A stretch of 64,000 bases of DNA, from NCBI GenBank assembly GCA_007745835.1, contig CP036424.1:2715968-2779967 (forward strand). The letters are read 5' to 3'. Of the stretch, positions 1 through 64,000 are shown in pieces. Under the pieces are notes generated by a model. It did no database searches. It was not told where the DNA came from and saw only the letters and a program-made list of their open reading frames with translations. Numbering within the stretch: the first letter of the stretch is position 1; each line of letters starts with the position of its first letter. Made by a program: the position numbers and the translations under genes. This DNA comes from Planctomycetes bacterium MalM25. Its GTDB lineage: Bacteria; Planctomycetota; Planctomycetia; Pirellulales; Lacipirellulaceae.

Positions 1-1283
1 CCCTGAATCACCAGCCAGCCGCCGCCGCCGAGCAGGACCGTGCCGGCGATCGCTTGCAGAGTCAGCACGAACACCAGCTGACGGAAGAAGACGTCGAAGT
101 GGTCCTGGCGGTGCGCGAGGTAACGCGAGGTGAGTTGGCTCGCCCGGTCGTTTGCGAACGCCGCCCCGCCCGAAGACTTGAAGCCGTTCTGACAGCGCGC
201 GATGTCCTCGAACCAGGCCACGAGTCCATACTTCAGCTTCGACTCCTTGATCGCCGCCGGGATGGCGCCGCGGCCCAGCACGATCAGACCGCTGACCACC
301 AGCAGCAAGAGCAGCACATCGAAACCGAGCAGCCACGGGTGGTAGAAGGCGAGCACCGTCATGCCGACGATCGTCGCCAGCACGATGCCGATGCCGTCGG
401 TCAGCAGCTGAGCCGTGACTTTCTGAAGGGTAACAACGTCGAGGAAGCGGTTCACGAGCTCGGGGCCGTACGCCCCGGACCACCCGGACGCTTCGACACG
501 CGGCAAGCGATATGCCAAGTCGCCGGCGACCCGTGCAAACAGCCTCCGTTGGATGATTTCCACGACGAACGTTTGCACGCCCTGCATGACGCCCGCGAAC
601 GCCAAGAAGCCAAAGAGCAAGGCCGCCAGCACCACCACCGGCTGGAGCATCCGCCCAAAGGCGACCGTGTTGACGAGCGCCTCGACCGCGATTGGCGTGG
701 CGAGGCTCAGCAGACCGGCGAAGAAGGCGAAGGTCAGGATGATCCCGATGTCGCTCCACTCGGGGCGCAACAGTCGCAAGAACCGGCGGACCGGCTTGCG
801 CGCAAGCCCCTCTCCCAAAACCGACCCACTCATCTGCGGCCGATCGAGCATGATCCAGGTGCGAGACTCTCCGGCATCGATCCCATCGCTTGCGAGCGAA
901 CGCAGGGTGACTTTCTGGACCCCATCGATCTCGTTGGTCGCGAAGGCGGCCACGCCCCGCTCAGCGCCCACCAGCACCGCGACCCGCTCGCCCGATTGGT
1001 CACAGCCGACCAGTTTCGCCCCGTCCGCGGCGAGCTGGGTCGCCTCGTCGAGCGAGAGTTCGAACAGGCGGCAACGCAGCGAGACACTCTCCAGGGCGCG
1101 ACTCATCCAGTCGGACCAGCGATCCGCGACCTGGCCGGGCCAGGTCGACTCGGCGTCGCGCAACGACTGCTCCGCACGGAGGCGCTCCACCGCGACCCCG
1201 CTCTCATGCCCGAGCCGCACCACCGCCGCCGGCAGGGGCAACGTGGCGATCGAGGAATCGAGATCGGCAGTCGAAGACGACAT
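1..1283 (-). CDS. ABC transporter (exporter type), N-terminal part, runs off left edge
   Basis: The frame is open from an ATG at 1283-1281 to the window edge, about 427 codons. It starts MSSSTADLDSS and has a soluble N-terminal region of about 175 residues. Hydrophobic helices follow (for example AFFAGLLSLATP, VLAALLFGFLAFAGVM, VLLLLLVVSGLIVLG, QLVFVLTLQAIAGTVLL). This order, a soluble N-terminal domain then a six-helix membrane domain, matches type I secretion or bacteriocin-type ABC exporters, whose ATPase domain would lie beyond the edge and is not visible. The start follows a winged-helix gene by 45 bp on the same strand, so the two may be co-transcribed. The substrate is unknown. An ABC exporter is well supported; the subfamily is an inference. 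Confidence 0.7.
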   Translation of the reverse strand, partial: MSSSTADLDSSIATLPLPAAVVRLGHESGVAVERLRAEQSLRDAESTWPGQVADRWSDWMSRALESVSLRCRLFELSLDEATQLAADGAKLVGCDQSGERVAVLVGAERGVAAFATNEIDGVQKVTLRSLASDGIDAGESRTWIMLDRPQMSGSVLGEGLARKPVRRFLRLLRPEWSDIGIILTFAFFAGLLSLATPIAVEALVNTVAFGRMLQPVVVLAALLFGFLAFAGVMQGVQTFVVEIIQRRLFARVAGDLAYRLPRVEASGWSGAYGPELVNRFLDVVTLQKVTAQLLTDGIGIVLATIVGMTVLAFYHPWLLGFDVLLLLLVVSGLIVLGRGAIPAAIKESKLKYGLVAWFEDIARCQNGFKSSGGAAFANDRASQLTSRYLAHRQDHFDVFFRQLVFVLTLQAIAGTVLLGGGGWLVIQ

Positions 1284-1312
1284 GCTCGCACGAGCCTAAA
1301 TGAGAGGGGAAC

Positions 1313-1323
1313 GGGGGGGGGGG
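1313..1323. repeat. 11-nt homopolymeric G tract (C on the coding strand)
   Basis: Eleven consecutive G residues lie in the 45-bp gap between the winged-helix gene and the downstream ABC exporter. On the transcribed minus strand this is a C11 tract, about 30 nt upstream of the exporter ATG. Tracts of this length can change by slipped-strand mispairing, but no variation can be shown from one sequence. Confidence 0.8.
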
Positions 1324-1328
1324 CGGAG

Positions 1329-1715
1329 TCAATTCGCAGGGGCTTCTTTGCAGATCAGTTCCAACAAGGCCTCGATGCTGCAATGCGACTCGACCGGATG
1401 ACGCAGGCGCCGCTGGAGTGTGATCGTGTAGTTGTTTCGCCTGCCAACCCGTTGCTTCTTAAGGTAGCCCGCCCCCTCGAGCTCTTGGACGATCCGCTGG
1501 ACCGCTCTCTCGGTGATGCCGACCCGAGTGGCCACCTCTCGCAGCACCAGCGTTGGTTCTTGGTGCAGAAGCACAAGCACGTGCGTGTGGTTGGTGAAGA
1601 ACGTCCACCGCGACTCGATAGGCGGGCTGATCGGACGCGACAACGCCTCGCCCGATGCCAAATTGGCATCGGGCTTCGCTTCGTCAGTTCCGTCAGTGGC
1701 TTGCGAGCGGGGCAT
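1329..1715 (-). CDS. Winged-helix (MarR/ArsR-like) transcriptional regulator
   Basis: A 128-residue protein with a classical winged helix-turn-helix: the [20 protein letters not shown] segment, then [20 protein letters not shown] (recognition helix around [13 protein letters not shown]), then a wing [16 protein letters not shown]. The N-terminal ~35 residues are low complexity. The last ~25 residues ([12 protein letters not shown]) may form a dimerisation helix. It is upstream of and co-directional with the ABC exporter, so local control of that exporter is plausible. No ligand-binding domain is seen. The family is confident; MarR versus ArsR cannot be separated by eye. Confidence 0.75.
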
Positions 1716-1765
1716 ATCAGCTTGTTTCGGCGGTATGGCGTCTTACTATTGGCAAATCATAGTAC

Positions 1766-1795
1766 GCGAATTTTATTTCGTGTATTTTAATTCGC
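1766..1795. promoter_or_regulatory. Inverted repeat GCGAATT-N16-AATTCGC, candidate operator
   Basis: The 383-bp gap 1716-2098 between the divergent regulator (minus) and ECF sigma gene (plus) has no recognisable gene. Its one clear structure is a perfect 7-bp inverted repeat, 1766-1772 and 1789-1795, in an AT-rich island that stands out against the GC-rich surroundings. It lies 50-80 bp upstream of the winged-helix gene start, where an autoregulatory operator would be expected. A possible minus-strand -10 (TATGAT) lies just inside. The assignment is an inference. Confidence 0.35.
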
Positions 1796-2098
1796 CATTT
1801 TCTCCCAATGCTTCACCCACCCGACAGAGGGGGAATCGACAGTCCCCGTGGACGCCTCCTGCGCGTCAGGTCATGCGGCGGCTGGCTATTCGAGGCCCTC
1901 CGATGAGATTGTTGAGAAACCGCGACAGCATGGGACGTTGAATGGTGCGAGGGGGAGAGTGCGTCGGCGGATTCGCCTACTCACAACTCCATCGCCTCTC
2001 CTCCCTGAAACCTGCTATCCCTGTTCCTTACTCGCCAATCGCGACCAGCACCGTGCGCCCGGGGTGGTGGCGCGTCGCTGCTGCTGGCCGCTGAAGAC

Positions 2099-2662
2099 AT
2101 GGAAGAGCCTCCCCATATGGACGGACCGGCCGACGACCCCGGGCACGAGTTCGTGCGTCTGTACACGAACGACGTCACCCGCCTGGCGTGCTTCGCTCGG
2201 ACGTTGATGCCCAATAAGTCCGACGCGGACGACGCCCTGCAGGACGCCAGCGTCGTCATGTGGTCGAAGTATTCTAGCTACGAACCGGGAACCAGCTTCT
2301 ACTCCTGGGCGAGCCGCATCCTCTATTTCGAGGTGCTCAACGCGCGTCGCAAGCTGGGCCGGGTCTCCCTGCTTCCCGAGGCCGTGCTGCAGGTGCTGGC
2401 GGAAGAGGCGATCCGCCTCGAGCAAGACGGACGGGCCGACGACCGCCGCGCTGCGTTGCAGAGCTGCGTTGAGAAGCTGCCGGACAGCGATCGTGAACTG
2501 ATCCGTCAGAGATACATCGCCGAGGCGTCGGTCGTGAAGATCGCCGCTGAACAGGACTGTTCGATCCAGAAGATTTACCGAGGCTTGGCTCGCATCCACT
2601 CGGCGTTATCGAGGTGCGTGAACTTGGCAACGTCTGACGGAGGCCCCTATGGAGCCGCTTGA
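2099..2662 (+). CDS. ECF RNA polymerase sigma factor (Planctomycete type)
   Basis: A 187-residue sigma-70-family extracytoplasmic-function factor. Region 2 is visible at residues ~20-85 (FVRLYTNDVTRLACFARTLM, then DADDALQDASVVMWSK and FYSWASRILYFEVLNARRK). Region 4 lies at ~120-170 (LPDSDRELIRQRYIAEASVV, helix-turn-helix KIAAEQDCSIQKIYRGLARI). Sigma regions 1 and 3 are absent, as expected for ECF factors. The next gene, a FecR-like membrane protein, starts 14 nt before this stop, implying translational coupling and a sigma/anti-sigma pair. It probably directs the downstream DUF1559, lipoprotein and sulfatase genes; that target set is inferred from position. Confidence 0.88.
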   Translation: MEEPPHMDGPADDPGHEFVRLYTNDVTRLACFARTLMPNKSDADDALQDASVVMWSKYSSYEPGTSFYSWASRILYFEVLNARRKLGRVSLLPEAVLQVLAEEAIRLEQDGRADDRRAALQSCVEKLPDSDRELIRQRYIAEASVVKIAAEQDCSIQKIYRGLARIHSALSRCVNLATSDGGPYGAA

Positions 2663-4394
2663 CCCAAACGTCGAACGCGAGATCGCGAACCTGGCTGTCG
2701 CCTCCGAGGACCGCGAACTCACGGAAGCGGAGATCGCACGCCTGTCCGAGTTGCTGAGCGGTTCCCGCGAGGCGTGCCGATTCCTCGCCGAGCTCACCTG
2801 GCAACGCCAGGAAACCGCCACGCTCGGATCGAAGCCGTTGCCTCGGCAAGAGCTCCTTGAGCTCGTGGAGCTGGCGATCGAGGCGGAGGGAACGCCCCTC
2901 TGCCCGGTCAGCCCAACCCACAACCCGGCTACCGCGGACGCGGTGAAGACAACGCGTCCAGCTCCGCGGATGGGGGCCTTCCTTGGGGGCGCGTTGGCGG
3001 GCGCGCTGGCGGCTTGTCTCGCCCTCTTGGCCTGGCTCCCGCGCGAAGAAACCGTCGCGTTCCCCGAAGAGACGCTCCCTCCCGCGGCCACCGCCGCGCC
3101 CGCGGCGGTGGTCACCGCGATGACCGCATGCGTGTGGCAGGGCTCCGAGAAGGACGGGTTGCAGGTGGGCGACCCGGTCAAGAGCGGCGGCAAGATCGAA
3201 CTGATCGAAGGGATCGCCGAGGTGCGTCTGAACGGTCCCGCGGATTCGGCCTCCCTGCTGCGTATCGAAGGCCCCGCTTCGGTGGTCTTCGGGGACGGCG
3301 GGGACCCGAGCCTCCGGTACGGCAAGATGATCGTGGACAACACCTACTCCGGCACGCAAACCGAGATCAAGACGTCGATCGGAAAAGTGGTCGTCGAAAG
3401 GAACTCGCTATCGGGGCTGGCCTCCTTCAATGCCAAAGTGACGATCCACGTCTTCAGGGGGGCGGCCAACTTCACGAAGCCGGCCTACGCCGACAGGGAC
3501 CATCGGCTCCACGAGTTCACCGCAGGCGAGTCGGGTTTTGTGCTCTCCAACGCGAAGGGGCACAAGGTCACCATCGGCAAGGCGGACCCGAATCTCTTCG
3601 CCGCGTCGCGCTCAATGGGCTTGGAGGTCTTGAGGGCTCCGGAGCGGTACGTGGAATCGGTCTTAAAGTCCAAGCCCATCGCCTATTGGCGTTTCGAAGA
3701 GCACGAGCAAGGAGTGATCAAGAACGAGGTCTCCGACGATTTCGTCTGCAACGCCACGGGTCTTGTGCGCCTGGTCGGGCCCAAGGCGAACCGCTCGATT
3801 GAGTTCGAGGCGTCGGACCGAACAACCATGCTGCGTGTCAACCAGTCGTTCGACGACGTGATCGACGAAGAGTACTCCCTCGAATGCTGGATGAAGCCCA
3901 GCCACTACCACCGCGGCACCATGCTGGCGATGGTGGACATCGATCAAGACAGTAGCGACCCGGCTCGGCAGGTGAAGCAATCGTTGCTGCTCGAGCTGTA
4001 CTCGATCGACATCTCGCCCACGACGCTCGCCCACCCGGGCCGCGTGAGGTTCCTGCTCCGCACGCCCCCCGCAAGGAATCGTGAGCTGGGGACCAGCTGC
4101 TTCTCCTCCTCGCCGTACCGATTGCGTCGATGGCAACACGTGGTGGCGGCCAAGAAGGGCGCCGAGATGAAGCTTTACGTCAACGGGAATCTCACGGGGA
4201 TCGCCGCGCACCCGGAGTCGCTCCCCAAGGGGCTGACGATGCTGATCGGCCGGCAAGAGCTGGGCGGTTGGAGCCGCGGGTTCGTCGGCCAGCTTGATGA
4301 GATGGCGGTTTACGACCGCGCCCTCACCCGGGAGGAGGCGGAGCGGCACTACGAAGCCATCAAGGTGCGCCACACGCAGCCCGACATGATCTGA
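2649..4394 (+). CDS. FecR-like membrane protein with C-terminal LamG domain
   Basis: A 581-residue protein. Residues 1-~95 are a soluble helical region (EREIANLAVASEDREL, then LLSGSREACRFLAEL) typical of planctomycete anti-sigma N-termini. A membrane segment follows at ~102-125 (GGALAGALAACLALLAWL), then a FecR-like beta domain (~150-310; IELIEGIAEVRLNGPA, GEVxVF-like strand VTIHVFRGAANF) and a concanavalin/LamG lectin-like domain (~335-570; PIAYWRFEEHEQG, EYSLECWMKP, LIGRQELGGWSRGFVGQLDE). The ATG overlaps the sigma-factor stop by 14 nt. It is probably the surface-sensing regulator of the coupled sigma factor, with LamG exposed outside the cell. The sensing role and ligand are inferred. Confidence 0.82.
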   Translation: MEPLDPNVEREIANLAVASEDRELTEAEIARLSELLSGSREACRFLAELTWQRQETATLGSKPLPRQELLELVELAIEAEGTPLCPVSPTHNPATADAVKTTRPAPRMGAFLGGALAGALAACLALLAWLPREETVAFPEETLPPAATAAPAAVVTAMTACVWQGSEKDGLQVGDPVKSGGKIELIEGIAEVRLNGPADSASLLRIEGPASVVFGDGGDPSLRYGKMIVDNTYSGTQTEIKTSIGKVVVERNSLSGLASFNAKVTIHVFRGAANFTKPAYADRDHRLHEFTAGESGFVLSNAKGHKVTIGKADPNLFAASRSMGLEVLRAPERYVESVLKSKPIAYWRFEEHEQGVIKNEVSDDFVCNATGLVRLVGPKANRSIEFEASDRTTMLRVNQSFDDVIDEEYSLECWMKPSHYHRGTMLAMVDIDQDSSDPARQVKQSLLLELYSIDISPTTLAHPGRVRFLLRTPPARNRELGTSCFSSSPYRLRRWQHVVAAKKGAEMKLYVNGNLTGIAAHPESLPKGLTMLIGRQELGGWSRGFVGQLDEMAVYDRALTREEAERHYEAIKVRHTQPDMI

Positions 4395-4492
4395 GCGTCC
4401 CCCGCAGCACGACCCCGAGGGGCCGCGTCCCGCCTCACGACTCTTCAACGCCCGTCAGCGGCGTTCTCTTCTCACGCGTCGAGGATACAGAA

Positions 4493-5578
4493 ATGGTGAT
4501 TAACACGCCCTCTCACGCCTCGGAATCCAGTCGGGCCGGTCGCCGCGCCGCCTTCACTCTGGTCGAGCTGTTAGTAGTGATCGCCATCATCGGCATCCTG
4601 GTCGCCTTGCTGCTGCCCGCCGTCCAGGCGGCGCGGGAGGCGGCCCGCCGCTCGCAATGCCAGAACCAACTGAAGCAGATCGGCCTCGCCTTGCTCATGT
4701 ACGCCGACGCCCACGACGAAACCCTGCCCCGCGGCTGCGAGTGCTTCGGCAACGACAACGGCGGCAAGAATCAGAACCTAGGGACAAATTGGGCGTTGGA
4801 GAGCCTGCCGTTCCTTGAGGAGAACCCACTTTACGACCGGTACGATCACTCTACCTATCTGGCAGGCTCCGCGTCCAACCAAGAGGTTCTGGCGACCCAT
4901 TTGCCGGTCTTCCTCTGCCCGTCGGACGACGCCGGTACGGAACTCGTTACACGACAAGTCCTCCCGAACAAGGGGACACTCCCGCTCGCTCCCGGCTCCT
5001 ATAAAGGGGTCGTCGGGTTGATGACCTTGGGGTCCGACGGCGTGATGCCGGACGAGGAGTCGACCGACGTTGGTGGTGCGGTGCTGTTCGACCGCTGCGA
5101 GGTCAACGCAGGCTCCCAGGCGAGGTACAAGCTGGCACGCCGATTCATCGGGGCGCTGCCCGCCTCCGGGGACGGGCGCAATGCGCCGGCCGAGAGTGAC
5201 GGCACGGCCCACCACTCCACCAAGAACGCGATCGAATTGCGGCAGATCACCGACGGCATGTCGAAGACCTTCTTGGTGGGCGAGTACTTCACCCGCTCGC
5301 TGCAAGACAACTACCGGGTCGCTTGGGCTTCGAGCAGGCGCCACTTCAACAAGGGCGCCATCACCGACGAGGCCGCGGCACGCCTGCCGGACCTCGATCA
5401 GTGCACCGAGCTCATCGACGGCAACCTGTGCGTCCGGTCCTTCTCTAGCGCTCACCCTTCGATCATCCAATTCGTGCTGTGCGACGGATCGGTCAACGCC
5501 GTACAGCTCGACATCGCCAGCAGCGTCTACGTCGCCTACGCGACGATCTCCGGCGAAGAGACCGTGCCGGCGCTGTGA
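4493..5578 (+). CDS. DUF1559 prepilin-like protein
   Basis: A 361-residue type-II-secretion pseudopilin-like protein. The prepilin cleavage site is [19 protein letters not shown] at residues ~20-38, followed by the hallmark [20 protein letters not shown]. The C-terminal DUF1559 domain has ITDGMSKTFLVGEYFTRS and the HPSIIQFVLCDGSVNAV ending. Hundreds of paralogs occur in planctomycete genomes; their function is unknown beyond a presumed cell-surface, pilin-like location. It sits 98 bp after the FecR/LamG gene and 44 bp before a lipoprotein gene, inside an ECF-headed operon ending in a sulfatase. Confidence 0.9.
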   Translation: MVINTPSHASESSRAGRRAAFTLVELLVVIAIIGILVALLLPAVQAAREAARRSQCQNQLKQIGLALLMYADAHDETLPRGCECFGNDNGGKNQNLGTNWALESLPFLEENPLYDRYDHSTYLAGSASNQEVLATHLPVFLCPSDDAGTELVTRQVLPNKGTLPLAPGSYKGVVGLMTLGSDGVMPDEESTDVGGAVLFDRCEVNAGSQARYKLARRFIGALPASGDGRNAPAESDGTAHHSTKNAIELRQITDGMSKTFLVGEYFTRSLQDNYRVAWASSRRHFNKGAITDEAAARLPDLDQCTELIDGNLCVRSFSSAHPSIIQFVLCDGSVNAVQLDIASSVYVAYATISGEETVPAL

Positions 5579-5622
5579 TCACTCCAGCCGACTCCCCACC
5601 TCCCCTTGATGCCGGGCGAACG

Positions 5623-6072
5623 ATGTCCCACCGACTCTTTGCACGCAGACTGCCGGTAATCGGTCTGATCGGGTTGACGTGCATCTGCCTGGGGTGCCAA
5701 CGCAGCCCCTTCGAGTTCGCGCCCGCGGCCGGTGTGGTGACCCTGGACGGGGAGCCGCTGGCCAACGCACGCGTGACCCTGGGCCCGCAGCGTCAGGGCG
5801 ACAGCCTGGTGGCGGGACCCGATTCCTCGGGGGTGACGGACGCCGAAGGCCGTTTCATCCTGACCGCCCTGAGCGGAGAAACCGGCGCGGTCGTGGGCAG
5901 CCACAAGGTCCGCATCAGCACGTTGAGAACCGAGTTCCGCGAGGGCTCCGAGGCGGCCGTGATGACATCCCCGGAACGGGTCCCCAGGAAGTACCGCAGC
6001 CGCGAGCGTTTCACCGCGACCGTCCCATCGGGCGGGCGTGAAGACTTACTCTTCGAGTTGACCAGCGATTGA
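5623..6072 (+). CDS. Small lipoprotein with carboxypeptidase-regulatory-like (Ig-like) domain
   Basis: A 149-residue protein starting at the ATG MSHRLFARRL. An upstream extension is only the reading frame inside the DUF1559 gene. The leader ends ...GLTCICLGC with a lipoprotein-type cysteine, although position -3 is Cys instead of the usual Leu. The mature part is one beta-sandwich: GVVTLDGEPLANARVTLGP, SGVTDAEGRFILTAL, GSHKVRIST, ending VPSGGREDLLFELTSD. The protein at 60602-61084 is clearly the same family (FEFA start, VTLDGxP, GVTDAEGR, VPSGG ending). In both loci it sits between a DUF1559 gene and a sulfatase. Its biochemical role is unknown. Confidence 0.85.
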   Translation: MSHRLFARRLPVIGLIGLTCICLGCQRSPFEFAPAAGVVTLDGEPLANARVTLGPQRQGDSLVAGPDSSGVTDAEGRFILTALSGETGAVVGSHKVRISTLRTEFREGSEAAVMTSPERVPRKYRSRERFTATVPSGGREDLLFELTSD

Positions 6073-6083
6073 GAGCCACTTCC

Positions 6084-7820
6084 ATGCCCCACCGCCTCGA
6101 TTTCACACCGCGAGCTTCACTCGCTCTCTTGCTCATTGCCTTCGCCGGGGTGGTGGTGGCAGAAGCGGCCGACAAGCCCAACGTGATCTTCATCCTGGCC
6201 GACGACATCAGCGCGAATGAGTTCCCGCTGCACGGCGTCGCCGAGGGGGGGCCCGGCAATCAAGTCTCGGCGACCGGCTCCGCCCGGACGCCGAACCTCG
6301 ACCGCCTCGCTTCCGAGGGGGCGTGGGTGAAGACCGCGTGGTCGACGCCCCTCTGCGGACCGACCCGCGCGATGACGATGACCGGCCGCTACGCCCACCG
6401 GCACGGCTGGTACCACAACAGCATGAAGGCGGACGGCCGGTTCTACCACACGTCGGTCGACTCCAACGGGGATCGGCAGATCATCGGCGACGTCGCGAGG
6501 CGGGCCGGCTACGCGACCGTCTGGGCCGGCAAGACCCAGATGCCCGACCTCGATCAATACGGTTTCGACGAGGGGCTCTTCTACAGCGGCTACAACGAAC
6601 GCATCAACGGCCAGACCAACCCGTTCAGCGATTTCCAAGGCCGGGTCCCCTACAACCAAGCCTCTTGGAACTGGAAACCGAAGCTGAAGCGGATGAACCA
6701 CCCGGACGACTCGGGCACCTTCGCATGGGCCCCCGCCAACCTGAACGGCGAGATGGAGTACGGGCAAGACAAGTACGTGGAGACCCTCTTCGATTTCATC
6801 AACCGACATACCGACGACCCGACCACCCCGGCCGACGACGGCGAAGCGACCAAGCCCTTCTTCGCTTACTACACGCCCAACCTCGGGCACGACGCGATCG
6901 ACTTCCTGCACGCCACACAGGACGGCGCCGGCGACTACCGCTGCGCCGGCTGCCCCCAGCCCGCCTGGCCCGGCACGCCCGAGCTGACGCTCGACGAGCA
7001 GTCGGGGCGTTGGAGCCGCGTCGTCGATACGTACCAGCAACAGTCGAATCCCGGCGACCCGGTCGCGAGCGTGACCGAGGACCACATCGAACGGCACGTC
7101 GAGTATCTCGACTACCAAGTCCAGCAGATCACCGACGAGCTGGACCGCCTCGGCATCGCGGACAACACCGTGCTGATCTTCACCTCCGACAACGGCTCGT
7201 GGGGCTACGGCAAGGGGAACGTCACCAAGCAACGCGGCCTGCACGTCCCGTTCATCGTCCACGCCCCCGGCCAGCTCGCCGTGCAAGGCGAGCAGGACAT
7301 CCTCGTCGACTTGAGCGACTTCTGGCCGACCCTCGCCGAAATCGTCGGCTACGAGCCGCCGGTTGATTACGAAGTCGATGGCCAGAGCGTTTGGGACTAT
7401 TTGACCGGCGAGACGAGCGAGCACCGCGATTGGATCTCCTCCTACTACCGAGAGGATCAGATGATCCGCGGTAAGAACGTCATGCGGGACGGCCACGGAG
7501 ACTGGTACGACACCCGCGGCGCTACGGACGGTGACTCGTTCGTGCTGCTCACGGCGAACTCGGACCCCACGCTACTCGCCGAGAAGCGGATGCTCGAGAT
7601 CGCCCTCGAGGGGCTTCCGAGCCTTGAGGAGTCGCAGTACGCCGACGCCTTCCCGTCGACCGCCACGATCGAGCTGAGCCCCGCGGCCAACCTGACGGTC
7701 CCCGAGCCCTCCACGGCGAGCCTCGTGGCGATCGCGACGGCGTTCCTGGGAGGTCGTCGCGGTTTCGCATTGCGGGCCTGGCGAGGGCCCCGCGCACCAC
7801 GGCGGGGAGGCTCCTTGTGA
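6084..7820 (+). CDS. Secreted sulfatase with PEP-CTERM sorting signal
   Basis: A 578-residue sulfatase. The ATG at 6084 begins MPHRLDFTPR; a TTG at 6069 overlaps the preceding stop and is less likely. A signal peptide (SLALLLIAFAGVVVAEAA) is followed by the metal-binding KPNVIFILADDIS. The formylglycine motif C-G-P-T-R has its cysteine at residue 91 (LCGPTRAMTMTGRYAHRHG). Further conserved elements are WAGKTQMP and LIFTSDNGSWGYGKGN. The C-terminus TVPEPSTASLVAIATAFLGG plus a basic tail is a PEP-CTERM exosortase signal, so the enzyme is probably secreted and processed at the cell surface. It hydrolyses sulfate esters; the substrate is unknown. It is the last gene of the ECF-headed module. Confidence 0.92.
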   Translation: MPHRLDFTPRASLALLLIAFAGVVVAEAADKPNVIFILADDISANEFPLHGVAEGGPGNQVSATGSARTPNLDRLASEGAWVKTAWSTPLCGPTRAMTMTGRYAHRHGWYHNSMKADGRFYHTSVDSNGDRQIIGDVARRAGYATVWAGKTQMPDLDQYGFDEGLFYSGYNERINGQTNPFSDFQGRVPYNQASWNWKPKLKRMNHPDDSGTFAWAPANLNGEMEYGQDKYVETLFDFINRHTDDPTTPADDGEATKPFFAYYTPNLGHDAIDFLHATQDGAGDYRCAGCPQPAWPGTPELTLDEQSGRWSRVVDTYQQQSNPGDPVASVTEDHIERHVEYLDYQVQQITDELDRLGIADNTVLIFTSDNGSWGYGKGNVTKQRGLHVPFIVHAPGQLAVQGEQDILVDLSDFWPTLAEIVGYEPPVDYEVDGQSVWDYLTGETSEHRDWISSYYREDQMIRGKNVMRDGHGDWYDTRGATDGDSFVLLTANSDPTLLAEKRMLEIALEGLPSLEESQYADAFPSTATIELSPAANLTVPEPSTASLVAIATAFLGGRRGFALRAWRGPRAPRRGGSL

Positions 7821-8026
7821 GATGACCCCCATCGCAGCCAAGTCACACCCCGCCAACGCTGCAGACCGGTTGTAGCGGATACTCCGCCGCGATTCGGCGA
7901 GATCCACGATTCTGCGGGGCAGGGCGGGGGGAGCCGACGCGCGAGGGCTGGGAGATTCTATCTCTCAGCAGCGGCGGACGGCCCGGCGGACCCCGGGCGC
8001 CGTCGCCCCACCCCGCCCAGGCACCC

Positions 8027-11000
8027 ATGACCCCGATCGACCCGACGGACGCAACGGCGAACCTGGGCGTCGGTGGCTCCGCCTACATCCCCCCGGTCTT
8101 GTCCGGCGGAGCGACCCGGGCCAGCACCCCGGCGAGCAACGAGCCGGTTTCATCGACCGCCGCGTCGGCTCCAACCGGCGAGGGCCGCTACACGCCGGGC
8201 GACGAACTGGGGCGGGGCGGTTGGGGGCACGTCGAGCAGGCCCGCGATCACCAGCTCGAACGCGACGTCGCGATCAAGCGGATCAACCGCGAGTTGGGTC
8301 ACGCGACCGCGATCCACGAGCGTTTCCTGCACGAGGCCCGCGTCACCGGGCAGTTGCAGCACCCCGGCATTGTGCCCGTTCACGAGCTCGGCGTCGGCGA
8401 GGATGGCGCCCCCTACTACGTGATGAAGCTCCTGGAGGGGGCGACCTTCAAGGAGACGATCCGCGCAACGCACAGCGATCCCAACGGGCTGCCCGACGGC
8501 TTCTCGATCGACTTGCTCGAACGCTTCATCGCCATCGCCAACGCGGTCGCCTACGCGCACCAACAAGGGGTCGTCCACCGCGACCTGAAACCGTCCAACG
8601 TGATGGTCGGGCGTTTCGGTGAGACGATCGTTGTCGACTGGGGCTTGGCAAACCACGTCGATGCTTGGGACGAAACCTCGCCGCAAGAGCCACTCTCCGA
8701 ACCACCTCGATCAAGCGGAGGCAGCCGGAGCGCGACGGCGACCGGCCGTGGCGCGGTGCTCGGCACGCCGGCCTACATGTCGCCCGAGCAATCGCTCGGC
8801 GACAGCGAGACGCTGGGGCCCGCGACCGACGTCTACGCCCTGGGCGTGATCCTCTACGAGGTGCTCACGGGGGCGAACCCGTTCGGCTCCGACAGCGTCG
8901 AGACGACCCTCACGCTCGTCCGCGAGGGGCGGTACCGCCCGCCTCGCGAGATCAACCGGCGGGTCCCGCGCGCCCTGGCGGCGATCTGCACAACCGCCAT
9001 GGCGCACGACCCGGCCGATCGCTACGAGCGAGCCGAACAGATCGTCGAGGACCTGCAACGCTTCCTCGTGGGAGAGGCGGTCTCGGTTCACGATGAACCC
9101 TGGTGGACTCCGGCGCTGCGATGGTGCCGACGCCACCCCGCGTTGACCTCCGGCGTGTTCGGCTCGCTGGCCGTCCTGCTGGTTGCCTCGACGGTGTTCG
9201 GCGCCATCATCCACCGGGCGTACCGAGCCGAACAACAGGCCCGTGCCGAGGCGCTGGAACGCCTCGCCGAATCACGCGAGGCGGGCGACGCCTGGCTGAT
9301 CGGCCTGAGCGGATCGCTCCAATTCTTTCCCGGCATGGAGGGGCTGCGCGGTCGTTTGATCGACGACGCGGCCACGCACTACGCCGGCCTAGCGAACGAG
9401 CTGCAATCGCAGGGGGACGACGCGCCGACCCAACTCGAACTGGCCCGCTGCCACCTGCGTCTGGGCGACCTCCACCGGCTGGCGGATCGACCGGACGATT
9501 CCCGGCGGCACTACCGGCTCGCGTTGTCGACGTTCGATCAAGACGGAGAAGCGCTGTCTTGGGAGACGCGTCTCGAATCCGTGAACGCCCGGATCGGGCT
9601 GGCGATGCTGGACGGGTTCGATCGTGGCGCCCTGAGATCCTCGCTCACGGAGGAGGCGTGGCTGTTGGGTCAGCTCGCCACCACAGAAGTCTCTGGAAAC
9701 CGTGAACGCCGCCACCGAGTCGCCAACACGCTGTCACGCCTCGCCCTGGCGTTCACACGCAGCGATGTGGGAGATGCGCCCGAGCAGATCGATCGCCTCG
9801 TCGAAGCCGAGGGGCGAGCCGAGTACCTTGTTGCTGATCGGAACGAGCCACGCGACCACCAGCTGCTGCAAACGGTGCGTGACGAGCTCTGCCCGCTGCT
9901 ACGGCAGGAGGGGCGATTGGCGGAAGCCGAGCGGTTGTGGCTCGCCGAGACCAAGCGACTCGAAGCGTTCACCCAAGAACAACCCGACCGCCCCGACCTC
10001 CTGCAATCGCTGGCGTTCGCCCGGATGAGGCTGGCGGGCTTGCGGGCGGATTCTCATCACGACCATCAGGCGGCGACGGGCTACCGTCAGGCGATCGACG
10101 ACCTTCAGCGGGCCTGGTCGTTGACCGACGCGGACGCCTATTACCGCCGCAACGTCGGGGTGTCGCTGGCCAACTTGGCCCGCAGCCTGCCCGATGACGA
10201 AGTTGCCGAAGCCCGCTTGCACGAAGCGATGTCTGAGCTTCGCGCGGCGGTGGAGGCCACGGGCCCTTCGGCGGAGGACCTCGCCCGGCTCGCGGACTGC
10301 TACGCTTCGCTCGGTCGGCTCTCTGCGCGGCGTCGCGATGAAGGAACGCTCGATTTCTTCGATTCGGCCGAGCGCTGCTTCGCGGTGCTGGCCGATCACC
10401 AACCGTTGTCCGACCGCCACCGAGTGGCGCTGGCGCGTTGCTTGGGCGAGAGGGCGAGCTGTCGGATCGACCGGGGCGAGACCGGTCCGGCGCGCACCGA
10501 TCTGCAACGTGCTGATGACTTGCTGCTTGAACTCACGACCACTGATCTAGAAGTCAAAACCGCCGCCGAGCGGCTCGCCAACCAGCTGCGGTTCTGCCGG
10601 GCGGAACTCTTGGAAGCCGAAGGGGCGGTCGCCGCCGCCGACACGGTTCGCGGCGAGGCGCTTACTCGGCTACGAGAGCTCGCCCAACAAGAACAGGCCC
10701 CACCACACCGAGGCCGCTACCCCGAAGCGATGCAAACGCTCGTCGATCGCCTCCTCGAGCGGCACGACAGCGATGCAGGTGATTGGGCCGAGGCGGATCG
10801 CTGGCTCCATAAGATGGCGGAGGTCTCTCCCGCCTGCACCACCGTTGCCCCGTGGCGACAACGGCGTGCCTTGGTCTACTGGCGGCGGGGTGAGACCGAC
10901 CGCGCCATCATTCTCGCACGCAGCGCAGAGGAAGCGTCTCCCGGCGACCCGCTGACGCGCGCCCTCCTGATCGCCTTGGGTGACGCCGAGGACAATGAGC

Positions 11001-11116
11001 TCATTGCGATCCGCGACGCGACGCCGGGCGACCGGCGGTTGCGGTTCTGGATCGAGCAGTGGCTTGCCGCCGAGGACACCCAGCCTGCCCAACCGTCACA
11101 GGGTCCACGCCGCTAG
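8027..11116 (+). CDS. Serine/threonine protein kinase with TM helix and TPR-like domain
   Basis: A 1029-residue Hanks-type kinase. The glycine loop LGRGGWGHV is at 61-69, catalytic Lys84 (VAIKRI), HRDLKPSN at 184-191, a DWG metal motif at 204-206 in place of DFG (usual in planctomycete kinases), and TPAYMSPEQ as the activation/APE segment. A single membrane helix (VFGSLAVLLVASTVFGAII) lies near 375-395. The ~620-residue C-terminus is helical and alanine/leucine-rich with TPR-like repeats (QLELARCHLRLGDLHRLADR, LARLADCYASLGRLSARR). This fits a membrane sensor kinase with a protein-interaction domain. A possible terminator follows directly. Substrates are unknown. Confidence 0.92.
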   Translation: MTPIDPTDATANLGVGGSAYIPPVLSGGATRASTPASNEPVSSTAASAPTGEGRYTPGDELGRGGWGHVEQARDHQLERDVAIKRINRELGHATAIHERFLHEARVTGQLQHPGIVPVHELGVGEDGAPYYVMKLLEGATFKETIRATHSDPNGLPDGFSIDLLERFIAIANAVAYAHQQGVVHRDLKPSNVMVGRFGETIVVDWGLANHVDAWDETSPQEPLSEPPRSSGGSRSATATGRGAVLGTPAYMSPEQSLGDSETLGPATDVYALGVILYEVLTGANPFGSDSVETTLTLVREGRYRPPREINRRVPRALAAICTTAMAHDPADRYERAEQIVEDLQRFLVGEAVSVHDEPWWTPALRWCRRHPALTSGVFGSLAVLLVASTVFGAIIHRAYRAEQQARAEALERLAESREAGDAWLIGLSGSLQFFPGMEGLRGRLIDDAATHYAGLANELQSQGDDAPTQLELARCHLRLGDLHRLADRPDDSRRHYRLALSTFDQDGEALSWETRLESVNARIGLAMLDGFDRGALRSSLTEEAWLLGQLATTEVSGNRERRHRVANTLSRLALAFTRSDVGDAPEQIDRLVEAEGRAEYLVADRNEPRDHQLLQTVRDELCPLLRQEGRLAEAERLWLAETKRLEAFTQEQPDRPDLLQSLAFARMRLAGLRADSHHDHQAATGYRQAIDDLQRAWSLTDADAYYRRNVGVSLANLARSLPDDEVAEARLHEAMSELRAAVEATGPSAEDLARLADCYASLGRLSARRRDEGTLDFFDSAERCFAVLADHQPLSDRHRVALARCLGERASCRIDRGETGPARTDLQRADDLLLELTTTDLEVKTAAERLANQLRFCRAELLEAEGAVAAADTVRGEALTRLRELAQQEQAPPHRGRYPEAMQTLVDRLLERHDSDAGDWAEADRWLHKMAEVSPACTTVAPWRQRRALVYWRRGETDRAIILARSAEEASPGDPLTRALLIALGDAEDNELIAIRDATPGDRRLRFWIEQWLAAEDTQPAQPSQGPRR

Positions 11117-11137
11117 CAAGCCGACTTGCTTTTTCTC
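11115..11137 (+). terminator. Candidate intrinsic terminator after the kinase gene
   Basis: A 6-bp stem AGCAAG / CTTGCT (11115-11120, 11125-11130) with a CCGA loop is followed by a T run to 11134. It begins at the kinase stop codon. The stem is short but the T tract is well placed. It separates the kinase from the downstream TonB-dependent receptor gene. Confidence 0.45.
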
Positions 11138-11247
11138 GGCGTTACCCGAAAGCCCTCACGGCGGGCTCCTCGCTAGAACGATGTCGCTTGAGGTCAAGTC
11201 GATGGATCGACTGGATAGACCGTGCGAATCGGGGGCAAGCGGCACGG

Positions 11248-13653
11248 ATGAGATCTAACCGCTATCCATATCGTCTCGTTGGCGTACTCCTTGCTTTGGG
11301 AGCCACGGCGTCCCCGTGCCTCGCGGACACGACCGAAGAAGCCCTGGCCGTTGTGACGGATCAGGACGAGGCGGCGACTCAAAGGGTCGACCCTGTCCAA
11401 TTCGAGGCGCCGGGGCCTCTTGAGCCCGCCGCGCCGCGTGACCGTCGCGACGCCCGCACGGACGTTGATGTCAGGATCAACGACGTGCGGATCAACGACC
11501 TCTTCGGGTCGGTCGATGACCTGAACTCGTTGCGGGGCGAACGCCGCTCGCGCGCGACCTCGCCGGCGGTCGATGTCGTGTTCGGCGGTCAGGCGACGGG
11601 GCGTCAGACCAAGGACGCGGGCGATCTGCTCCGCGAGGCGAACTCATCGCACGGCGTGGCGACCCAGAACCGCTCGCCGCTGGTCTCCGAGACGCGCGTC
11701 CGCGGTCAACGCGTCGGGCAGGTGCTCGCCTCGGGCTCATACTGGGCGCCGGCGCGGATGGACCTCGACACGATGCTGAACAAGCTCGACTCGCGGCTCG
11801 TTCAGGACATGGTGCTGATCAAGGGACCGTACAGCCACCGCTACGGCCCGGGCTTCCGCTTCGTCGATCTCGAGTTCATCCAGTCGCCCCGCTACTACGG
11901 CGGTCGCGAAGACCGCGGTTCGACCAGCTTCCTCTTCGAGACCAACGGCGAGCAGGCCTACGGCCGCCAGTCCTTCTGGGGCGGCGACGAGAACTCCGGC
12001 TATCACTTCAGCTACGGACACCGGACCGGCAACGACTACCGGACCGGCCTGGACGACTTCGTCGACCCCGACACGGGGCGAGACGGTTTCTACCTGCCGA
12101 CCAGCTACAAGTCACGCGACATCTTCTTCGCCTACGGCTGGGACCTGTCCGACCATGAATCGGTCGAGATGAACTACCTTCGGCTCGACCAGACGGACGT
12201 CGAGTTCCCCGGGCTGGTGTTCGACCTGAACTTCCTCGTGACCGACGGCTACGAGGTGACCTACACCAACACGGCGCCCGACTTCGCCGATCACTTCACC
12301 GCCGAGTTCTGGTACAACCGGACGCGGTTCGAGGGAGACAACTTCGCGGACGGGAAGGCGCGGCAGCAGCCCTTCCTGATCGACGACATCGGCCTCGCGG
12401 TCACCGACGGCGACGCCCTCTCCGCCGGCTACCGGATGGAGAGCGGCTACGACATCGGTTGCGACAACCGAATCTCGTTCGGCACCGACCTGATCGTCCT
12501 CAATCAGGAGCTGAACGATATCGAGGACCTCGACGCCGCCGAAGAGGTCGGCGACGACGACGGGCTGGCGAACTACCCGATCCCGCGTTCCCACTCGGTC
12601 GACCTGGGCTACTACGCCGAGCTGGTGCACCGCGTGAGCCACGACGTGACCGTCACGAGCGGCTTGCGGGGCGACGTGGTCATCACAAACGCCTCGAACA
12701 GCGCCCCGCTGGTCGATTTCCCGATCTCCGAGGCTTTCGATTCGGAGCTGCAGCAGACGTACTTCCTCGGGTCGATCTTCGCGAACGCCGAAGCGGTGTT
12801 GACCCCGGAGATCACGGCGAGCCTCGGCGCCGGCTTCGCGCAGCGCCCGCCCACGCTGACCGAGCTGTACGCCGGCGGGCCGTTCATCGGTTCGCTGCAA
12901 CGGGGGCGCACGTTCTTGGTCGGCGACCCGCAGCTCGACCCGGAGTCGCTCATCCAGATCGACTACGGCCTGCGGGCCGACTACGGCGTCTTCCGCGGCG
13001 GCATGCACGGCTACTACGCCTGGATCCACGACTACCTCACCTACGACCTGTTCGAGCCGTCGGGCGTCGGGCCGGGCGAGGCTTTCGGGTTCCCCGCCGG
13101 AGCCGCCCTGGTGAACACCGACCTGGCGACCCTCGCGGGCGCCGAGCTCTACGGGCAGTGCGACCTGACGCAGCACGTCACCTTCTTCGGCACCTTTAGC
13201 TACGTGCAGGGGACCGACCGCTCCCGCACCGGCACAGCGCGCGACTTCACCACGGGCCCCGACCCGGGCGACCCGATGGGTCCCGAGATCCCGCGCGACC
13301 GGAGCGACGAGCTGACCCCGACGGTCGAGGCCCTCCCGGGCATCAACCCGATGGAGACCCGTCTCGGCTTCCTGATCCGCGACGACTCGAAGGCCGACCG
13401 GTGGGGCCTCGAGCTCTCGGCCCGGATCGTGAACGACCAGAGCCGTGTCGCCACCACGCTGGAGGAGATCGCCACGCCCGGCTTCACGACCTTCGACATC
13501 CGCACCTACGTGCGGCAGGGCGATTGGTTGCTGACCTCGGGCTTCGAGAACCTGACCGACAAGTTCTACCGCGAGCACATCGACTACCGCTCGGGGCGCG
13601 GCGTCTATCGGCCCGGCATGAGCTTCTACACCGGGCTTGAAGTTCAGTACTGA
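11248..13653 (+). CDS. TonB-dependent outer-membrane receptor
   Basis: 801 residues from the ATG MRSNRYPYRL; an upstream extension would run into the kinase gene. A signal peptide (LVGVLLALGATASPCLA) precedes ~100 poorly conserved residues with the duplicated piece VRINDVRINDLF. The plug domain is at ~140-220 (GVATQNRSPLVSETRVRGQR, LDTMLNKLDSRLVQDMVLIK, GPYSHRYGPGF). The rest is a beta-barrel with alternating aromatic strands (YHFSYGHRTGNDY, FFAYGWDLSDHESVEMNY) ending FYTGLEVQY with a terminal aromatic residue, as required for barrel insertion. It takes up a large or scarce ligand across the outer membrane using TonB energy. No siderophore or sugar genes adjoin it, so the ligand is unknown. 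Confidence 0.85.
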   Translation: MRSNRYPYRLVGVLLALGATASPCLADTTEEALAVVTDQDEAATQRVDPVQFEAPGPLEPAAPRDRRDARTDVDVRINDVRINDLFGSVDDLNSLRGERRSRATSPAVDVVFGGQATGRQTKDAGDLLREANSSHGVATQNRSPLVSETRVRGQRVGQVLASGSYWAPARMDLDTMLNKLDSRLVQDMVLIKGPYSHRYGPGFRFVDLEFIQSPRYYGGREDRGSTSFLFETNGEQAYGRQSFWGGDENSGYHFSYGHRTGNDYRTGLDDFVDPDTGRDGFYLPTSYKSRDIFFAYGWDLSDHESVEMNYLRLDQTDVEFPGLVFDLNFLVTDGYEVTYTNTAPDFADHFTAEFWYNRTRFEGDNFADGKARQQPFLIDDIGLAVTDGDALSAGYRMESGYDIGCDNRISFGTDLIVLNQELNDIEDLDAAEEVGDDDGLANYPIPRSHSVDLGYYAELVHRVSHDVTVTSGLRGDVVITNASNSAPLVDFPISEAFDSELQQTYFLGSIFANAEAVLTPEITASLGAGFAQRPPTLTELYAGGPFIGSLQRGRTFLVGDPQLDPESLIQIDYGLRADYGVFRGGMHGYYAWIHDYLTYDLFEPSGVGPGEAFGFPAGAALVNTDLATLAGAELYGQCDLTQHVTFFGTFSYVQGTDRSRTGTARDFTTGPDPGDPMGPEIPRDRSDELTPTVEALPGINPMETRLGFLIRDDSKADRWGLELSARIVNDQSRVATTLEEIATPGFTTFDIRTYVRQGDWLLTSGFENLTDKFYREHIDYRSGRGVYRPGMSFYTGLEVQY

Positions 13654-13890
13654 CCCGGGTCCCTCCGGGCAATCGCTACAACCCGCAAGAGGCGGCGTGC
13701 GCCCGACGCATCGCCCCCGAATCTCTCGGGCGGACCTCCTCCGCCCGCTCGTGGCGACCAACGCTTGTGTCGGATCGGATTGCCGCGAAGCGGCGTACTC
13801 GATCGCTTATCTGCTGGATGCGGTTCTGCTCCGACGCTGCCCACACAGTGCCGGCGCCACGACGCCTCCCCTCATCCCCCACCGAACGCC

Positions 13891-14805
13891 ATGAACGTCG
13901 CCGCTGGCGCTACGATCGAAGATCGCACCCTGATGGACCCGTCGGTCTACGCGGAACCGGAAGTCCAAGTCCAAGACTGCTGCCTGGTGCAGATCTACCC
14001 GGCGGACGTCATCGACGGGATGCTCCGGCTGGAGAACGGCAGCGTCGTCGTGGGACGCGACACGGCGTGTGACCTCCACCTGCCGGACGCGAGCGTCTCG
14101 CGCAAGCACGCCGAGCTGCGGCGCACCGCCGAAGGCTACGAGGTCGCGGACCTCGGCAGCACCAACGGGACCCTCGTGAACGGCGAGCCGGTCACCACGC
14201 GCAAGCTGAACACCGGCGACAGCGTGAAGTTCGGCGGCTTCCTGTTCAAATTCCTGTCGGCCGATTCGATCGAGACGGTCTACCACGAAACCGTCTACTC
14301 CGCCCTGACGATCGACGCCCTCACCGGCGCGTTCAACAAGAGCTACCTGCTCGATAACCTGCAACGCGAAATCGCTTGCTTCCGGCGTCACGCCCGCCCG
14401 CTGGCGGTGGTGATGACCGACATCGACCGCTTCAAGTCGGTCAACGACACGCACGGGCACCTGGTCGGGGACGAGGTGCTCCGCGAGTTCGGCCAGCGCA
14501 TCGCCGGCGCACGGCGAGACGGCGATCTCTTCGCCCGCTACGGCGGCGAGGAGTTCTGCCTGCTGCTGCCCGACACGGCAGCCGTGGAGGCGGCCGAGGT
14601 CTCCGAACGCTGCCGGGCGGTCGTCGCGGACACGCCGTTCGACACCGCGGCGGGACCGCTCACGGTGACGGCGAGCTTCGGCATCGAGGTGCTGACCGAC
14701 CAAGCCGACGCCACGCCGAACGACCTGATCGGCGCCGCCGACGAGCGTCTCTACACCGCGAAAGAGGGTGGCCGCAACCGCGTGGTCGGACCGGCGGAAG
14801 GCTGA
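13891..14805 (+). CDS. FHA-GGDEF diguanylate cyclase
   Basis: 304 residues from the ATG MNVAAGATIE. An N-terminal FHA phosphothreonine-binding domain (~40-125) shows VVGRDTACDLHLPDASVSRK, HAELRR and DLGSTNGTLVNG. A GGDEF domain (~140-300) shows DALTGAFNKSYLLDNL, MTDIDRFKSVNDTHGH and the active-site loop RYGGEEFCLLLP. An RDGD sequence five residues before GGEEF matches the RxxD inhibitory site, so product inhibition by cyclic-di-GMP is expected. It makes cyclic-di-GMP from two GTP. The FHA domain implies control by a Ser/Thr kinase; the kinase at 8.0-11.1 kb is a plausible but unproven partner. Confidence 0.92.
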   Translation: MNVAAGATIEDRTLMDPSVYAEPEVQVQDCCLVQIYPADVIDGMLRLENGSVVVGRDTACDLHLPDASVSRKHAELRRTAEGYEVADLGSTNGTLVNGEPVTTRKLNTGDSVKFGGFLFKFLSADSIETVYHETVYSALTIDALTGAFNKSYLLDNLQREIACFRRHARPLAVVMTDIDRFKSVNDTHGHLVGDEVLREFGQRIAGARRDGDLFARYGGEEFCLLLPDTAAVEAAEVSERCRAVVADTPFDTAAGPLTVTASFGIEVLTDQADATPNDLIGAADERLYTAKEGGRNRVVGPAEG

Positions 14806-14887
14806 CCCGCCATCGCCAGGCTTGGTAGGATGCACGCCTCCCGCCCGGCCTGCGATCGCGATCGGGCTCGTCACCCCGCCGCCGACG

Positions 14888-17800
14888 ATGTCCGAGACGC
14901 CGCCCCCCAACCCGCTCGCCGACTGTTGGCCCGCCGACCGGCCCCGCCTTCGACGCCTGAAGAAGTCGCTGCGTCGGCGCGGAAGCCCCGCCCAGCGCCA
15001 AGCCCGCCGCGCCCGCTACGACGAGGCCCTCGCCGAGTCCACTCGTGTCTACGCGGCCCGCAAAGCGAACGCCCCCACGGTCGGCTTCGACGGCGACCTC
15101 CCGGTCCTGGCGTGGCGTGAGCCGATCGCTCAGACGATCGCCGAGAACCGCGTGGTGGTCGTCTGCGGCGAGACGGGCTCGGGCAAGTCGACCCAGTTGC
15201 CCAAGATCTGCCTCGACGCCGGACGCGGGGTCGATGGCTTCATCGGCCACACGCAGCCCCGCCGCCTCGCCGCCCGCAGCGTGGCGACACGGATCGCCGA
15301 CGAGCTCGGTTGTGATCTGGGCGAGCACGTCGGGTACAAGATCCGCTTCCAGGATGAGACCTCGCCCGAGACCTACATCAAGCTCATGACCGACGGCGTG
15401 CTGCTCGCCGAGGCGCAGAGCGACAGGGACTTCGACCGCTACGACACGATCATCATCGACGAGGCGCACGAGCGCAGCCTCAACATCGACCTGCTGCTTG
15501 GCCTGCTGCGTCGCGTCGTCGATCGACGCCCCGACTTCCGCTTGATCATCACTTCGGCGACGATCGACGCGGAGCGGTTCGCCGAGTTCTTCGCGATCGA
15601 CGGCAAGCCGGCGCCGGTCATCGAGGTCTCGGGGCGCAGCTACCCGGTCGAGATCCGCTACCGCCCCGCGGACAGGGCAGGGGAGGGCGAACCGGCCAAC
15701 ACACCACGCCAAGTCGCCGACGCGCTCGACGAGCTGCTCACCGAACGGCTGAGCGACACGCTCGTCTTCCTGCCGACCGAACGCGACATCCGCGAGACCG
15801 CCCGCGTGCTGCGAGGCCGGTTCGGCGACAAGCAGGTCGAGATCGTGCCGCTCTACGCCCGCCTGTCGAGCAAGGAGCAACAACGCGTCTTCCAGCGGAG
15901 CAAGCAGCGGCGCGTCGTGCTCGCGACCAACGTGGCGGAGTCGTCGCTCACCGTGCCGGGCATCTATTCGGTCATCGACACCGGCACGGCACGGGTCGCC
16001 CGCTTCGCGGCGAAGAGCCGGGTTCAGCGGCTCCCGATCGAGGCGATCTCACAGGCGTCGGCCAATCAACGGGCGGGCCGTTGCGGGCGGATCGGGCCGG
16101 GCGTTTGTGTGCGTCTCTACTCGGAAGACGACTACAACACGCGCTCGCCCTACACCGTGCCGGAGATCCGCCGCACGAACCTGGCGGGGGCGATGCTCAG
16201 GCTGCTGACGCTCCGGCTGGGCGACCTCGAAGCGATGCCCCTGCTCGACCGCCCGCGGCCCGACGCGCTGCGGGAAGCGAAGCGGACGCTCCGGGAGCTG
16301 CAAGCGATTGACGGCGCCGGCGAGGTCACCCCGCTCGGCGAACGGATCGGGCGGATGCCGGTCGACCCGCGCGTGGGCCGGATGATCCTCGCCGGCGACG
16401 ACGAGGGGCGCTTGGCGGAGGTGCTCATCATCGCCGCCGCCTTGGAGACGCTCGACCCGCGCGAGCGCCCGGTCGATCGCCAAGAGGCGGCCGATAACTT
16501 CCACAAGCGGTTCGCCGACGAGCGGTCCGACTTCCTCGGCTACCTGAGAATGTGGGACCACCTCCGCCAGATGCGCAGCGACCTGAGCGGCAGCCGGTTC
16601 CGCAAGGAGTGTGTCCGGCAGTTCCTGTCGGTCCCCAAGGTCCTCGAGTGGGAGGACGTCCACCGGCAGCTGCTCGCCATGGTCCGGCAGCAAGGCCTCA
16701 AGCTCGGGCCGCGCGGCGAGGATTACGCCCCCATCCATCGCGCCCTGCTGACCGGTCTGCTCAGCGGGATCGCTCTGCACCGCGACGAGAAGGGCTACCA
16801 AGCGACCAGCGGCGAGGGGTTCAAGCTGTGGCCCGGCTCGTCGCTCCGCGGCGCGACGCCCAAGTGGGTGATGGCGGCCGAAGTCGTGGAGACCTCCGCC
16901 CGTTACCTGCGGACGGTCGCCCGCGTGCGCCCCGAGTGGCTGCCGCAGCTGGCCGACCACCTCGCCAAGCGGCACTATCGGAACGTGCGATGGTCGCTGA
17001 AGCAGCAGACCGTGCTCGCGCAGCAGAAGCTAACGCTCTTCGAGCTGCCGCTGCCCGGCAGCAAGATCGTCCCCTACGGACCGATCAACCCGGCCGAGGC
17101 GCGCGAGGTCTTTCTGCAGGAAGCGCTGGTCGACGAAGGGCTGCGTGGCGACTGGGGGTTCCTCGAGCACAACCGCCAAGCGGTCGAAGCCCAACGCCAA
17201 CTCGACGCCAAACTCCGGCGGGGCGCTTCGCTCGACGACGGCGCCGAGCTGCTCGACCACTACAACGAGGCGATCCCCGCCGACGTCTGCGACGCCCGCA
17301 GCCTAAGGCGTTGGCTCCGCCAAACGGGCGACGCGGCGGGCGAACGCCTCCAGCTCGTGGTCCACGAGGACGAGCCGGCGACCGCCGAGCGCAACGCGGA
17401 CGACTTCCCAACGCACCTCGCGACCTCGGTCGGCGAGCTGCCGCTGCAATACGCGCACGCCCCCGGCGAGCAGAACGACGGCGTCACGCTCGTCGTGCCG
17501 GCGGGGCTGGCGCCGACGCTCGACCCGAACCGGCTCGACTGGGCCACGCCCGGCTTGCTACGCGACCGCGTCATCGGCCTGATCCGCCTGCTGCCCAAGC
17601 CGATCCGGACCCGCCTGGTCCCCGCGCCCGACGTGGCCGACGCGGTCTGCGAAGCGATCGATTTCGGCGAAGGCTCCTTCCTCGGAACCCTCGCCGAGGC
17701 GCTCTCCCGCCGCGCTGGCGTACCGATCGCGGCTTCGGAGCTACCGATCGACCGACTGCCCGATCACCTCCGCATCAACCTGCGGGTCGAGGACGAGTCG

Positions 17801-18772
17801 GGCGCGTGCCTGATCGAGAGCCGCGACTACGCGACCGTACGGAGTCACCTCGGCCCCGCGGACGAGGAGGCCCCGCGCCAGCGTTCGCGACTGATCGAAG
17901 ACGCGCAATGGGACGGCCCCGAGGTCACCGAGTGGAGCTTCGACGAGCTGCCGACCGCCGTCTCGATCCAGCGCGGCCCTCACACGCTCCAGGCCTACCC
18001 GGGCCTGCTCGACACGGGCCAAGCGGTCCGCCAAGCCCTCTTCACCAGCCAAGAGGACGCCGCCGCTTCGACCGCCAACGGCGTGAGGCGGCTGTTCTCA
18101 CGGCGCGAGCGGAAAGCGTTGCGTGAGCAAGTCGATTGGCTCCCCGGTGTCGAGGACGCGCTGGCCGATCTGGCGCGGGCCGAGCCCCGCCGCGATCTGA
18201 TGCGCGAGGTCAGCGAGCTGCTCGCCTTCCGGGCGCTGGCCGACCTGCCGACGCCGCCGCGATCGCGCGAGGCCTTCGACGCGCTGATGCACTCCGCCAG
18301 CCAGCGGATCGCGGTCGCCACCCAAGAGTCCGCGAAGCCGATCGCGAGCCTGCTCAAGGCTTGGCGGGAAGCGAAACAGCAAGTGACCCAGAGGGGCGGG
18401 CCGTCGGAGCACCTTGCGGTGACCGAGGTGCGCGAGCAGATCGACGAGCTCACCCCCGAAGGCTTTCTGACGGCGACTCCCTGGGATCGGCTCCTCCACC
18501 TGCCACGCTACCTGCGAGCGGCGACGCTCCGCCTGAAACGCGTCGCCGAAGGGGGCGGCCAGCAGGACCAGCGGATGCAGGCTCAGGTGCGGCCGTACCT
18601 CGCCCAACGAGACGAGTTGCTCAACTCCGAATCGAGAGGCGTCTCGGCCGAAGCGATCGATCGGTTCCGGTGGCTGATCGAGGAGTACCGCGTCTCGCTC
18701 TTCGCCCAGAAGCTCGGCACGGCGGAGAAGGTGTCACCCAAGAAGCTCGACGAACAGCGGGCCCGCTGCTAG
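14888..18772 (+). CDS. hrpA: ATP-dependent RNA helicase HrpA (DEAH box)
   Basis: 1294 residues from the ATG MSETPPPNPL, close to the length of E. coli HrpA. Walker A is GETGSGKST (residues 94-102), DEAH at 191-194 (IIIDEAHERSLNIDLLLG), SAT motif III (LIITSATIDAERF), ATNVAESSLTVPG and QRAGRCGRIGPG (motif VI). Helicase-associated HA2 and OB-fold domains follow (ALETLDPRERPVDRQEAADN), then the long HrpA-specific DUF3418 C-terminus. It is an ATP-driven RNA/RNP-remodelling helicase, linked in other bacteria to rescue of stalled ribosomes. The start is placed after the diguanylate cyclase stop; an in-frame extension back into that gene was not used. Confidence 0.95.
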   Translation: MSETPPPNPLADCWPADRPRLRRLKKSLRRRGSPAQRQARRARYDEALAESTRVYAARKANAPTVGFDGDLPVLAWREPIAQTIAENRVVVVCGETGSGKSTQLPKICLDAGRGVDGFIGHTQPRRLAARSVATRIADELGCDLGEHVGYKIRFQDETSPETYIKLMTDGVLLAEAQSDRDFDRYDTIIIDEAHERSLNIDLLLGLLRRVVDRRPDFRLIITSATIDAERFAEFFAIDGKPAPVIEVSGRSYPVEIRYRPADRAGEGEPANTPRQVADALDELLTERLSDTLVFLPTERDIRETARVLRGRFGDKQVEIVPLYARLSSKEQQRVFQRSKQRRVVLATNVAESSLTVPGIYSVIDTGTARVARFAAKSRVQRLPIEAISQASANQRAGRCGRIGPGVCVRLYSEDDYNTRSPYTVPEIRRTNLAGAMLRLLTLRLGDLEAMPLLDRPRPDALREAKRTLRELQAIDGAGEVTPLGERIGRMPVDPRVGRMILAGDDEGRLAEVLIIAAALETLDPRERPVDRQEAADNFHKRFADERSDFLGYLRMWDHLRQMRSDLSGSRFRKECVRQFLSVPKVLEWEDVHRQLLAMVRQQGLKLGPRGEDYAPIHRALLTGLLSGIALHRDEKGYQATSGEGFKLWPGSSLRGATPKWVMAAEVVETSARYLRTVARVRPEWLPQLADHLAKRHYRNVRWSLKQQTVLAQQKLTLFELPLPGSKIVPYGPINPAEAREVFLQEALVDEGLRGDWGFLEHNRQAVEAQRQLDAKLRRGASLDDGAELLDHYNEAIPADVCDARSLRRWLRQTGDAAGERLQLVVHEDEPATAERNADDFPTHLATSVGELPLQYAHAPGEQNDGVTLVVPAGLAPTLDPNRLDWATPGLLRDRVIGLIRLLPKPIRTRLVPAPDVADAVCEAIDFGEGSFLGTLAEALSRRAGVPIAASELPIDRLPDHLRINLRVEDESGACLIESRDYATVRSHLGPADEEAPRQRSRLIEDAQWDGPEVTEWSFDELPTAVSIQRGPHTLQAYPGLLDTGQAVRQALFTSQEDAAASTANGVRRLFSRRERKALREQVDWLPGVEDALADLARAEPRRDLMREVSELLAFRALADLPTPPRSREAFDALMHSASQRIAVATQESAKPIASLLKAWREAKQQVTQRGGPSEHLAVTEVREQIDELTPEGFLTATPWDRLLHLPRYLRAATLRLKRVAEGGGQQDQRMQAQVRPYLAQRDELLNSESRGVSAEAIDRFRWLIEEYRVSLFAQKLGTAEKVSPKKLDEQRARC

Positions 18773-18872
18773 GCGTGGCGGGCCGCCGGGCCGACCCGTC
18801 TGACACGTCCGCGCGCAACGTTACCGCAGCAAGCTCAACGACGAGCGTTGCCCAAACGCTGCACCCGGCGAG

Positions 18873-20399
18873 CTAGACGGCGCGCTGCTCACGCCACACC
18901 GGGTCGAGGTGCGACTCGTCGGTCCGCGGCCAGCGGGTGAGGGTTACCTTCTGGCGGGTGTAGAACTGGATGCCCTCGGTCCCCTGGATGTGCAGGTCGC
19001 CGAAGAACGAGCGGTTCCAGCCGGTGAACGGGAACCAGGCCATCGGCGCGGGCACGCCGACGTTCACGCCGATCATGCCGGCGTTGAAGCGGCGTTTGAA
19101 CTCGCGGGCGGCGTGGCCGTCGCGGGTGAAGATGACGGCGCCGTTGCCGAACTCGCACTCGTCGCCCAGCGCGAGGGCGTCCTCGAGCGTGGCGACGCGC
19201 GACACGCTCAGGACCGGGCCGAAGATCTCCTCCTTGGCGACCCGCATCGCCGGCGCCACGCGGTCGACGACGCTCGGACCGAGCACAAAGCCGTCGCCGG
19301 TGGACGCCTCGCGGCCGTCGAGCACCACGTCGGCGCCGTCCTCTTTGGCGATGTCGAGATACGAGGCGACGCGTTGGCGGTGGTCGTCGCGGATCAGCGG
19401 GCCCATGCCAACCGACTCGGCATCCGCCGAGGCGGCCGGGTCGCTGGGGCCGACCTTCATCGACTTGCCCAGATCGACCAGCCCCTCAACGAGCGGGTCG
19501 CCCGCTGAACCGACCGCCACGGCGACGCTCCCCGCCATGCAGCGTTGGCCGGCGCAGCCGTAGGCGCTGGCGCCGAGTTGCTTGACCGTTTGATCCATGT
19601 CGGCGTCGGGCAGGATGATCAGATGGTTCTTGGCGCCGCCGGCCGCCTGGACCCGCTTGCCGTGCGCGGTGCCGGTCTCGTAGACGATCTTCGCGATCGG
19701 CGTTGAGCCGACAAACGAGATGGCCGCCACGTCGGGGTGCGTGCAGAGCGCCTCGACGCAGTCGCGCCCGCCGTGGACCACGTTGAACACGCCGGGGGGG
19801 AGGCCCGCCTCCTCGAGCAGCTCGCCGAGCAGCACCGCGGAGAGGGGCGTCTTCTCCGACGGCTTCAGCACGAACGTGTTGCCGCACGTCAGCGCCACCG
19901 GGAACATCCACAGCGGCACCATGTTCGGGAAGTTGTACGGCGTGATGCCGACGCACACGCCGACCGGGTGGCGCACGCACTCCGCGTCGACGCCGCGCGC
20001 GATGTCGGGCAGCGTGTCGCCCATGAGCAGCGAGGGGATGCCGCTGGCGAACTCGACCATCTCGACGCCCCGGTTCACCTCGGCGCGGGCCTCGGCGATC
20101 GTCTTGCCGTGCTCGCGCGTGACGAGCGTGGCGATCTCTTCGTAACGCTGTTCCATCAACGCCCGCATCCGGAACATCACCCGGGCGCGCTCGACGACCG
20201 GCGTGTCCGCCCACTCTTGCAGCGCCGCGGCGGCGGACCGCACGGTGAGGTCGACCTCGTCGGCGCCGACCATCGGCGTGCGGGCGATCACTTCGCCGGT
20301 CGAGGGGTTGTAGACCTCCTCCCAGGCGTCGGCGGCGGGTTCGACCCACTCGCCACCTCTCAGCAGCGGGACGACAGAGGGCGTGGCGGTGGCGGACAT
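18873..20399 (-). CDS. mmsA: Methylmalonate/malonate semialdehyde dehydrogenase (acylating)
   Basis: 508 residues from the ATG MSATATPSVV. It is an aldehyde dehydrogenase of the CoA-acylating MmsA group: EVYNPSTGEVIARTPM, YNFPNMVPLWMFPVAL, SFVGSTPIAKIVYETG, catalytic Cys in YGCAGQRCMAGSVAV, and KEEIFGPVLSV. The ending GDLHIQGTEGIQFYTRQKV is characteristic of MMSDH. It converts methylmalonate semialdehyde or malonate semialdehyde with CoA and NAD+ to propionyl- or acetyl-CoA. Malonate semialdehyde is the product of beta-alanine transamination, so the gene fits the last step of the pyrimidine-degradation set next door. It is divergent from the beta-ureidopropionase gene. Confidence 0.9.
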   Translation of the reverse strand: MSATATPSVVPLLRGGEWVEPAADAWEEVYNPSTGEVIARTPMVGADEVDLTVRSAAAALQEWADTPVVERARVMFRMRALMEQRYEEIATLVTREHGKTIAEARAEVNRGVEMVEFASGIPSLLMGDTLPDIARGVDAECVRHPVGVCVGITPYNFPNMVPLWMFPVALTCGNTFVLKPSEKTPLSAVLLGELLEEAGLPPGVFNVVHGGRDCVEALCTHPDVAAISFVGSTPIAKIVYETGTAHGKRVQAAGGAKNHLIILPDADMDQTVKQLGASAYGCAGQRCMAGSVAVAVGSAGDPLVEGLVDLGKSMKVGPSDPAASADAESVGMGPLIRDDHRQRVASYLDIAKEDGADVVLDGREASTGDGFVLGPSVVDRVAPAMRVAKEEIFGPVLSVSRVATLEDALALGDECEFGNGAVIFTRDGHAAREFKRRFNAGMIGVNVGVPAPMAWFPFTGWNRSFFGDLHIQGTEGIQFYTRQKVTLTRWPRTDESHLDPVWREQRAV

Positions 20400-20509
20400 G
20401 GCGCGACTTGGGGCAGAAAGGCGTAGGAGTTCGATTAAGATTCGGTTAAGGTAGCGTTCTCCGCCACGCGAACCAAGCTGGCGGGGCCCCCTTCCGACAG
20501 GCGATAAAA

Positions 20510-20587
20510 GGAACCACCAAGGCACAAAGAACGCGGAGAGAGGCCCCGCTGGGCTTCGCTCGGTGTCCTTTGTGCCTTTGTGGTTCC
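20510..20587. repeat. Palindromic interspersed repeat (20-bp stem)
   Basis: Arms 20510-20529 and 20568-20587 are complementary over 20 bp with one mismatch; the loop is 38 nt. The arm contains ACCAAGGCACAAAG. When read through, it gives the low-complexity peptide HKGTKDTE...FFVPWWFLL, a signature known from spurious ORFs in many genomes. It sits in the 216-bp gap between the divergent semialdehyde dehydrogenase and beta-ureidopropionase genes, close to where their promoters should be. The rest of the gap holds nothing recognised. Confidence 0.75.
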
Positions 20588-20615
20588 GATCCGTCAAATC
20601 CCAGCGGAGTGCAGC

Positions 20616-21488
20616 ATGGCCCGACCCGTCCGCGGCGCCCTCATCCAGGCGACCACCTGCGAACCGAACACCTCGCCGGTCGCGAAGATCAAACAGGCGA
20701 TGATCGATAAGCACGTCGGCATGATCGAGGAGGCGGCGGGGCAGGGCGCCCAGGTCGTCTGCCTGCAGGAGCTGTTCTACGGCCCCTACTTCTGCGCGGA
20801 GCAGGACGCCAAGTGGTACGACCTCACCGAGCGCGTCCCCGACGGCCCGACCGTGAAGCTCATGCAGGAGCTTGCCAAGAAGCACGAGCTGGTGCTAGTC
20901 GTCCCGATGTACGAAGAGGAGATCACGGGCGTCTACTACAACACGGCCGCCGTGATCGACGCCAATGGCGAGTACCTCGGCAAGTTCCGCAAGATCCACA
21001 TCCCGCAGTGCAATCCGGGCTTCTGGGAGAAGTTCTACTTCCGCCCGGGGAACCTCGGTTACCCGGTCTTCGACACGGCCGTGGGCAAGGTGGGCGTCTA
21101 CATCTGCTACGACCGCCACTTCCCGGATGGGGCCCGCTGCCTCGGCCTGAACGGGGCGGAGATCGTCTTCAACCCGTCGGCGACCGTCGCGGGCCTGAGC
21201 GAATACCTCTGGACAATCGAGCAGCCCGCCCACGCCGTAGCGAACCAGTACTTCGTCGGCGCGATCAACCGACCCGGCTGGGAAGAGCCGTGGCGGATCG
21301 GCGAGTTCTACGGGCAGAGCTACTTCTGCGACCCCCGCGGCCAGTTCATCGCGAAGAGCGACAAGCGGACCGAGGACGACATCGTGGTGGTCGATATGGA
21401 CCTCGACCAGATCCGCGAGGTCCGCAACACCTGGCAGTTCTTCCGCGACCGCCGGCCGGAGACCTACGGGGCGATCACCGATGCGTGA
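20616..21488 (+). CDS. Beta-ureidopropionase / N-carbamoyl amidohydrolase (nitrilase superfamily)
   Basis: 290 residues from the ATG MARPVRGALI. The nitrilase-superfamily triad is visible: Glu52 (CLQELFYGPYFC), Lys126 (GKFRKIHIPQCNPGFWEK) and Cys164 (VGVYICYDRHFPDGARCLG). HTPxG-type substrate residues and GQSYFCDPRGQFIAKS support the N-carbamoyl-beta-alanine/N-carbamoylputrescine branch. It hydrolyses N-carbamoyl-beta-alanine to beta-alanine, CO2 and ammonia, the third step of reductive uracil breakdown. The dihydropyrimidine dehydrogenase, dihydropyrimidinase, permease and aminotransferase genes nearby favour beta-ureidopropionase over N-carbamoylputrescine amidase; no agmatine deiminase gene is seen. 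Confidence 0.88.
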   Translation: MARPVRGALIQATTCEPNTSPVAKIKQAMIDKHVGMIEEAAGQGAQVVCLQELFYGPYFCAEQDAKWYDLTERVPDGPTVKLMQELAKKHELVLVVPMYEEEITGVYYNTAAVIDANGEYLGKFRKIHIPQCNPGFWEKFYFRPGNLGYPVFDTAVGKVGVYICYDRHFPDGARCLGLNGAEIVFNPSATVAGLSEYLWTIEQPAHAVANQYFVGAINRPGWEEPWRIGEFYGQSYFCDPRGQFIAKSDKRTEDDIVVVDMDLDQIREVRNTWQFFRDRRPETYGAITDA

Positions 21489-21490
21489 TT

Positions 21491-21530
21491 TGGATGGACA
21501 GGATTACAGGATTGGCCGGATCGACGAGAT
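21491..21530 (+). repeat. ~40-bp, 9-bp-periodic repeat, copy 1 (forward)
   Basis: The copy is built of GGAT-headed units of about 9 nt (GGATGGACA, GGATTACA, GGATTGGCC, GGATCGACG, AGATGA). It lies directly after the beta-ureidopropionase stop. Its reverse complement recurs at 22038-22081, so the pair brackets the small gene 21551-22027. Confidence 0.8.
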
Positions 21531-21550
21531 GAGTGAAGCGAACTCACGCT

Positions 21551-22027
21551 ATGCACAATCAGAGTCAACATAGCGATGAAGACATCGCAGAACGGATCCG
21601 ATGGCGTGCTTCCAAGCACAGCGTTCCGCATGGCCTGGCAACAGTTGTAGTCCATAACAAGGTCATGGCCCCAGAACCAGTAGTCATCGCAGCCGAGGAC
21701 TCCAAGGCAGGAATGGTCGTGATGTTTGCTTACGACAGCGGGACAGAATGGACGGCTATCTACACACGAATGGTCATCGGTGTTAGGGGCAAAGTTTTTA
21801 CGTGCTCAAACTATGAAGCGATCCGAAGCATCACTTCCCACGACTTTCCGCCACCGGATATTCAACAGCTCGAATGGGAAGAGATAGGGAAACTGAAGTC
21901 TTCATGGGAGTGCCTATCGGTCACGACAGAGGAGGATGAAGTTCTCAAGTTCTGGGTACCCGCAGGCAAAGAGGCTTTTGCATTTTGGAACATCTTACTG
22001 ATGCTCTCACGGATGGCGTCGCGCTGA
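21551..22027 (+). CDS. Hypothetical protein, low-G+C insert
   Basis: A 158-residue protein from the ATG MHNQSQHSDEDIAERI; a GTG at 21533 would add six residues. No family is recognised. It appears soluble: an N-terminal helix (DEDIAERIRWRASKH), beta-strand-like stretches (ATVVVHNKVM, AGMVVMFAYDSGTEWTAIYT) and a C-terminal helix (KEAFAFWNILLMLSRMAS). Codon usage and base composition are visibly less GC-rich than the flanking metabolic genes. It is bracketed by inverted copies of a 9-bp-periodic repeat. Both features suggest a separately acquired cassette between the beta-ureidopropionase and permease genes. Function unknown. Confidence 0.6.
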   Translation: MHNQSQHSDEDIAERIRWRASKHSVPHGLATVVVHNKVMAPEPVVIAAEDSKAGMVVMFAYDSGTEWTAIYTRMVIGVRGKVFTCSNYEAIRSITSHDFPPPDIQQLEWEEIGKLKSSWECLSVTTEEDEVLKFWVPAGKEAFAFWNILLMLSRMASR

Positions 22028-22037
22028 TTTGTAACCT

Positions 22038-22081
22038 TGGATCTCGTTAATCCGGCTGATCCTGTTATCCCGTCAATCCTT
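22038..22081 (-). repeat. ~40-bp, 9-bp-periodic repeat, copy 2 (reverse)
   Basis: This is the reverse complement of copy 1: read on the minus strand it gives GGATTGACG, GGATAACA, GGATCAGCC, GGATTAACG, AGATCCA, matching copy 1 unit by unit. It ends at the permease ATG, so the permease leader and ribosome-binding region are embedded in the repeat. Confidence 0.8.
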
Positions 22082-22082
22082 A

Positions 22083-23543
22083 ATGAGCCAACAACTCCTC
22101 TACGGCCTCGACGACAAGCCGCCCCTGGCTCGGGCGGTGGTGCTCGGGGTGCAGCATGTGCTCACGATGTTCGGCTCGACCGTCGCCGTGCCGCTGCTGT
22201 TGGCGGGGCCGATGGGGATGGACGCGACGCAGACCGCGCTGCTGATCTCGTCGGTCATGCTCTGCAGCGGCGTGGCGACGCTCTTGCAGGCGACCTTCGG
22301 CTCGCGGTTGCCGATCATCCAGGGGGTCAGCTTCTCGTTCCTCGCGGCGTTTAGCGGTGTCATTATCCCGACCGTGCTGCGACCGGTCAGCGAAGGGGGG
22401 CTCGGCGGTGACGGCGCCATGTGCATGCAGTACATCGCCGGCGCGGTGATCGTCGGCGCGCTGATCGAGATGGGGCTCGGCTTCTCCGGCCTTGTCGGCG
22501 GCATCCGGCAGTTCCTCTCGCCCGTGGTCGTGGGGCCGGTGATCATGCTGATCGGCCTGGCGCTGTACGGCGCCGGTGCGCCGGTCGCCGCGAGTGATTG
22601 GCCGATCAGCCTGCTGACGATGGCGTTGATCATCAGCTTCTCGCTGGTCTTCGCGCGCAAGCTGCTCGTCTTTCGGCTCTTCCCGATGCTGCTGGCGATC
22701 CTCACGGCGGTTGGCGTCTGCCACCTCGGCACGGTGCTCGGCTGGTACGGCGAGGGCCACGCCGCGCGGGTCTCGTTCGACGCGATGCAGAGCGCCGAGT
22801 GGTTCCGCACCTCAAGCGTCCTCTTCCCGTGGGGCCCGCCCGCGTTCCACACGGCGTTCATCATCGCCGTGCTGGCGGGGTACCTGGCCTCGATGATCGA
22901 GTCGTTCGGCGACTACCACGCGTGCAGCCACATGGCCGGCGGCGGCGACCCGACTCCCGAGCAGGTGTCACGCGGCATCGGTTTTGAGGGCGTCGGCTGT
23001 GCGCTGACCGGCGTGTTCGGCGGGTTCAGTTCGACGAGCTATTCCGAGAACGTCGGCCTGGTCGGCCTCACCAAGGTCGGCAGCCGCTACGTCGTGCAGA
23101 TCGCGGGCGTGCTGCTGATCCTGCTCGGGCTGTTTGGCAAGTTCGGCGCGATCGCTGCCGCGATCCCGCAGCCGGTCGTCGGCGGGCTGTACTGCGTGAT
23201 GTTCGGCCTGATCTCCGCGGTCGGCGTGCGGCAGTTCGCCAAGGCGGACCTCAACAGCGACCGCAACCTGCTCATCGGCGGCTTCGCCCTCTTCATGGGC
23301 CTCAGCGTGCCCGCTTACTTCAACAGCGACGCGGGCGCCGCGCTGCTCGCCTCGGCGCCGACGGGCCTGGGCGACGTGCTCGGCGCGCTCGGCAAGACCG
23401 GCATGGCGGTCGCCGCGGTGCTCGGCATCGTCCTCGATAACCTGATCCCCGGCACCCCCGCCGAACGCGGCCTCACCCCACCCCCGGGCGTGCTGGTGCC
23501 CGAAGCGGCCGACATCGACCAAGTGGAGATCACCGGAGCTTAA
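22083..23543 (+). CDS. NCS2 nucleobase permease, uracil type
   Basis: A 486-residue membrane protein with about 12-14 hydrophobic segments. The QH motif of the NAT/NCS2 family is in GVQHVLTMFGSTVAVPLLLA. The family signature [QEP]-N-x-G-x4-T-[RKG] is present as ENVGLVGLTK (residues ~320-330). Glu at its first position is the form found in uracil permeases such as UraA; xanthine/urate carriers typically have Gln. GYLASMIESFGDYHACS carries the conserved TM8 acidic residue. It imports a nucleobase, most likely uracil, with H+ or Na+. It lies in the centre of the pyrimidine-breakdown genes. Confidence 0.9.
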   Translation: MSQQLLYGLDDKPPLARAVVLGVQHVLTMFGSTVAVPLLLAGPMGMDATQTALLISSVMLCSGVATLLQATFGSRLPIIQGVSFSFLAAFSGVIIPTVLRPVSEGGLGGDGAMCMQYIAGAVIVGALIEMGLGFSGLVGGIRQFLSPVVVGPVIMLIGLALYGAGAPVAASDWPISLLTMALIISFSLVFARKLLVFRLFPMLLAILTAVGVCHLGTVLGWYGEGHAARVSFDAMQSAEWFRTSSVLFPWGPPAFHTAFIIAVLAGYLASMIESFGDYHACSHMAGGGDPTPEQVSRGIGFEGVGCALTGVFGGFSSTSYSENVGLVGLTKVGSRYVVQIAGVLLILLGLFGKFGAIAAAIPQPVVGGLYCVMFGLISAVGVRQFAKADLNSDRNLLIGGFALFMGLSVPAYFNSDAGAALLASAPTGLGDVLGALGKTGMAVAAVLGIVLDNLIPGTPAERGLTPPPGVLVPEAADIDQVEITGA

Positions 23544-23549
23544 GCCCCT

Positions 23550-23617
23550 TGAGCCGACGGCGCTAGCCGCGGGCGAACCACCAACCGACACAGCCCGCGG
23601 CCAGCGCCGTCGGCTCA
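23550..23617. repeat. REP-like long hairpin, copy 1
   Basis: Two 25-nt arms, 23550-23574 and 23593-23617, are complementary with a single mismatch around an 18-nt loop. The arm core CGGCGCTAGCCGCGGGC resembles that of the hairpin at 31230-31300. It fills the gap between the permease stop and the aminotransferase start. It could be a mobile REP-type element and may act as an mRNA-stabilising stem. There is no T run, so it is not a classical terminator. Confidence 0.8.
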
Positions 23618-23629
23618 GGAACGATCGCC

Positions 23630-24973
23630 ATGAAGCATCAACTCCCGATCTGCGACCACACGCCCACGCCGTACGACGGCCCGTCGCGCGACGAGGTGAT
23701 CGCCCTCCGCAAGCAGTACGTGTCGCCCGGCGTGCTGACTTACTACAAGGAGCCCCTCATGGTCGTCGAGGGGAACATGCAGTACGTGTGGGACGAGAAG
23801 GGGACGCGCTACCTCGACGCCTTCGCGGGGATCGTCACCGTGAGCGTCGGGCACTGCCACCCGAAGGTCATTGAGAAGGTCCAGCAGCAGACCGGCAAGC
23901 TGCAGCACACGACCACCATCTACCTGCACCCGACCATCGGCCAATTCGCCGAGAAGCTCGCCGATAAAATGCCCGACGGGCTCGACAAGACCTACTTCAC
24001 CAACTCCGGAAGCGAGGCGAACGAGGTCGCCATCCTCTCCGCCCGCGAGCACACCGGCAACACCGAAGTGATCGCCCTCCGCAACGGCTACCACGGCGGC
24101 ACCTCGACCGCGATGGGGCTCACGGCGCACGGCAACTGGAAGTTCAAGTCGAATCAGGCGGGTGGCATCCATCACACGCACGGCGGCTACTGTTACCGCT
24201 GCCCGTACGGGCTCGAGTACCCCTCGTGCGACCTGAAGTGCGCCCGCGACATCAAGGAGGTCATCGAGTACCAAACGTCGGGCGAGGTCGCCTGCTTCAT
24301 CGGCGAGCCGATCCAGGGCGTCGGCGGCACGGTCGTCCCGCCGAAGGAGTACTTCCAGATCGTCTACGACATCGTCCGCGCGCACGGCGGCGTCTGCATC
24401 GCCGACGAGGTCCAAGGGGGCTTCGGCCGCACGGGCGAGCACTTCTGGGCTCACCAGAACTACGGGGTCGTGCCGGACGCCGTCACCATGGCCAAAGGCA
24501 TCGGCAACGGCGCCCCGCTCGGCGCCTTCACGACGACCGCTGAGATCTCTCAGGTGATGACCAACCGCGTCCACTTCAACACGTACGGCGGCAACCCGAT
24601 CAGCATGACCCAGGGCCTCGCGACCCTCGAGGTGATCGAGGAGGAGGGCATCCAAGAGAACGCCAAGGTCGTGGGCGGCCACCTCAAGGAGCGGCTCCTC
24701 GAGCTGCAGGAGAAGCACCCCCTGATCGGCGACGTCCGCGGCATGGGCCTGATGCTCGGCGTCGAACTGGTCCGCGACCGCCAGTCGAAGGAGCCCGCCA
24801 ACACCGAGGCGGCCGACATCATGGAACGGCTCAAGGAACTCGGCGTGCTGATCGGCAGGGGGGGCCTGTACGGCAACACCCTGCGGATCAAGCCGCCGAT
24901 GTGCCTCACCAAGGACGACGCCAACTACCTCGCCGACTGCCTCGACACGGCGCTCGACGAATTGACAAGATGA
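23630..24973 (+). CDS. Class III aminotransferase, beta-alanine/AGXT2 type
   Basis: A 447-residue PLP-dependent transaminase. The phosphate-binding region is FTNSGSEANEVAILSAR, then NGYHGGTSTAMGLT; GEPIQGVGGTVVPP; cofactor-binding Asp in CIADEVQGGFGRTG (DE 259-260); Schiff-base Lys289 in VTMAKGIGNG. Overall order and ending match alanine-glyoxylate aminotransferase 2 and beta-alanine-pyruvate transaminases. It would convert beta-alanine to malonate semialdehyde, linking beta-ureidopropionase to the semialdehyde dehydrogenase. An insertion with four cysteines (Cys188, 191, 200, 204: CYRCPYG...SCDLKC) is notable and could bind metal. Substrate choice rests on context. Confidence 0.88.
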   Translation: MKHQLPICDHTPTPYDGPSRDEVIALRKQYVSPGVLTYYKEPLMVVEGNMQYVWDEKGTRYLDAFAGIVTVSVGHCHPKVIEKVQQQTGKLQHTTTIYLHPTIGQFAEKLADKMPDGLDKTYFTNSGSEANEVAILSAREHTGNTEVIALRNGYHGGTSTAMGLTAHGNWKFKSNQAGGIHHTHGGYCYRCPYGLEYPSCDLKCARDIKEVIEYQTSGEVACFIGEPIQGVGGTVVPPKEYFQIVYDIVRAHGGVCIADEVQGGFGRTGEHFWAHQNYGVVPDAVTMAKGIGNGAPLGAFTTTAEISQVMTNRVHFNTYGGNPISMTQGLATLEVIEEEGIQENAKVVGGHLKERLLELQEKHPLIGDVRGMGLMLGVELVRDRQSKEPANTEAADIMERLKELGVLIGRGGLYGNTLRIKPPMCLTKDDANYLADCLDTALDELTR

Positions 24974-25002
24974 CGGGATCAGCCGGATAAACTGGATCGA
25001 TC
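24961..25002 (+). repeat. ~40-bp, 9-bp-periodic repeat, copy 3 (forward)
   Basis: GGAT-headed units (AGATGACG, GGATCAGCC, GGATAAACT, GGATCGATC) continue the family seen at 21491 and 22038. The copy overlaps the last codons and stop of the aminotransferase gene and ends at the ATG of the GxxExxY pseudogene. A reverse copy at 25381-25416 closes the bracket. Confidence 0.75.
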
Positions 25003-25386
25003 ATGGAGAACCGCGAGCTTACCGAACGGGTGATTGGCTGTGCGTACGCGGTCCACAACGCGTTGGGCTCGGGTTTCCTGGAATCGGTATACGAACAGGC
25101 CTTGTTGATCGAGTTGCAGCATGCCGGACTCGAAGCCGTCAGCCAAGTGAAGCTAGAGGTCGTCTATCGAGGCGAGGTGGTTGGCCACTTCTTTGCCGAC
25201 GTGTTAGTGCAAGGCGAACTGATCCTCGAACTGAAAGCCACTGAGGCCCTTACCTAAGCCCACGAAGTACAGCTGGTAAACTACCTCGCAGCGACAGGCC
25301 ACGACCTCGGCCTCCTGATCAACTTCGGACCGGATGGAGTCACCATCCGTCGCAAGGTTCGCGACCTCAAACAGCTATCCCGTTGA
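25003..25386 (+). pseudogene. GxxExxY-family gene interrupted by one in-frame stop
   Basis: The frame 25003-25257 encodes 84 residues with the family hallmarks: NRELTERVIGCAYAVHNALG, then GSGFLESVYEQALLIEL (the GxxExxY signature) and VLVQGELILELKATEAL. A TAA at 25255-25257 ends it. Without that stop the same frame continues [28 protein letters not shown] and on to a TGA at 25384-25386. This is the expected C-terminal part, giving 127 residues in the uninterrupted form. So the gene is a nonsense-mutation pseudogene, unless the stop is read through or is a sequencing error. The family has a PD-(D/E)XK nuclease-like core of unknown biological role. It is bracketed by inverted repeats. Confidence 0.85.
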
Positions 25387-25416
25387 TCCCGCCAATCCTG
25401 TAATCCCGTCAATCCC
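25381..25416 (-). repeat. ~40-bp, 9-bp-periodic repeat, copy 4 (reverse)
   Basis: On the minus strand the units are GGATTGACG, GGATTACA, GGATTGGCG, GGATCAACG, nearly identical in order to copies 1 and 2. It overlaps the natural stop of the GxxExxY frame and abuts the ATG of the dihydropyrimidine dehydrogenase gene. Confidence 0.8.
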
Positions 25417-26562
25417 ATGCCCACGCTCGAAACCACCGTCGACGGCCTCAAGCTGCCCAACCCGTTCGTCATCGGTTCGGGCCCCCCCGGGACCAACGGC
25501 AAGGTCATCGGCCGCGCGTTCGACGACGGCTGGGGTGGCGTGATCTGCAAGACGGTCAGCCTCGACGCCTCGAAGGTGATCAACGTCCAGCCACGCTACG
25601 GCCGCTTGCGCTCGCGCGAGTCGGGCGAGATCTACGGCTGGGAGAACCTCGAGCTGATCAGCGACCGACCGTTCGAGAAGTGGCTCGACGAGTTCAAGGC
25701 GCTCAAGGACTCGCACCCCGAGGGCGTGCTGATCGCCTCGATCATGGAGGAGTACAACAAGGACGCCTGGCAGGAGATCGTCCAGCGCTGCGAGGAGGCG
25801 GGCGTCGACTCCTTCGAACTCAACATGAGCTGCCCCCACGGCATGCCCGAACGCCGGATGGGCGCCGCGGTGGGCGAGGACCCCGAGCTGCTGGAGGAGG
25901 TCTGCGGCTGGGTCATGGAGGTCGCCACCAAACCGGTCTGGGCCAAGATGACGCCGAACGTGACCCACATCGAAGACCCCGCGAGGGCCTCGTTGCGGGC
26001 CGGCTGCCAGGGCGTCGCCGCGATCAACACGATCCGCAGCGTCATCGGCGTCGACCTCGAAACGCTCCGCCCCGAGCCGAACGTCGAGGGCTACACCACC
26101 CCCGGCGGCTACTCGTGCCAGGCGGTGAAGCCGATCGCCCTGCGGATGTGCATGGAGATCGCCACGATGCTGCAGCAGGAGTTCCCCGGCCGCACGCTCA
26201 GCGGCATCGGCGGGGTGGAGACCGGCGCCGACGCGGCCCAGTTCATCCTGCTCGGCTCCCACACCGTACAGGTCTGCACGGGCGTGATGAAGATGGGCTA
26301 CCGCTGCGTGCAGCCGATGTGCGAGGACCTCTTGGCCTTCATGGAGAAGCACAACTTCGAGACCCTCGACGACTTCCGCGGCAAGAGCCTCCCGTACTTC
26401 ACCACGCACTCCGACCTGGTCAAACGCCAAGCCGAAGCCCGCGTCGCCAAGAAGGCCCTATCTCAAGCAAAGCAGCCCGACGCCAAGAAGATGATCAAGG
26501 GCGACGAGGAGTGGTCCGGCGACGACTTCGTGGATCAGTCGGATGCGCTGGCGCGGGGATAG
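25417..26562 (+). CDS. preA: Dihydropyrimidine dehydrogenase catalytic subunit (PreA-like)
   Basis: A 381-residue FMN TIM-barrel enzyme of the DHOD/DPD family. Visible are LPNPFVIGSGPPGTNGKVIG, KTVSLDASKV, LNMSCPHGMPERRMGAAVG, KMTPNVTHIEDPARA, AINTIRSVIGVDLETL, TTPGGYSCQAVKPIALRM and SGIGGVETGADAAQFILLG. These align in order with the pyrimidine site of mammalian DPD and E. coli PreA. It reduces uracil/thymine to the 5,6-dihydro base, the first step of the reductive pathway. Unlike E. coli PreA (about 411 residues) it ends in a Lys/Glu-rich tail with no CxxCxxC ferredoxin motifs, and no PreT partner gene is in the window, so its electron donor is unclear. Confidence 0.88.
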   Translation: MPTLETTVDGLKLPNPFVIGSGPPGTNGKVIGRAFDDGWGGVICKTVSLDASKVINVQPRYGRLRSRESGEIYGWENLELISDRPFEKWLDEFKALKDSHPEGVLIASIMEEYNKDAWQEIVQRCEEAGVDSFELNMSCPHGMPERRMGAAVGEDPELLEEVCGWVMEVATKPVWAKMTPNVTHIEDPARASLRAGCQGVAAINTIRSVIGVDLETLRPEPNVEGYTTPGGYSCQAVKPIALRMCMEIATMLQQEFPGRTLSGIGGVETGADAAQFILLGSHTVQVCTGVMKMGYRCVQPMCEDLLAFMEKHNFETLDDFRGKSLPYFTTHSDLVKRQAEARVAKKALSQAKQPDAKKMIKGDEEWSGDDFVDQSDALARG

Positions 26563-26604
26563 GAAATTGTCCGCGAATAACTCGCATTATGCGGGTAGTT
26601 CGTA

Positions 26605-27141
26605 GTGATCCAGCGAATATGCCTAGTGGCCGTCAGAGTGAGTGAAAGTAGCGTTGCGTTAGCTACGGTGTCCATCCTAATGCGGCGTTCGCTTGGCGAG
26701 CCGTGCGGCCAAGACTGCATTGACTGGGCGGTCACACTTCTAGAAGCAGGTCGAGATGGTCCGCAGCTATGCCAGCTGGCGGGAATGATTGCACCGCACA
26801 ATCATTTTGAGCTACAAGCACTTTGCGATCGTGTGCTGCTCGAACAATCTATTGATCGTAAGTCACTCGTTGAAGCGGCGAGTGACTATGCACGCTTACT
26901 GCTCGCTGATGCAATCGGCAGCGACGACAAACTGATTACCGCAGTAGGTAAGCTTGCAAACGTATACATCGCGTCGATGTCCACACCGAACCTTCTAGAC
27001 GATTTGCAGCCGTTTTACCTGCTCAATTATGCGAGTGTCGATCTAGATTCTTACGACCACCAGTGGTATGTCCCAGATGTTGATCGCAGCAACATTGTCG
27101 ACGCGATGCGAGAAGAAGCGGAGCGATTTATGAGGCCATAG
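26605..27141 (+). CDS. Hypothetical protein, low-G+C
   Basis: Up to 178 residues from a GTG at 26605; the first clear methionine is at 26680 (MRRSLGEPCGQDC), so the start is uncertain. No family is recognised. The protein looks all-helical and soluble (CIDWAVTLLEAGRDGPQLCQ, FELQALCDRVLLEQSIDRKS, LVEAASDYARLLLADAIGSD). Composition is visibly less GC-rich than the flanks, as for 21551-22027. The leader contains a degenerate CGCGAATAACTCGC stretch reminiscent of interspersed CGCGAAT repeats. Possibly an acquired immunity-type or orphan gene; no function can be assigned. Confidence 0.5.
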   Translation: MIQRICLVAVRVSESSVALATVSILMRRSLGEPCGQDCIDWAVTLLEAGRDGPQLCQLAGMIAPHNHFELQALCDRVLLEQSIDRKSLVEAASDYARLLLADAIGSDDKLITAVGKLANVYIASMSTPNLLDDLQPFYLLNYASVDLDSYDHQWYVPDVDRSNIVDAMREEAERFMRP

Positions 27142-27265
27142 TCGCGTCTGGCTCCGGAGGCTACTGCTGACGCCTACGGCCAGGCCACCTTCACAAAGCA
27201 CAAGCCCCAACGTGAAACGTCGAACTCGAATATGGGCGTACCGCTCCCCGCTTCATACCCCGCCC

Positions 27266-27847
27266 ATGCGCCCCATCACCACGACCTACACCGACCCGCT
27301 CGACCTCGTCTGGCTCCACGCGGCGGAGCGGATGGGGATGCGGGTTGAGCGGTCGGCGGAGGTCAACGCTTCGTGGGACGGGGCGGGCGTGCTGACGATC
27401 GGTACGCCGGAGACGCTCGACCCGGACGACTGCCTCGCGCAGATGATCCTGCACGAGGCTTGCCACGCGCTGGTCGAGGGGCCCGAGAGCCTCGGCAAGC
27501 TCGACTGGGGCCTCCGCAACGAACCCGACGCCGCCGTCCACGAGCACGCCGCGCTCCGGCTGCAAGCGGCGCTCGCGGACCGGCACGGGCTGCGGGCCTT
27601 CTTCGCTTCGACGACGGTCTTCCGTGCGTACTACGACACCCTGCCCGCCGAGCCGCTTACCCCCAGCCCCTTAGACGGGGATGACGACCCGGCGATCCCG
27701 ATGGCCCGGGCCGCCTGGCAACGCACCCACGCCGGCGCGTGGGCCGAGCCGCTCGAAGAGGCGCTGGCTCGCACGGCGCAGATCGCCGCCGCGTTGCGGG
27801 GCGTTGCGTGTGAAGACTCACTGTGGAGTCTCCCCGCTGCGCCCTGA
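27266..27847 (+). CDS. Putative HExxH metalloprotease-like protein
   Basis: A 193-residue protein from the ATG MRPITTTYTD; an upstream methionine at 27212 is less likely. It has one HEACH motif (residues 63-67, LAQMILHEACHALVEGPE), the zinc-binding pattern of minimal gluzincin-like proteins. A downstream glutamate/histidine stretch (NEPDAAVHEHAALRLQAAL) could give the third ligand. The N-terminal part resembles a Zn-peptidase lead-in (GVLTIGTPETLDPDDC). No signal peptide or membrane helix is seen. The 74-bp gap to the DinB-like gene suggests an operon. A cytosolic zinc hydrolase is likely; the substrate is unknown. Confidence 0.65.
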   Translation: MRPITTTYTDPLDLVWLHAAERMGMRVERSAEVNASWDGAGVLTIGTPETLDPDDCLAQMILHEACHALVEGPESLGKLDWGLRNEPDAAVHEHAALRLQAALADRHGLRAFFASTTVFRAYYDTLPAEPLTPSPLDGDDDPAIPMARAAWQRTHAGAWAEPLEEALARTAQIAAALRGVACEDSLWSLPAAP

Positions 27848-27920
27848 GCATTGCGTCGCGATGATCGAGCCGCGAAGATTAGGGTCCGAGCAACCGGCAC
27901 TCTCCTTGTGCGAGTATTCT

Positions 27921-28424
27921 ATGAACGAGCAGTTGATCACGGTCTACCGATTCATGATCGCCACGATCGAGCGGTTGATGGAGGACGTCGGCGAGGACCA
28001 AGTCGCCCATCAGCCACCGGCTGCTGAAGGAGAGGCGGGGGTCAATCCGCCCGGCTGGATCCTTGGGCACCTGGCCCTGGTGAACGACATGGCGACGGCC
28101 CGCCTCGGAGGCGAGGGGGGACTTGTCCCCGAGAGCTGGGCGGCCGAGTTCGGCCCCGGCAGCTCACCCGAGCCGATCGCCGACGCCTACCCGCCGATGG
28201 CGGAGCTGCTCGCTAAGCTGAACGAGACGGCCGACAACCTGGCGGCTCGGGCCGCCACCGTCGATCTCAGCACGCTGACCGAGGAGAACCCGTTCGAGCC
28301 GCTGCGCGCCGGGTTGCCGACGCTCGGCGACCTGATCGCGCACATCCTCTCGACGCACATTGGCATGCACGTCGGGCACCTCTCCAACTGGCGCCGCCAG
28401 ATGGGCTTCCCGCCGCTGTTCTAG
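27921..28424 (+). CDS. DinB-like (four-helix bundle) protein
   Basis: 167 residues from the ATG MNEQLITVYRFMIATIERLM. Helical bundle with the DinB/YfiT pattern: an early WILGHLALVNDMA segment and the C-terminal HIGMHVGHLSNWRRQMGFPP. Histidines in GHLA, STHIGMH and VGHL fit the three-His metal site of the superfamily. Members are thiol S-transferases or metal-dependent hydrolases; the actual activity here is unknown. An in-frame extension upstream overlaps the previous gene and was not used. Confidence 0.8.
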   Translation: MNEQLITVYRFMIATIERLMEDVGEDQVAHQPPAAEGEAGVNPPGWILGHLALVNDMATARLGGEGGLVPESWAAEFGPGSSPEPIADAYPPMAELLAKLNETADNLAARAATVDLSTLTEENPFEPLRAGLPTLGDLIAHILSTHIGMHVGHLSNWRRQMGFPPLF

Positions 28425-28507
28425 GGTCTTCTTGAAACCGTTGTGCAAGATGGCGGCCGACACGGCGAATCACCATCCTGCCCCTGATGCCCCGGAGCGA
28501 CCTCGCC

Positions 28508-28768
28508 ATGAAAGACGACGCCACGATGCCGGCCGGGTGGGATGAGCGTTTCCACCAACTCGCCCTGAGACTCGCGGTCGCCGGCGCGGCGATCGGATTC
28601 CTTGCCGCGAGCATCGCCTTCGTTCGGAACGGCCGCCTCGCCACCGAAACACTCCAAGGTGCTTGCTTCGCCCTGACCGCCGCGATCCCGGTGTACTACA
28701 AGTACCGACGCCTTCGCACCCAGCGGCTTTCAGGCGCCATTCCGTCGAGCGAGACCGCTCCGATCTAG
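28508..28768 (+). CDS. Small two-helix membrane protein
   Basis: 86 residues from the ATG MKDDATMPAG; an ATG at 28487 would add seven residues. Two hydrophobic segments are visible (LALRLAVAGAAIGFLAASIAF and CFALTAAIPVYYKY), with a positively charged C-terminal tail (RRLRTQRL). No family is recognised. It stands alone between the DinB-like and deaminase genes. It is probably an inner-membrane protein, with moderate confidence that it is a real gene. Confidence 0.45.
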   Translation: MKDDATMPAGWDERFHQLALRLAVAGAAIGFLAASIAFVRNGRLATETLQGACFALTAAIPVYYKYRRLRTQRLSGAIPSSETAPI

Positions 28769-28875
28769 TACGATGACAGGCCAATCGTCCGGAGCCTCGC
28801 TCCGTGGCCCTTCCTGTGGTGAGATAAAGTGCCCGCCAGGCAGCCCCCCTCCGTTGAGCTTGATCGGAACAACCC

Positions 28876-29313
28876 ATGGACGAGTTCCTCGCCGCCGCGA
28901 TCGACGAAGCCAAGCAAGGGCTCACCGAAGGAGGCATCCCGATCGGCTCGGTGCTGGTGATCGACGACCGGATCGTCGGCCGCGGGCACAACCGCCGGGT
29001 GCAGTCGGGCAGCGCCGTGCTGCACGCGGAGATGGACGCCCTGGAGAACGCCGGCCGGCTGACCGCGGCCGACTACCAGCGGGCGACGCTCTACAGCACC
29101 CTGTCGCCTTGTGACATGTGCAGCGGGGCGTCGCTGCTGTACAAGATCCCGCGGATCATCGTCGGCGAGAACCGCACGTTCCAAGGCCCCGAGGCGTACC
29201 TCCGCGAGCGGGGCGTCGATCTTTCCATCGTCGACGACGCCGAGTGCGTCCGGCTGATGGAGGCGTTCATCGCCGACCGCCCCGAGCTCTGGAACGAAGA
29301 CATCGGCGTCTGA
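28876..29313 (+). CDS. Cytosine deaminase (fungal Fcy1-like, CDA fold)
   Basis: A 145-residue zinc-dependent deaminase. His50 and Glu52 in VLHAEMDALENAGR, and Cys79/Cys82 in TLSPCDMCSGA, form the zinc and proton-shuttle site. The surrounding sequence (TLYSTLSPCDMC, IPRIIVGENRTFQG, FIADRPELWNEDIGV) closely follows yeast cytosine deaminase, including its ending with a WxEDIG-type motif, instead of tRNA adenosine deaminase TadA. It hydrolyses cytosine to uracil and ammonia. In this region it supplies uracil to the reductive degradation genes. Fungal-type cytosine deaminase in a planctomycete is worth a phylogenetic check. Confidence 0.85.
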   Translation: MDEFLAAAIDEAKQGLTEGGIPIGSVLVIDDRIVGRGHNRRVQSGSAVLHAEMDALENAGRLTAADYQRATLYSTLSPCDMCSGASLLYKIPRIIVGENRTFQGPEAYLRERGVDLSIVDDAECVRLMEAFIADRPELWNEDIGV

Positions 29314-29349
29314 ACGACCTCACAAAGACCAACGACAAAAGGCGTCGAA

Positions 29350-30717
29350 GTGTTCTCTTGGCTGCTCCGTAATCCGCCCACCGCCCCGGGCGAGCTGTCG
29401 CCCGAGTGGGTGGCCATCCTCCGCCGCAACGTCTGGCAGTACCGCTGGTTGCCCGAACCGTTGCGTGAACGGCTGAACAAAACCGTGTGCGAGATGGTCG
29501 CCACGCGTCGCTGGGAAGGGGGCGGCGGGCTGTCCGTGACCGACGAGATGCGTCTCACCGTGGCGGGCGCCGCCGCGCTGCTGACGCTCGGGCACGCGGA
29601 GCCGTTCGCGTTCAAGGGGCTGCCGTCGATCATCCTCTACGCGAGCGGCTACACGACGCCCGACGGCGATCGCCTCGGTGAGGCGTGGCATCGGGGGCCG
29701 ATCGTCCTCTCCTGGGCGGACACGCTCCGCTCCGCCCGCCGCGCCGGGCGTGGCAACAACCTCGTGCTGCACGAGTTCGCCCACCACGTCGACGGCCTCG
29801 ACGGCGAGATGGACGGCCGGCCGCCGCTCGAACCCGACGCCGACCGCCGCTGGCGTTCGGTCATCCACTGGGAGTACGACCGGCTCGTCGCGCGGGCCCG
29901 CCGCCAGGAGGTGACGCTGCTCGACCACTACGGCGCCACGAACCACGCCGAGTTCTTCGCGGTCGCGACCGAGTGCTTCTTCGAGCGCTCGCACGACCTG
30001 AAAGCGGAGCACGGCGAGCTGTTCGAACTGCTGGGGCAGCTCTACGGCCTCGACCCGACCGAGTGGGCGCCCCAACCGCACCGCTTGGCCCGCCGCCGCG
30101 ACGCGACACGCGTCGCCACGCCCACCTACCAGGTCGACGTGAGCGACCTCGGCCTGAGCGAGGCCGACGCGGCGTTCTCGGAGGGGCACGTCCTGATGCA
30201 GCACCGGCGATTCGACGAGGCCGTTGAGGCCTTCGACCGCGCCCTTCGCGCCTCGCCCCACGACGCCGAGGCCCTCGCGATGCGGGCGACGGCGCGACTA
30301 GAGATCGACGACTTCCCCGCCGCCCGAGCCGACGCCGAACGGGCCCTTGAGATCGAGCCCGACAACCTGCAAGCCCACCTGGCGATGGCCGAGTGCCTAG
30401 TCGAACTGGAGGACTACACCGCCGCCGAGCCGCACGCGAAGCGGGCGCTCAAGCTCGAGGCGGACTCGATCGACGCGATCTTCTTCTGCGGGCTGATCGC
30501 GTTGCATTCGGGCCGCACCCGCGAGGCGACCCGGCTGCTGAAGCGGGCGTCGCTGCTCGATCGGTTCGACGACAACACGCACTACTGGCTCGGCAGCGCT
30601 TACGAGCGGGCGGGCGACGCGGCGAAGGCGGAGCACCACTTCCGCCGCGCCGAGTGGCTCGCCGCGCATCCGCCCGAAGAGAACGAGCCGGAGGAAGAAC
30701 CCGATGCGTCTGATTGA
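29350..30717 (+). CDS. MtfA-like zinc peptidase with C-terminal TPR domain
   Basis: 455 residues from a GTG start (MFSWLLRNPP). The N-terminal ~250 residues are an MtfA-type (DUF980/M90) zinc-peptidase domain: LPEPLRERLNK, CEMVATRRWEGGGGL, and LHEFAHHVDGLDGEMDGRPP with HEFAH at 141-145. The C-terminal ~170 residues are tetratricopeptide repeats (EGHVLMQHRRFDEAVEAFDR, ALRASPHDAEALAMRATARL, THYWLGSAYERAGDAAKAEH). In E. coli, MtfA is a peptidase that binds the regulator Mlc; the TPR addition suggests a protein-targeting variant. The stop overlaps the next gene by 14 nt. Confidence 0.85.
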   Translation: MFSWLLRNPPTAPGELSPEWVAILRRNVWQYRWLPEPLRERLNKTVCEMVATRRWEGGGGLSVTDEMRLTVAGAAALLTLGHAEPFAFKGLPSIILYASGYTTPDGDRLGEAWHRGPIVLSWADTLRSARRAGRGNNLVLHEFAHHVDGLDGEMDGRPPLEPDADRRWRSVIHWEYDRLVARARRQEVTLLDHYGATNHAEFFAVATECFFERSHDLKAEHGELFELLGQLYGLDPTEWAPQPHRLARRRDATRVATPTYQVDVSDLGLSEADAAFSEGHVLMQHRRFDEAVEAFDRALRASPHDAEALAMRATARLEIDDFPAARADAERALEIEPDNLQAHLAMAECLVELEDYTAAEPHAKRALKLEADSIDAIFFCGLIALHSGRTREATRLLKRASLLDRFDDNTHYWLGSAYERAGDAAKAEHHFRRAEWLAAHPPEENEPEEEPDASD

Positions 30718-31219
30718 CGCCGACGTGTCGCACCTGCCCGCGATTCGGGCGATCGTCAACGACGTGATCGCCAGCACCAACGCGATCTACGAAGAGACCC
30801 CCGCTACCGAGGAGGAGACCATCGCGTGGTTCGCCGCCAAGCGAGCCAAAGGCTTCCCGGTGCTGGTGGCGATCGACGAGACGGGCGTCGCCGGCTTCGC
30901 GAGCTACGGCGAGTTCAACCCGAAGTCGGGCTACCGCGACACCGTCGAGCACTCGCTCCACGTCGCGCCCGACCGCCGCGGGCAGGGCCTGGGGAGGCGA
31001 TTGCTTGAAGCGATAGAACAGCGTGCCCGCGACGCCGGCGTGAGAGCCATGATCGGCCTCATCGACTCGGGCAACGAACCGAGCCGGCGATTGCACACAT
31101 CGGCCGGCTATCGGCTGTGCGGCGAGCTGCCCGAGATCGGCCACAAGTTCGGGCGTCGGCTCACCGTCTGCTACTACGTGAAGCACCTCGAATCAGCGGC
31201 CGCCGAAGGCACTGACTGA
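30704..31219 (+). CDS. GNAT N-acetyltransferase
   Basis: A 171-residue GNAT of the phosphinothricin-acetyltransferase-like (Pat/MddA) subgroup: AIRAIVNDVIASTNAIYEET, VLVAIDETGVAGFASYGEF, HSLHVAPDRRGQGLGRRLLE (acetyl-CoA-binding RRGQGLG, motif A) and SGNEPSRRLHTSAGYRLCG. It transfers acetyl from acetyl-CoA to an amine, for example an amino acid or related toxic compound. The ATG lies inside the preceding coding sequence, implying co-translation with the MtfA-TPR protein. Substrate unknown. Confidence 0.9.
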   Translation: MRLIDADVSHLPAIRAIVNDVIASTNAIYEETPATEEETIAWFAAKRAKGFPVLVAIDETGVAGFASYGEFNPKSGYRDTVEHSLHVAPDRRGQGLGRRLLEAIEQRARDAGVRAMIGLIDSGNEPSRRLHTSAGYRLCGELPEIGHKFGRRLTVCYYVKHLESAAAEGTD

Positions 31220-31229
31220 AGCAAGTGAT

Positions 31230-31300
31230 CCGTCGGCGCTAGCCTCGGGCGAACCCGCGGAGAATCTCGTCCCTGATCCACCCGAGGCTAGCGCCTACGG
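31230..31300. repeat. REP-like long hairpin, copy 2
   Basis: Arms 31230-31249 and 31281-31300 are complementary over 20 bp with one mismatch, with a 31-nt loop. The core GGCGCTAGCCTCGGG is shared with the hairpin at 23550-23617. It lies between two convergent genes, the usual position for REP-type elements, and could serve as a bidirectional mRNA 3' end. Confidence 0.8.
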
Positions 31301-31334
31301 CTCACTCACGTTGTGCGTTCCGAGTAAGGCACAG

Positions 31335-32417
31335 CTACTCGGGCGCCGACTCACCCGCTTCGAGCGATCGCACACAACGGAAGCCCGTGTGCGAGAGCCC
31401 CGTGTCCGGGCTGGTCCCCATCCGGGCCGCCGGCCGGTAGCTGCTGCAGTACGAGTCGCTGCACAGGAACGACCCGCCGCGCGTTACGCGCTGTGGCGTG
31501 TAGGGCTGCGACGGGTCGAAGCTCTTCTTGGGCCCCGTCGGGTTGTCGGCGACCACCCCCTCGCCCAGCCGCTTCACACGCAGGGCGTAGGCGTCGTGGC
31601 GGAACCAGTCGTTGGTCCATTCCCAGACGTTCCCCGCCATGTCGTACAGGCCATAGCCGTTCGGCTCGAACTGCTTGACCGGCGCCGCGCGGGTGTAGCC
31701 GTCGGCGCCCGTGTTGCGGTCCGGGAAACGGCCCTGCCAGATGTTGGTCTGCGGGTCGGTCTCCGAGAGGGGCTCGTCCCCCCACGTGAACGGCTTGCCG
31801 TCCAGGCCGCCGCGGGCGGCGAACTCCCATTCGGCTTCGGTCGGCAACCGCTTGCCGGCCCACTTGGCGTACTCGGTCGCGTCGAACCACGAGACATGCA
31901 CCGCCGGGTAGTCGTCCTTCCCCTCGATCGAGCTGCCCGGGCCCTGCGGGTGTTTCCAGTTCGCCCCGTGGACCCAACGCCACCACGCCTGCACGTTGTC
32001 CAGCGGCACGGGCCGGTTCGGCGGGCTGAACACCAGCGACGCGGCGACCAGCTGCTCCTTGCTCGGCGGCGGCGTGCCGGGCGGCAGCTGCTTCATGATC
32101 TCCTCCAGCTCCGGCGGCTTCTCGGCGATCGTCACGTAGCCCGTCGCCTCGACAAACTCCCGGAACTGGGCGTTCGTGACCTCGGTTTGGTCCATCCAGA
32201 AGCCGTCGACACACACCTGGTGGATCGGCTTCTCGTTCGGCCGCGCCAGCCGGAACGTGCTCCCCATGGCGAACTCCCCGCCGGGAACCCAAACCATCCC
32301 GTCCCGCTCGATCACGCGCGACTCGGCGTCCGACTTGGCAACCGCGGGCGCGGAGGAATCGGCGGCGAGGGCCACACCGGCGAGGCTCAGGCAGAGGGCG
32401 ATCGAGAGGGGACGCAT
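31335..32417 (-). CDS. Formylglycine-generating enzyme (SUMF1/FGE family), secreted
   Basis: A 360-residue protein with signal peptide MRPLSIALCLSLAGVALA. The FGE-sulfatase fold is clear: VWVPGGEFAMGS, VCVDGFWMDQTEVTNAQFRE, HVSWFDATEYAKWAGKRLPT, EAEWEFAARGG, YDMAGNVWEWTNDWF. The active site GGSFLCSDSYCSSYRPAARM keeps both catalytic cysteines corresponding to human C336 and C341 and is followed by GFRCVRS. Most bacterial family members (EgtB, kinase-linked, structural) lack this pair, so this is probably a true FGE. It oxidises the Cys of C-x-P-x-R in sulfatases to formylglycine. The signal peptide places it with exported sulfatases such as those at 6.1 kb and 61-64 kb. Confidence 0.9.
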   Translation of the reverse strand: MRPLSIALCLSLAGVALAADSSAPAVAKSDAESRVIERDGMVWVPGGEFAMGSTFRLARPNEKPIHQVCVDGFWMDQTEVTNAQFREFVEATGYVTIAEKPPELEEIMKQLPPGTPPPSKEQLVAASLVFSPPNRPVPLDNVQAWWRWVHGANWKHPQGPGSSIEGKDDYPAVHVSWFDATEYAKWAGKRLPTEAEWEFAARGGLDGKPFTWGDEPLSETDPQTNIWQGRFPDRNTGADGYTRAAPVKQFEPNGYGLYDMAGNVWEWTNDWFRHDAYALRVKRLGEGVVADNPTGPKKSFDPSQPYTPQRVTRGGSFLCSDSYCSSYRPAARMGTSPDTGLSHTGFRCVRSLEAGESAPE

Positions 32418-32642
32418 CGGCGCACGTGGGTCGGAGGAAGGGGGACTGGCCCCATTCTACCGTGCTCCCCCCTCGGGGCGTACCGCGGCCGCCGCGGCGC
32501 GAATTGTTGGAAGCGAGCCACCCATTTCCGGCCTGAAACCCGCGATCCAGAGCCCGGCCACAAAAACAATTCGGAACGGCGCACCTCCCGAAGAGGGGTG
32601 ACCAAGAAGAGGGCTTGCGATTGGCCGTCCGACTTCAATCGT

Positions 32643-33092
32643 TCAGAGCCCCACTCCCTCGGGGGCTGGTCGCTTCTGATTCCACAGCCGCTCGTACTCG
32701 GCGTCGTCGACCTCGCGGGGGATCGACAACGCGACCATCCGCTTGCCATCCACGCCTTCGGCTTCGAAGGCGACCGCGTGGTCGCCCAGGCCACGGAGAC
32801 CGTAGCGAACCTTAAAGGGTTGGCCGTCGCGTTCGCTGATGAAGATCGAATCGATCTGATCCACGGTCATCCCCATCCGCCCCAGCTTCACCTGAGCGCC
32901 CTCATCGGTGCGGAGGTATTCCTTCAGCTCCTCTTCATTCTCTGGACCCCGCAGGTCGTGCTGGAAGAGATAGAGCCCGTAGGCGCCACGAAGCTTCTTG
33001 ATGTTCGTGTTGTTCACCTCCGCCAGCGAAGGGACACGTTGGGAGGAACAACCAACAACCAACATCACCGCAAGTAGGGTAACGGCCTTCAT
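32643..33092 (-). CDS. Lipoprotein of unknown function
   Basis: 149 residues from the ATG MKAVTLLAVMLVVGCSSQ, with a lipobox VVGC. The mature part has LAEVNNTNIKKLRGAYGLYL (helical), LRTDEGAQVKLGRMGMTVDQ and a beta-rich region ending near VALSIPREVDDAEYERLW. It matches the small secreted proteins that accompany DUF1559 genes in planctomycetes. It is 42 bp downstream of a DUF1559 gene on the same strand. Function unknown. Confidence 0.75.
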   Translation of the reverse strand: MKAVTLLAVMLVVGCSSQRVPSLAEVNNTNIKKLRGAYGLYLFQHDLRGPENEEELKEYLRTDEGAQVKLGRMGMTVDQIDSIFISERDGQPFKVRYGLRGLGDHAVAFEAEGVDGKRMVALSIPREVDDAEYERLWNQKRPAPEGVGL

Positions 33093-33134
33093 GACAGATC
33101 CTAAGGGACATGGATTGCGTGCGACCAACGGTGT

Positions 33135-34271
33135 TCACTCGCTCTGATTCAACCCATCCGCACGCTCGCACAGATTGCGGAAGACCCGGTCATCGATCCC
33201 GTAGTTCAAGAGGCGGCCCGAGCCATCCCCAAGCACGGCGAGCACGCCACCGGGGTGCGCGGAGCCAAAGCCCCACTCGCTTGTAGTGAGGCACTGCCCC
33301 CCCCCTGTGCAAATCTGCCACCCGCCCGGCACGTCCCGTTCCTCGTCACTATCTGGTTTCAGCGAGCCGCTGCCGGAGCCGTTGCGCTGTGGAGGAAGAT
33401 TGAATCGACCGTTTGTGAAGAAGCCCGGAGAGAACGCGCCGCCAACGTTGCCTACGTGCCTCCACGCCTGATTCGAAACGCCTGAGTAAGCGAGAGCGGA
33501 TTGCGATCCCTCCGCGAACATCAAGGTCTTTGAGAGACCATCCGTGCAAGATCCTGGCCCAATACCTCTTGCTTTCTTGTACGCGTTGTTGGTGTCGTTG
33601 ATCGGATTCCCCGATCTAGGCATGGTTCCCGCACGCGAGATGAGACCTGTGAAAAAAGTGATCTCGCTATCGTAGTCGTCGAAGCCGCTACCAGAGGGAA
33701 CGGCAAGTGGTTCTTCCAGCGGATCGTTTGGTTCGACGCGTGCTAAACGCCCCTCAAAGTTGGCGTAGTCGCCGCAGAACCATGTGATGAGATTATCGCT
33801 CGCTGTCCAGAGGCGGGTCCCGCGAGATGGACAGGTCATCGAAGCGATAGGGACTTCGCACATGGGCCGGGCCCCATCGGTTATTCCCCCATTCACTTCA
33901 CGCAGCGATGCAAGGGAAGAATCTTCCATGTAAGGCAACAACTGGTAGCACCAGCCAGCTTGCTCGACTCCACCGTTATTGACATTGGGCTGCTCGGGAC
34001 GGTTGACATCCGCTTGCCACCACATGTCCGACTGCCGCGAGCCGCTTGTCGGAAAGGCTTCATAAGTTGACTCGAAATTCAGAGCCGCCAGCCCCAGTTG
34101 CCGGATGTTGTTTAAGCACTGAGTTCGTCGCGCCGCCTCGCGAGCCGCTTGCACGGCGGGCAGCAGGAGGGCGACCAGGATGCCGATGATCGCGATCACG
34201 ACCAGCAGCTCGACCAGGGTGAATCCGCGTCGGCGGTCGGCGGTCGAAAGACCGTTGCATGAAAACGCCAT
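33135..34271 (-). CDS. DUF1559 prepilin-like protein
   Basis: 378 residues from the [19 protein letters not shown]. The prepilin leader [20 protein letters not shown] is followed by [18 protein letters not shown], a CxxxTG-like tract of low hydropathy, [17 protein letters not shown] and the ending [19 protein letters not shown]. Pseudopilin-like surface protein. An in-frame extension upstream of this ATG was rejected because it runs through the promoter. It heads a two-gene unit with the lipoprotein at 32643-33092. Confidence 0.88.
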
Positions 34272-34348
34272 GATGCGCGCCTTCGTTCGAGAGAAAAGGA
34301 GGAGGAGGCCAGGGCGAAAAGTCAAAGCAGCCGCCCAGCGCAATGCCG

Positions 34349-34377
34349 ATTGTATGCAACGGGCGATCCTCTGACCA
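34349..34377 (-). promoter_or_regulatory. Candidate promoter of the DUF1559 gene at 34271
   Basis: On the minus strand a -10 TACAAT (34354-34349) is preceded by TTGCA and, 17 nt upstream, by a weak -35 TGGTCA (34377-34372). The block TTGCATACAATC is also found, with similar spacing to the ATG, upstream of the next DUF1559 gene (36127-36132). The distance to the ATG is about 78 nt. Confidence 0.4.
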
Positions 34378-34447
34378 GCCTTTTCCAACGGCTTCGCGTC
34401 CTGAGAGAAGCCCCTCGTACCGTCAGCTGCCGGCCACCCCGAGAAAC

Positions 34448-34483
34448 AAAAAAGGCCCGGCTCGCGATGACGCGGGCCGGGCC
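34448..34483 (-). terminator. Intrinsic terminator (strong GC hairpin)
   Basis: On the minus strand the stem GGCCCGGCCCGCG pairs with CGCGAGCCGGGCC around a TCAT loop, 13 bp with one mismatch, followed by TTTTTTG. It lies 38 nt after the stop of the lipoprotein gene 34521-35000, so it ends that transcription unit before the next DUF1559 promoter. Confidence 0.8.
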
Positions 34484-34520
34484 GTTGGGTTCTCGTTTTT
34501 TTTTACGGAGACGAAGGTCG

Positions 34521-35000
34521 CTACTTCTTCGAGGTGAGCTCGAAGTCGGCCTGGTTGGTCGTGTGCGGCTTCACCTCGAACTCGAGGCCGGAGGTGCCCG
34601 GCTTGCCGTAGGAAGGCGGAATCAACCAACGTTGCTTCGCCGGCTTTTGCCTCTTGCCGAATCCCCCTAACGCGGCCGCATCGGAATCGACCTCGGCCGA
34701 CGCCTGCTTTGGGGCCGCGATCGCAATGATGCCGACCTGATTGAGGCCAACTTTGACGCCGTCGCCCGGCTCGAAGGTCTTGAGCTTATAACGACCTTCG
34801 GAGTCGGTGTGGCCGGTGGCCGGGCGCCCCCCCTCAGCAAGCACAAAAGTCACGCTTGCGTCGGCGAGCGGCGCCCCGTCGAACGTGATCACGCCCTCCA
34901 CAGGCGCCATGGTGGCGTCGCCCCCGCAGCCCGCGAGGAGCAGGCTGCACACGCAGATCAAGCAACCGGAGTAAGTGCGACAAAGCAGTTTGATATCCAT
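34521..35000 (-). CDS. Small lipoprotein with carboxypeptidase-regulatory-like domain
   Basis: 159 residues, MDIKLLCRTYSG, with lipobox LLAGC (LLLAGCGGDATM). Beta-sandwich features: VEGVITFDGAPLADASVTFV, DSEGRYKLKTFEPGDGVKVG. A C-terminal stretch ends TTNQADFELTSKK. Same general family as the lipoproteins at 5623 and 60602, though more diverged (it has an inserted Lys/Gln-rich GGFGKRQKPAKQRW). It starts 7 nt after a DUF1559 stop, so the two are co-transcribed. Role unknown. Confidence 0.85.
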   Translation of the reverse strand: MDIKLLCRTYSGCLICVCSLLLAGCGGDATMAPVEGVITFDGAPLADASVTFVLAEGGRPATGHTDSEGRYKLKTFEPGDGVKVGLNQVGIIAIAAPKQASAEVDSDAAALGGFGKRQKPAKQRWLIPPSYGKPGTSGLEFEVKPHTTNQADFELTSKK

Positions 35001-35007
35001 TATTTAC

Positions 35008-36030
35008 TCAGAACGCCTCGCGGATCACTTCGCCGTCTGCCTTGCCACCCAGGTACTGGTAGGTCCAGTGATCGAGGCCATCGTTCAGGAAGTGAACCGA
35101 GCCATCACCGAATGCGAAGTTGGCGCCGCCGGGGTGGCTCGACTTGAATCCGAGCTCGGTCGTCCAGTTGCTCCAGCATCCGCAAGTGCCATCGGGTCCA
35201 GAATCGTCACGCGTGCAAGTGTCGTAGTTGATCGGGATGATCGTTGAGATCAGGCCGGCTCCGTTGTTGCCGCTCAGCCATCCCCCTTCGGCATGGATCG
35301 AGCAATTGGGCGTCACCTCGCCGTAGAAGATCGTCTTCGACAGACCGTCAGTAATCTTTCGCAGCTCGGTCGCGGACTCGAATCGAGTGAATACGCCCGA
35401 GTACTCGTCAAACTTGCCCCAGGGGGTCTTGGGCATAAGGGCGTAGTTGTTCCACTGGGTCATCTTGGAACCGGTGCAGGAGCACGTATTCGAGGCCCCA
35501 TCACGCGGCATCGAGCCGTTCGACGCGGAGTAGTTCATCTTCGCGGCCGGGCGTTCGAGATTGCCATTGATGTCTTGCTTCATCACGATGAGGTCTGCGT
35601 CGTCGCTGGGGCAGACGTACATCTTGACGACGAAACCGGATAGGTACTCGCCGTTCGGGAGCCGCTTGAAGTGGCTGAAATCGGCGGTAGCTCCAGTATT
35701 TGTTTTGTCGTCGAGCAGTGTGCTCAGCGTCGCGTCTTCCGCGTAGGGCAAGATGGAAGCCAGCACACCAACTCGGTGCTGTTTGACGATCGGATCCTCG
35801 CTGAAGAATATCGACCCAGGGGGCAGGGTGCCGACCGACTGCTCGTAGTTGAGCGTCGCGAGCATGATCTGCTTCATGTTGTTCGTGCACTGCGAGCGAC
35901 GCGCGGACTCGCGGGCGGCTTGCACGGCGGGGAGCAGCAGGGCGACGAGGATGCCGATGATCGCGATCACGACCAACAGCTCAACCAGCGTGAAACCGGC
36001 TCGGTCGGGGGATTTGCGATAAATCGCCAT
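35008..36030 (-). CDS. DUF1559 prepilin-like protein, Cys-rich variant
   Basis: A 340-residue protein, [19 protein letters not shown], with the standard leader and [21 protein letters not shown]1559 features include RKITDGLSKTIFYGEVTPN and KSSHPGGANFAFGDGSVHFL. Unlike the other copies it carries Cys-rich inserts (NTCSCTGSKM; CTRDDSGPDGTCGCW), which could form disulfides outside the cell. It is the first gene of a unit with the lipoprotein at 34521-35000. Confidence 0.9.
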   Translation of the reverse strand: MAIYRKSPDRAGFTLVELLVVIAIIGILVALLLPAVQAARESARRSQCTNNMKQIMLATLNYEQSVGTLPPGSIFFSEDPIVKQHRVGVLASILPYAEDATLSTLLDDKTNTGATADFSHFKRLPNGEYLSGFVVKMYVCPSDDADLIVMKQDINGNLERPAAKMNYSASNGSMPRDGASNTCSCTGSKMTQWNNYALMPKTPWGKFDEYSGVFTRFESATELRKITDGLSKTIFYGEVTPNCSIHAEGGWLSGNNGAGLISTIIPINYDTCTRDDSGPDGTCGCWSNWTTELGFKSSHPGGANFAFGDGSVHFLNDGLDHWTYQYLGGKADGEVIREAF

Positions 36031-36126
36031 GTTGTTGTGCCTTCTATTCGTGAGGAGGGGTTCTTAGATGAGTGATCGGCCAGCAACCGTAGCTCGTGAG
36101 CTCACGGCCGACGCCAGCATTAGCTG

Positions 36127-36155
36127 ATTGTATGCAATTAACTTGCTGCCGTAAA
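36127..36155 (-). promoter_or_regulatory. Candidate promoter of the DUF1559 gene at 36030
   Basis: Minus-strand -35 TTTACG (36155-36150), 17-nt spacer, -10 TACAAT (36132-36127), again within TTGCATACAATC as at 34349. It is about 97 nt upstream of the ATG. The rest of the 299-bp divergent gap 36031-36329 has an AT-richer stretch with no other recognised element. Confidence 0.45.
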
Positions 36156-36329
36156 GCCCTTTTTGCAGAACCTGGGAGGGGCGCCGGGCAGAGAGTTTTC
36201 CGGAGGCGAACCGGCCGATTAACGGGTATCGGTCCGCCCAGTATGAAGAGAGAGCGTTTTTTAGGCACGCGAATTATGCTGAAAACGCGTCCCCTCCTCT
36301 TTTTACGGCTTTTCCCCTCCGGCTTCGGC

Positions 36330-36668
36330 ATGAGCCCGATCACGACCCAGGTGCTCGACACGAGCCTCGGCGAACCGGCTGAGGGGGTGGTCGTTACGCT
36401 CGCCCGGCTCGACGACGCCGACCTGGCCACGGCCGTCGGCCACGGCGTGACCGACGCAGAGGGGCGGGTGACCGACCTGCTGCCGCCGAACCGGGCCACG
36501 CCGGGGGTGTACCGGCTGACCTTCGAGACGACCGCCTACTTCGCCCATTCGCACCGCGAGTCGTTCTATCCGCGGATCGAGATCACCTTCCACGTGACCG
36601 AGGCGAGCGAGCCGCACCACGTGCCGCTGCTGCTCTCGCCTTACGGCTACTCGACCCACCGTGGTTGA
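36330..36668 (+). CDS. uraH: 5-hydroxyisourate hydrolase (transthyretin-like)
   Basis: 112 residues from the ATG MSPITTQVLDTSLGEPAEGV, the usual start of HIUases; longer in-frame starts lie in the promoter region. Conserved parts: TTQVLDTSLGEPA, GVTDAEGRVTDLL, PGVYRLTFETTAYF, FYPRIEITFHV and HHVPLLLSPYGYST. It hydrolyses 5-hydroxyisourate, the product of urate oxidase, to OHCU in purine breakdown. The C-terminus is ...YSTHRG followed by TGA, so the family's terminal YRGS is altered (Y to H) and lacks the final Ser. It is 114 bp upstream of dihydropyrimidinase. Confidence 0.88.
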   Translation: MSPITTQVLDTSLGEPAEGVVVTLARLDDADLATAVGHGVTDAEGRVTDLLPPNRATPGVYRLTFETTAYFAHSHRESFYPRIEITFHVTEASEPHHVPLLLSPYGYSTHRG

Positions 36669-36782
36669 AAGACCCAGCGGGGGCTGAGAAGCCGCTCGTC
36701 CGGCGCGTGAGGCGTTCGGCTCGGGAATCGTTATGATGGGCCATCCCCTCAGGCGTATTCTCTCTTTCAATGACGGATCGCG

Positions 36783-38162
36783 ATGTCTCTGCTCATCAAG
36801 AACGGACGGGTCGTCACGGCGACCGAGGACTTTGTTGGCGACGTCCTCTGCGAGGGGGAGACGATCGCCGCGGTCGGCCGCGACCTCGCCCCTCCCGCCG
36901 ACGCCGAGGTGATCGACGCGACAGGCAAGCTCGTCTTCCCCGGGTTCATCGACCCGCACGTTCATATCTATCTCCCCTTCATGGGGACCTACGCGAAGGA
37001 CACGTACGACTCGGCGAGCCGCGCGGCGCTGGTCGGCGGGACGACCTCGCTCATCGAGATGGTCTGCCCGGGGCGTGACGAGGACCCGGTCGAGGCGTAC
37101 CGGATGTGGAAGGCGAAGGCCGAGGGGCTTTCCGCTTGCGACTTCGCGTTCCACATGGGCGTGACGCGCTTCGACGAGTCGACCCCCGCCGCGATGAAGG
37201 AGATCGTCGAGGACGGCACGGCGAGCTTCAAAGTCTTCCTGGCGTACAAGGGCGCGCTCGGCGTCGACGACGAGGAGCTGTTCAAGACGCTGCAGCTCGC
37301 CAAGGAGTTGGGCGTCATCGTCACGGCGCACTGCGAGAACGAGTCGCTGGTCGCGAGCCTGCAGGCGAAGCTGCTCGCCGAGGGGAAGACCGGCCCCGAG
37401 TGGCACGAGCCCTCGCGGCCCGTGCAGGTCGAGACCGAGGGGGTGCGGCACCTGATGACCTTCGCCGAGCTGACCGGCGCCCACGTCTACGTGGTGCACA
37501 CCAGCTGCAAGGGCGCCGTGCACGCGGCGACCGAGGCCCGGTTGCGCGGCGTGAACGCCTGGGTGGAGACCGTCATCCCTTACCTGGTGCTCGACGATAC
37601 GGCGGCCCAGAAGCCAGGCTTTGAGGGCGCCAAGTACGTGATGTCGCCGCCGATCCGCGCGGCGCGGCACCAGCCTTTCTTGTGGGACGCGCTGAAGTCG
37701 GGCGCGGTCAGCACGGTGGCGACCGACCACGCGCCGTTCGACTTCGCCGGCCAGAAGGAGATGGGACGCGACAACTTCACGCTCATCCCCAACGGCATCC
37801 CGAGCGTCGAGCACCGTGTGCGTTTGCTCTATACGCACGGCGTGGCGACCGGGCGGATCGACCTGAACACGTTCGTCGACGCCGCCAGCACCCAGGCCGC
37901 GAAGCTGTTCGGGCTCTACCCCCGCAAGGGGACGATCGCGCCGGGCACCGACGCCGACCTGGTGGTCTACGACCCGAGCATCACCGAGACGCTCTCCGCC
38001 GAGTCCCACCTGATGGACACCGACTACGACGCCTTCGAGGGCTGGGAGGTGAAGGGGCGTTGCGACCTAGTCACCGTCCGCGGCGCGAAGATGGTCGAGG
38101 GGGGCCAGTTCGTCGGGCAGCTAGGCCACGGGCGGTTCTTGAAGCGAGTGCCGACACACTAA
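36783..38162 (+). CDS. Dihydropyrimidinase / D-hydantoinase
   Basis: A 459-residue amidohydrolase. Binuclear metal ligands are visible: H59 and H61 (FIDPHVHIYLPFMGT), the carboxylated lysine K150 (GTASFKVFLAYKG), H183 (TAHCENES), H239 (YVVHTSCKG) and the Asp of STVATDHAPFDF. It ring-opens dihydrouracil to N-carbamoyl-beta-alanine, the second step between PreA and beta-ureidopropionase. It is separated by 10 kb from PreA but fills the missing step in this window. Distinct from allantoinase by the K150 context and PFMGT loop; hydantoinase activity cannot be excluded. Confidence 0.9.
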   Translation: MSLLIKNGRVVTATEDFVGDVLCEGETIAAVGRDLAPPADAEVIDATGKLVFPGFIDPHVHIYLPFMGTYAKDTYDSASRAALVGGTTSLIEMVCPGRDEDPVEAYRMWKAKAEGLSACDFAFHMGVTRFDESTPAAMKEIVEDGTASFKVFLAYKGALGVDDEELFKTLQLAKELGVIVTAHCENESLVASLQAKLLAEGKTGPEWHEPSRPVQVETEGVRHLMTFAELTGAHVYVVHTSCKGAVHAATEARLRGVNAWVETVIPYLVLDDTAAQKPGFEGAKYVMSPPIRAARHQPFLWDALKSGAVSTVATDHAPFDFAGQKEMGRDNFTLIPNGIPSVEHRVRLLYTHGVATGRIDLNTFVDAASTQAAKLFGLYPRKGTIAPGTDADLVVYDPSITETLSAESHLMDTDYDAFEGWEVKGRCDLVTVRGAKMVEGGQFVGQLGHGRFLKRVPTH

Positions 38163-38330
38163 GGCGAACTCCGGCGAGGCTGCTCAGGAGAAGGGAGTCC
38201 GCAAAGAAGGGCAGGGCGCCACGTCGGCGGCCATCGCTCGGCGTGCGATACGCCCGCAAGACCTGCAACCCGAGGCCCGCACTAGGATCGGGCTCGGGGC
38301 AATGCGAGTCGATTCGCACAGCCAAATCAG

Positions 38331-38403
38331 TACCCCGTAGGGGAGTCGAACCCCTGTCTCCGCCGTGAGAGGGCGGTGTCCTGGGCCACTAGACGAACGG
38401 GGC
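38331..38403 (-). tRNA. tRNA-Glu (CUC anticodon)
   Basis: The minus strand folds as a 73-nt cloverleaf. The acceptor stem GCCCCGT pairs with ACGGGGT (G1-U72), with discriminator A. The D arm has TCTAGTGGCCCAGGA, the anticodon arm CCGCCCTCTCACGG gives anticodon CTC, and the T arm AGGGGTTCGACTCCCCT carries TTCGA. CCA is not encoded. Confidence 0.95.
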
Positions 38404-38572
38404 AGGACAGCGAACTTCGGCGGAAAAACCGCCGAGTCACATAATATCGGTCGGAATCGCCCGGAAGACAAGGGCCCAAGGTCGAATGCGGAAAGAGGAA
38501 GTGAGAACGGGGAAAGCGTTGGGGTTGAGTTTGCCGGCCAATCAATCGACACCCCGCATCCCTGGCCCACAC

Positions 38573-39535
38573 TCAGCTCGTGATCCCCTGGGTCAGGGTC
38601 ATGAAGGCCGTTTCGAGGTTGATCTCATCTTCCTTGAGCGTGGTGAGGCCGTAGCCCGCCTCGAAGAGGGCCTGGGCGACCTCGCTCGGGTCGTTGGCGT
38701 CGGCCTTGAGCGTGACGGTCATCAGCTCCGCCGGCTCGCCAGGCTGGGGCTCGGTGGGGGGCTCGACCTTCTCGACGAGCGGGTGACCGGCGAGCAGGTC
38801 CTGGGCTCCCTCAAGGGTTTTGCCGTCGCGCTCGGCGACGCCCACCTTGAGCACCATCTGCTGGCGGACCTGCTTCATCACGTCGGCTACGTCGGCGTTC
38901 ACGATCAGCTCGCCCCGCTCGATGATGCCGATCTTGTTGCACACGTCCGCCAGCTCCGGCAGGATGTGGCTGCTGACCATGATCGTCTTGCCCATGTTGC
39001 GCAGCTCCTTGAGCAACGCGCGGATCTCGATGCGGGCGCGGGGGTCGAGGCCGCTCGCCGGCTCGTCGAGCAGCAGCACCTGCGGGTCGTGCAGCAGCAC
39101 CCGCGCCAGGCCGAGGCGCTGCGTCATGCCCCGGCTGAGGCTCGTGACCAGCGCGTCCCGCTTGTAGCCGAGGTCGACCAGCTCGAGCACGTCGTCGCAC
39201 ACTTTGCGTCGGGCGGCGCCGCGGATGCGGTAGGCGGCCGCGAAGAACTCGAGGTACTCGATCACCTTCATGTCGTCGTACACGCCGAAGAAGTCGGGCA
39301 TGTAGCCGATGGCCCGCCGGATCTCCTTGGGGGCGGTGTAGATCGAGTGCCCGGCGACGTACGCCTCGCCCCAGGTGGGCTGCAGCAGGGTCGCGAGGAT
39401 GCGCATCGTGGTCGTCTTGCCGGCGCCGTTGGGGCCGATGAAGCCGAACACGTCGCCCGCGTCGAGATCGAGCTCGATCTCACGGATCGCGAACAGGTCG
39501 CCGTACTTCTTGGTGAGTCCGCGGATTTGGATCAT
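38573..39535 (-). CDS. ABC transporter ATP-binding protein
   Basis: A 320-residue nucleotide-binding protein: Walker A FIGPNGAGKTTTMRIL, signature SLSRGMTQRLGLARVLLHDP, Walker B VLLLDEPASGLDPRARIE and H-loop VSSHILPEL. A C-terminal extension of about 100 residues (VLKVGVAERDGKTLEGAQ, AELMTVTLKADAND) is typical of the NatA/GldA-type ABC-2 export ATPases. It lies 113 bp downstream of a large membrane protein on the same strand. No separate ABC-2 permease is in the window, so its transport partner is uncertain. Confidence 0.88.
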   Translation of the reverse strand: MIQIRGLTKKYGDLFAIREIELDLDAGDVFGFIGPNGAGKTTTMRILATLLQPTWGEAYVAGHSIYTAPKEIRRAIGYMPDFFGVYDDMKVIEYLEFFAAAYRIRGAARRKVCDDVLELVDLGYKRDALVTSLSRGMTQRLGLARVLLHDPQVLLLDEPASGLDPRARIEIRALLKELRNMGKTIMVSSHILPELADVCNKIGIIERGELIVNADVADVMKQVRQQMVLKVGVAERDGKTLEGAQDLLAGHPLVEKVEPPTEPQPGEPAELMTVTLKADANDPSEVAQALFEAGYGLTTLKEDEINLETAFMTLTQGITS

Positions 39536-39648
39536 GAGAAGCGCTGATTGGGGAGTCGCGGAGACGCGGGTTATCTTACGGGCGGCCGGGTTGGCGTGGT
39601 TTCAGTATCCTTCGGCGAGCCGCCGACGCCAGCCGTGGCGTTCTTCTG

Positions 39649-41853
39649 TCACTCTTCTTGCACGGGCAGGATGAACCGGGCGTAGACCCAGCTCTTGCGG
39701 CTCGGCCCCTCTTCGCCTTGGACGGTATCGTCCAGCAGGGGCTCGCCGCCGCGCGTCAGCTCGCTGACCGGTCCGTCGTCGATCCGGGCGACCAACAGGG
39801 CCTTGCCGGCCTCGAGGTGATGGACCAGGTCGAGGTCGTGCAGATAACGGCTGGCCGGTCCCCGGGCGCCCGAGGCGAGGGAACCGAAGGTGAGCCGGTC
39901 GGCGAAGGCGTCGAAAGTGGCCGCCTTGTCGCCCAACAGCTTCTTGATCCGTATCGGAGAAGTGGCGGGATCGATCGAGGCGGTCTCCCCATCGTTCAGG
40001 TTGCCCAGAGCCCACGACCACGCTCCGAAGAGCAACCGGCAATCGGTCAGCTGCGCGCCGGAGTCGTTGGTCACCAGCCCCTCGATCCCGCCGACGCCGT
40101 CCTCCGCCAAGGTCGACTCGACGGTCCGTGGGGTGGAGCCGCCGTAGCGGGAGACGAGCGACTTGGTGCTCCAGACCTGCACCGGAAGCCGCGAGATGCC
40201 GGTCGCGCCAGCGCGGGCCGTCGGGTCCAGCAAGTAGCTGGCGCTCAGCGATCGAGCGGTCGAAGAGCCCGACGCCTGCATGCCGCCCAAGCCGCCGCCC
40301 GTCTTGCCGAGCCAGGCGTTCCAGGAGGCCTCCGGGACGAGCTCCTCACCGAGAAGCGAACGGGCCGTCAGCGACAGGTCGTAGCGCACCGCTTGTGGGC
40401 TGAACAGGTGCGTCAGCAACAGACCGCGGGTCTCGCCGGTCACCGCATCGACATCGATGATCTCGACCTGGTTGATCCGCAGCTTGTCCCCCTTCAGCCA
40501 GTACGCCCCGGCATAGGCGGCGGCGCTGGTCGCGATCACGATCAAAGGGAAGGTGACCCAGGTCGCCTCGACCCGCTTCAGGACGTTCTTCACGAAGAAG
40601 TAATCCCCGGGACCAATCAGCAGTAGGTAAAGCAGCACCAAGCCGACGATCAGGAGGAAAGGGGTCGTCTTGACCCCCGTGAAGGCGGTGTCGAGCTTCT
40701 CAACAAGTTGATTGACGAGGTCCTGCGACCAACCGCCCCCCTGGTACTGGGCTGAGGTTTCATTGTCGCCCACGAGGGGCCGCAGCATGTTCTTCAGCAG
40801 ATTCTGGCGCCCCTCCCACCCGGCGAGGGCCGGGTGGTCCAAGTCGCAGGCGACGAACGTCACCTCGCCGAAGCCGCGCGTCGCGCGCACGACGAGTGGG
40901 GTCTCGGCGGCCGACCGCCCGGCGAACGCCTCGACCACGCCCGTCACGTTCTTCAGCTCGCTGATCGGGAGCGTGCCCCCCTGCAGGTCGATCGGCCCCG
41001 CCTCGGATTCGGCGTAGGTCTCTAGAGGCGTCGCGATCGACAGGGATCCGGGCCCCGCGTACTCACCCGGGACCAAATGGGCCAGCGCCCCATCCGCAGC
41101 CAGCAGCGTGGGCCCTCCCGCGCCACAGGTCAGCACCAGCCGACCGCCCCCCTCGACCCAGGCGGTTAGCGCGGCGATGCGGGGGTCGTCCGGCGAGAGG
41201 CCGCCGAGCCAGCCGCCCCCCTCACCATCGGCGCGGGAGCCCGCGGCGAGCAGGACCACGTCGAAGCTGTCGTAGCCGATCGCGTCTCGGGGCAGCGTTG
41301 CGGCATCGGTCACAACCGCCGCCGCGACCTCGTAGCCCGTTGAGCCGAACGACGCCGCCGCGGTCGTTGTCACGCCGCAATCGGCGCCGAGTTGCAGGGC
41401 CAACCATCCGGAGGTCTCGGTCGGCAAGGGCAGCACCTGGCCGGCTTCAACTTCGTCTTGGCCGCCGTCGCCCACCGAGAACAGACGCTGAGCCTGCCGG
41501 CCATTGGATTGGACGAGTTTGACATCGACCGGCGCATTCATCTGGCCGACACGGACGTAGAGAATCTCCTCGGTCACCCTCCCCGGCTCGAGGGCGAGGG
41601 GACGCCCGCCGGGCGCCGAGGTGCCGACGTTCACCCCGTCGCTGTCCGGCGTGACCGCTAGGACCTGAGCGGCGAGCGGCTCGTCTCCCCCCTGGACCAG
41701 CACACGCAAGGGGGCCCAGCAACCGATCTTGTAGCGATCGCCCAGGCCAAGATGGGCGGCGACGATCTTGGGGCTCTCCGCCGCCACCGCCAGCGGAGCC
41801 GACAGGGCGACGGCCAACACGGCCCAGCCGAGACATAGGGTTCGGAGACTCAC
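39649..41853 (-). CDS. Large exported membrane protein, glutamine-amidotransferase-like fold
   Basis: A 734-residue protein with signal peptide MSLRTLCLGWAVLAVALSAP. An N-terminal beta domain (KIGCWAPLRVLVQGGDEPLA, ALEPGRVTEEILYVRVG) precedes an alpha/beta region that resembles class-I amidotransferase-like domains (YDSFDVVLLAAGSR, ALTAWVEGGGRLVLTCGAGG, GEVTFVACDLDHPALAGWEG). Two membrane helices (FLLIVGLVLLYLLLIGPGDY; FPLIVIATSAAAYAGAYWL) lie near 395-450. The remainder is exported beta-rich. This is common in planctomycetes near MoxR/vWA or ABC genes. Probably a cell-envelope protein with the downstream ABC ATPase; function unknown. Confidence 0.7.
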   Translation of the reverse strand: MSLRTLCLGWAVLAVALSAPLAVAAESPKIVAAHLGLGDRYKIGCWAPLRVLVQGGDEPLAAQVLAVTPDSDGVNVGTSAPGGRPLALEPGRVTEEILYVRVGQMNAPVDVKLVQSNGRQAQRLFSVGDGGQDEVEAGQVLPLPTETSGWLALQLGADCGVTTTAAASFGSTGYEVAAAVVTDAATLPRDAIGYDSFDVVLLAAGSRADGEGGGWLGGLSPDDPRIAALTAWVEGGGRLVLTCGAGGPTLLAADGALAHLVPGEYAGPGSLSIATPLETYAESEAGPIDLQGGTLPISELKNVTGVVEAFAGRSAAETPLVVRATRGFGEVTFVACDLDHPALAGWEGRQNLLKNMLRPLVGDNETSAQYQGGGWSQDLVNQLVEKLDTAFTGVKTTPFLLIVGLVLLYLLLIGPGDYFFVKNVLKRVEATWVTFPLIVIATSAAAYAGAYWLKGDKLRINQVEIIDVDAVTGETRGLLLTHLFSPQAVRYDLSLTARSLLGEELVPEASWNAWLGKTGGGLGGMQASGSSTARSLSASYLLDPTARAGATGISRLPVQVWSTKSLVSRYGGSTPRTVESTLAEDGVGGIEGLVTNDSGAQLTDCRLLFGAWSWALGNLNDGETASIDPATSPIRIKKLLGDKAATFDAFADRLTFGSLASGARGPASRYLHDLDLVHHLEAGKALLVARIDDGPVSELTRGGEPLLDDTVQGEEGPSRKSWVYARFILPVQEE

Positions 41854-41950
41854 GTCGTGCGATGCTTCGGGGCGGTTGGGAGCGGCGGAGACGTTTCTCT
41901 AGCCGAACGCCCCATTGTGGCCGCCCACGCCCGGCCCGTCGACCGGAGCC

Positions 41951-42247
41951 TCACGGCTTCTCGCCCTCGCAGTCGCAGGCCATCTTGCCGCACCCCGGGC
42001 ACCCGGTCCCGTACTTCTCCTGGATCGCCTCGGTCAGGTTGACGCCCGCGACATTGGCGATCGTCGTCAGCCAGGCCAGCACGTCGGCGAACTCGCCCCG
42101 CTGCTCCTCGAGGGTCCCCTCGCGCAGCGCGGCCGCCAGCTCGCCGACCTCCTCCATCAGCCACATAAACGTGCCATCGACGCCCCGCTCGAGGTCCTTA
42201 TCGAGGTACATGTCGCGGATCAGCTGCTGAAAGTCGGCCACGTGCAT
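41951..42247 (-). CDS. MazG-like nucleotide pyrophosphohydrolase
   Basis: 98 residues from the ATG MHVADFQQLIRDM; a longer reading frame upstream crosses the tRNA-Arg gene and is spurious. MazG-fold motifs: FMWLMEEVGELAAALREG (EExxE-type metal site) and GEFADVLAWLTTIANVAGV (second Glu/Asp pair). A short Cys-rich tail, CPGCGKMACDCEGE, is unusual and could bind zinc. MazG-like enzymes hydrolyse NTPs to NMP and PPi; this small single-domain type usually clears non-canonical nucleotides. The tail's role is unknown. Confidence 0.85.
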   Translation of the reverse strand: MHVADFQQLIRDMYLDKDLERGVDGTFMWLMEEVGELAAALREGTLEEQRGEFADVLAWLTTIANVAGVNLTEAIQEKYGTGCPGCGKMACDCEGEKP

Positions 42248-42423
42248 CGGCGTTGCTCGGCTGAAAGAGTCGGGGAGGGGGGGCGCCTCCATCGGCGGGC
42301 GGCCCGAACGAGCACGACCGACCGCCACAACCGGCGCCGTGACGGGTATACTCTCCCCGAAGCCCCCCCGGCCCGACAATCCACCCAGAGGGGCAGAGCC
42401 TCCAATCACCGAGAGGCCAGCAC

Positions 42424-42497
42424 GCGCCCGTAGCTCAGCTGGATAGAGCAGCGGACTTCTAATCCGCAGGTCGCAGGTTCGAGTCCTGCCGGGCGTG
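42424..42497 (+). tRNA. tRNA-Arg (UCU anticodon)
   Basis: A 74-nt cloverleaf. Acceptor GCGCCCG pairs with CGGGCGT (G1-U72), discriminator G. D arm GCTCAGCTGGATAGAGC, anticodon arm GCGGACTTCTAATCCGC (anticodon TCT) and T arm GCAGGTTCGAGTCCTGC. The integrase remnant just downstream suggests that this tRNA's 3' end served as an attachment site, but no duplicated tRNA end was found. Confidence 0.95.
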
Positions 42498-42583
42498 CTT
42501 TCAAAAATCCTTTCCATGGAAGGAGTTAAGTAGCCGAGAGGGCGTGTCGCCATCGACCAAACCTCGAAGTGCTACATCGAGTG

Positions 42584-42922
42584 CTACACGTTTCTCGGAG
42601 CGTTCTCTAGGGACTCGCCGCCTACTTCATCCTGTGGCGGAACGGAACCCGATGCTCGATCGGTTGTCGCTGCGTCGCCTTCGACCCGGACCTCACGGGC
42701 GTCGGCCACGGATCGCATTGCTGGCTTCGTGTTGACGTAGTAGTTCTCCGTCGTCGCGACCGAGGCGTGACCGAGAAAGTCCTTCACGACGATCGTCGGC
42801 ACATTGCTCGCGATCAGGGCCGAGGCACAGGACGACCGGCAGTTCTTCAGCGTGTAGCGGCGAGGTGCGTCGCTTGCTCCGCCAGATCGTCTGGACGATT
42901 CAACACGATCCGAAGGCCTCAC
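42584..42922 (-). pseudogene. Tyrosine recombinase (integrase) C-terminal remnant
   Basis: The frame retains only the catalytic C-terminus of a site-specific recombinase: RRYTLKNCRSSCASALIASN, then VPTIVVKDFLGHASVATTEN and YYVNTKPAMRSVADAREV. The LGHASxxTTxxYY block holds the conserved His and the nucleophilic Tyr. The N-terminal domain and first catalytic Arg/Lys are missing, and an in-frame TGA directly precedes the frame. The tail runs through EVRVEGDAATTDRAS. It lies about 90 bp downstream of tRNA-Arg, as expected for a decayed genomic-island integrase. The rest of 42498-43121 holds nothing I can assign. Confidence 0.7.
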
Positions 42923-43121
42923 TCAAACGCTCACGCTGGCGACGACGTCACCAAGCCAACGCCAAACGCTGCCACTACCGGACTCGTGGCCATCCAGCAC
43001 CTCGGTGAAGCGCAACTGTAGTACTAATTGCAACGCCAACTTCGAGCTATCTGGATGTCGCCTCATCTGCGAGATCCCAGCCCGTCCGAGACCGCTATAG
43101 CTCGCTCACGTCTATCAGTAG

Positions 43122-43340
43122 TTAGCAACCTTGCTTCACGCACTCGTCCATCTGTTCACGCCACACAGCTCTGACTATCAGCTGGGCACGGTCGATCACT
43201 CCGAGGCTGAGGTCGATCAGGTAGTATGGCGAGTTGGGGAAGGAACTTCCCAAGAGGGAAAGATCGACTGACGACTGATTAGGAAGCGTTGCGCACACAG
43301 CCGACGTCAGCATGTCGCCATCGTCGTTCAACAGAACCAA
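43122..43340 (-). pseudogene. C-terminal fragment of an unidentified gene, next to the IS3 element
   Basis: A 72-codon frame from a TTG, VLLNDDGDMLTSAVCATLPN, then SSFPNSPYYLIDLSLGVIDR and ending CVKQGC. Residue use is protein-like. The same frame stays open upstream (QLVSILASLRSQLQDGGVER, then RAISRSARASPIVLV) as far as the left end of the IS3 element at 43444. This suggests a gene cut by that insertion. No family is recognised, and the other side of the element holds a different, IS5-like sequence, so the original gene cannot be rebuilt with confidence. Confidence 0.3.
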
Positions 43341-43503
43341 AACGATAGGAGACGCGCGAGCTGACCGCGATATGGCCCGGCGTTCGACTCCACCGTCTTG
43401 TAGCTGACTACGTAGCGAAGCCAGAATCGAGACGAGCTGCCCCTGGCCCGCTATCGAAAACCTGGTCCACGGTTTATGAAGGTCTCAATCAGGAGACCGA
43501 AAG

Positions 43504-43791
43504 ATGAGCACGAAGCGTAGGAAGCGGCACACGCCGGAACAGATCGTGAAGAAGCTCCGCGACGCGGACGCGATGCTCGCGGCCGGCAAGGACCAAGCCG
43601 CGGTGCTGCAGGCGTTGGAGGTAAGCGAATCGACGCTCGAGCGTTGGCGGAAGCAGTACGGCGGGATGAAGTCCGAGGAGGCGGTGCGGTTGAAGAAGCT
43701 GGAGGACGAGAACAAGCGGCTGAAGCAACTGGTGGCGGACCTCTCGCTGGACAATCAAGCGTTGAAGATCGTCGCGGAGGGAAACTTCTGA
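43504..43791 (+). CDS. IS3-family transposase OrfA
   Basis: A 95-residue OrfA: helix-turn-helix KHTPEQIVKKLRDADAMLA, then VLQALEVSESTLERWRKQYG, and a leucine-zipper-type coiled coil LKKLEDENKRLKQLVADLS. The IS3/IS407-type protein binds the element's ends. It stops at TGA 43789-43791 just after the slip site GGGAAAC; most translation should end here to give OrfA alone. Confidence 0.92.
   Translation: MSTKRRKRHTPEQIVKKLRDADAMLAAGKDQAAVLQALEVSESTLERWRKQYGGMKSEEAVRLKKLEDENKRLKQLVADLSLDNQALKIVAEGNF
43779..43785 (+). other. Candidate programmed -1 frameshift heptamer GGGAAAC
   Basis: In the OrfA frame the codons read GAG GGA AAC TTC TGA. The heptamer G-GGA-AAC has the X-XXY-YYZ form. A -1 slip gives GGG AAA CTT CTG..., which enters the OrfB frame (GKLLSPLRKRAAV). 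This is the standard way IS3 elements make the OrfAB transposase. No pseudoknot was modelled. Confidence 0.7.
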
Positions 43792-44762
43792 GCCCTCTCC
43801 GGAAGCGAGCGGCGGTGACCCTAGTGCGATCGCAGTTGGGTCTCTCCGAGCGGAGGGCGTGCCGAGCGATCGGCCAGCCGCGATCGAGCCAGCGATACCG
43901 ATCGAAGCCACGTGGCGACGAGCCACGCCTGATCAAACGGATGCTGCAGTTGGTGCGTCGGCGGCCACGGTTCGGCTACCGGCGGATCGCGGCGTTGCTC
44001 AGGGCCGACGGCTTCCGGGCGAGCGAGTCGCGGGTGCTGCGTCTGTGGCGGAAGGAGGGCCTGAAAGTGCCTCGAAAGAAGCGGAAACGACGCCGATTGG
44101 GCGTGAAGGAGAACGGTTGCGATCGTCGTCGAGCCACACACAAGAACCACGTGTGGGCGTGGGACTTCGTGTTCGACAAGACCTCGAAGGGGACTCAGCT
44201 GAAGTGGCTCTCGATCGTCGATGAGCACACGCGCGAGTGCCTGGCCTTGAAATGCGATCGGGGCATCACGAGCGAGGACGTGATCGACACGCTGGCGGAA
44301 CTCTTCGCGATGCACGGCGTGCCGGAGCACATCCGCAGCGACAACGGCCCAGAATTCACGGCGGGGACGATCCGGCGTTGGCTGGAACAACTCGACGTCG
44401 GCGCGCTGTACATCGAGCCGGGCAGCCCGTGGCAGAACGGCTACGCGGAGAGCTTCCACAGCCGCTTCCGCGACGAGTTCCTGGCGGTCGAAGAGTTCGA
44501 GTCGCTCGCCGCGGCTCGTCGGCTCACGGCCGCTTGGCGAGACGACTACAACCACCACCGGCCGCACAGCTCGCTGGGGTACGTCGCCCCGGCCGAGTTC
44601 GCGACCCGCTGCCCCGCTTCCGCTCCGGAGTCGCTTTCGGCTACGCCTCAAGCACGCCTCCGCTCCAGCAGGGCAGCGGCCTTACCCAACCCGTACCTTC
44701 ATAACGCGTGGTACAGGAATTCGATGCTGGTCACCCCGATTCCATCTTCGACCGTGTGTTAG
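43779..44762 (+). CDS. IS3-family transposase OrfB (made as OrfAB fusion)
   Basis: From the slip site the -1 frame encodes about 327 residues: an HTH_21 part (RRACRAIGQPRSSQRYRSKP, RFGYRRIAALLRADGFRASE) and an rve/DDE integrase core with VWAWDFVFD (first Asp), EHIRSDNGPEFTAGTIRRWL (second Asp), and NGYAESFHSRFRDEFL (catalytic Glu), ending YNHHRPHSSLGYVAPAEF plus a ~45-residue tail. No start codon is needed if it is produced by frameshifting. All three catalytic residues are present, so the transposase may be active. Confidence 0.9.
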   Translation, partial: GKLLSPLRKRAAVTLVRSQLGLSERRACRAIGQPRSSQRYRSKPRGDEPRLIKRMLQLVRRRPRFGYRRIAALLRADGFRASESRVLRLWRKEGLKVPRKKRKRRRLGVKENGCDRRRATHKNHVWAWDFVFDKTSKGTQLKWLSIVDEHTRECLALKCDRGITSEDVIDTLAELFAMHGVPEHIRSDNGPEFTAGTIRRWLEQLDVGALYIEPGSPWQNGYAESFHSRFRDEFLAVEEFESLAAARRLTAAWRDDYNHHRPHSSLGYVAPAEFATRCPASAPESLSATPQARLRSSRAAALPNPYLHNAWYRNSMLVTPIPSSTVC

Positions 44763-45120
44763 GAGTGTGTGCGAGAGGATGGGGAGCCTGGTAAAGCCAT
44801 TGAAGAGTTGGGAACAGACTTGGCTCCGAGTTGCCAGCCGCTTGAAGTACCGATCCTGGCGATGCCCCTCTCAATTTCCACCGCTTTCGGTAATGCCGGA
44901 GCCTACGGCTCTCCTGCGTCGGTTTGCCAGCGATTGTTGCGGTGCGGGCAGATCAACAGGATGCTCCGTTCGGCGAGCCGTTCGCGGAATGGATGCTATT
45001 GGCCGCCTTGTCGTCGATCAACTCGCTGGGGACGTAGGTGGTCGTCGCCGAGTCGACAAGCTACTCGATGAGGTTCACCTTAGCGTTGCTTAACCGCCAG
45101 TGCTCGTCCTGAGTTCGGTT
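44738..45120 (-). pseudogene. IS5-type transposase remnant, several frameshifts
   Basis: No intact frame exists, but stitched minus-strand frames read like the C-terminus of an IS5/IS1182-type DDE transposase: LSNAKVNLIE, SELIDDKAANS, RERLAERSILLICPHRNNRW, HYRKRWK and YFKRLATRSQVCSQLFNGF. They occur in the family's order (Dx-K region, APHRxNR-like, RYRRRWKVER-like, FKRLxxRxE-like). At least two frameshifts separate them. The IS3 element lies at its 3' end. No other gene is supported in 44738-45177. Confidence 0.6.
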
Positions 45121-45177
45121 TACAGGCCACAGCTGGGATGCCCCCCCGCAACAGGCGGTCTCGCGGAGCGGATATAA

Positions 45178-46239
45178 CTAAGGCAGGTCGACGACCATCC
45201 CGTCGCTACGATCGCCGAGAGAGTTGAACATGATAACGTCGATTCCATACTCGATCGACTGGACGTGGCCGTCCGCAAAGACCGCGTTGAAGGCCGCCGG
45301 GTGGGCTGACCCGAAGTGATAACCGTAAGCGTCGGTGTCCTCGGATTGGGAATCGACGTCTGGCGCCGGCGCGTACCCGGTGTAGCGGATGATGTCGGGG
45401 TCCCAACCGTCGGTCCAGCCAATGTCGTCGTGTGTGGCGCCGACCTGGTAAAGGTCCGTGTGGAGTCGCTTTTCGCCGACGACCATCGTCTTCGACAGTC
45501 CGTCGGTGATGTGGCGGGTCTTCGACGGTGACGACATGCCGGTCCGCACAACTACGCCCTTGAACTCGACGTCGTACTTCTTGCCGCGGAAGCGGATCTG
45601 CTGGGTGGCCGCCGCCAGGACGTTGCCGTGCCGGACGCCCTGCCAGAACCAGGGCTCAAAGTTAAGTCGGTCAAGGTCAAGGATGTTCGCGGGTGTCGAG
45701 GCGGCGTAGTCCGAGAGGGCGCAACCCCCTTCACAGGCGTCGGCCTCCCCGTCGCCCTGGTCGGCGCGGGTGTATACCACGGTCGCGCCCCGGCGTGAGG
45801 GGCAGTTGTAGAGCGGCACCGGCGTGCCGCGGACGATCCGGTCACGTTCCTGATCGCCGGCTCCGTAGCCACTCGAAATCGCCTGGAGGTTGCCACTCTC
45901 AACGTAGGGCAAGATCTGAACCATCCAGCCATAGCCGTTGGCGTACTGAACGCTCGCGTCTCCCTCGTTGTGCCAGGGCTCGGTGCCGCCCGTCGGAAAC
46001 TCCCGCTGGGTGCTCTCATAGTTCAGAACGGCCAGCCCCATCTGCTTCAACTGATTGACGCAGGTCGTCCTCATGGCGGCTTCCCGAGCGGCTTGCACCG
46101 CGGGCAGCAGCATCGCCACCAGGATTCCGATGATCGCGATGACGACCAGCAGTTCGACGAGCGTGAACCCTCGGGCCGTACCGTCGGGTCGCCTCTCGGC
46201 GGTGAGACTCTCGCGAATCGAAGAGCCACGCACGTCCAT
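45178..46239 (-). CDS. DUF1559 prepilin-like protein
   Basis: A 353-residue protein. The leader [20 protein letters not shown] comes after 23 residues and is followed by [20 protein letters not shown]. Body: YESTQREFPTGGTEPW, RHITDGLSKTMVVGEKRLHT, HFGSAHPAAFNAVFADGHVQ. It sits 54 bp downstream of a PEP-CTERM protein and is probably co-transcribed from the promoter at 47668-47695, making it part of the polysaccharide locus regulon. Confidence 0.88.
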   Translation of the reverse strand: MDVRGSSIRESLTAERRPDGTARGFTLVELLVVIAIIGILVAMLLPAVQAAREAAMRTTCVNQLKQMGLAVLNYESTQREFPTGGTEPWHNEGDASVQYANGYGWMVQILPYVESGNLQAISSGYGAGDQERDRIVRGTPVPLYNCPSRRGATVVYTRADQGDGEADACEGGCALSDYAASTPANILDLDRLNFEPWFWQGVRHGNVLAAATQQIRFRGKKYDVEFKGVVVRTGMSSPSKTRHITDGLSKTMVVGEKRLHTDLYQVGATHDDIGWTDGWDPDIIRYTGYAPAPDVDSQSEDTDAYGYHFGSAHPAAFNAVFADGHVQSIEYGIDVIMFNSLGDRSDGMVVDLP

Positions 46240-46293
46240 GCTTACCTCCGGAAATCAGGCGGGTTTAGCGACGTTGGCCAGCAGCCCGAGCGT

Positions 46294-47424
46294 TCAGACT
46301 CGGTTGGCGACGGAATGCCTGCGGGCTCTGAGCGACCCGACAACAAGCATGCCGCCTACAATCGCCAGCGAGCCCGGTTCGGGGACCGCGAGGGCCGCCG
46401 CGGGGGCCACCGTGACAACCGTGAGCTGCTCGCCCTCGGCGCCGTAGTTGGTCTCCCACAGGTCGTAGTGAAGCTGACCGACCACGCCGAGGCCGTCGTC
46501 GTTGGGCAGGCCGTTGAGGCCGCCAACGTTGTCTCGGTAGACGGTGTAATCCGCGGCGTCGACGACTCCGTCTTCGTTGAAGTCGCCCGAAACACTGCCG
46601 CTGGTGAGGGAGACATCGATGTTGCCCTGGACGCCCTCACCGGTGATCAGACCGGCGTCGACGTAGCCGTTCACGCTGCCGACCTGGTCTCCCTTGATGG
46701 TGACCTGACCCGACCCGAAGATATCGATCTTCGATCCGGATTGGATCGAAAGCTGCGTGCCGCCGCCGTGGATGTTGTTCAGGTTGAACTCACCGCCACT
46801 GCGGACATTGACCGTCGCCGTCCCGCCGAAGACGCTAAAGTCCTGCGATCCGAGGCCGAGGATGCCGCCCGTCTGATTGAGTGTGCCCGAGATTTCGACA
46901 ACGGCTTCGCCGGTGCTGCCCCACCAAAGGTGACTCGCCACGTTGACGACGCCCCCCTCGTTGATGTTGAAGAAGGCCAGCGTGTCGCCGATGTTCGGCC
47001 CCCTCGCGAGCCAGAGGATGCGACCGACATCGACCACAGCGCCATTGTTAACGTCCATCGTGGCGTCGACGAAGCCGTTGTTGCCGACCACCAAGTCCTC
47101 TATGAGGGTTAGCTTGCCGCCGCTGTTCACCTCGAGAACGCCCCCCTCATCGACGCCGATCAAGAGCCGGTTGATCTCGGGGGCTTCGTAGTCGAGCGTG
47201 ACGGTCTGAACCGCCCAGTTGATCCGCGCCTCGTCTCCTAGACCGGGAACGTCGGCGACGACCGTGCCGTCGTTCAATCGCCAGCCGGGCGTCGTCCCGT
47301 CCGAGATGTCCTGCCAGGCCCCACCCTCACGGTAACGGAAGGTATCGGCGTTGGCGTCTTCGGCGACGATCGCCAAGGCAACGCTAAGCAGCCCAACGAT
47401 CTGGGTGATTTTGAAGAGCTTCAT
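46294..47424 (-). CDS. PEP-CTERM/dockerin surface protein with parallel-beta-like repeats
   Basis: A 376-residue secreted protein: signal peptide MKLFKITQIVGLLSVALAIV...ANA, then a repetitive Gly/Asn-rich region (LLIGVDEGGVLEVNSGGKLT, LVVGNNGFVDATMDVNNGAV, INEGGVVNVASHLWWGSTGE, NQTGGILGLG) of the autotransporter/PEP-CTERM beta-helix-like type. A dockerin-like EF-hand DFNEDGVVDAADYTVYRDN follows near residue 275, and the PEP-CTERM ending VPEPGSLAIVGGMLVVGSLR. It is a clear paralog of 51424-52353 but has the added dockerin segment. Probably an abundant matrix or substrate-binding surface protein; no enzymatic motif is seen. Confidence 0.85.
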   Translation of the reverse strand: MKLFKITQIVGLLSVALAIVAEDANADTFRYREGGAWQDISDGTTPGWRLNDGTVVADVPGLGDEARINWAVQTVTLDYEAPEINRLLIGVDEGGVLEVNSGGKLTLIEDLVVGNNGFVDATMDVNNGAVVDVGRILWLARGPNIGDTLAFFNINEGGVVNVASHLWWGSTGEAVVEISGTLNQTGGILGLGSQDFSVFGGTATVNVRSGGEFNLNNIHGGGTQLSIQSGSKIDIFGSGQVTIKGDQVGSVNGYVDAGLITGEGVQGNIDVSLTSGSVSGDFNEDGVVDAADYTVYRDNVGGLNGLPNDDGLGVVGQLHYDLWETNYGAEGEQLTVVTVAPAAALAVPEPGSLAIVGGMLVVGSLRARRHSVANRV

Positions 47425-47667
47425 GGAATGATTCCCTTAGCTATGGAGCACGTGGGACAGAGGAGAACGAGTCTGACAGGCGATGAACCTAATCACCCCG
47501 CGGCTCCGCAGGCGTCTTTGCCTGCCAGCATTTCGCCTGGTGAAGGGCAGGGGGGATCAACCGGTTCGGCTGAGTCGCTGAAGTTTGATTGAGTGGTCTC
47601 GCAGGGAGTCCATTCGTTTCAGATATTTTCTGACGAGCATGAGCGGTATCCGCAGCTCACAAGCGTG

Positions 47668-47695
47668 AGTATACCAAATATGGTCTAGGTGTCAA
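47668..47695 (-). promoter_or_regulatory. Promoter with operator in the spacer (regulon site 1)
   Basis: Minus-strand -35 TTGACA (47695-47690), a 16-nt spacer containing GACCATATTTGG, and -10 TATACT (47673-47668). The palindrome TACCA-AATA-TGGTC (plus-strand 47672-47685) lies in the spacer and touches the -10. It drives 46294-47424 and then 45178-46239; the leader is about 235 nt. The rest of the 271-bp gap 47425-47695 has no recognised gene. It starts directly at the stop codon of the upstream glycoside hydrolase gene. Confidence 0.72.
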
Positions 47696-50600
47696 CTAGA
47701 TTGGCGTTATTAGTGCTTCGATCCGTGACGAATGGTGATGAGAAGGCGTTTCCTCGCTGCTTGAAATCGATTCTGCCCTGTCCTTCTCTTCCACCGCTGG
47801 GACTTGAGGCGGTTCAGCCCCTGACGGCCGCTCGACCAGCAGCAAGTCGAGATGTCGATCCGCAGGCGTCGGATCAAGAACGACACGTGTTCTTGGAATA
47901 ACCGGCTCGGCGTCGCTGCTCGCCAACGAGAAGGAAGCCAAGGCGAGATCAACGGCCGTGCTTCGATCTGGTGGGCTAACCGGGGCGACTGAGGCGAGAG
48001 CCATGAGACTCAGCTCCTCCTCGGCGATCAGCCGGGGCCCAGCCGCCTCCAGGTCCGTTGCCAGGCTCGAAGAGGGCGAGGCGGTCGCACCGTATTGAAC
48101 TCGCCAGACATCGTAGTCCTCCGGGCCGACGGAACCGTTGCCGTCACCGTCCGCGCCACCATACGGGGCGCCGAGTGTTCCCTGAGCATCACGCCAAACG
48201 GTGTAATCAATTGCATCGACAGCGCCATCGAGGTTGTAGTCACCGGGTAGCGCTGGCGGAGCGTGGACCGTAAACTCTTGCGTGACGATTGACTCTCCAG
48301 GATTCCCCCTCCCATCGACCGGGGTCAGCCTCATCCGGTAAGCCCCGGTAGCGAAGCCGCTCGTTGAAACCCGGAAGTCGTCCGACCAATTGTGCACACC
48401 GCTGGCCGTGTCGTACGTGCTGACCGCGTTGGGGCTGGTTGTCTCGTAGAAAGTTGCGATTGCTTGCCAAGTGCCGCCGCCATCGTCGCTCACCTCGGCG
48501 AGCACTTGGTTGTCCTCTTGACGCGTCCACTGATCGAAACGGCCCGTTTGCCAATCATCGCTCACAGCGACCGCGACGTTTACCAACTGGCCGGGTGAAT
48601 CAACGACGGGGCTCCCAACGTTCAGCTCCGGCGCCATCAGGTCACCGAATGACTTGAGGACGCGGACCCGATCGATCGGGATGTTGTTGCCGACGAGGCG
48701 CAGATCGGCGCCGCCGTTCTGACGGTTGCCGAAGAAGGCGTCGTCGAGGTAGATGCGTCCGGTTCGCCACTCGTTCGATCCGGTCAACTGGATCGACTGG
48801 GAGTTCTTGTAGGCGGCGCCGGTCGCGTCGTATTGGACTCGCAGCGATCCAGTGCCGACGTCTTGATAAGTCACCTCGACGATCGCGTTGAGCCCCGCGT
48901 GGACCTCATTCGCGAAGGCGTCGTCGATGTTCAGATAGAGGTAGTGCGACTCGGGATCGCCGGTGAGCTGTCGGGCTTCGCGCCCCCCGCCGACGACCAC
49001 CTCGGTCTGCCCGTCGCCGCTGAACTCGAGGTTCTCAAGCCCGTTGGCCGTATCGACCTGCCCTAGATCGGCGTCGACCGCGAGAACGCTCTCTTTCAAG
49101 ACGCTGGCGCTGCGGACGAACAGGTTGCCGCCGGGGACGGACAAGCGGAAGTCGGCGTCGCCGTTCTGCCGGTTGCCAAAGTGCGCGTCACTCACTTCGA
49201 AGCGGTGCGTGCGCCACTCGCCACTGCCCGTCAGCGGGGCGGCCGAGCCCACCGAGTAGGGTGAGGCGAGCCCGTCGTACTCGAGATCGAACTGCCCCAC
49301 CAACAGATCGAGGTACTCGACCTCGATCGTCACGTCGCGACCGTTCTCGTCCGCTGAGAGGTAGCTGTCATCGATCGAGAAGTAGAGGTAAGGATCGGTC
49401 GACCGGATGGCGGTCGTGCTGACGCCTTGCACGACGACGTCCACCGTTTCGACATCGCTGTCGCTGGTGGGCACGCTGTGCAAGCGGTCGGAGGCGTCCG
49501 GGTTCCATCGCGCCTCGCCCCCCACGTTCGAACGGTTCTCCAGGTCCGACTCGCTCGGAATTAAGCCGTTGATCGACGCCTTGTCCTGCAGCGCTTGCTT
49601 AGCGGCGCCGGTCAGCGCCATCCACCAGTCGTTCGGCCGCGGGTCACTGACCTGATAGGTCAACGGATTGCCCTGCCCATCGGTGTCGGGGACGGGCGGG
49701 TCGTCGCTTGCGGGGATGAGGTTCGTCCCCTCGTCGTACTCGTCGAACATGCCGAGGAAGAGCCACGGCGCGTCGGTCTCGTTGACGGCGTCGTCCAGCA
49801 TCCGCCAATAAAACTCACCGTCCTCACGATCGCGTGAGGTCGCCGTACTGCTGTTCTGCAGGTGGGTCCAGGAGAAGCCTGGGAAGACGTGGGGAATGTG
49901 CGTCGTGACCCCATCGAGAGTCGCTTCGTCCGGCGCATAGGTGTCGCCCCCCTTCCAGTAGCCCTGCCAGGGGATGTAAGCGTCGTGGAGGGCCGCGTTC
50001 GCGAGCTGCGCGGGCGACTCCGAGTGGCGGCCGGCGCCGACCACGTACACGCCGCGGGACTGAAAGTAGCTGATAAGCTCTTGCTGCTGGGCCGTCGAAT
50101 AGCTGTTGCCGCTGCTCACGTAGAGGCCAAAGATGGCGACCACTGGCTTGCCCCCTTCTCGCTGGTAGTGCGAGTCGTTCAGCATGTCGAGGCCGCCAGG
50201 GTCAGTCAGGTACTCCCAATCATCCTTCACGTGCTGGATGACTTGATCCCGTTCCGAAGGCGAGCCGCCGTTCTGGATGTCGTACTCGATCGCCCAGGTG
50301 CGGCCCGCCCGGTGCGCCGCGTCGCGAGCGTTGACAACCGGCCATTGCGGCTCGCCCGAGTAGTCACCCGCGCCGTCCTTGTACATGAACGAGGGGCGGA
50401 AGCGTTGCAACAGCACGCCGTCGATGTCGTGCTCGCGCATCCAGTGGAAGTGGCGATCCACCACGGAATCGTTCGCCGACGAGAAGAGGTACGCCTGATC
50501 ACCGCTGGCCGTCGTGACGCCCGGCACGGGGAAGAGTTCGGTCGAGTCGTAATCGTTTGCGTCGGGCCACTGTTCGATCGACCAATCGCCGGGCACGCCC

Positions 50601-51280
50601 CAGTGGACGTAGCCCTCGTCGGCGGCGTCGTTTGGGGTGTTGAACCACCCCTGGTAACCCGTGAGCACTTTGCCCGCCAGGTTCGAGGCGTCCACCGGTC
50701 GGCTCGGGCCCGTGTAGGGCGCCTCCCAAGGCGGCGACCAAGCCCACTCGAGCCCGCTGCCCGCGAACGGTTCGTCCGAGACAGTGACCGAGGCAACCGG
50801 AGCGCCCAACGCGATGACGCGGAAGTCATGTCCGTTCGCTCCGTTGGCGAACTGGGCCTCGGTCAGGTAGTGATGCGAGCTGACGAACTGCTGTGTGTCG
50901 ATGCGCGAAGAACGCGAATGGTACTCCGTCTGATCGAAGTTCGACGCGAGGCTGTCGTACTGGACCTTAATGGTCCCCGAGCCTTCGTCGAAGTAGTCAA
51001 CCTTTACGTACAACGAGTCGCCCTGCGTAAAGCCGGGCAACGACACAATCGGATTCAGATTGTAGTACAAGTAGGCCGGCCCGACGACGACGGGTGTGCC
51101 CGCGCGTTGTTCGGCGTCCCAAGTGCCGTCTCCGCCATTGGTCGAGGGCGTGTTGAAGGTGACGCTCGCCAGCAGCAAGCGCCCCTCCAGGGGCTCGAGC
51201 CGCAAGCAGTTCCGCTTCCTCGTGACATCCGATCGCCGGGCACGCGAACAGCGAGTTAACAGGGAGGCGAGACGCTTCAT
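47696..51280 (-). CDS. Secreted GH71/99-like glycoside hydrolase with carbohydrate-binding-like modules and dockerin
   Basis: 1194 residues from the ATG MKRLASLLTRCSRA. The leader contains LRLEPLEGRLLLASV, the planctomycete LEPRxLL-type export/anchoring motif. A beta module (~38-170) is followed by the catalytic domain (~200-560): LAGKVLTGYQGWFNTPNDAA, HFHWMREHDIDGVLLQRFRP, HVFPGFSWTHLQ and FLGMFDEYDEGTNLIP (acidic MFDExDEGT cluster). Two more beta-rich repeats (DPYLYFSIDDSYLSADENG; SHYLYLNIDDAFANEVHAG) probably bind carbohydrate. A dockerin-like segment GDYNLDGAVDAIDYTVWRDA lies near 1050. GH71/GH99 enzymes cut alpha-mannans or alpha-1,3-glucans; the substrate here is inferred only. No PEP-CTERM tail. 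Confidence 0.85.
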   Translation of the reverse strand: MKRLASLLTRCSRARRSDVTRKRNCLRLEPLEGRLLLASVTFNTPSTNGGDGTWDAEQRAGTPVVVGPAYLYYNLNPIVSLPGFTQGDSLYVKVDYFDEGSGTIKVQYDSLASNFDQTEYHSRSSRIDTQQFVSSHHYLTEAQFANGANGHDFRVIALGAPVASVTVSDEPFAGSGLEWAWSPPWEAPYTGPSRPVDASNLAGKVLTGYQGWFNTPNDAADEGYVHWGVPGDWSIEQWPDANDYDSTELFPVPGVTTASGDQAYLFSSANDSVVDRHFHWMREHDIDGVLLQRFRPSFMYKDGAGDYSGEPQWPVVNARDAAHRAGRTWAIEYDIQNGGSPSERDQVIQHVKDDWEYLTDPGGLDMLNDSHYQREGGKPVVAIFGLYVSSGNSYSTAQQQELISYFQSRGVYVVGAGRHSESPAQLANAALHDAYIPWQGYWKGGDTYAPDEATLDGVTTHIPHVFPGFSWTHLQNSSTATSRDREDGEFYWRMLDDAVNETDAPWLFLGMFDEYDEGTNLIPASDDPPVPDTDGQGNPLTYQVSDPRPNDWWMALTGAAKQALQDKASINGLIPSESDLENRSNVGGEARWNPDASDRLHSVPTSDSDVETVDVVVQGVSTTAIRSTDPYLYFSIDDSYLSADENGRDVTIEVEYLDLLVGQFDLEYDGLASPYSVGSAAPLTGSGEWRTHRFEVSDAHFGNRQNGDADFRLSVPGGNLFVRSASVLKESVLAVDADLGQVDTANGLENLEFSGDGQTEVVVGGGREARQLTGDPESHYLYLNIDDAFANEVHAGLNAIVEVTYQDVGTGSLRVQYDATGAAYKNSQSIQLTGSNEWRTGRIYLDDAFFGNRQNGGADLRLVGNNIPIDRVRVLKSFGDLMAPELNVGSPVVDSPGQLVNVAVAVSDDWQTGRFDQWTRQEDNQVLAEVSDDGGGTWQAIATFYETTSPNAVSTYDTASGVHNWSDDFRVSTSGFATGAYRMRLTPVDGRGNPGESIVTQEFTVHAPPALPGDYNLDGAVDAIDYTVWRDAQGTLGAPYGGADGDGNGSVGPEDYDVWRVQYGATASPSSSLATDLEAAGPRLIAEEELSLMALASVAPVSPPDRSTAVDLALASFSLASSDAEPVIPRTRVVLDPTPADRHLDLLLVERPSGAEPPQVPAVEEKDRAESISSSEETPSHHHSSRIEALITPI

Positions 51281-51357
51281 CGAACCCGTTCCTAAGTCCG
51301 TAAACAGCAGCGCGAACACGCGACCTTGGCGTGGCGTTCGGCCAAGCCATGCCGATG

Positions 51358-51398
51358 AAAAAATGAGCTGCCGCGGGCGGCTTGGCCCGCGGCAGCTC
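51358..51398 (-). terminator. Intrinsic terminator between two genes of one unit
   Basis: A perfect 14-bp stem GAGCTGCCGCGGGC / GCCCGCGGCAGCTC (51365-51378, 51385-51398) with a 6-nt loop. On the minus strand it is followed by ATTTTTTC. It lies 26 nt after the PEP-CTERM gene 51424-52353 and before the large glycoside hydrolase gene, which has no obvious promoter of its own in the 143-bp gap. Partial readthrough would give a high ratio of surface protein to enzyme. Confidence 0.85.
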
Positions 51399-51423
51399 CT
51401 GTGCAGAGCTTCAACCTAACTGA

Positions 51424-52353
51424 TCAGCGACGGCGTGCCCCGAGAATGGGGAGACCCGCAACGAACAGCAGCAGGCTCGTCGGTTCGGGGATCGCCGACA
51501 GATAGACCGTCGTGAACCCTGGGTTCTTCGTCAGATCGACGACGAGGCTCGACGAGCCCGGGACGCCGGCGCCCGCGATCTTGTTAGCGCCAACGTAGCT
51601 GTTCAGCAGCCCCAGGACGTCACCGGGAACGGTGAGCTCGCCCGAGCCTTCGATGTTGATAAGCGATCCGGCTTGGACCGAGGGCAGTCCGGCCGCGCCC
51701 GAGATGTTGTTCAGCGCGAGCAGGCCGCCGTCTTGGATGTCAACCGTCGCCGTGCCGCCGGTCGCGGTCGAAGCGTTGTTGGTTCCCAAGCCGAGGATGC
51801 CACCGGTCTGATTGATCGTGCCGTAGATGTCGATGTCGGCCGCGCCGGTAACACCCCACCAGAGGTGGCTCGCGACGTTGATCACGCCGCCCGCCTGGAC
51901 CTCGATCACGCCATCCGAGTTGTCCTGAGCGGCCCAGAGGATCCGCCCAACATTGACCTCGCCGCCGTCCTTAACGATCAGCGTGCCAGTGGCGTTCGAG
52001 TTGTTGTTGCCGGCCAGGATGTCCTGGTTCGCGGTCAGGACGCCGCCGCTGTTAACCTCGACCGTGCCGCTCTCGTCCACGCCGATCTGCACACGACTGA
52101 CCGCGGGGACCGCCGAGTTAACGCTGACCGTGTTGCCGCCAAAGTTGATACGGGCGTCGTCGGCGGCGCCGGGGAGGCTCCCATGAACGGCGCCATTGTT
52201 CTTAGCCCATCCGTTCGTCGCCCCACCGGTGTGGAGGTCCGTCCAGTCGCCGCTCTGTCGGTAGCGTAGCGTTTCCGCTGTTGCTTGGTCGGCGATGATC
52301 AACGTCGCAACGAGGAGGATCGCGATGCGGCTGCCAAGGGGTGTCCAATTCAT
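51424..52353 (-). CDS. PEP-CTERM surface protein, beta-helix-like (paralog of 46294-47424)
   Basis: A 309-residue protein with signal peptide MNWTPLGSRIAILLVATLII...ATA, repeat region (QIGVDESGTVEVNSGGVLTA, DILAGNNNSNATGTLIVKDG, VQAGGVINVASHLWWGVTGA, GTINQTGGILGLGTNN) and PEP-CTERM ending IPEPTSLLLFVAGLPILG plus RRR. It shares VNVASHLWWG-type and NQTGGILGLG blocks with 46294-47424. It is first in a minus-strand unit under a TTGACA/TATAGT promoter and is followed by a strong terminator. Role inferred as an abundant extracellular matrix or carbohydrate-binding protein. Confidence 0.85.
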   Translation of the reverse strand: MNWTPLGSRIAILLVATLIIADQATAETLRYRQSGDWTDLHTGGATNGWAKNNGAVHGSLPGAADDARINFGGNTVSVNSAVPAVSRVQIGVDESGTVEVNSGGVLTANQDILAGNNNSNATGTLIVKDGGEVNVGRILWAAQDNSDGVIEVQAGGVINVASHLWWGVTGAADIDIYGTINQTGGILGLGTNNASTATGGTATVDIQDGGLLALNNISGAAGLPSVQAGSLINIEGSGELTVPGDVLGLLNSYVGANKIAGAGVPGSSSLVVDLTKNPGFTTVYLSAIPEPTSLLLFVAGLPILGARRR

Positions 52354-52563
52354 GAGCTCATTGACCGTTGCAAGGATCGAGAAGAAGTAACCGGGATGCG
52401 TGCTGTTGCCAGCCAGTAATGCTCAACTGGGACCTGCTGCGGACACAACTTAAATCACAGGCGGTCGCTGCCTGTCGTAGGCGTGGAACCGGAGCGGGCG
52501 ATGAGTTGGGGCGATGCCGATGGGAAAAGCGACGCGACTCGTCGAATGAGTGCGACAAGGCCG

Positions 52564-52591
52564 ACTATACCAAAAATGGTACGCATGTCAA
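52564..52591 (-). promoter_or_regulatory. Promoter with operator in the spacer (regulon site 2)
   Basis: Minus-strand -35 TTGACA (52591-52586), 16-nt spacer with GTACCATTTTTGG, and -10 TATAGT (52569-52564). The palindrome TACCA-AAAA-TGGTA is at 52568-52581. It drives 51424-52353 and, by readthrough, 47696-51280. The 401-bp divergent gap 52354-52754 also must hold the symporter's plus-strand promoter, which I cannot place; the palindrome could control both directions. Confidence 0.78.
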
Positions 52592-52754
52592 ATATTCGGG
52601 CAAAAACACTCTGATAGGCCGTCCAAGAGTGATCGCATCGCTCAGGAACGAAGGTTCCACGATGCGAACTACTGGGCCTCGCCCGGGCTGATGGCATGCC
52701 CACTGGCCACTACAGTAGAGGCCGTTCGATCTCCCCTCGATTCCCTCGCCCTGC

Positions 52755-54773
52755 GTGCTCGCCGTGTCGCTGAGCTCCACAGACCTCGCCTTGGTATTCG
52801 CCTACGTGGCGGCGTTATTCATCGCGGGGCTCTGGCTCCGCCGCCGAGCTTCGGCGGGGCTGAACCATTACCTGCTGGCCGACCGAAAGACGCCGTGGTG
52901 GATGCTGGGCGTCTCGGGGGTGATGGACTTCTGGGACCTGGCCGGGTCGATCGTGATCGTCACGTTCCTGTTCCTGCTGGGGCCGGCGGGACTGTTCATC
53001 GAGTTCCGCGGCGGGGCCGTCCTGTTGCTGGCGGTCGTCATGCTGTGGACGGGCAAGTGGCGTCGTCGGTCGGGCTGCATGACCGGCGCCGAGTGGATGC
53101 GTTTCCGCTTCGGCGACGGCCCCGCGGGCAAGCTCGCTCAGTCGGCCCGCGCGCTGGGCGGCATCTCGCTGTTCATCGGCCTCGTGGCCTACGCGACTAA
53201 GGCGCTGGGCGTGTTCCTCTCCTCGATCGTGCCGCTGACGCCTTCGCAGGCGGCGATGGCGGTCGTGACGCTTGTTGCCGGCTACAGCGTCTTCTCTGGG
53301 TTCTATGGGCTCATCGCGATCCAGGGCCTGCAGTTCGTGTGCGTCCTGGTGTCGTCAGCGGCCCTCATTGTCCTCGCCATGACCACGGCGCCGCCGTTCG
53401 AAGAGCTGCAACAATCGGCGGTCGCCGTGACCGGCAATCCCGAGTGGGGCAAGGTGTTCCCCGGCGCCGAGGTCTCGCTGCCACCCGCCTACGACGCCTA
53501 CGAGCCGCTCCTGTTCTTGGCGAGCCTCTACCTGGTCCGGAACGTCCTGTTCGGCATGGGCGCTGGGGATGACCCCAAGTGCTTCGCCGCAAAGACCGAC
53601 GCCGACTGCCCGAAGCTCACGCTCCTGTGGACCTCGCTGATGGCTCTGCGCTGGCCGACCATGATGGCTTTCGCGGCGATAGCGATCTCGATCGCACACG
53701 ACGACCAGCTGTCAGGCGCCGATTACCAGGCCGCGTCGGCCGCTGTGCGGGCGCACCGCCCGACCGGAGACTGGGACGCGGTCGTGGCTAAGATCGCGGC
53801 TGCGCCGGATTCTCAGCCCAGCGAGCTGTGTCGATCGCTTGAAGAGTCGCTCGGCCCCGACTGGCCGCCTCGTTTGGCCGACCTAACCGAAGGTGGCCAA
53901 CTCGATCTGGAACGGCTACTGCCGATTGTCCTCGAACGCAAAGTGCCACCAGGCCTGAGAGGCTTGGTCCTGGTCTCACTGCTGGCCGCGGCGACCGCGG
54001 GGCTGAGCGGCTGGCTCAACCAAGCGGCCGGTCTCTTCGCCAACGACATCTACCTCGTGTGGTTCCGCCCCTCGGCTTCCACGGCGGAACAGATCGCGGC
54101 GACCTGGGCGATGGTTCTCGTGATCGTCGGGCTCGGTTATCTGCTCGCGTTCTCTTCGGCTACGGTCAACGGCATCTGGTCGTGGCTGACGATGGGGCTC
54201 GGCAGCGGGCTGATCTTCGCTCAGCTGCTGCCGCTCTACTGGCGACGCTTCAACGGGATCGGCTTCGCGGCGGGCCTCCTGGGGGGCGTGGCAGCCGCCG
54301 CAATTCAGCGGGTCGCCTTCCCCTTCTTGCCCGAGACGTGGGGCGTGCTGAACGAAGAGTGGTGCTTGCTCATGCTGGTGTCGATCGCCGGGCTCCTCGC
54401 CTCGTTGATCGGGACCTATCTGTCGCCTCCGACCCAACGCAAAGTGCTCACCCGATTTTATCTCACAACGCTCCCGTTCGGGCTGTGGAAGCAAGAGGAA
54501 CAGAACCTGTGCGCAGAGCACCTTGGCAAGCTTCGTTCCCACCACGCGCGCGACCTCGGCGGGTTGCCGGTCGCTCTGATTTACCAGATCACACTCTTCC
54601 TGGCCCCGATGTGCGCGGTCATCGGTGACTGGAAATCGGCGACGGCCTTAGGCTCGGCGGCGGCCTTCTGCCTCGGCGGACTATGGCTGATCCGCTTCCG
54701 ATCGCTGAACGAAGAAGCGGACCTCGTCCGCGAGATCGGCGAGGCGCATCAAGAACTGCTAGGCGAAGCCTAG
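52755..54773 (+). CDS. Sodium:solute symporter (SSS family)
   Basis: 672 residues from a GTG (MLAVSLSSTDLAL). About 13 hydrophobic segments, with SSS hallmarks: FAYVAALFIAGLWLRRRA, LNHYLLADRKTPWWMLGVSG, DLAGSIVIVTFLFLLGPAGL, GLSGWLNQAAGLFANDIYLV (Na+-site/SSS signature region) and AATWAMVLVIVGLGYLLAF. A soluble insert of ~110 residues (SGADYQAASAAVRAHRPTGD...ERKVPPGLRGLVLV) is present between helices. It should import a monosaccharide or breakdown product with Na+. It is divergent from the surface-protein unit and tail-to-tail with the GntR-type regulator. Confidence 0.88.
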   Translation: MLAVSLSSTDLALVFAYVAALFIAGLWLRRRASAGLNHYLLADRKTPWWMLGVSGVMDFWDLAGSIVIVTFLFLLGPAGLFIEFRGGAVLLLAVVMLWTGKWRRRSGCMTGAEWMRFRFGDGPAGKLAQSARALGGISLFIGLVAYATKALGVFLSSIVPLTPSQAAMAVVTLVAGYSVFSGFYGLIAIQGLQFVCVLVSSAALIVLAMTTAPPFEELQQSAVAVTGNPEWGKVFPGAEVSLPPAYDAYEPLLFLASLYLVRNVLFGMGAGDDPKCFAAKTDADCPKLTLLWTSLMALRWPTMMAFAAIAISIAHDDQLSGADYQAASAAVRAHRPTGDWDAVVAKIAAAPDSQPSELCRSLEESLGPDWPPRLADLTEGGQLDLERLLPIVLERKVPPGLRGLVLVSLLAAATAGLSGWLNQAAGLFANDIYLVWFRPSASTAEQIAATWAMVLVIVGLGYLLAFSSATVNGIWSWLTMGLGSGLIFAQLLPLYWRRFNGIGFAAGLLGGVAAAAIQRVAFPFLPETWGVLNEEWCLLMLVSIAGLLASLIGTYLSPPTQRKVLTRFYLTTLPFGLWKQEEQNLCAEHLGKLRSHHARDLGGLPVALIYQITLFLAPMCAVIGDWKSATALGSAAAFCLGGLWLIRFRSLNEEADLVREIGEAHQELLGEA

Positions 54774-55858
54774 TGCGTGCTTCCGTTCCGCGGGCCCGAC
54801 GATTCGCCCTTGATCAGTTGGAGCTTGCTGGGCACGTACAGCAGATCGCGTTGCCACTGGTCTTTGGCTCCCCCCGCTTCGATCCATCGCAGGCAATCGT
54901 TGATAAAGTCGCGCGGACTCGGACGCTCGAACGAGGTGATCGAGGGGGATAGGAATCGGCCGACACCCTCGTTGTCGATCGTGCAGAGGGAGAGATCAGA
55001 GCCGATCTCGATTCCCTGCGAACGCGCCGCGCGAACGACCCCGAGCGCCGCGGGCAGCGTGACACAGAGCACCGCGCTAGCCCGGCCGGCGTTCTCCGTC
55101 AGCCACTTCTCCGCGGACGACATAGCGGACTCGAAGATGTTCTCCTCAGCCGACGAGGGGCTGTCGAACAGCTGACAGCCCGCGAAGCCCCGGGCGTCGC
55201 ACCACTCTCGCCACGCCTCGATCCGCTGTGTGGTGATCGCGTCGTGCCCCTGAACGTTCAGGCAGTCGATCTCTTCGTGACCCAGCTCGTGCAAGTAATC
55301 GAGCAGCAGGTGGGTCTCACGCGGCGGGAAGAGCACGACGGAGGGGATCCCCAAATCGCTGAGGTCTTCCGACAGAGAGACGAGGCCCTCCGCCTGAGCC
55401 AGCAGGGTCGAGGTCCACTCGGGGATCGGTTCGGAGCTGGTCACCAAGAAGACGCCGTCGTAGCCGCGGAGCGACTCGGTGACAATCGGGTCGTCCCAAT
55501 GCAGGTAGTTTTGAACACGGACCCGAGCCCCATGCTCGCGAGCCACGTGTTCCGACACGGAAAGCCACTGCTGAAGGTCGGGCGAAAAGGAATCGGGAGC
55601 CAAAGAGGGCGTTAGGAACGCGATCTCGACCGTGCTCTTGCGGGTCTTGCTGGCCGTCAGCTTGGGACGGCGGTTGGGAGGACGCTCGACCAGCCCACGC
55701 CGCTCGAGTTCGCCCAACGCCTTGCGGAGCGTGACTCGGCTCACCCCGCACTCATCGGCCAGGTCGCGTTCCGCCGGCAAACCGCCCCGGGCGTAGTCTC
55801 CATTGGAGATACGCCTCTCGAGCAGGTCGGTCACCTGGGCCAGCTTCGTCTTCGCCAC
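54770..55858 (-). CDS. GntR/LacI-hybrid transcriptional regulator
   Basis: A 362-residue protein. A GntR winged helix occupies residues ~1-70: TKLAQVTDLLERRISNGDYA, GLPAERDLADECGVSRVTLR and KALGELERRGLVERPPNRRP. A periplasmic-binding-protein/LacI-type sensor domain follows (~75-345): VEIAFLTPSLAPDSFSPDLQ, YDGVFLVTSS, IPSVVLFPPR, VLCVTLPAALGVVRAARSQG, SLCTIDNEGVGRFLSPSITS. This GntR-DNA-binding plus LacI-sensor layout is the AraR type, which answers to sugars. It is the only regulator inside the 45-64 kb locus and the likely reader of the TACCA-N4-TGGTA sites. Its stop overlaps the symporter stop in CTAG (54770-54773). Confidence 0.88.
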   Translation of the reverse strand: MAKTKLAQVTDLLERRISNGDYARGGLPAERDLADECGVSRVTLRKALGELERRGLVERPPNRRPKLTASKTRKSTVEIAFLTPSLAPDSFSPDLQQWLSVSEHVAREHGARVRVQNYLHWDDPIVTESLRGYDGVFLVTSSEPIPEWTSTLLAQAEGLVSLSEDLSDLGIPSVVLFPPRETHLLLDYLHELGHEEIDCLNVQGHDAITTQRIEAWREWCDARGFAGCQLFDSPSSAEENIFESAMSSAEKWLTENAGRASAVLCVTLPAALGVVRAARSQGIEIGSDLSLCTIDNEGVGRFLSPSITSFERPSPRDFINDCLRWIEAGGAKDQWQRDLLYVPSKLQLIKGESSGPRNGSTH

Positions 55859-56163
55859 CTAGTCACTTTCTCGATGCTGAATAATGAGACGCCTGAAACC
55901 GCCGAGGGCGTCGCTGTGTCTCCACGCGACGAAGACTCTCTATCCCTCAGAGGATCGTCACTCGGAGGCTTTAACAACAGCCCAGGTTACCCGCGCGATC
56001 CTGCTTAAGGGCGAGGCTGAGAGTAATAACGCCGAGCCGACTGGGCAAAACGACTCCCATCGATCGACGACCAGGGCATTTCGTCGGGCGATGCCATTAT
56101 CCGTTTCGGCAGCAAGCCGGATCTCGTTTGCCACGGTTTTTCTCGCGTCGGCAACCGAATCGC

Positions 56164-56191
56164 TTGCGTTGTGTACCATTTTTGGTACACT
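56164..56191 (+). promoter_or_regulatory. Promoter with operator in the spacer (regulon site 3)
   Basis: Plus-strand -35 TTGCGT (56164-56169), 16-nt spacer, -10 TACACT (56186-56191). The operator is the best palindrome of the three: GTGTACCA-TTTT-TGGTACAC, 8-bp arms, 56171-56190. It should drive 56504-59476 and the genes behind it. The 645-bp gap 55859-56503 otherwise has no supported gene; it must also contain the regulator's own promoter, not located. The leader to the 56504 ATG is about 300 nt. Confidence 0.75.
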
Positions 56192-56503
56192 CGGTGCTGC
56201 GGCGTTGGCGGCGTGCGCCGGCCCTCGCTCATCGATACGCTTCTCAAACGGTTTCGTCGGAATCCTTCTTGGGCTTGTTCCTTCTCGGCCTTAGCGGTGC
56301 AGCGTGCAAGGTATCGCCGGCAGGGCGACCGATAGACGCTGCCTCGCTGTGGTCCTGAGTTCTTCAATCTGAATCAACTTATCGAGTAACTCCGGGGTGG
56401 GAGACGTGCGTTGCGAGGGGGTGGAGCGTGGATCAATCGGTTCCGCCCCCTCGCCACACGTTACGCTCGGGAGCACAACCCTCTAAGCAACCGGACGCCG
56501 TTG

Positions 56504-59476
56504 ATGGTGAGGCTGCGAACACCGAACCTGGGCTCCACGCCTCCTGTTAGGAGGCGGCCCGGTCGCTGCGTCTTGACGCTGGGAGCCTTGCTGGCTCTGG
56601 CCGTTTCGTCGCCAGCGCGTGCGTCGCTCTTCCAGCACTTCGACGCCTCGCTTCCCGATTCCTACATCGACCAGGGGGGGACGGGCGTCTGGCTCGATCA
56701 ATCAGGGAACGGCCTGCACGCCGTGGATGATTCTTCCGGATCGGGCTCAGTGACCCTCTCGACGGACGCATCGGTCTTTCCGACTGGCTACAGCAGCCTC
56801 CGGTTCCAAGGCAGCAACTCGAACAACTACGGTCGCGTCCGTTTGATGACTTCCGGTCTCTCTTCGATGTTGCTCGATCAATCGGGCCCCGACGCCATGG
56901 GCTTCAGCATCTTCGTCGTCGCCAAGGGAGACTCCCCGTCTCCGGTGAGCACCTGGAACGACCTGATCGGCAACACGACCGACGTCGGAGACGGCGCCTT
57001 CTTGATGCGTTTCGCCGAGGACAACGGCCGGTTCCAAGCGGCCCTGGGTGGGCTGACCGTACAGAACAACTTCTCGGGCCAGAACAACTACGGCGCGGGG
57101 GAGGGCTCGGTCTACGCATTCCAGTACGACCCGAGCAATCAAGCCGGAGAGATCTTCCTAGCCAGCTCGCACAACGACTACGTGCAAGTGTTCAACCTAA
57201 GCGATTCGGTCACCGACCGCGACTTCTCCAACAACGACCCGCTGACGCTCGGCAAGGCGTTCGACAACATCTCGCGACTCTTCGTTGGGCACGTCGGCGA
57301 AGTGAAGGTCTTCGACGAGGCCCTGCCGGCGAGCCTCTTCCAGGGCGAGATCGAATCGCTCGCATCTAAGTGGACGGCGAGCCCCGACGGGCGACTCGAT
57401 CTGGTGGTCGATCGTGCGACCGGTGGGGTGACACTCCACAGCCCGGGGAGCCTCGACGTCCCCCTCGCTGGTCTCAGCCTGAAGAGCCCTTCGGGATCGC
57501 TGGACCCGAGCGACTGGCGACCGATCGCCGAAACCGACAACAGCAGCGGCCCGTGGCTCGAATTGAAAGCCGACGCGACCGAGCTCGCCGAGGCGACCCT
57601 CGGCACAGCCACACTCTCGCCCGGGGAGAGCCTCGACCTCGGCGCGGTGCTCGCCCTGAACGGGGAGCCCGACCTCGTCGCCACCTACGCCGACCCGTTG
57701 AGCCTGGATACTCGGGACGTGTTGGTCCGCTATGTCAACGCGCCGCCGGCGGGTCTCCTACCCGGCGATTACAACGACGACGGCGAGGTCAACAGCGCCG
57801 ACTACACCCGGTGGCGAGATGGCGAGGGGCAGGACATCGCGTTCCCCAACGAAGTCGTCTCACTAGGCCGTGTTACCCAAGAAGACTACGGCGTCTGGTC
57901 AGACCATTTCGGCGCCACTCCTGCGTCCTCGGCTTCGCAAGTCCCCGAGGCGCGCGCCTCGATGGTCGGCGCGCTGGCGATGGTGCTGACCGCGTCCTTC
58001 GTTCGCCGGATTCCGAACACGCTGATCGGGTCGGCGGCGCTGGTCCTGGCGTCGCTGTCGTTGACCGCCCCCGCCTCGGCACAGGACGCCACCGTTGGCG
58101 TCTACTACTACCCGTGGTGGGACACGCACAACTGGGACGAGACGCTCCGCGCCCGCATGCTCCCCGAGGATCATCGCCCGACGGCTGGCTACTCGCGCAG
58201 TTCCGACCCGGGGGTGATCGAGGACCACATCAACCAGAGCCACCGCGGCAACATCTCCCTCTGGGCGAGCAGCTGGTGGGGCCCCGGCTCGGTGGAAGAC
58301 ACGGTGCTCCAGACCAGCATCCTGACGCACCCCCGCGCGGGCGAGCTCAAGCACGCCGTGCATTACGAGTCGACCGGACGGTTCGGTTCCTTCAGCTCGC
58401 CCGACTTCTCGGTGCTCAAATCGGATTTGCTCTACCTTGCCGAGAACGTCTTCGACGACCCCAACTACTACCGCATCGATGACCGCCCGGTCGTTTTCAT
58501 GTACGTGACCCGGGCCTACTTCGACGCCCCGGCGGCCCAACAGGCGCTCGCCGCCGCGCGGCAGTCGGTGCTCGACGATTACGGCTACGACCCCTACATC
58601 GTCGGCGACGAGGTCTTCAACGCCTCGTTCAATGCAACGCGGGCGAGCCACTTCGACGCGGTGACGACCTTCGACGTCTACGCGATGTCAGGACTCAGCA
58701 GCGGGGCGGTCGACGCGGCTGACATCCAGCGGGCCGCCAACAAGTACGCGGCGGCCGAGAACGCCGGCGCGACGGTCATCCCGGGAGTGACTCCCGGCTA
58801 CAACGACACGGGGGTGCGGTCGGGCAATCGCCCCACGGGCCGCTACTACACCGGGGACACCATCGCCGACGCCGGGGACGTGTTCACCGACCTGATCGAT
58901 CAGGCCGCTTTGCCGTACGTCGATGAGGAAGTCGACCGCTTGCTGCTCGTCAACTCGTTCAACGAGTGGCACGAGGACACCCAGATCGAGGCCTCGGTCG
59001 TCACCGCCCCCAGCAACACGGACGACTCGTCCACTGGCGACCAGTTCACGCAGGGCGTGACCTACGAGGGCTACGGCACGAAGTACCTCGATCTGCTGCG
59101 CACTCACACCACCCCCGGGGCGCCAGTCTTGATCGATGGCGACGCCGACTTCGACGGCGACCTCGACATGGACGACCTGCCCGCTTTCGCCGCCGCTTGG
59201 GGGGAAGAGAATCTTGTTAACGGTGTGCGTGTGGGCGGCTACGCCAGCCGCATCGCCAGGCCCGATTTCAACTACGATGGCGTCGTCGATTTCGAGGACT
59301 GGTTCGTGATGCGAACCGCCCACCCCTCGGTCAGCAACGCGACGCTGGCGTCGCTTCTCGCGACGCCGGAACCCGGCTCGATCGTCTCATGCGGAATCGC
59401 CCTGGTGATGGCCTCCTGGCGCAGGCCGCGGCATCGGCAGGGCTCGGCTCGAATAGGCCAAGGAGAACAACTGTAA
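56504..59476 (+). CDS. Tandem protein: LamG-dockerin-PEP part fused to GH99-like part with dockerin and PEP-CTERM
   Basis: 990 residues from the ATG MVRLRTPNLGS. Part 1: signal peptide (CVLTLGALLALAVSSPARA), LamG-like lectin domain ~40-290 (LFQHFDASLPDSYIDQGGTG, IFVVAKGDSPSP), dockerin-like GDYNDDGEVNSADYTRWRDG near 425-475, then a PEP-CTERM-like VPEARASMVGALAMVLTAS from residue ~480. Part 2 begins with an internal signal-peptide-like NTLIGSAALVLASLSLTAP-ASA, then a GH99-like domain (~527-860: VGVYYYPWWDTHNWDETLRA, LLLVNSFNEWHEDTQIEAS with the GH99 acidic motif), EF-hand dockerins DGDADFDGDLDMDDLPAFAA and DFNYDGVVDFEDWFVM, ending in PEPGSIVSCGIALVMASWRR. No stop, ATG or GTG separates the parts. 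Likely endo-acting alpha-mannanase-like; specificity inferred. Confidence 0.85.
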   Translation: MVRLRTPNLGSTPPVRRRPGRCVLTLGALLALAVSSPARASLFQHFDASLPDSYIDQGGTGVWLDQSGNGLHAVDDSSGSGSVTLSTDASVFPTGYSSLRFQGSNSNNYGRVRLMTSGLSSMLLDQSGPDAMGFSIFVVAKGDSPSPVSTWNDLIGNTTDVGDGAFLMRFAEDNGRFQAALGGLTVQNNFSGQNNYGAGEGSVYAFQYDPSNQAGEIFLASSHNDYVQVFNLSDSVTDRDFSNNDPLTLGKAFDNISRLFVGHVGEVKVFDEALPASLFQGEIESLASKWTASPDGRLDLVVDRATGGVTLHSPGSLDVPLAGLSLKSPSGSLDPSDWRPIAETDNSSGPWLELKADATELAEATLGTATLSPGESLDLGAVLALNGEPDLVATYADPLSLDTRDVLVRYVNAPPAGLLPGDYNDDGEVNSADYTRWRDGEGQDIAFPNEVVSLGRVTQEDYGVWSDHFGATPASSASQVPEARASMVGALAMVLTASFVRRIPNTLIGSAALVLASLSLTAPASAQDATVGVYYYPWWDTHNWDETLRARMLPEDHRPTAGYSRSSDPGVIEDHINQSHRGNISLWASSWWGPGSVEDTVLQTSILTHPRAGELKHAVHYESTGRFGSFSSPDFSVLKSDLLYLAENVFDDPNYYRIDDRPVVFMYVTRAYFDAPAAQQALAAARQSVLDDYGYDPYIVGDEVFNASFNATRASHFDAVTTFDVYAMSGLSSGAVDAADIQRAANKYAAAENAGATVIPGVTPGYNDTGVRSGNRPTGRYYTGDTIADAGDVFTDLIDQAALPYVDEEVDRLLLVNSFNEWHEDTQIEASVVTAPSNTDDSSTGDQFTQGVTYEGYGTKYLDLLRTHTTPGAPVLIDGDADFDGDLDMDDLPAFAAAWGEENLVNGVRVGGYASRIARPDFNYDGVVDFEDWFVMRTAHPSVSNATLASLLATPEPGSIVSCGIALVMASWRRPRHRQGSARIGQGEQL

Positions 59477-60522
59477 TGTTAGGCGCTGTTCCCTTCGCGT
59501 TCCTCGTCTGCCGCCCCAAGCGGCCGCGACGCGGATTCACGCTCGTCGAACTTCTCGTGGTGATCGCGATCATCGGCATCTTGGTGGCGCTGCTGCTACC
59601 CGCCGTGCAAGCAGCCCGCGAGGCCGCTCGCCGAGCGCAATGCGTCAACCAGCTGAAGCAGCTCGGGCTGGCGATCATCAACCACGAGGCCGCCCAGCAA
59701 GAGTACCCGCCGGGTTCGGTCGTCTACGGCCCCTGGTGGCGGCGCAACCAAGAGTTGATGCCTTTCGATTGCACCGGCTCCACGGACGACTGCACCGGGG
59801 AGAACTGGGCCATCGAGATTTTGCCGTACCTCGAAGAGCAAGCGCTCTACGATATGTACGACCACGACGAACGGAACTTCGCTCTGGGCGATCCGGACGG
59901 GGACGGCCAGATCAACCAGAAGGTGCGCGACACCCGGCTCGAGGCGATGCTCTGCCCATCGGATGCGTTCGCCCAAGAGTGGGGAGGCGCCTTGGGCCCC
60001 GGCTCCTATCAGGCGATGGCCGGCGTCATCGCTCAGACCGACAGCGGCAGGTGGTTCAACTGGACAAGCCCCTACATCGGCAGCAGCAATCCGACCGTCG
60101 ATGAAATGAAAGATTACTTCCAATACCGCGGATTGTTCTACAACGTCGGTCTGCCGGGGCTGAGCGTTGCGAAGTCAGCGAACGTCATCGACGGGACCTC
60201 GAAGACGTTCATGGTCGGCGAGTTCCACGTGGTGAACCCCACCCCGGATTCGAGACCGCTCTACTGGGCGGTCACCCAGCGATGGTACGCCCGTGGCGAG
60301 GCGATGGCCGATCCGTTGCTCAGGAGCTCGGACCTCCAGTACTGCCTCGACAACATGGTGACGGCGCCCCAATGGGCCTGCAGCCGGGCGTACGGGTCGA
60401 GCCACCCGGGAGACGGCGGCAACTGGCTGCGTATCGACGGCTCGGTCGCTTTCCTCACCACCTCGATCGATGGCGCACTCTACGAAGCCTTGGCGACAAT
60501 CGCGGGCGAAGACGGCTTCTGA
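59476..60522 (+). CDS. DUF1559 prepilin-like protein
   Basis: 348 residues from the ATG MLGAVPFAFLVC. This ATG shares its A with the preceding TAA (TAATG), with an AGGAGAA ribosome-binding site 11 nt upstream, so it is translationally coupled to the GH99-like gene. The leader [20 protein letters not shown] is followed by [20 protein letters not shown]. Body: VIDGTSKTFMVGEFHVVNPT, SSHPGDGGNWLRIDGSVAFL. Same role as the other pseudopilin-like paralogs. Confidence 0.9.
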   Translation: MLGAVPFAFLVCRPKRPRRGFTLVELLVVIAIIGILVALLLPAVQAAREAARRAQCVNQLKQLGLAIINHEAAQQEYPPGSVVYGPWWRRNQELMPFDCTGSTDDCTGENWAIEILPYLEEQALYDMYDHDERNFALGDPDGDGQINQKVRDTRLEAMLCPSDAFAQEWGGALGPGSYQAMAGVIAQTDSGRWFNWTSPYIGSSNPTVDEMKDYFQYRGLFYNVGLPGLSVAKSANVIDGTSKTFMVGEFHVVNPTPDSRPLYWAVTQRWYARGEAMADPLLRSSDLQYCLDNMVTAPQWACSRAYGSSHPGDGGNWLRIDGSVAFLTTSIDGALYEALATIAGEDGF

Positions 60523-60601
60523 CCAACGATCGACCCTTCGGATCCGCTACGAAAGACGCAAGAACCCTCCCCGTCCCCCTTAGCCAGATATCACAGGAAT
60601 C

Positions 60602-61084
60602 ATGTTTGGCACAACACAATCGCACCGCTACCACGGCGACTTCTGCTCGGCGGTTATGGCCGCGTTGCTGCTGGCGGCCATCGGCTGTAACAACTCGAAG
60701 TTCGAGTTCGCCGAGGTCCAGGGGAGCGTGACCCTCGACGGGCAGCCGGTGCCCGAGGCCAAGGTGGTCTACATGCCCGTGGCCAGCAACGACGACGGCG
60801 AGGCGGGGCCTTACTCGCAAGGCGTAACCGACGCCGAGGGGCGATACACGCTGAAGTCGGTGGAGCCGAGCCCACACAAGGGTGCGGTTGTCGGACAGCA
60901 CAAGATCGTCGTGAGCACAAAGAGGGCTCACCTCGATCCCGATAAGCTCGACGTCGAAATCATCGATTCGCCGGAGACCATCCCGCGCCAATACACCTAT
61001 TACAAGCGGACGCCTCTGACGTTCGAGGTCCCGTCCGGAGGGACCGAGATCGCCGACTTCCAACTCACCAGCTCCCGCCGCTAA
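60602..61084 (+). CDS. Small lipoprotein with carboxypeptidase-regulatory-like domain
   Basis: 160 residues, MFGTTQSHRYHGDF. The leader VMAALLLAAIGC has a lipobox-like AIGC. The mature domain FEFAEVQGSVTLDGQPVPEA, GVTDAEGRYTLKSVEP, VVGQHKIVVSTKRA and VPSGGTEIADFQL aligns along its length with 5623-6072. It is placed 79 bp after a DUF1559 gene and 31 bp before a sulfatase gene, the same order as in the 2.1-7.8 kb module. Confidence 0.88.
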   Translation: MFGTTQSHRYHGDFCSAVMAALLLAAIGCNNSKFEFAEVQGSVTLDGQPVPEAKVVYMPVASNDDGEAGPYSQGVTDAEGRYTLKSVEPSPHKGAVVGQHKIVVSTKRAHLDPDKLDVEIIDSPETIPRQYTYYKRTPLTFEVPSGGTEIADFQLTSSRR

Positions 61085-61115
61085 CCCGCTCCCGCACCAA
61101 GAGTGCACACCGCGA

Positions 61116-63803
61116 ATGACGCTCCTCTCGCCACCCCGTCGACTCGGCCAAACGCTCCTGCTTCTGAGCGCCGCGATCGCCGCACAGGCGGGCGGAAGCG
61201 AATGCGCGGGCGACGAAACGGTTCGGCGTTTGCCCAACATCATCGTCATCGTCGCGGACGATATGGGGTACGGCGACCCGGGATGCTTCAACCCCGCTTC
61301 GCGTATCGCGACGCCCCACATCGACTCGCTCGCCGCGAGCGGAATGAAGTTCACCGACGCCCACGCCCCCGGGCCGCTCTGCCATCTCTCTCGCTACGGG
61401 CTCCTCACCGGCGAGTACCCCTTCCGCACCGACGTGACCCTCTGGCCGACCGAGGCAGTCGTCCGCGAGGGGCAAGAAACTATCGCGACCGTGGCCCGGC
61501 GCGCCGGCTACCAGACCTCGATGGTCGGCAAGTGGCACCTCGGCTTCGACGAGAAGGGCTACGACAAGCCGCTGCGGGGCGGGCCGGTCGATCGCGGTTT
61601 TGACACCTTCTTCGGGATGCGTGCCTCGACCGACATCCCGCCCTACTACTACATCCGCGGCGACCGGGCGACCGAGCAGCCGACGGCTTCGATCGAAGAC
61701 GACTTCTCAAGCGACTGGTCACGGATCCAAGGCCGCCGCCGGCTTGCCGGCAAGATTGCGCCAGGAATGAAACTGGAAGAGGTGCTACCGCGGTTCACCG
61801 ATGAGGCGATCCGCGTCCTCGAAAGCCACGTCGTCGATCAAGAAGATCGCCCCTTCCTGCACTACCTCGCCTACCCGGCGCCGCACACGCCCTGGCTCCC
61901 CTCGGAGGAGCACCGAGGCGAAAGCGGCGCCGGTCTCTACGGCGACTTCACTCAGATGGTCGACGCGGAGATCGGACGCGTGGTGGCGGCCCTGAAGAAC
62001 GCCGGCGTTTGGGAGGAGACTCTGCTCATCTTCACGTCAGACAACGGCCCGTGCTGGTACGACGACGACGTGGCCAAGTTTGGTCACGACTCGGCCGGCG
62101 GCCTGCGTGGCATGAAGGGCGACGCCTGGGAGGCGGGCCACCGGATGCCGTTTATCGTCACCTGGCCCGGCGTCGTGCAAGCCGATGCAACCTCGATGCG
62201 GACAATCTGCTTCACGGACCTCTTGGCGACCTTCGCCGACCTCCTCGAGCAGCCACTCGAAGACCGCATTGCTCCAGACAGTTATAGCTTCTTGCCCGAG
62301 CTGCTCGACGTTCAGCCAGAAGACAAAGCCCTGCGTCCCCCGGTGGTCACCCAAGCGGGCAGTGCTCCCGAGATGTTCGCGATCCGACACGAGCGTTGGA
62401 AACTCATCAACGGACTGGGCTCGGGCGGCTTCTCAAAGCCGAAGCGGATCAAGACCTCCGAGAGTGGGCCTGCCGGACAACTCTACGACCTCGACTCGGA
62501 CCGCGGCGAGCAAGAAAACCTCTACGAAGAACGCGCCAGCGTGGTGGCGGGCGCACTACGGGTGCTGAAGCGGACCCAAGAAGAGCCCATCCCACGGTCC
62601 GCCCTCCGCCCCTCCGACGCGGTGAGCACGGACACGCTCCACGGGAAGGTGATGTGCGGCTACCAGGGCTGGTTTAACGTGCCGGACGACGGCATGCGGC
62701 TCGGGTGGAAGCACTGGGTGCGGACATCCAAGAAGCCCTTCGGACCGGGCAACGTGACGATCGACCTGTGGCCCGAAGTCTCCGAGCTCAGTGAGGAAGA
62801 ACGCTACGCTACCGATTTCCGCCTCGCCGGAGGGGATGCCGCCGAGGTCTACAGCAGCGTCAACGAGAAGACGATCCGCCGCCACTTCGAGTGGATGCGC
62901 GAGTACGGCATCGACGGCGCCTTCTTGCAGCGCTTCGCGAATGGCCTCACCAACGACAGGATCCTGAAGAACAAGGACCGGGTGCTGGCCGGCGTGAGGT
63001 CCGCCGCCGCCGCGACGGGGCGCGCCTACGTCGTGATGTACGACCTGTCCGGCTTGAAGGCGGGTCAGACCGAACGGGTGCTGGATGACTGGCGGGAGCT
63101 GCGCAACCGCCGCCGAGTCACCTCGGACGCGAGCTACCTCTCGCACAACGGCAAGCCGCTGGTCGCGATCTGGGGAGTTGGTTTCTCCGACGGCTCGAAG
63201 CCGCGAGAGTACACGCTTGACGAATGCCGCCGGCTCATCGCGGAGATCAAAGCCTCGGGGTGCTCCGTCATGCTCGGGGTGCCGAGCGGATGGCGGACGC
63301 TGACGCGCGACGCGATGCGTGACAAGCGTCTGCACGAGGTCATCGAGATGGCCGATGTCATCAGCCCCTGGACTCCGGGCCGCTACCGCAACCGAGAGCA
63401 GGTCCTCACGCACGCCAAGGAGCGTTGGACGCCGGATGGCGAATGGTGCTCGGAACGTGGCGTCGACTATTTGCCGGTCGTCTTCCCCGGCTTTAGCTGG
63501 CACAACCTCACGGGCGACCCGCTCGACGACATCCCGCGGGAGGGTGGTCGCTTCCTCTGGTCGCAGTGCGTCGCCGCCAAGCGGGCGGGAGCCAAGATGA
63601 TCTACGTCGCCATGTTCGACGAGGTCGATGAGGGCACGGCGATCTTCAAATGCACCAACGAACCGCCCGTCGGCGAGGGAGTGCGATTCCTCACCTACGA
63701 AGGCCTACCGAGCGATCACTACCTGTGGCTCACCGGCGAAGCGGGGCGGATGCTCCGTGGCGAAAGGCCCGCGACCCGAGTTCTGCCGCGGAGGAACAAG
63801 TGA
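61116..63803 (+). CDS. Sulfatase fused to GH71/99-like glycoside hydrolase
   Basis: An 895-residue protein with signal peptide (LGQTLLLLSAAIAAQAGG). The sulfatase domain (~40-480) shows LPNIIVIVADDMGYGDPGCF, ASGMKFTDAHAPGPLCHLSR, GKWHLGFDEKGYDKPLRGG, LIFTSDNGPCWYDDDVAKF and AIRHERWKLINGLGSGGFS. The formylglycine site is Cys89-His-Leu-Ser-Arg93, with Leu where C-x-P-x-R requires Pro. The C-terminal ~380 residues (from ~507) are a GH71/99-like domain closely matching 47696-51280: HGKVMCGYQGWFNVPDDGMR, HFEWMREYGIDGAFLQRFAN, VVFPGFSWHNLTGDP and VAMFDEVDEGTAIFKCTNEP. This suggests coupled desulfation and chain cleavage of one substrate. The TGA overlaps the next GTG. Confidence 0.9.
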   Translation: MTLLSPPRRLGQTLLLLSAAIAAQAGGSECAGDETVRRLPNIIVIVADDMGYGDPGCFNPASRIATPHIDSLAASGMKFTDAHAPGPLCHLSRYGLLTGEYPFRTDVTLWPTEAVVREGQETIATVARRAGYQTSMVGKWHLGFDEKGYDKPLRGGPVDRGFDTFFGMRASTDIPPYYYIRGDRATEQPTASIEDDFSSDWSRIQGRRRLAGKIAPGMKLEEVLPRFTDEAIRVLESHVVDQEDRPFLHYLAYPAPHTPWLPSEEHRGESGAGLYGDFTQMVDAEIGRVVAALKNAGVWEETLLIFTSDNGPCWYDDDVAKFGHDSAGGLRGMKGDAWEAGHRMPFIVTWPGVVQADATSMRTICFTDLLATFADLLEQPLEDRIAPDSYSFLPELLDVQPEDKALRPPVVTQAGSAPEMFAIRHERWKLINGLGSGGFSKPKRIKTSESGPAGQLYDLDSDRGEQENLYEERASVVAGALRVLKRTQEEPIPRSALRPSDAVSTDTLHGKVMCGYQGWFNVPDDGMRLGWKHWVRTSKKPFGPGNVTIDLWPEVSELSEEERYATDFRLAGGDAAEVYSSVNEKTIRRHFEWMREYGIDGAFLQRFANGLTNDRILKNKDRVLAGVRSAAAATGRAYVVMYDLSGLKAGQTERVLDDWRELRNRRRVTSDASYLSHNGKPLVAIWGVGFSDGSKPREYTLDECRRLIAEIKASGCSVMLGVPSGWRTLTRDAMRDKRLHEVIEMADVISPWTPGRYRNREQVLTHAKERWTPDGEWCSERGVDYLPVVFPGFSWHNLTGDPLDDIPREGGRFLWSQCVAAKRAGAKMIYVAMFDEVDEGTAIFKCTNEPPVGEGVRFLTYEGLPSDHYLWLTGEAGRMLRGERPATRVLPRRNK

Positions 63804-64000
63804 CACCGGAGACTTCTCCACCGCGGCGCCACCGCTCCGGATGGGCGCGTTTCGTCTTGCTGACTCTCTTCCTCCTCGGCCCGTCGCTGTGCGCAGCGGG
63901 CGACCGGCTGAACGTGCTGATGATCGTCATCGACGATCTCCGCCCCGAACTGCACACTTACGGCATCGACGCGGTCAGCACGCCGAACATCGACGCCTTC
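63800..64000 (+). CDS. Sulfatase, N-terminal part, runs off right edge
   Basis: The frame opens at GTG 63800, overlapping the preceding stop (GTGA), and is open to the window edge, 67 codons. A signal peptide follows a basic N-terminus (FVLLTLFLLGPSLCAAG). Then NVLMIVIDDLRPELHTYGID and VSTPNIDAF match the metal-binding start of iduronate-2-sulfatase-like enzymes. The C-x-P-x-R motif would lie beyond the edge. Translational coupling to the sulfatase-GH fusion suggests both act on the same polysaccharide. Confidence 0.85.
   Translation, partial: MTPETSPPRRHRSGWARFVLLTLFLLGPSLCAAGDRLNVLMIVIDDLRPELHTYGIDAVSTPNIDAF

Follow-up and report, generated by a model that had tools for sequence, protein, structure and literature searches.

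Among the described regulators of bacterial sugar and glycan genes, the closest in architecture to the system considered here is AraR, which controls the arabinose regulon of Bacillus subtilis, combines a GntR winged helix with a LacI-type sugar-binding domain and contacts DNA through the residues E30, R41 and R45 (PMC4218819). Half-sites of other GntR-type proteins include TGGTATAW in the repeats of NanR, TGGTATT for NagQ and ATACCA for GabR (PMC4494728). Local sugar regulons of the LacI family (RegPrecise type), with few operons and a sugar-responsive sensor domain, have been surveyed in a text that does not mention the Planctomycetes (PMC4052901). Little has been described of regulatory sites in Planctomycetes, and full-text searching found no paper on a planctomycete GntR/LacI regulon or on a locus such as this one.

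Here we analyse a stretch of 64,000 nt (the window) from Planctomycetes bacterium MalM25 (GCA_007745835.1, CP036424.1, forward strand, 2,715,968-2,779,967), in which three similar promoter elements surround the gene of a GntR/LacI-hybrid protein. We read these elements, with a probability of about 0.8, as σ70-type promoters with built-in operators for this protein, subject to repression that a sugar would release. The system is very probably a new local gene switch of an ordinary style, and since the regulator-operator pair can be read from seven genomes against almost no background, it provides a testable entry point.

Composite sites, regulator and adjoining genes

The features of the locus are collected in the table. 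A re-reading of the sequence agreed with the first-pass annotation on the coordinates and strands of all three sites, on the 16-nt spacer in each of them and on the 8-bp arms of the third, which belong to a 20-bp palindrome. The sequence TACCA-N4-TGGTA, which had been reported for every site, holds for sites 2 and 3, whereas site 1 carries one mismatch and reads GACCA (GACCATATTTGGTA); G or T at the first base of KACCA is a regular variant, the 21 sites from seven genomes comprising 11 with G and 10 with T. The palindrome had also been placed inside the spacer, a description that needs correction, as the -10 hexamer begins with the final 2 nt of the palindrome (4 nt in site 3 with its 8-bp arms), whose right arm doubles as an extended -10. 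The operator thus overlaps the -35/-10 region of the predicted promoters, the placement by which operators of promoter-occluding repressors are recognised.

Table. Features of the locus, in window coordinates
Feature	Position (strand)	Sequence or domains	Context
Composite promoter/operator 1	47668..47695 (-)	TTGACA-cctagaccatatttgg-TATACT; operator core 47672-47685	Upstream of PEP-CTERM a and DUF1559 a
Composite promoter/operator 2	52564..52591 (-)	TTGACA-tgcgtaccatttttgg-TATAGT; operator core 52568-52581	Upstream of PEP-CTERM b
Composite promoter/operator 3	56164..56191 (+)	TTGCGT-tgtgtaccatttttgg-TACACT; palindrome GTGTACCA-TTTT-TGGTACAC, 56171-56190	Upstream of GH99/DUF1559 b/lipoprotein/sulfatase
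DUF1559 (SBP_bac_10) pseudopilin-like protein a	45178..46239 (-)
PEP-CTERM protein a	46294..47424 (-)	Weak PEP-CTERM matches, below cut-off	First gene after site 1, 243 nt from -10
GH71/99-like protein	47696..51319 (-)	Weak GH99 match	Downstream of terminator
Intrinsic terminator	51365..51398 (-)	14-bp stem, 12 GC, then ATTTTTT	Directly 3' of PEP-CTERM b
PEP-CTERM-like protein b	51424..52353 (-)	No match in family-model search	First gene after site 2, 210 nt from -10
Sodium:solute symporter	52755..54773 (+)		Divergent from site 2; cassette gene
Regulator	54770..55858 (-)	GntR winged helix, residues 7-62; Peripla_BP_3, 187-314	Predicted to bind the three sites
GH99-domain protein	56411..59476 (+)		First gene after site 3, 219 nt from -10
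DUF1559 pseudopilin-like protein b	59389..60522 (+)
Small carboxypeptidase-regulatory-like protein, putative lipoprotein	60602..61084 (+)
Sulfatase fused to GH71/99-like domain	61116..63803 (+)

When the window was scanned with the composite pattern TTG-N7-KACCA-N4-TGG-TAnnnT, allowing up to two mismatches, the three matches were the three sites, with 0.18 expected and at least three found in none of 100 shuffles. A consensus σ70 scan of the region from 45 to 64 kb returned sites 1 and 2 only (11/12, with TG before the -10), at a threshold that yields 1.9 matches in shuffled sequence; the -35 of site 3 is poor. The leaders of 210-243 nt contain no Rfam family or riboswitch, the only Rfam matches being two tRNAs elsewhere. 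The genome-wide search called for at first pass found the composite site confined to the regulator locus and not common at unrelated genes: in the 4.72 Mb of the MalM25 genome the pattern without mismatches occurs exactly three times, always within 8.5 kb around the regulator. The bare palindrome, by contrast, was rejected as a discriminator, TACCAN4TGGTA with at most one mismatch occurring at 42 places in the genome, fewer than the 75 of the reversed control, and most of the 42 have GC-rich centres. What makes the site specific is its A/T-rich centre together with the promoter register, not the short palindrome alone.

The proposed GntR/LacI-hybrid nature of the regulator is borne out by domain and structure matches. 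Its N-terminal winged helix scores 51.8 bits with PF00392 (cut-off 27), with YvoA, AraR and NanR among the solved relatives, and its C-terminal sensor domain scores 59.9 bits with PF13377 (cut-off 26.5) and matches LacI-family structures at Z 22-24, including the AraR effector domain (3tb6) at Z 22.9. E30, R41 and R45 occupy the AraR DNA-contact positions and are invariant across seven orthologues; position 41, in the recognition helix, is Tyr in the distant homologue G143 and in aligned paralogues without sites. No further site lies near the start of the regulator gene in the window, and autoregulation is therefore not evident.

As regards the transcription units, PEP-CTERM b and the GH71/99-like gene had been joined into one unit behind site 2. 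The site does precede PEP-CTERM b, but the two genes do not form a simple operon, because a strong intrinsic terminator separates them (equivalent hairpins follow PEP-CTERM b in all five other genomes having this gene), and control of the GH71/99-like gene from site 2 would need read-through. Likewise, the suggestion that site 2 also governs the divergent symporter is unsupported, since in the congener G081 the symporter and regulator genes still form a pair, yet no site lies upstream of the symporter.

Distribution of regulator and sites in related genomes

An orthologue of the regulator is present in seven of 43 Lacipirellulaceae genomes, namely MalM25 and six relatives (G048, G081, G086, G123, G146 and G150; 52-76% identity), and none turned up outside this family in a profile search across 397 genomes of the class. 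When contigs were searched with the regulator alignment, the only matches came from Bythopirellula polymerisocia Pla144 and a Bythopirellula MAG, both among the seven carriers. The composite site lies beside the regulator in 7/7 carriers (21 sites in total), counts that are not independent because sites and regulator may descend as one cassette, the GH71/99-like gene being likewise confined to six of the seven. Six carriers have clustered sites, and G081 has a single site with TATGTT as its -10. The 36 family genomes lacking the regulator contain no site cluster and at most single stray matches. Across 396 genomes of the order the pattern has 36 matches, 21 adjoining the regulator and 15 scattered, and a mismatch-tolerant search of 12 family genomes placed the composite site at regulator loci exclusively. 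No site lies near the distant homologue in G143 (36%) or near paralogues of about 30%, and G143, G058 and G115 have none genome-wide.

In the relatives the sites precede similar units, encoding PEP-CTERM, DUF1559 pseudopilin and GH99 or GH71/99-like proteins. Site 1 has its orthologue at G048:458346, ahead of the equivalent PEP-CTERM a/DUF1559 a pair, and the footprint alignment agrees; site 2 recurs ahead of PEP-CTERM b in G048, G086, G123, G146 and G150, and the position of site 3 between the regulator and the next unit is kept in G048 and G081. In the intergenic alignment of these two with the window, a 28-nt block is the main conserved block and the remainder has diverged. When AT-centred palindromes were collected from the seven loci with promoters ignored in the selection, 20 of 26 had a TTGxxx (at least 4/6 to TTGACA) beginning exactly 10 nt upstream, with no other offset represented more than once. 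The spacer is 16 nt in the 21 sites, which were collected with that pattern, and two further sites fit 18 nt.

Proposed operation of the switch and its alternatives

The composite site is very probably the binding site of the regulator, because the switch recurs around the regulator gene in six relatives and essentially nowhere else. From these sequence comparisons we infer that the protein binds the sites, represses, and responds to a sugar, of which the kind can also be surmised; most likely it would be a repressor of the AraR build, obstructing RNA polymerase until released by a sugar. A dimer would read (T/G)ACCA and TGGTA, the inverted half-sites that flank the A/T-rich 4-bp centre, and would keep polymerase off the promoter, since the operator covers the spacer and reaches into the -10 box. 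Binding of a sugar from the target glycan to the LacI-type domain would release the regulator, such that the PEP-CTERM, pseudopilin-like, GH99-like and sulfatase genes would be switched on together. GH99 is an endo-alpha-mannosidase family, and the inducing sugar may thus perhaps be a mannoside.

The rigid register between -35 and operator in 20 of the 26 palindromes, together with the weak -35 of site 3, would also suit an activator, or a protein with both activating and repressing effects, that reshapes the promoter from within the spacer in the manner of MerR. Such activation requires an over-long spacer of 19-20 nt, whereas the three window sites have 16 nt, near the optimum of 17, and we therefore rejected assignment to this class. 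Most sites should moreover need no help, because TTGACA and an extended -10 are present, and AraR-type and LacI-type proteins of such build are mostly repressors, all of which makes MerR-like action improbable. The probability is similarly low that the sites serve another, unlinked transcription factor, with the hybrid protein as a bystander in the cassette. The regulator-site link is indeed predicted from sequence, the cassette is co-inherited and the motif departs from the GntR consensus; nevertheless, a GntR winged helix accords with both the half-site and the recognition residues, G081 retains the regulator and one site in the absence of the GH71/99-like gene, no window gene shared by all seven loci other than that of the hybrid is predicted to encode a regulator, and the absence of sites elsewhere in these genomes fits a local rather than a global factor.

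It could also be supposed that the element is simply a strong promoter type, made up of an extended -10 and a certain spacer composition, which has been duplicated with paralogous PEP-CTERM/DUF1559 genes and has no operator role. The right arm TTGG-TATA does read as an extended -10, and the genes after site 1 are related to those after site 2. Yet the left arm ACCA mirrors the right although it has no role in σ70 recognition, the three sites have unrelated flanks and leaders, sites also stand ahead of GH99 and sulfatase genes lacking PEP-CTERM, and the element is missing from the remaining genome; we accordingly regard a bare promoter type as very improbable.

Sugar-released repression by the hybrid protein would give PEP-CTERM and DUF1559 proteins, which have an obscure role in these bacteria, a place in a single programme of glycan degradation, and the identity of the inducer would therefore point to the substrate. 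More tentatively, and with the odds somewhat against it, the locus could be a planctomycetal counterpart of a polysaccharide-utilisation locus, in which one hybrid repressor acting at identical promoter-embedded operators would govern a whole extracellular apparatus where GH99-like enzymes and sulfatases act together with PEP-CTERM surface proteins and DUF1559 pseudopilins, and in which intrinsic terminators after a PEP-CTERM gene would fix how much structural protein is made relative to enzyme. If this were true, two large families of unknown function would acquire a role in glycan use.

Comparison with described regulators

With AraR the regulator shares the two-domain build, the three contact positions, the sensor fold and palindromic operators that recur in several promoters ahead of genes for glycan degradation. 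It differs in lineage, in target genes and in the operator, which is At(T/A)tGTaCGTAcaa(A/T)T for AraR (PMC4218819) and KACCA-N4-TGGTA here; two boxes are present in three of five AraR promoters, whereas the sites of the present system are mostly single and promoter-embedded. Orthology to AraR was rejected: AraR is not among the matches of a whole-protein sequence search, and the targets are GH99, GH71/99-like, sulfatase, PEP-CTERM and DUF1559 genes, with no arabinose gene among them. The few operons and the sugar-responsive sensor domain recall the local regulons of the LacI family, from which the protein is set apart by its GntR DNA-binding domain. The core ACCA-N4-TGGT departs from the usual GntR operator consensus Ny-GT-Nx-AC-Ny, GT and AC appearing in that order only as distant outer bases of some sites; this does not exclude membership, which rests on protein domains, and exceptions to the consensus occur within the family. 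The half-site is instead of the TGGTATA type known from NanR, NagQ and GabR, the first of these being also a solved winged-helix relative; their sites are direct repeats, whereas here the half-sites form an inverted pair around a 4-bp A/T-rich centre that is fixed within the promoter.

Sequence and specificity of the composite element

On the sequence evidence, the predicted local, lineage-restricted regulon is real, and its interpretation in the first-pass annotation is supported after two gene-assignment corrections. The annotated positions of sites 1, 2 and 3 (operator-aligned, TTGACACCTAGACCATATTTGGTATACT, TTGACATGCGTACCATTTTTGGTATAGT and TTGCGTTGTGTACCATTTTTGGTACACT) are borne out by re-reading the window, as is the 16-nt gap between the hexamers at all three. 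The palindrome TACCA-N4-TGGTA, reported for each spacer, is present at sites 2 and 3 and one base off at site 1; it lies mostly in the spacer and runs over the first -10 bases, its right arm (TTGG then TA) doubling as an extended -10 (TGN ahead of the hexamer).

The short palindrome alone is uninformative: with one mismatch allowed, the 4.72-Mb genome contains it 42 times, less often than the reversed control; the composite pattern is informative. With up to two mismatches the latter has 3 matches in the window against 0.18 expected. Genome-wide, TTG-N8-ACCA-N4-TGGTA-NANT matches only sites 1-3 at zero mismatches, with four unrelated matches at 2 mismatches, and an extended pattern of 28 nt, with 3 mismatches allowed, returns the same three sites only.

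Conservation and co-occurrence with the regulator

When three intergenic regions of the window were aligned with those of the compared genome G048, and one also with the congener G081, the 28-nt block was the main conserved stretch, flanks and leaders having otherwise diverged. A full census of A/T-centred palindromes in the seven regulator loci, taken regardless of promoters, gave 26; in 20 of them TTGxxx (>=4/6 to TTGACA) starts exactly 10 nt before the palindrome, to which the two TTGCGT sites add, and any other distance occurs at most once. TTG, ACCA, TGGTA and the last T are invariant in the 21-site set through selection, not as a result; unselected conservation covers the -35 ACA (15, 15 and 16 sites) and the TA ahead of the left arm (17 sites for each base); in addition, the centre stays A/T, 20 sites have A as the fourth base of the -10, and 17 have A five nt upstream of the -35.

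Orthologues of the regulator (52-76% identity) occur in six further genomes of the family, and none was found outside it at E <= 1e-70 among 397 genomes of the class. Two of the carriers, Bythopirellula polymerisocia Pla144 and a Bythopirellula MAG, identify the family as Lacipirellulaceae (name from PMC7717034). A scan of 396 order genomes with TTG-N7-KACCA-N4-TGGTA-NNNT gave 36 matches, 21 adjoining the regulator in the seven carriers and 15 scattered. Among the 43 family genomes, none lacking an orthologue has clustered sites, and when mismatches were tolerated in a search of 12 genomes, five without orthologue, sites turned up at regulator loci only. The counts should not be read as independent, since the cassette seems to have been passed on as one whole: six of the seven carriers have the GH71/99-like gene, and the remaining family genomes lack it.

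Genes behind the sites

Orthologous units retain the site also where gene order differs. Six carriers have it before PEP-CTERM a, usually together with DUF1559, and six before PEP-CTERM b; it also precedes GH99-type genes in the window and three other carriers, as well as sulfatase or DUF1559 units adjoining the regulator. The annotated PEP-CTERM/GH71-99 unit does not form a simple operon in the window, since a predicted terminator follows PEP-CTERM b and the GH71/99-like gene sits elsewhere in four of the six genomes with PEP-CTERM b; the GH71/99-like gene would need its own promoter or read-through. In all six, the window with its 14-bp stem and the relatives' stretches L036, L040, L042, L071 and L072, PEP-CTERM b is directly followed by a hairpin, GC-rich or long, that ends in a T-rich tail; its sequence varies while strong stem and tail are kept, the T-tract being weakest in G048.

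Further palindromes, lacking a -35 at the standard spacing, stand ahead of the GH71/99-like gene and of the regulator in some carriers. Those upstream of the GH71/99-like or sulfatase gene in G086, G123 and G146 lie 100-140 nt from a promoter-type site of opposite orientation. A different half-site layout, TATACCA-N4-TGGACTA followed ~6 nt further by TTGGTCTA, is possibly an autoregulatory operator; it was not found upstream of the window's regulator.

The sulfatase is a sulfatase-glycosidase fusion whose C-terminal part, a GH71/99-like domain, is related to that of the 1207-aa GH71/99-like protein (~30-33% identity across loci). At the cassette edge, between a tRNA gene and the cassette, an ORF resembles an IS3-type transposase (integrase core motifs judged by eye).

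Features in the window and in related genomes (G, genome; L, stretch of a relative)
Feature	Location	Strand	Context
Site 1	47695-47668	-	PEP-CTERM a
Site 2	52591-52564	-	PEP-CTERM b
Site 3	56164-56191	+	GH99 gene
Regulator	54770-55858	-	
Predicted intrinsic terminator	51398-51365	-	14-bp stem, directly 3' of PEP-CTERM b
1207-aa protein	47696-51319	-	
Sulfatase	61116-63803	+	
IS3-like ORF	43644-44762	+	
tRNA gene	42424-42497		
TATACCA-N4-TGGACTA	G086:118143 (L041); G123:101406 (L043); G146:4390161 (L070); G150:39476 (L072)		~60-110 nt upstream of regulator gene, four carriers
Palindromes without usual -35	G086:112871, 105570 (L040); G123:93125 (L042); G146:4398441 (L070)		upstream of GH71/99-like or sulfatase gene

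Putative mechanism and relation to known regulators

An operator over the spacer and -10 is in the classical repressor position, and a dimer bound there should shut out RNA polymerase. A MerR-like activator could be imagined at these promoters, but the near-optimal spacer, and TTGACA with an extended -10 at most sites, argue against it. The inducer would be a sugar derived from the target glycan, for which sulfated alpha-mannan is a reasonable guess, no more, since the GH99 matches are to endo-alpha-mannosidases and a sulfatase is present. The interest lies in the possibility that one glycan programme would take in PEP-CTERM and DUF1559 proteins.

Pfam and structure concordantly give the regulator an N-terminal GntR winged helix and a C-terminal LacI-type sensor domain, the nearest solved winged helices including YvoA, AraR and NanR. 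The AraR residues E30, R41 and R45, which are reported to set or make base contacts (PMC4218819), are at matching positions and invariant in all seven orthologues; in three aligned homologues without the site, Tyr replaces R41. The sites do not match the classical GntR palindrome GT-Nx-AC. Their half-site is the same as that of NanR, TGGTATA, and close to those of NagQ and GabR (PMC4494728), although in these systems the half-sites form direct repeats, unlike the palindrome of the window.
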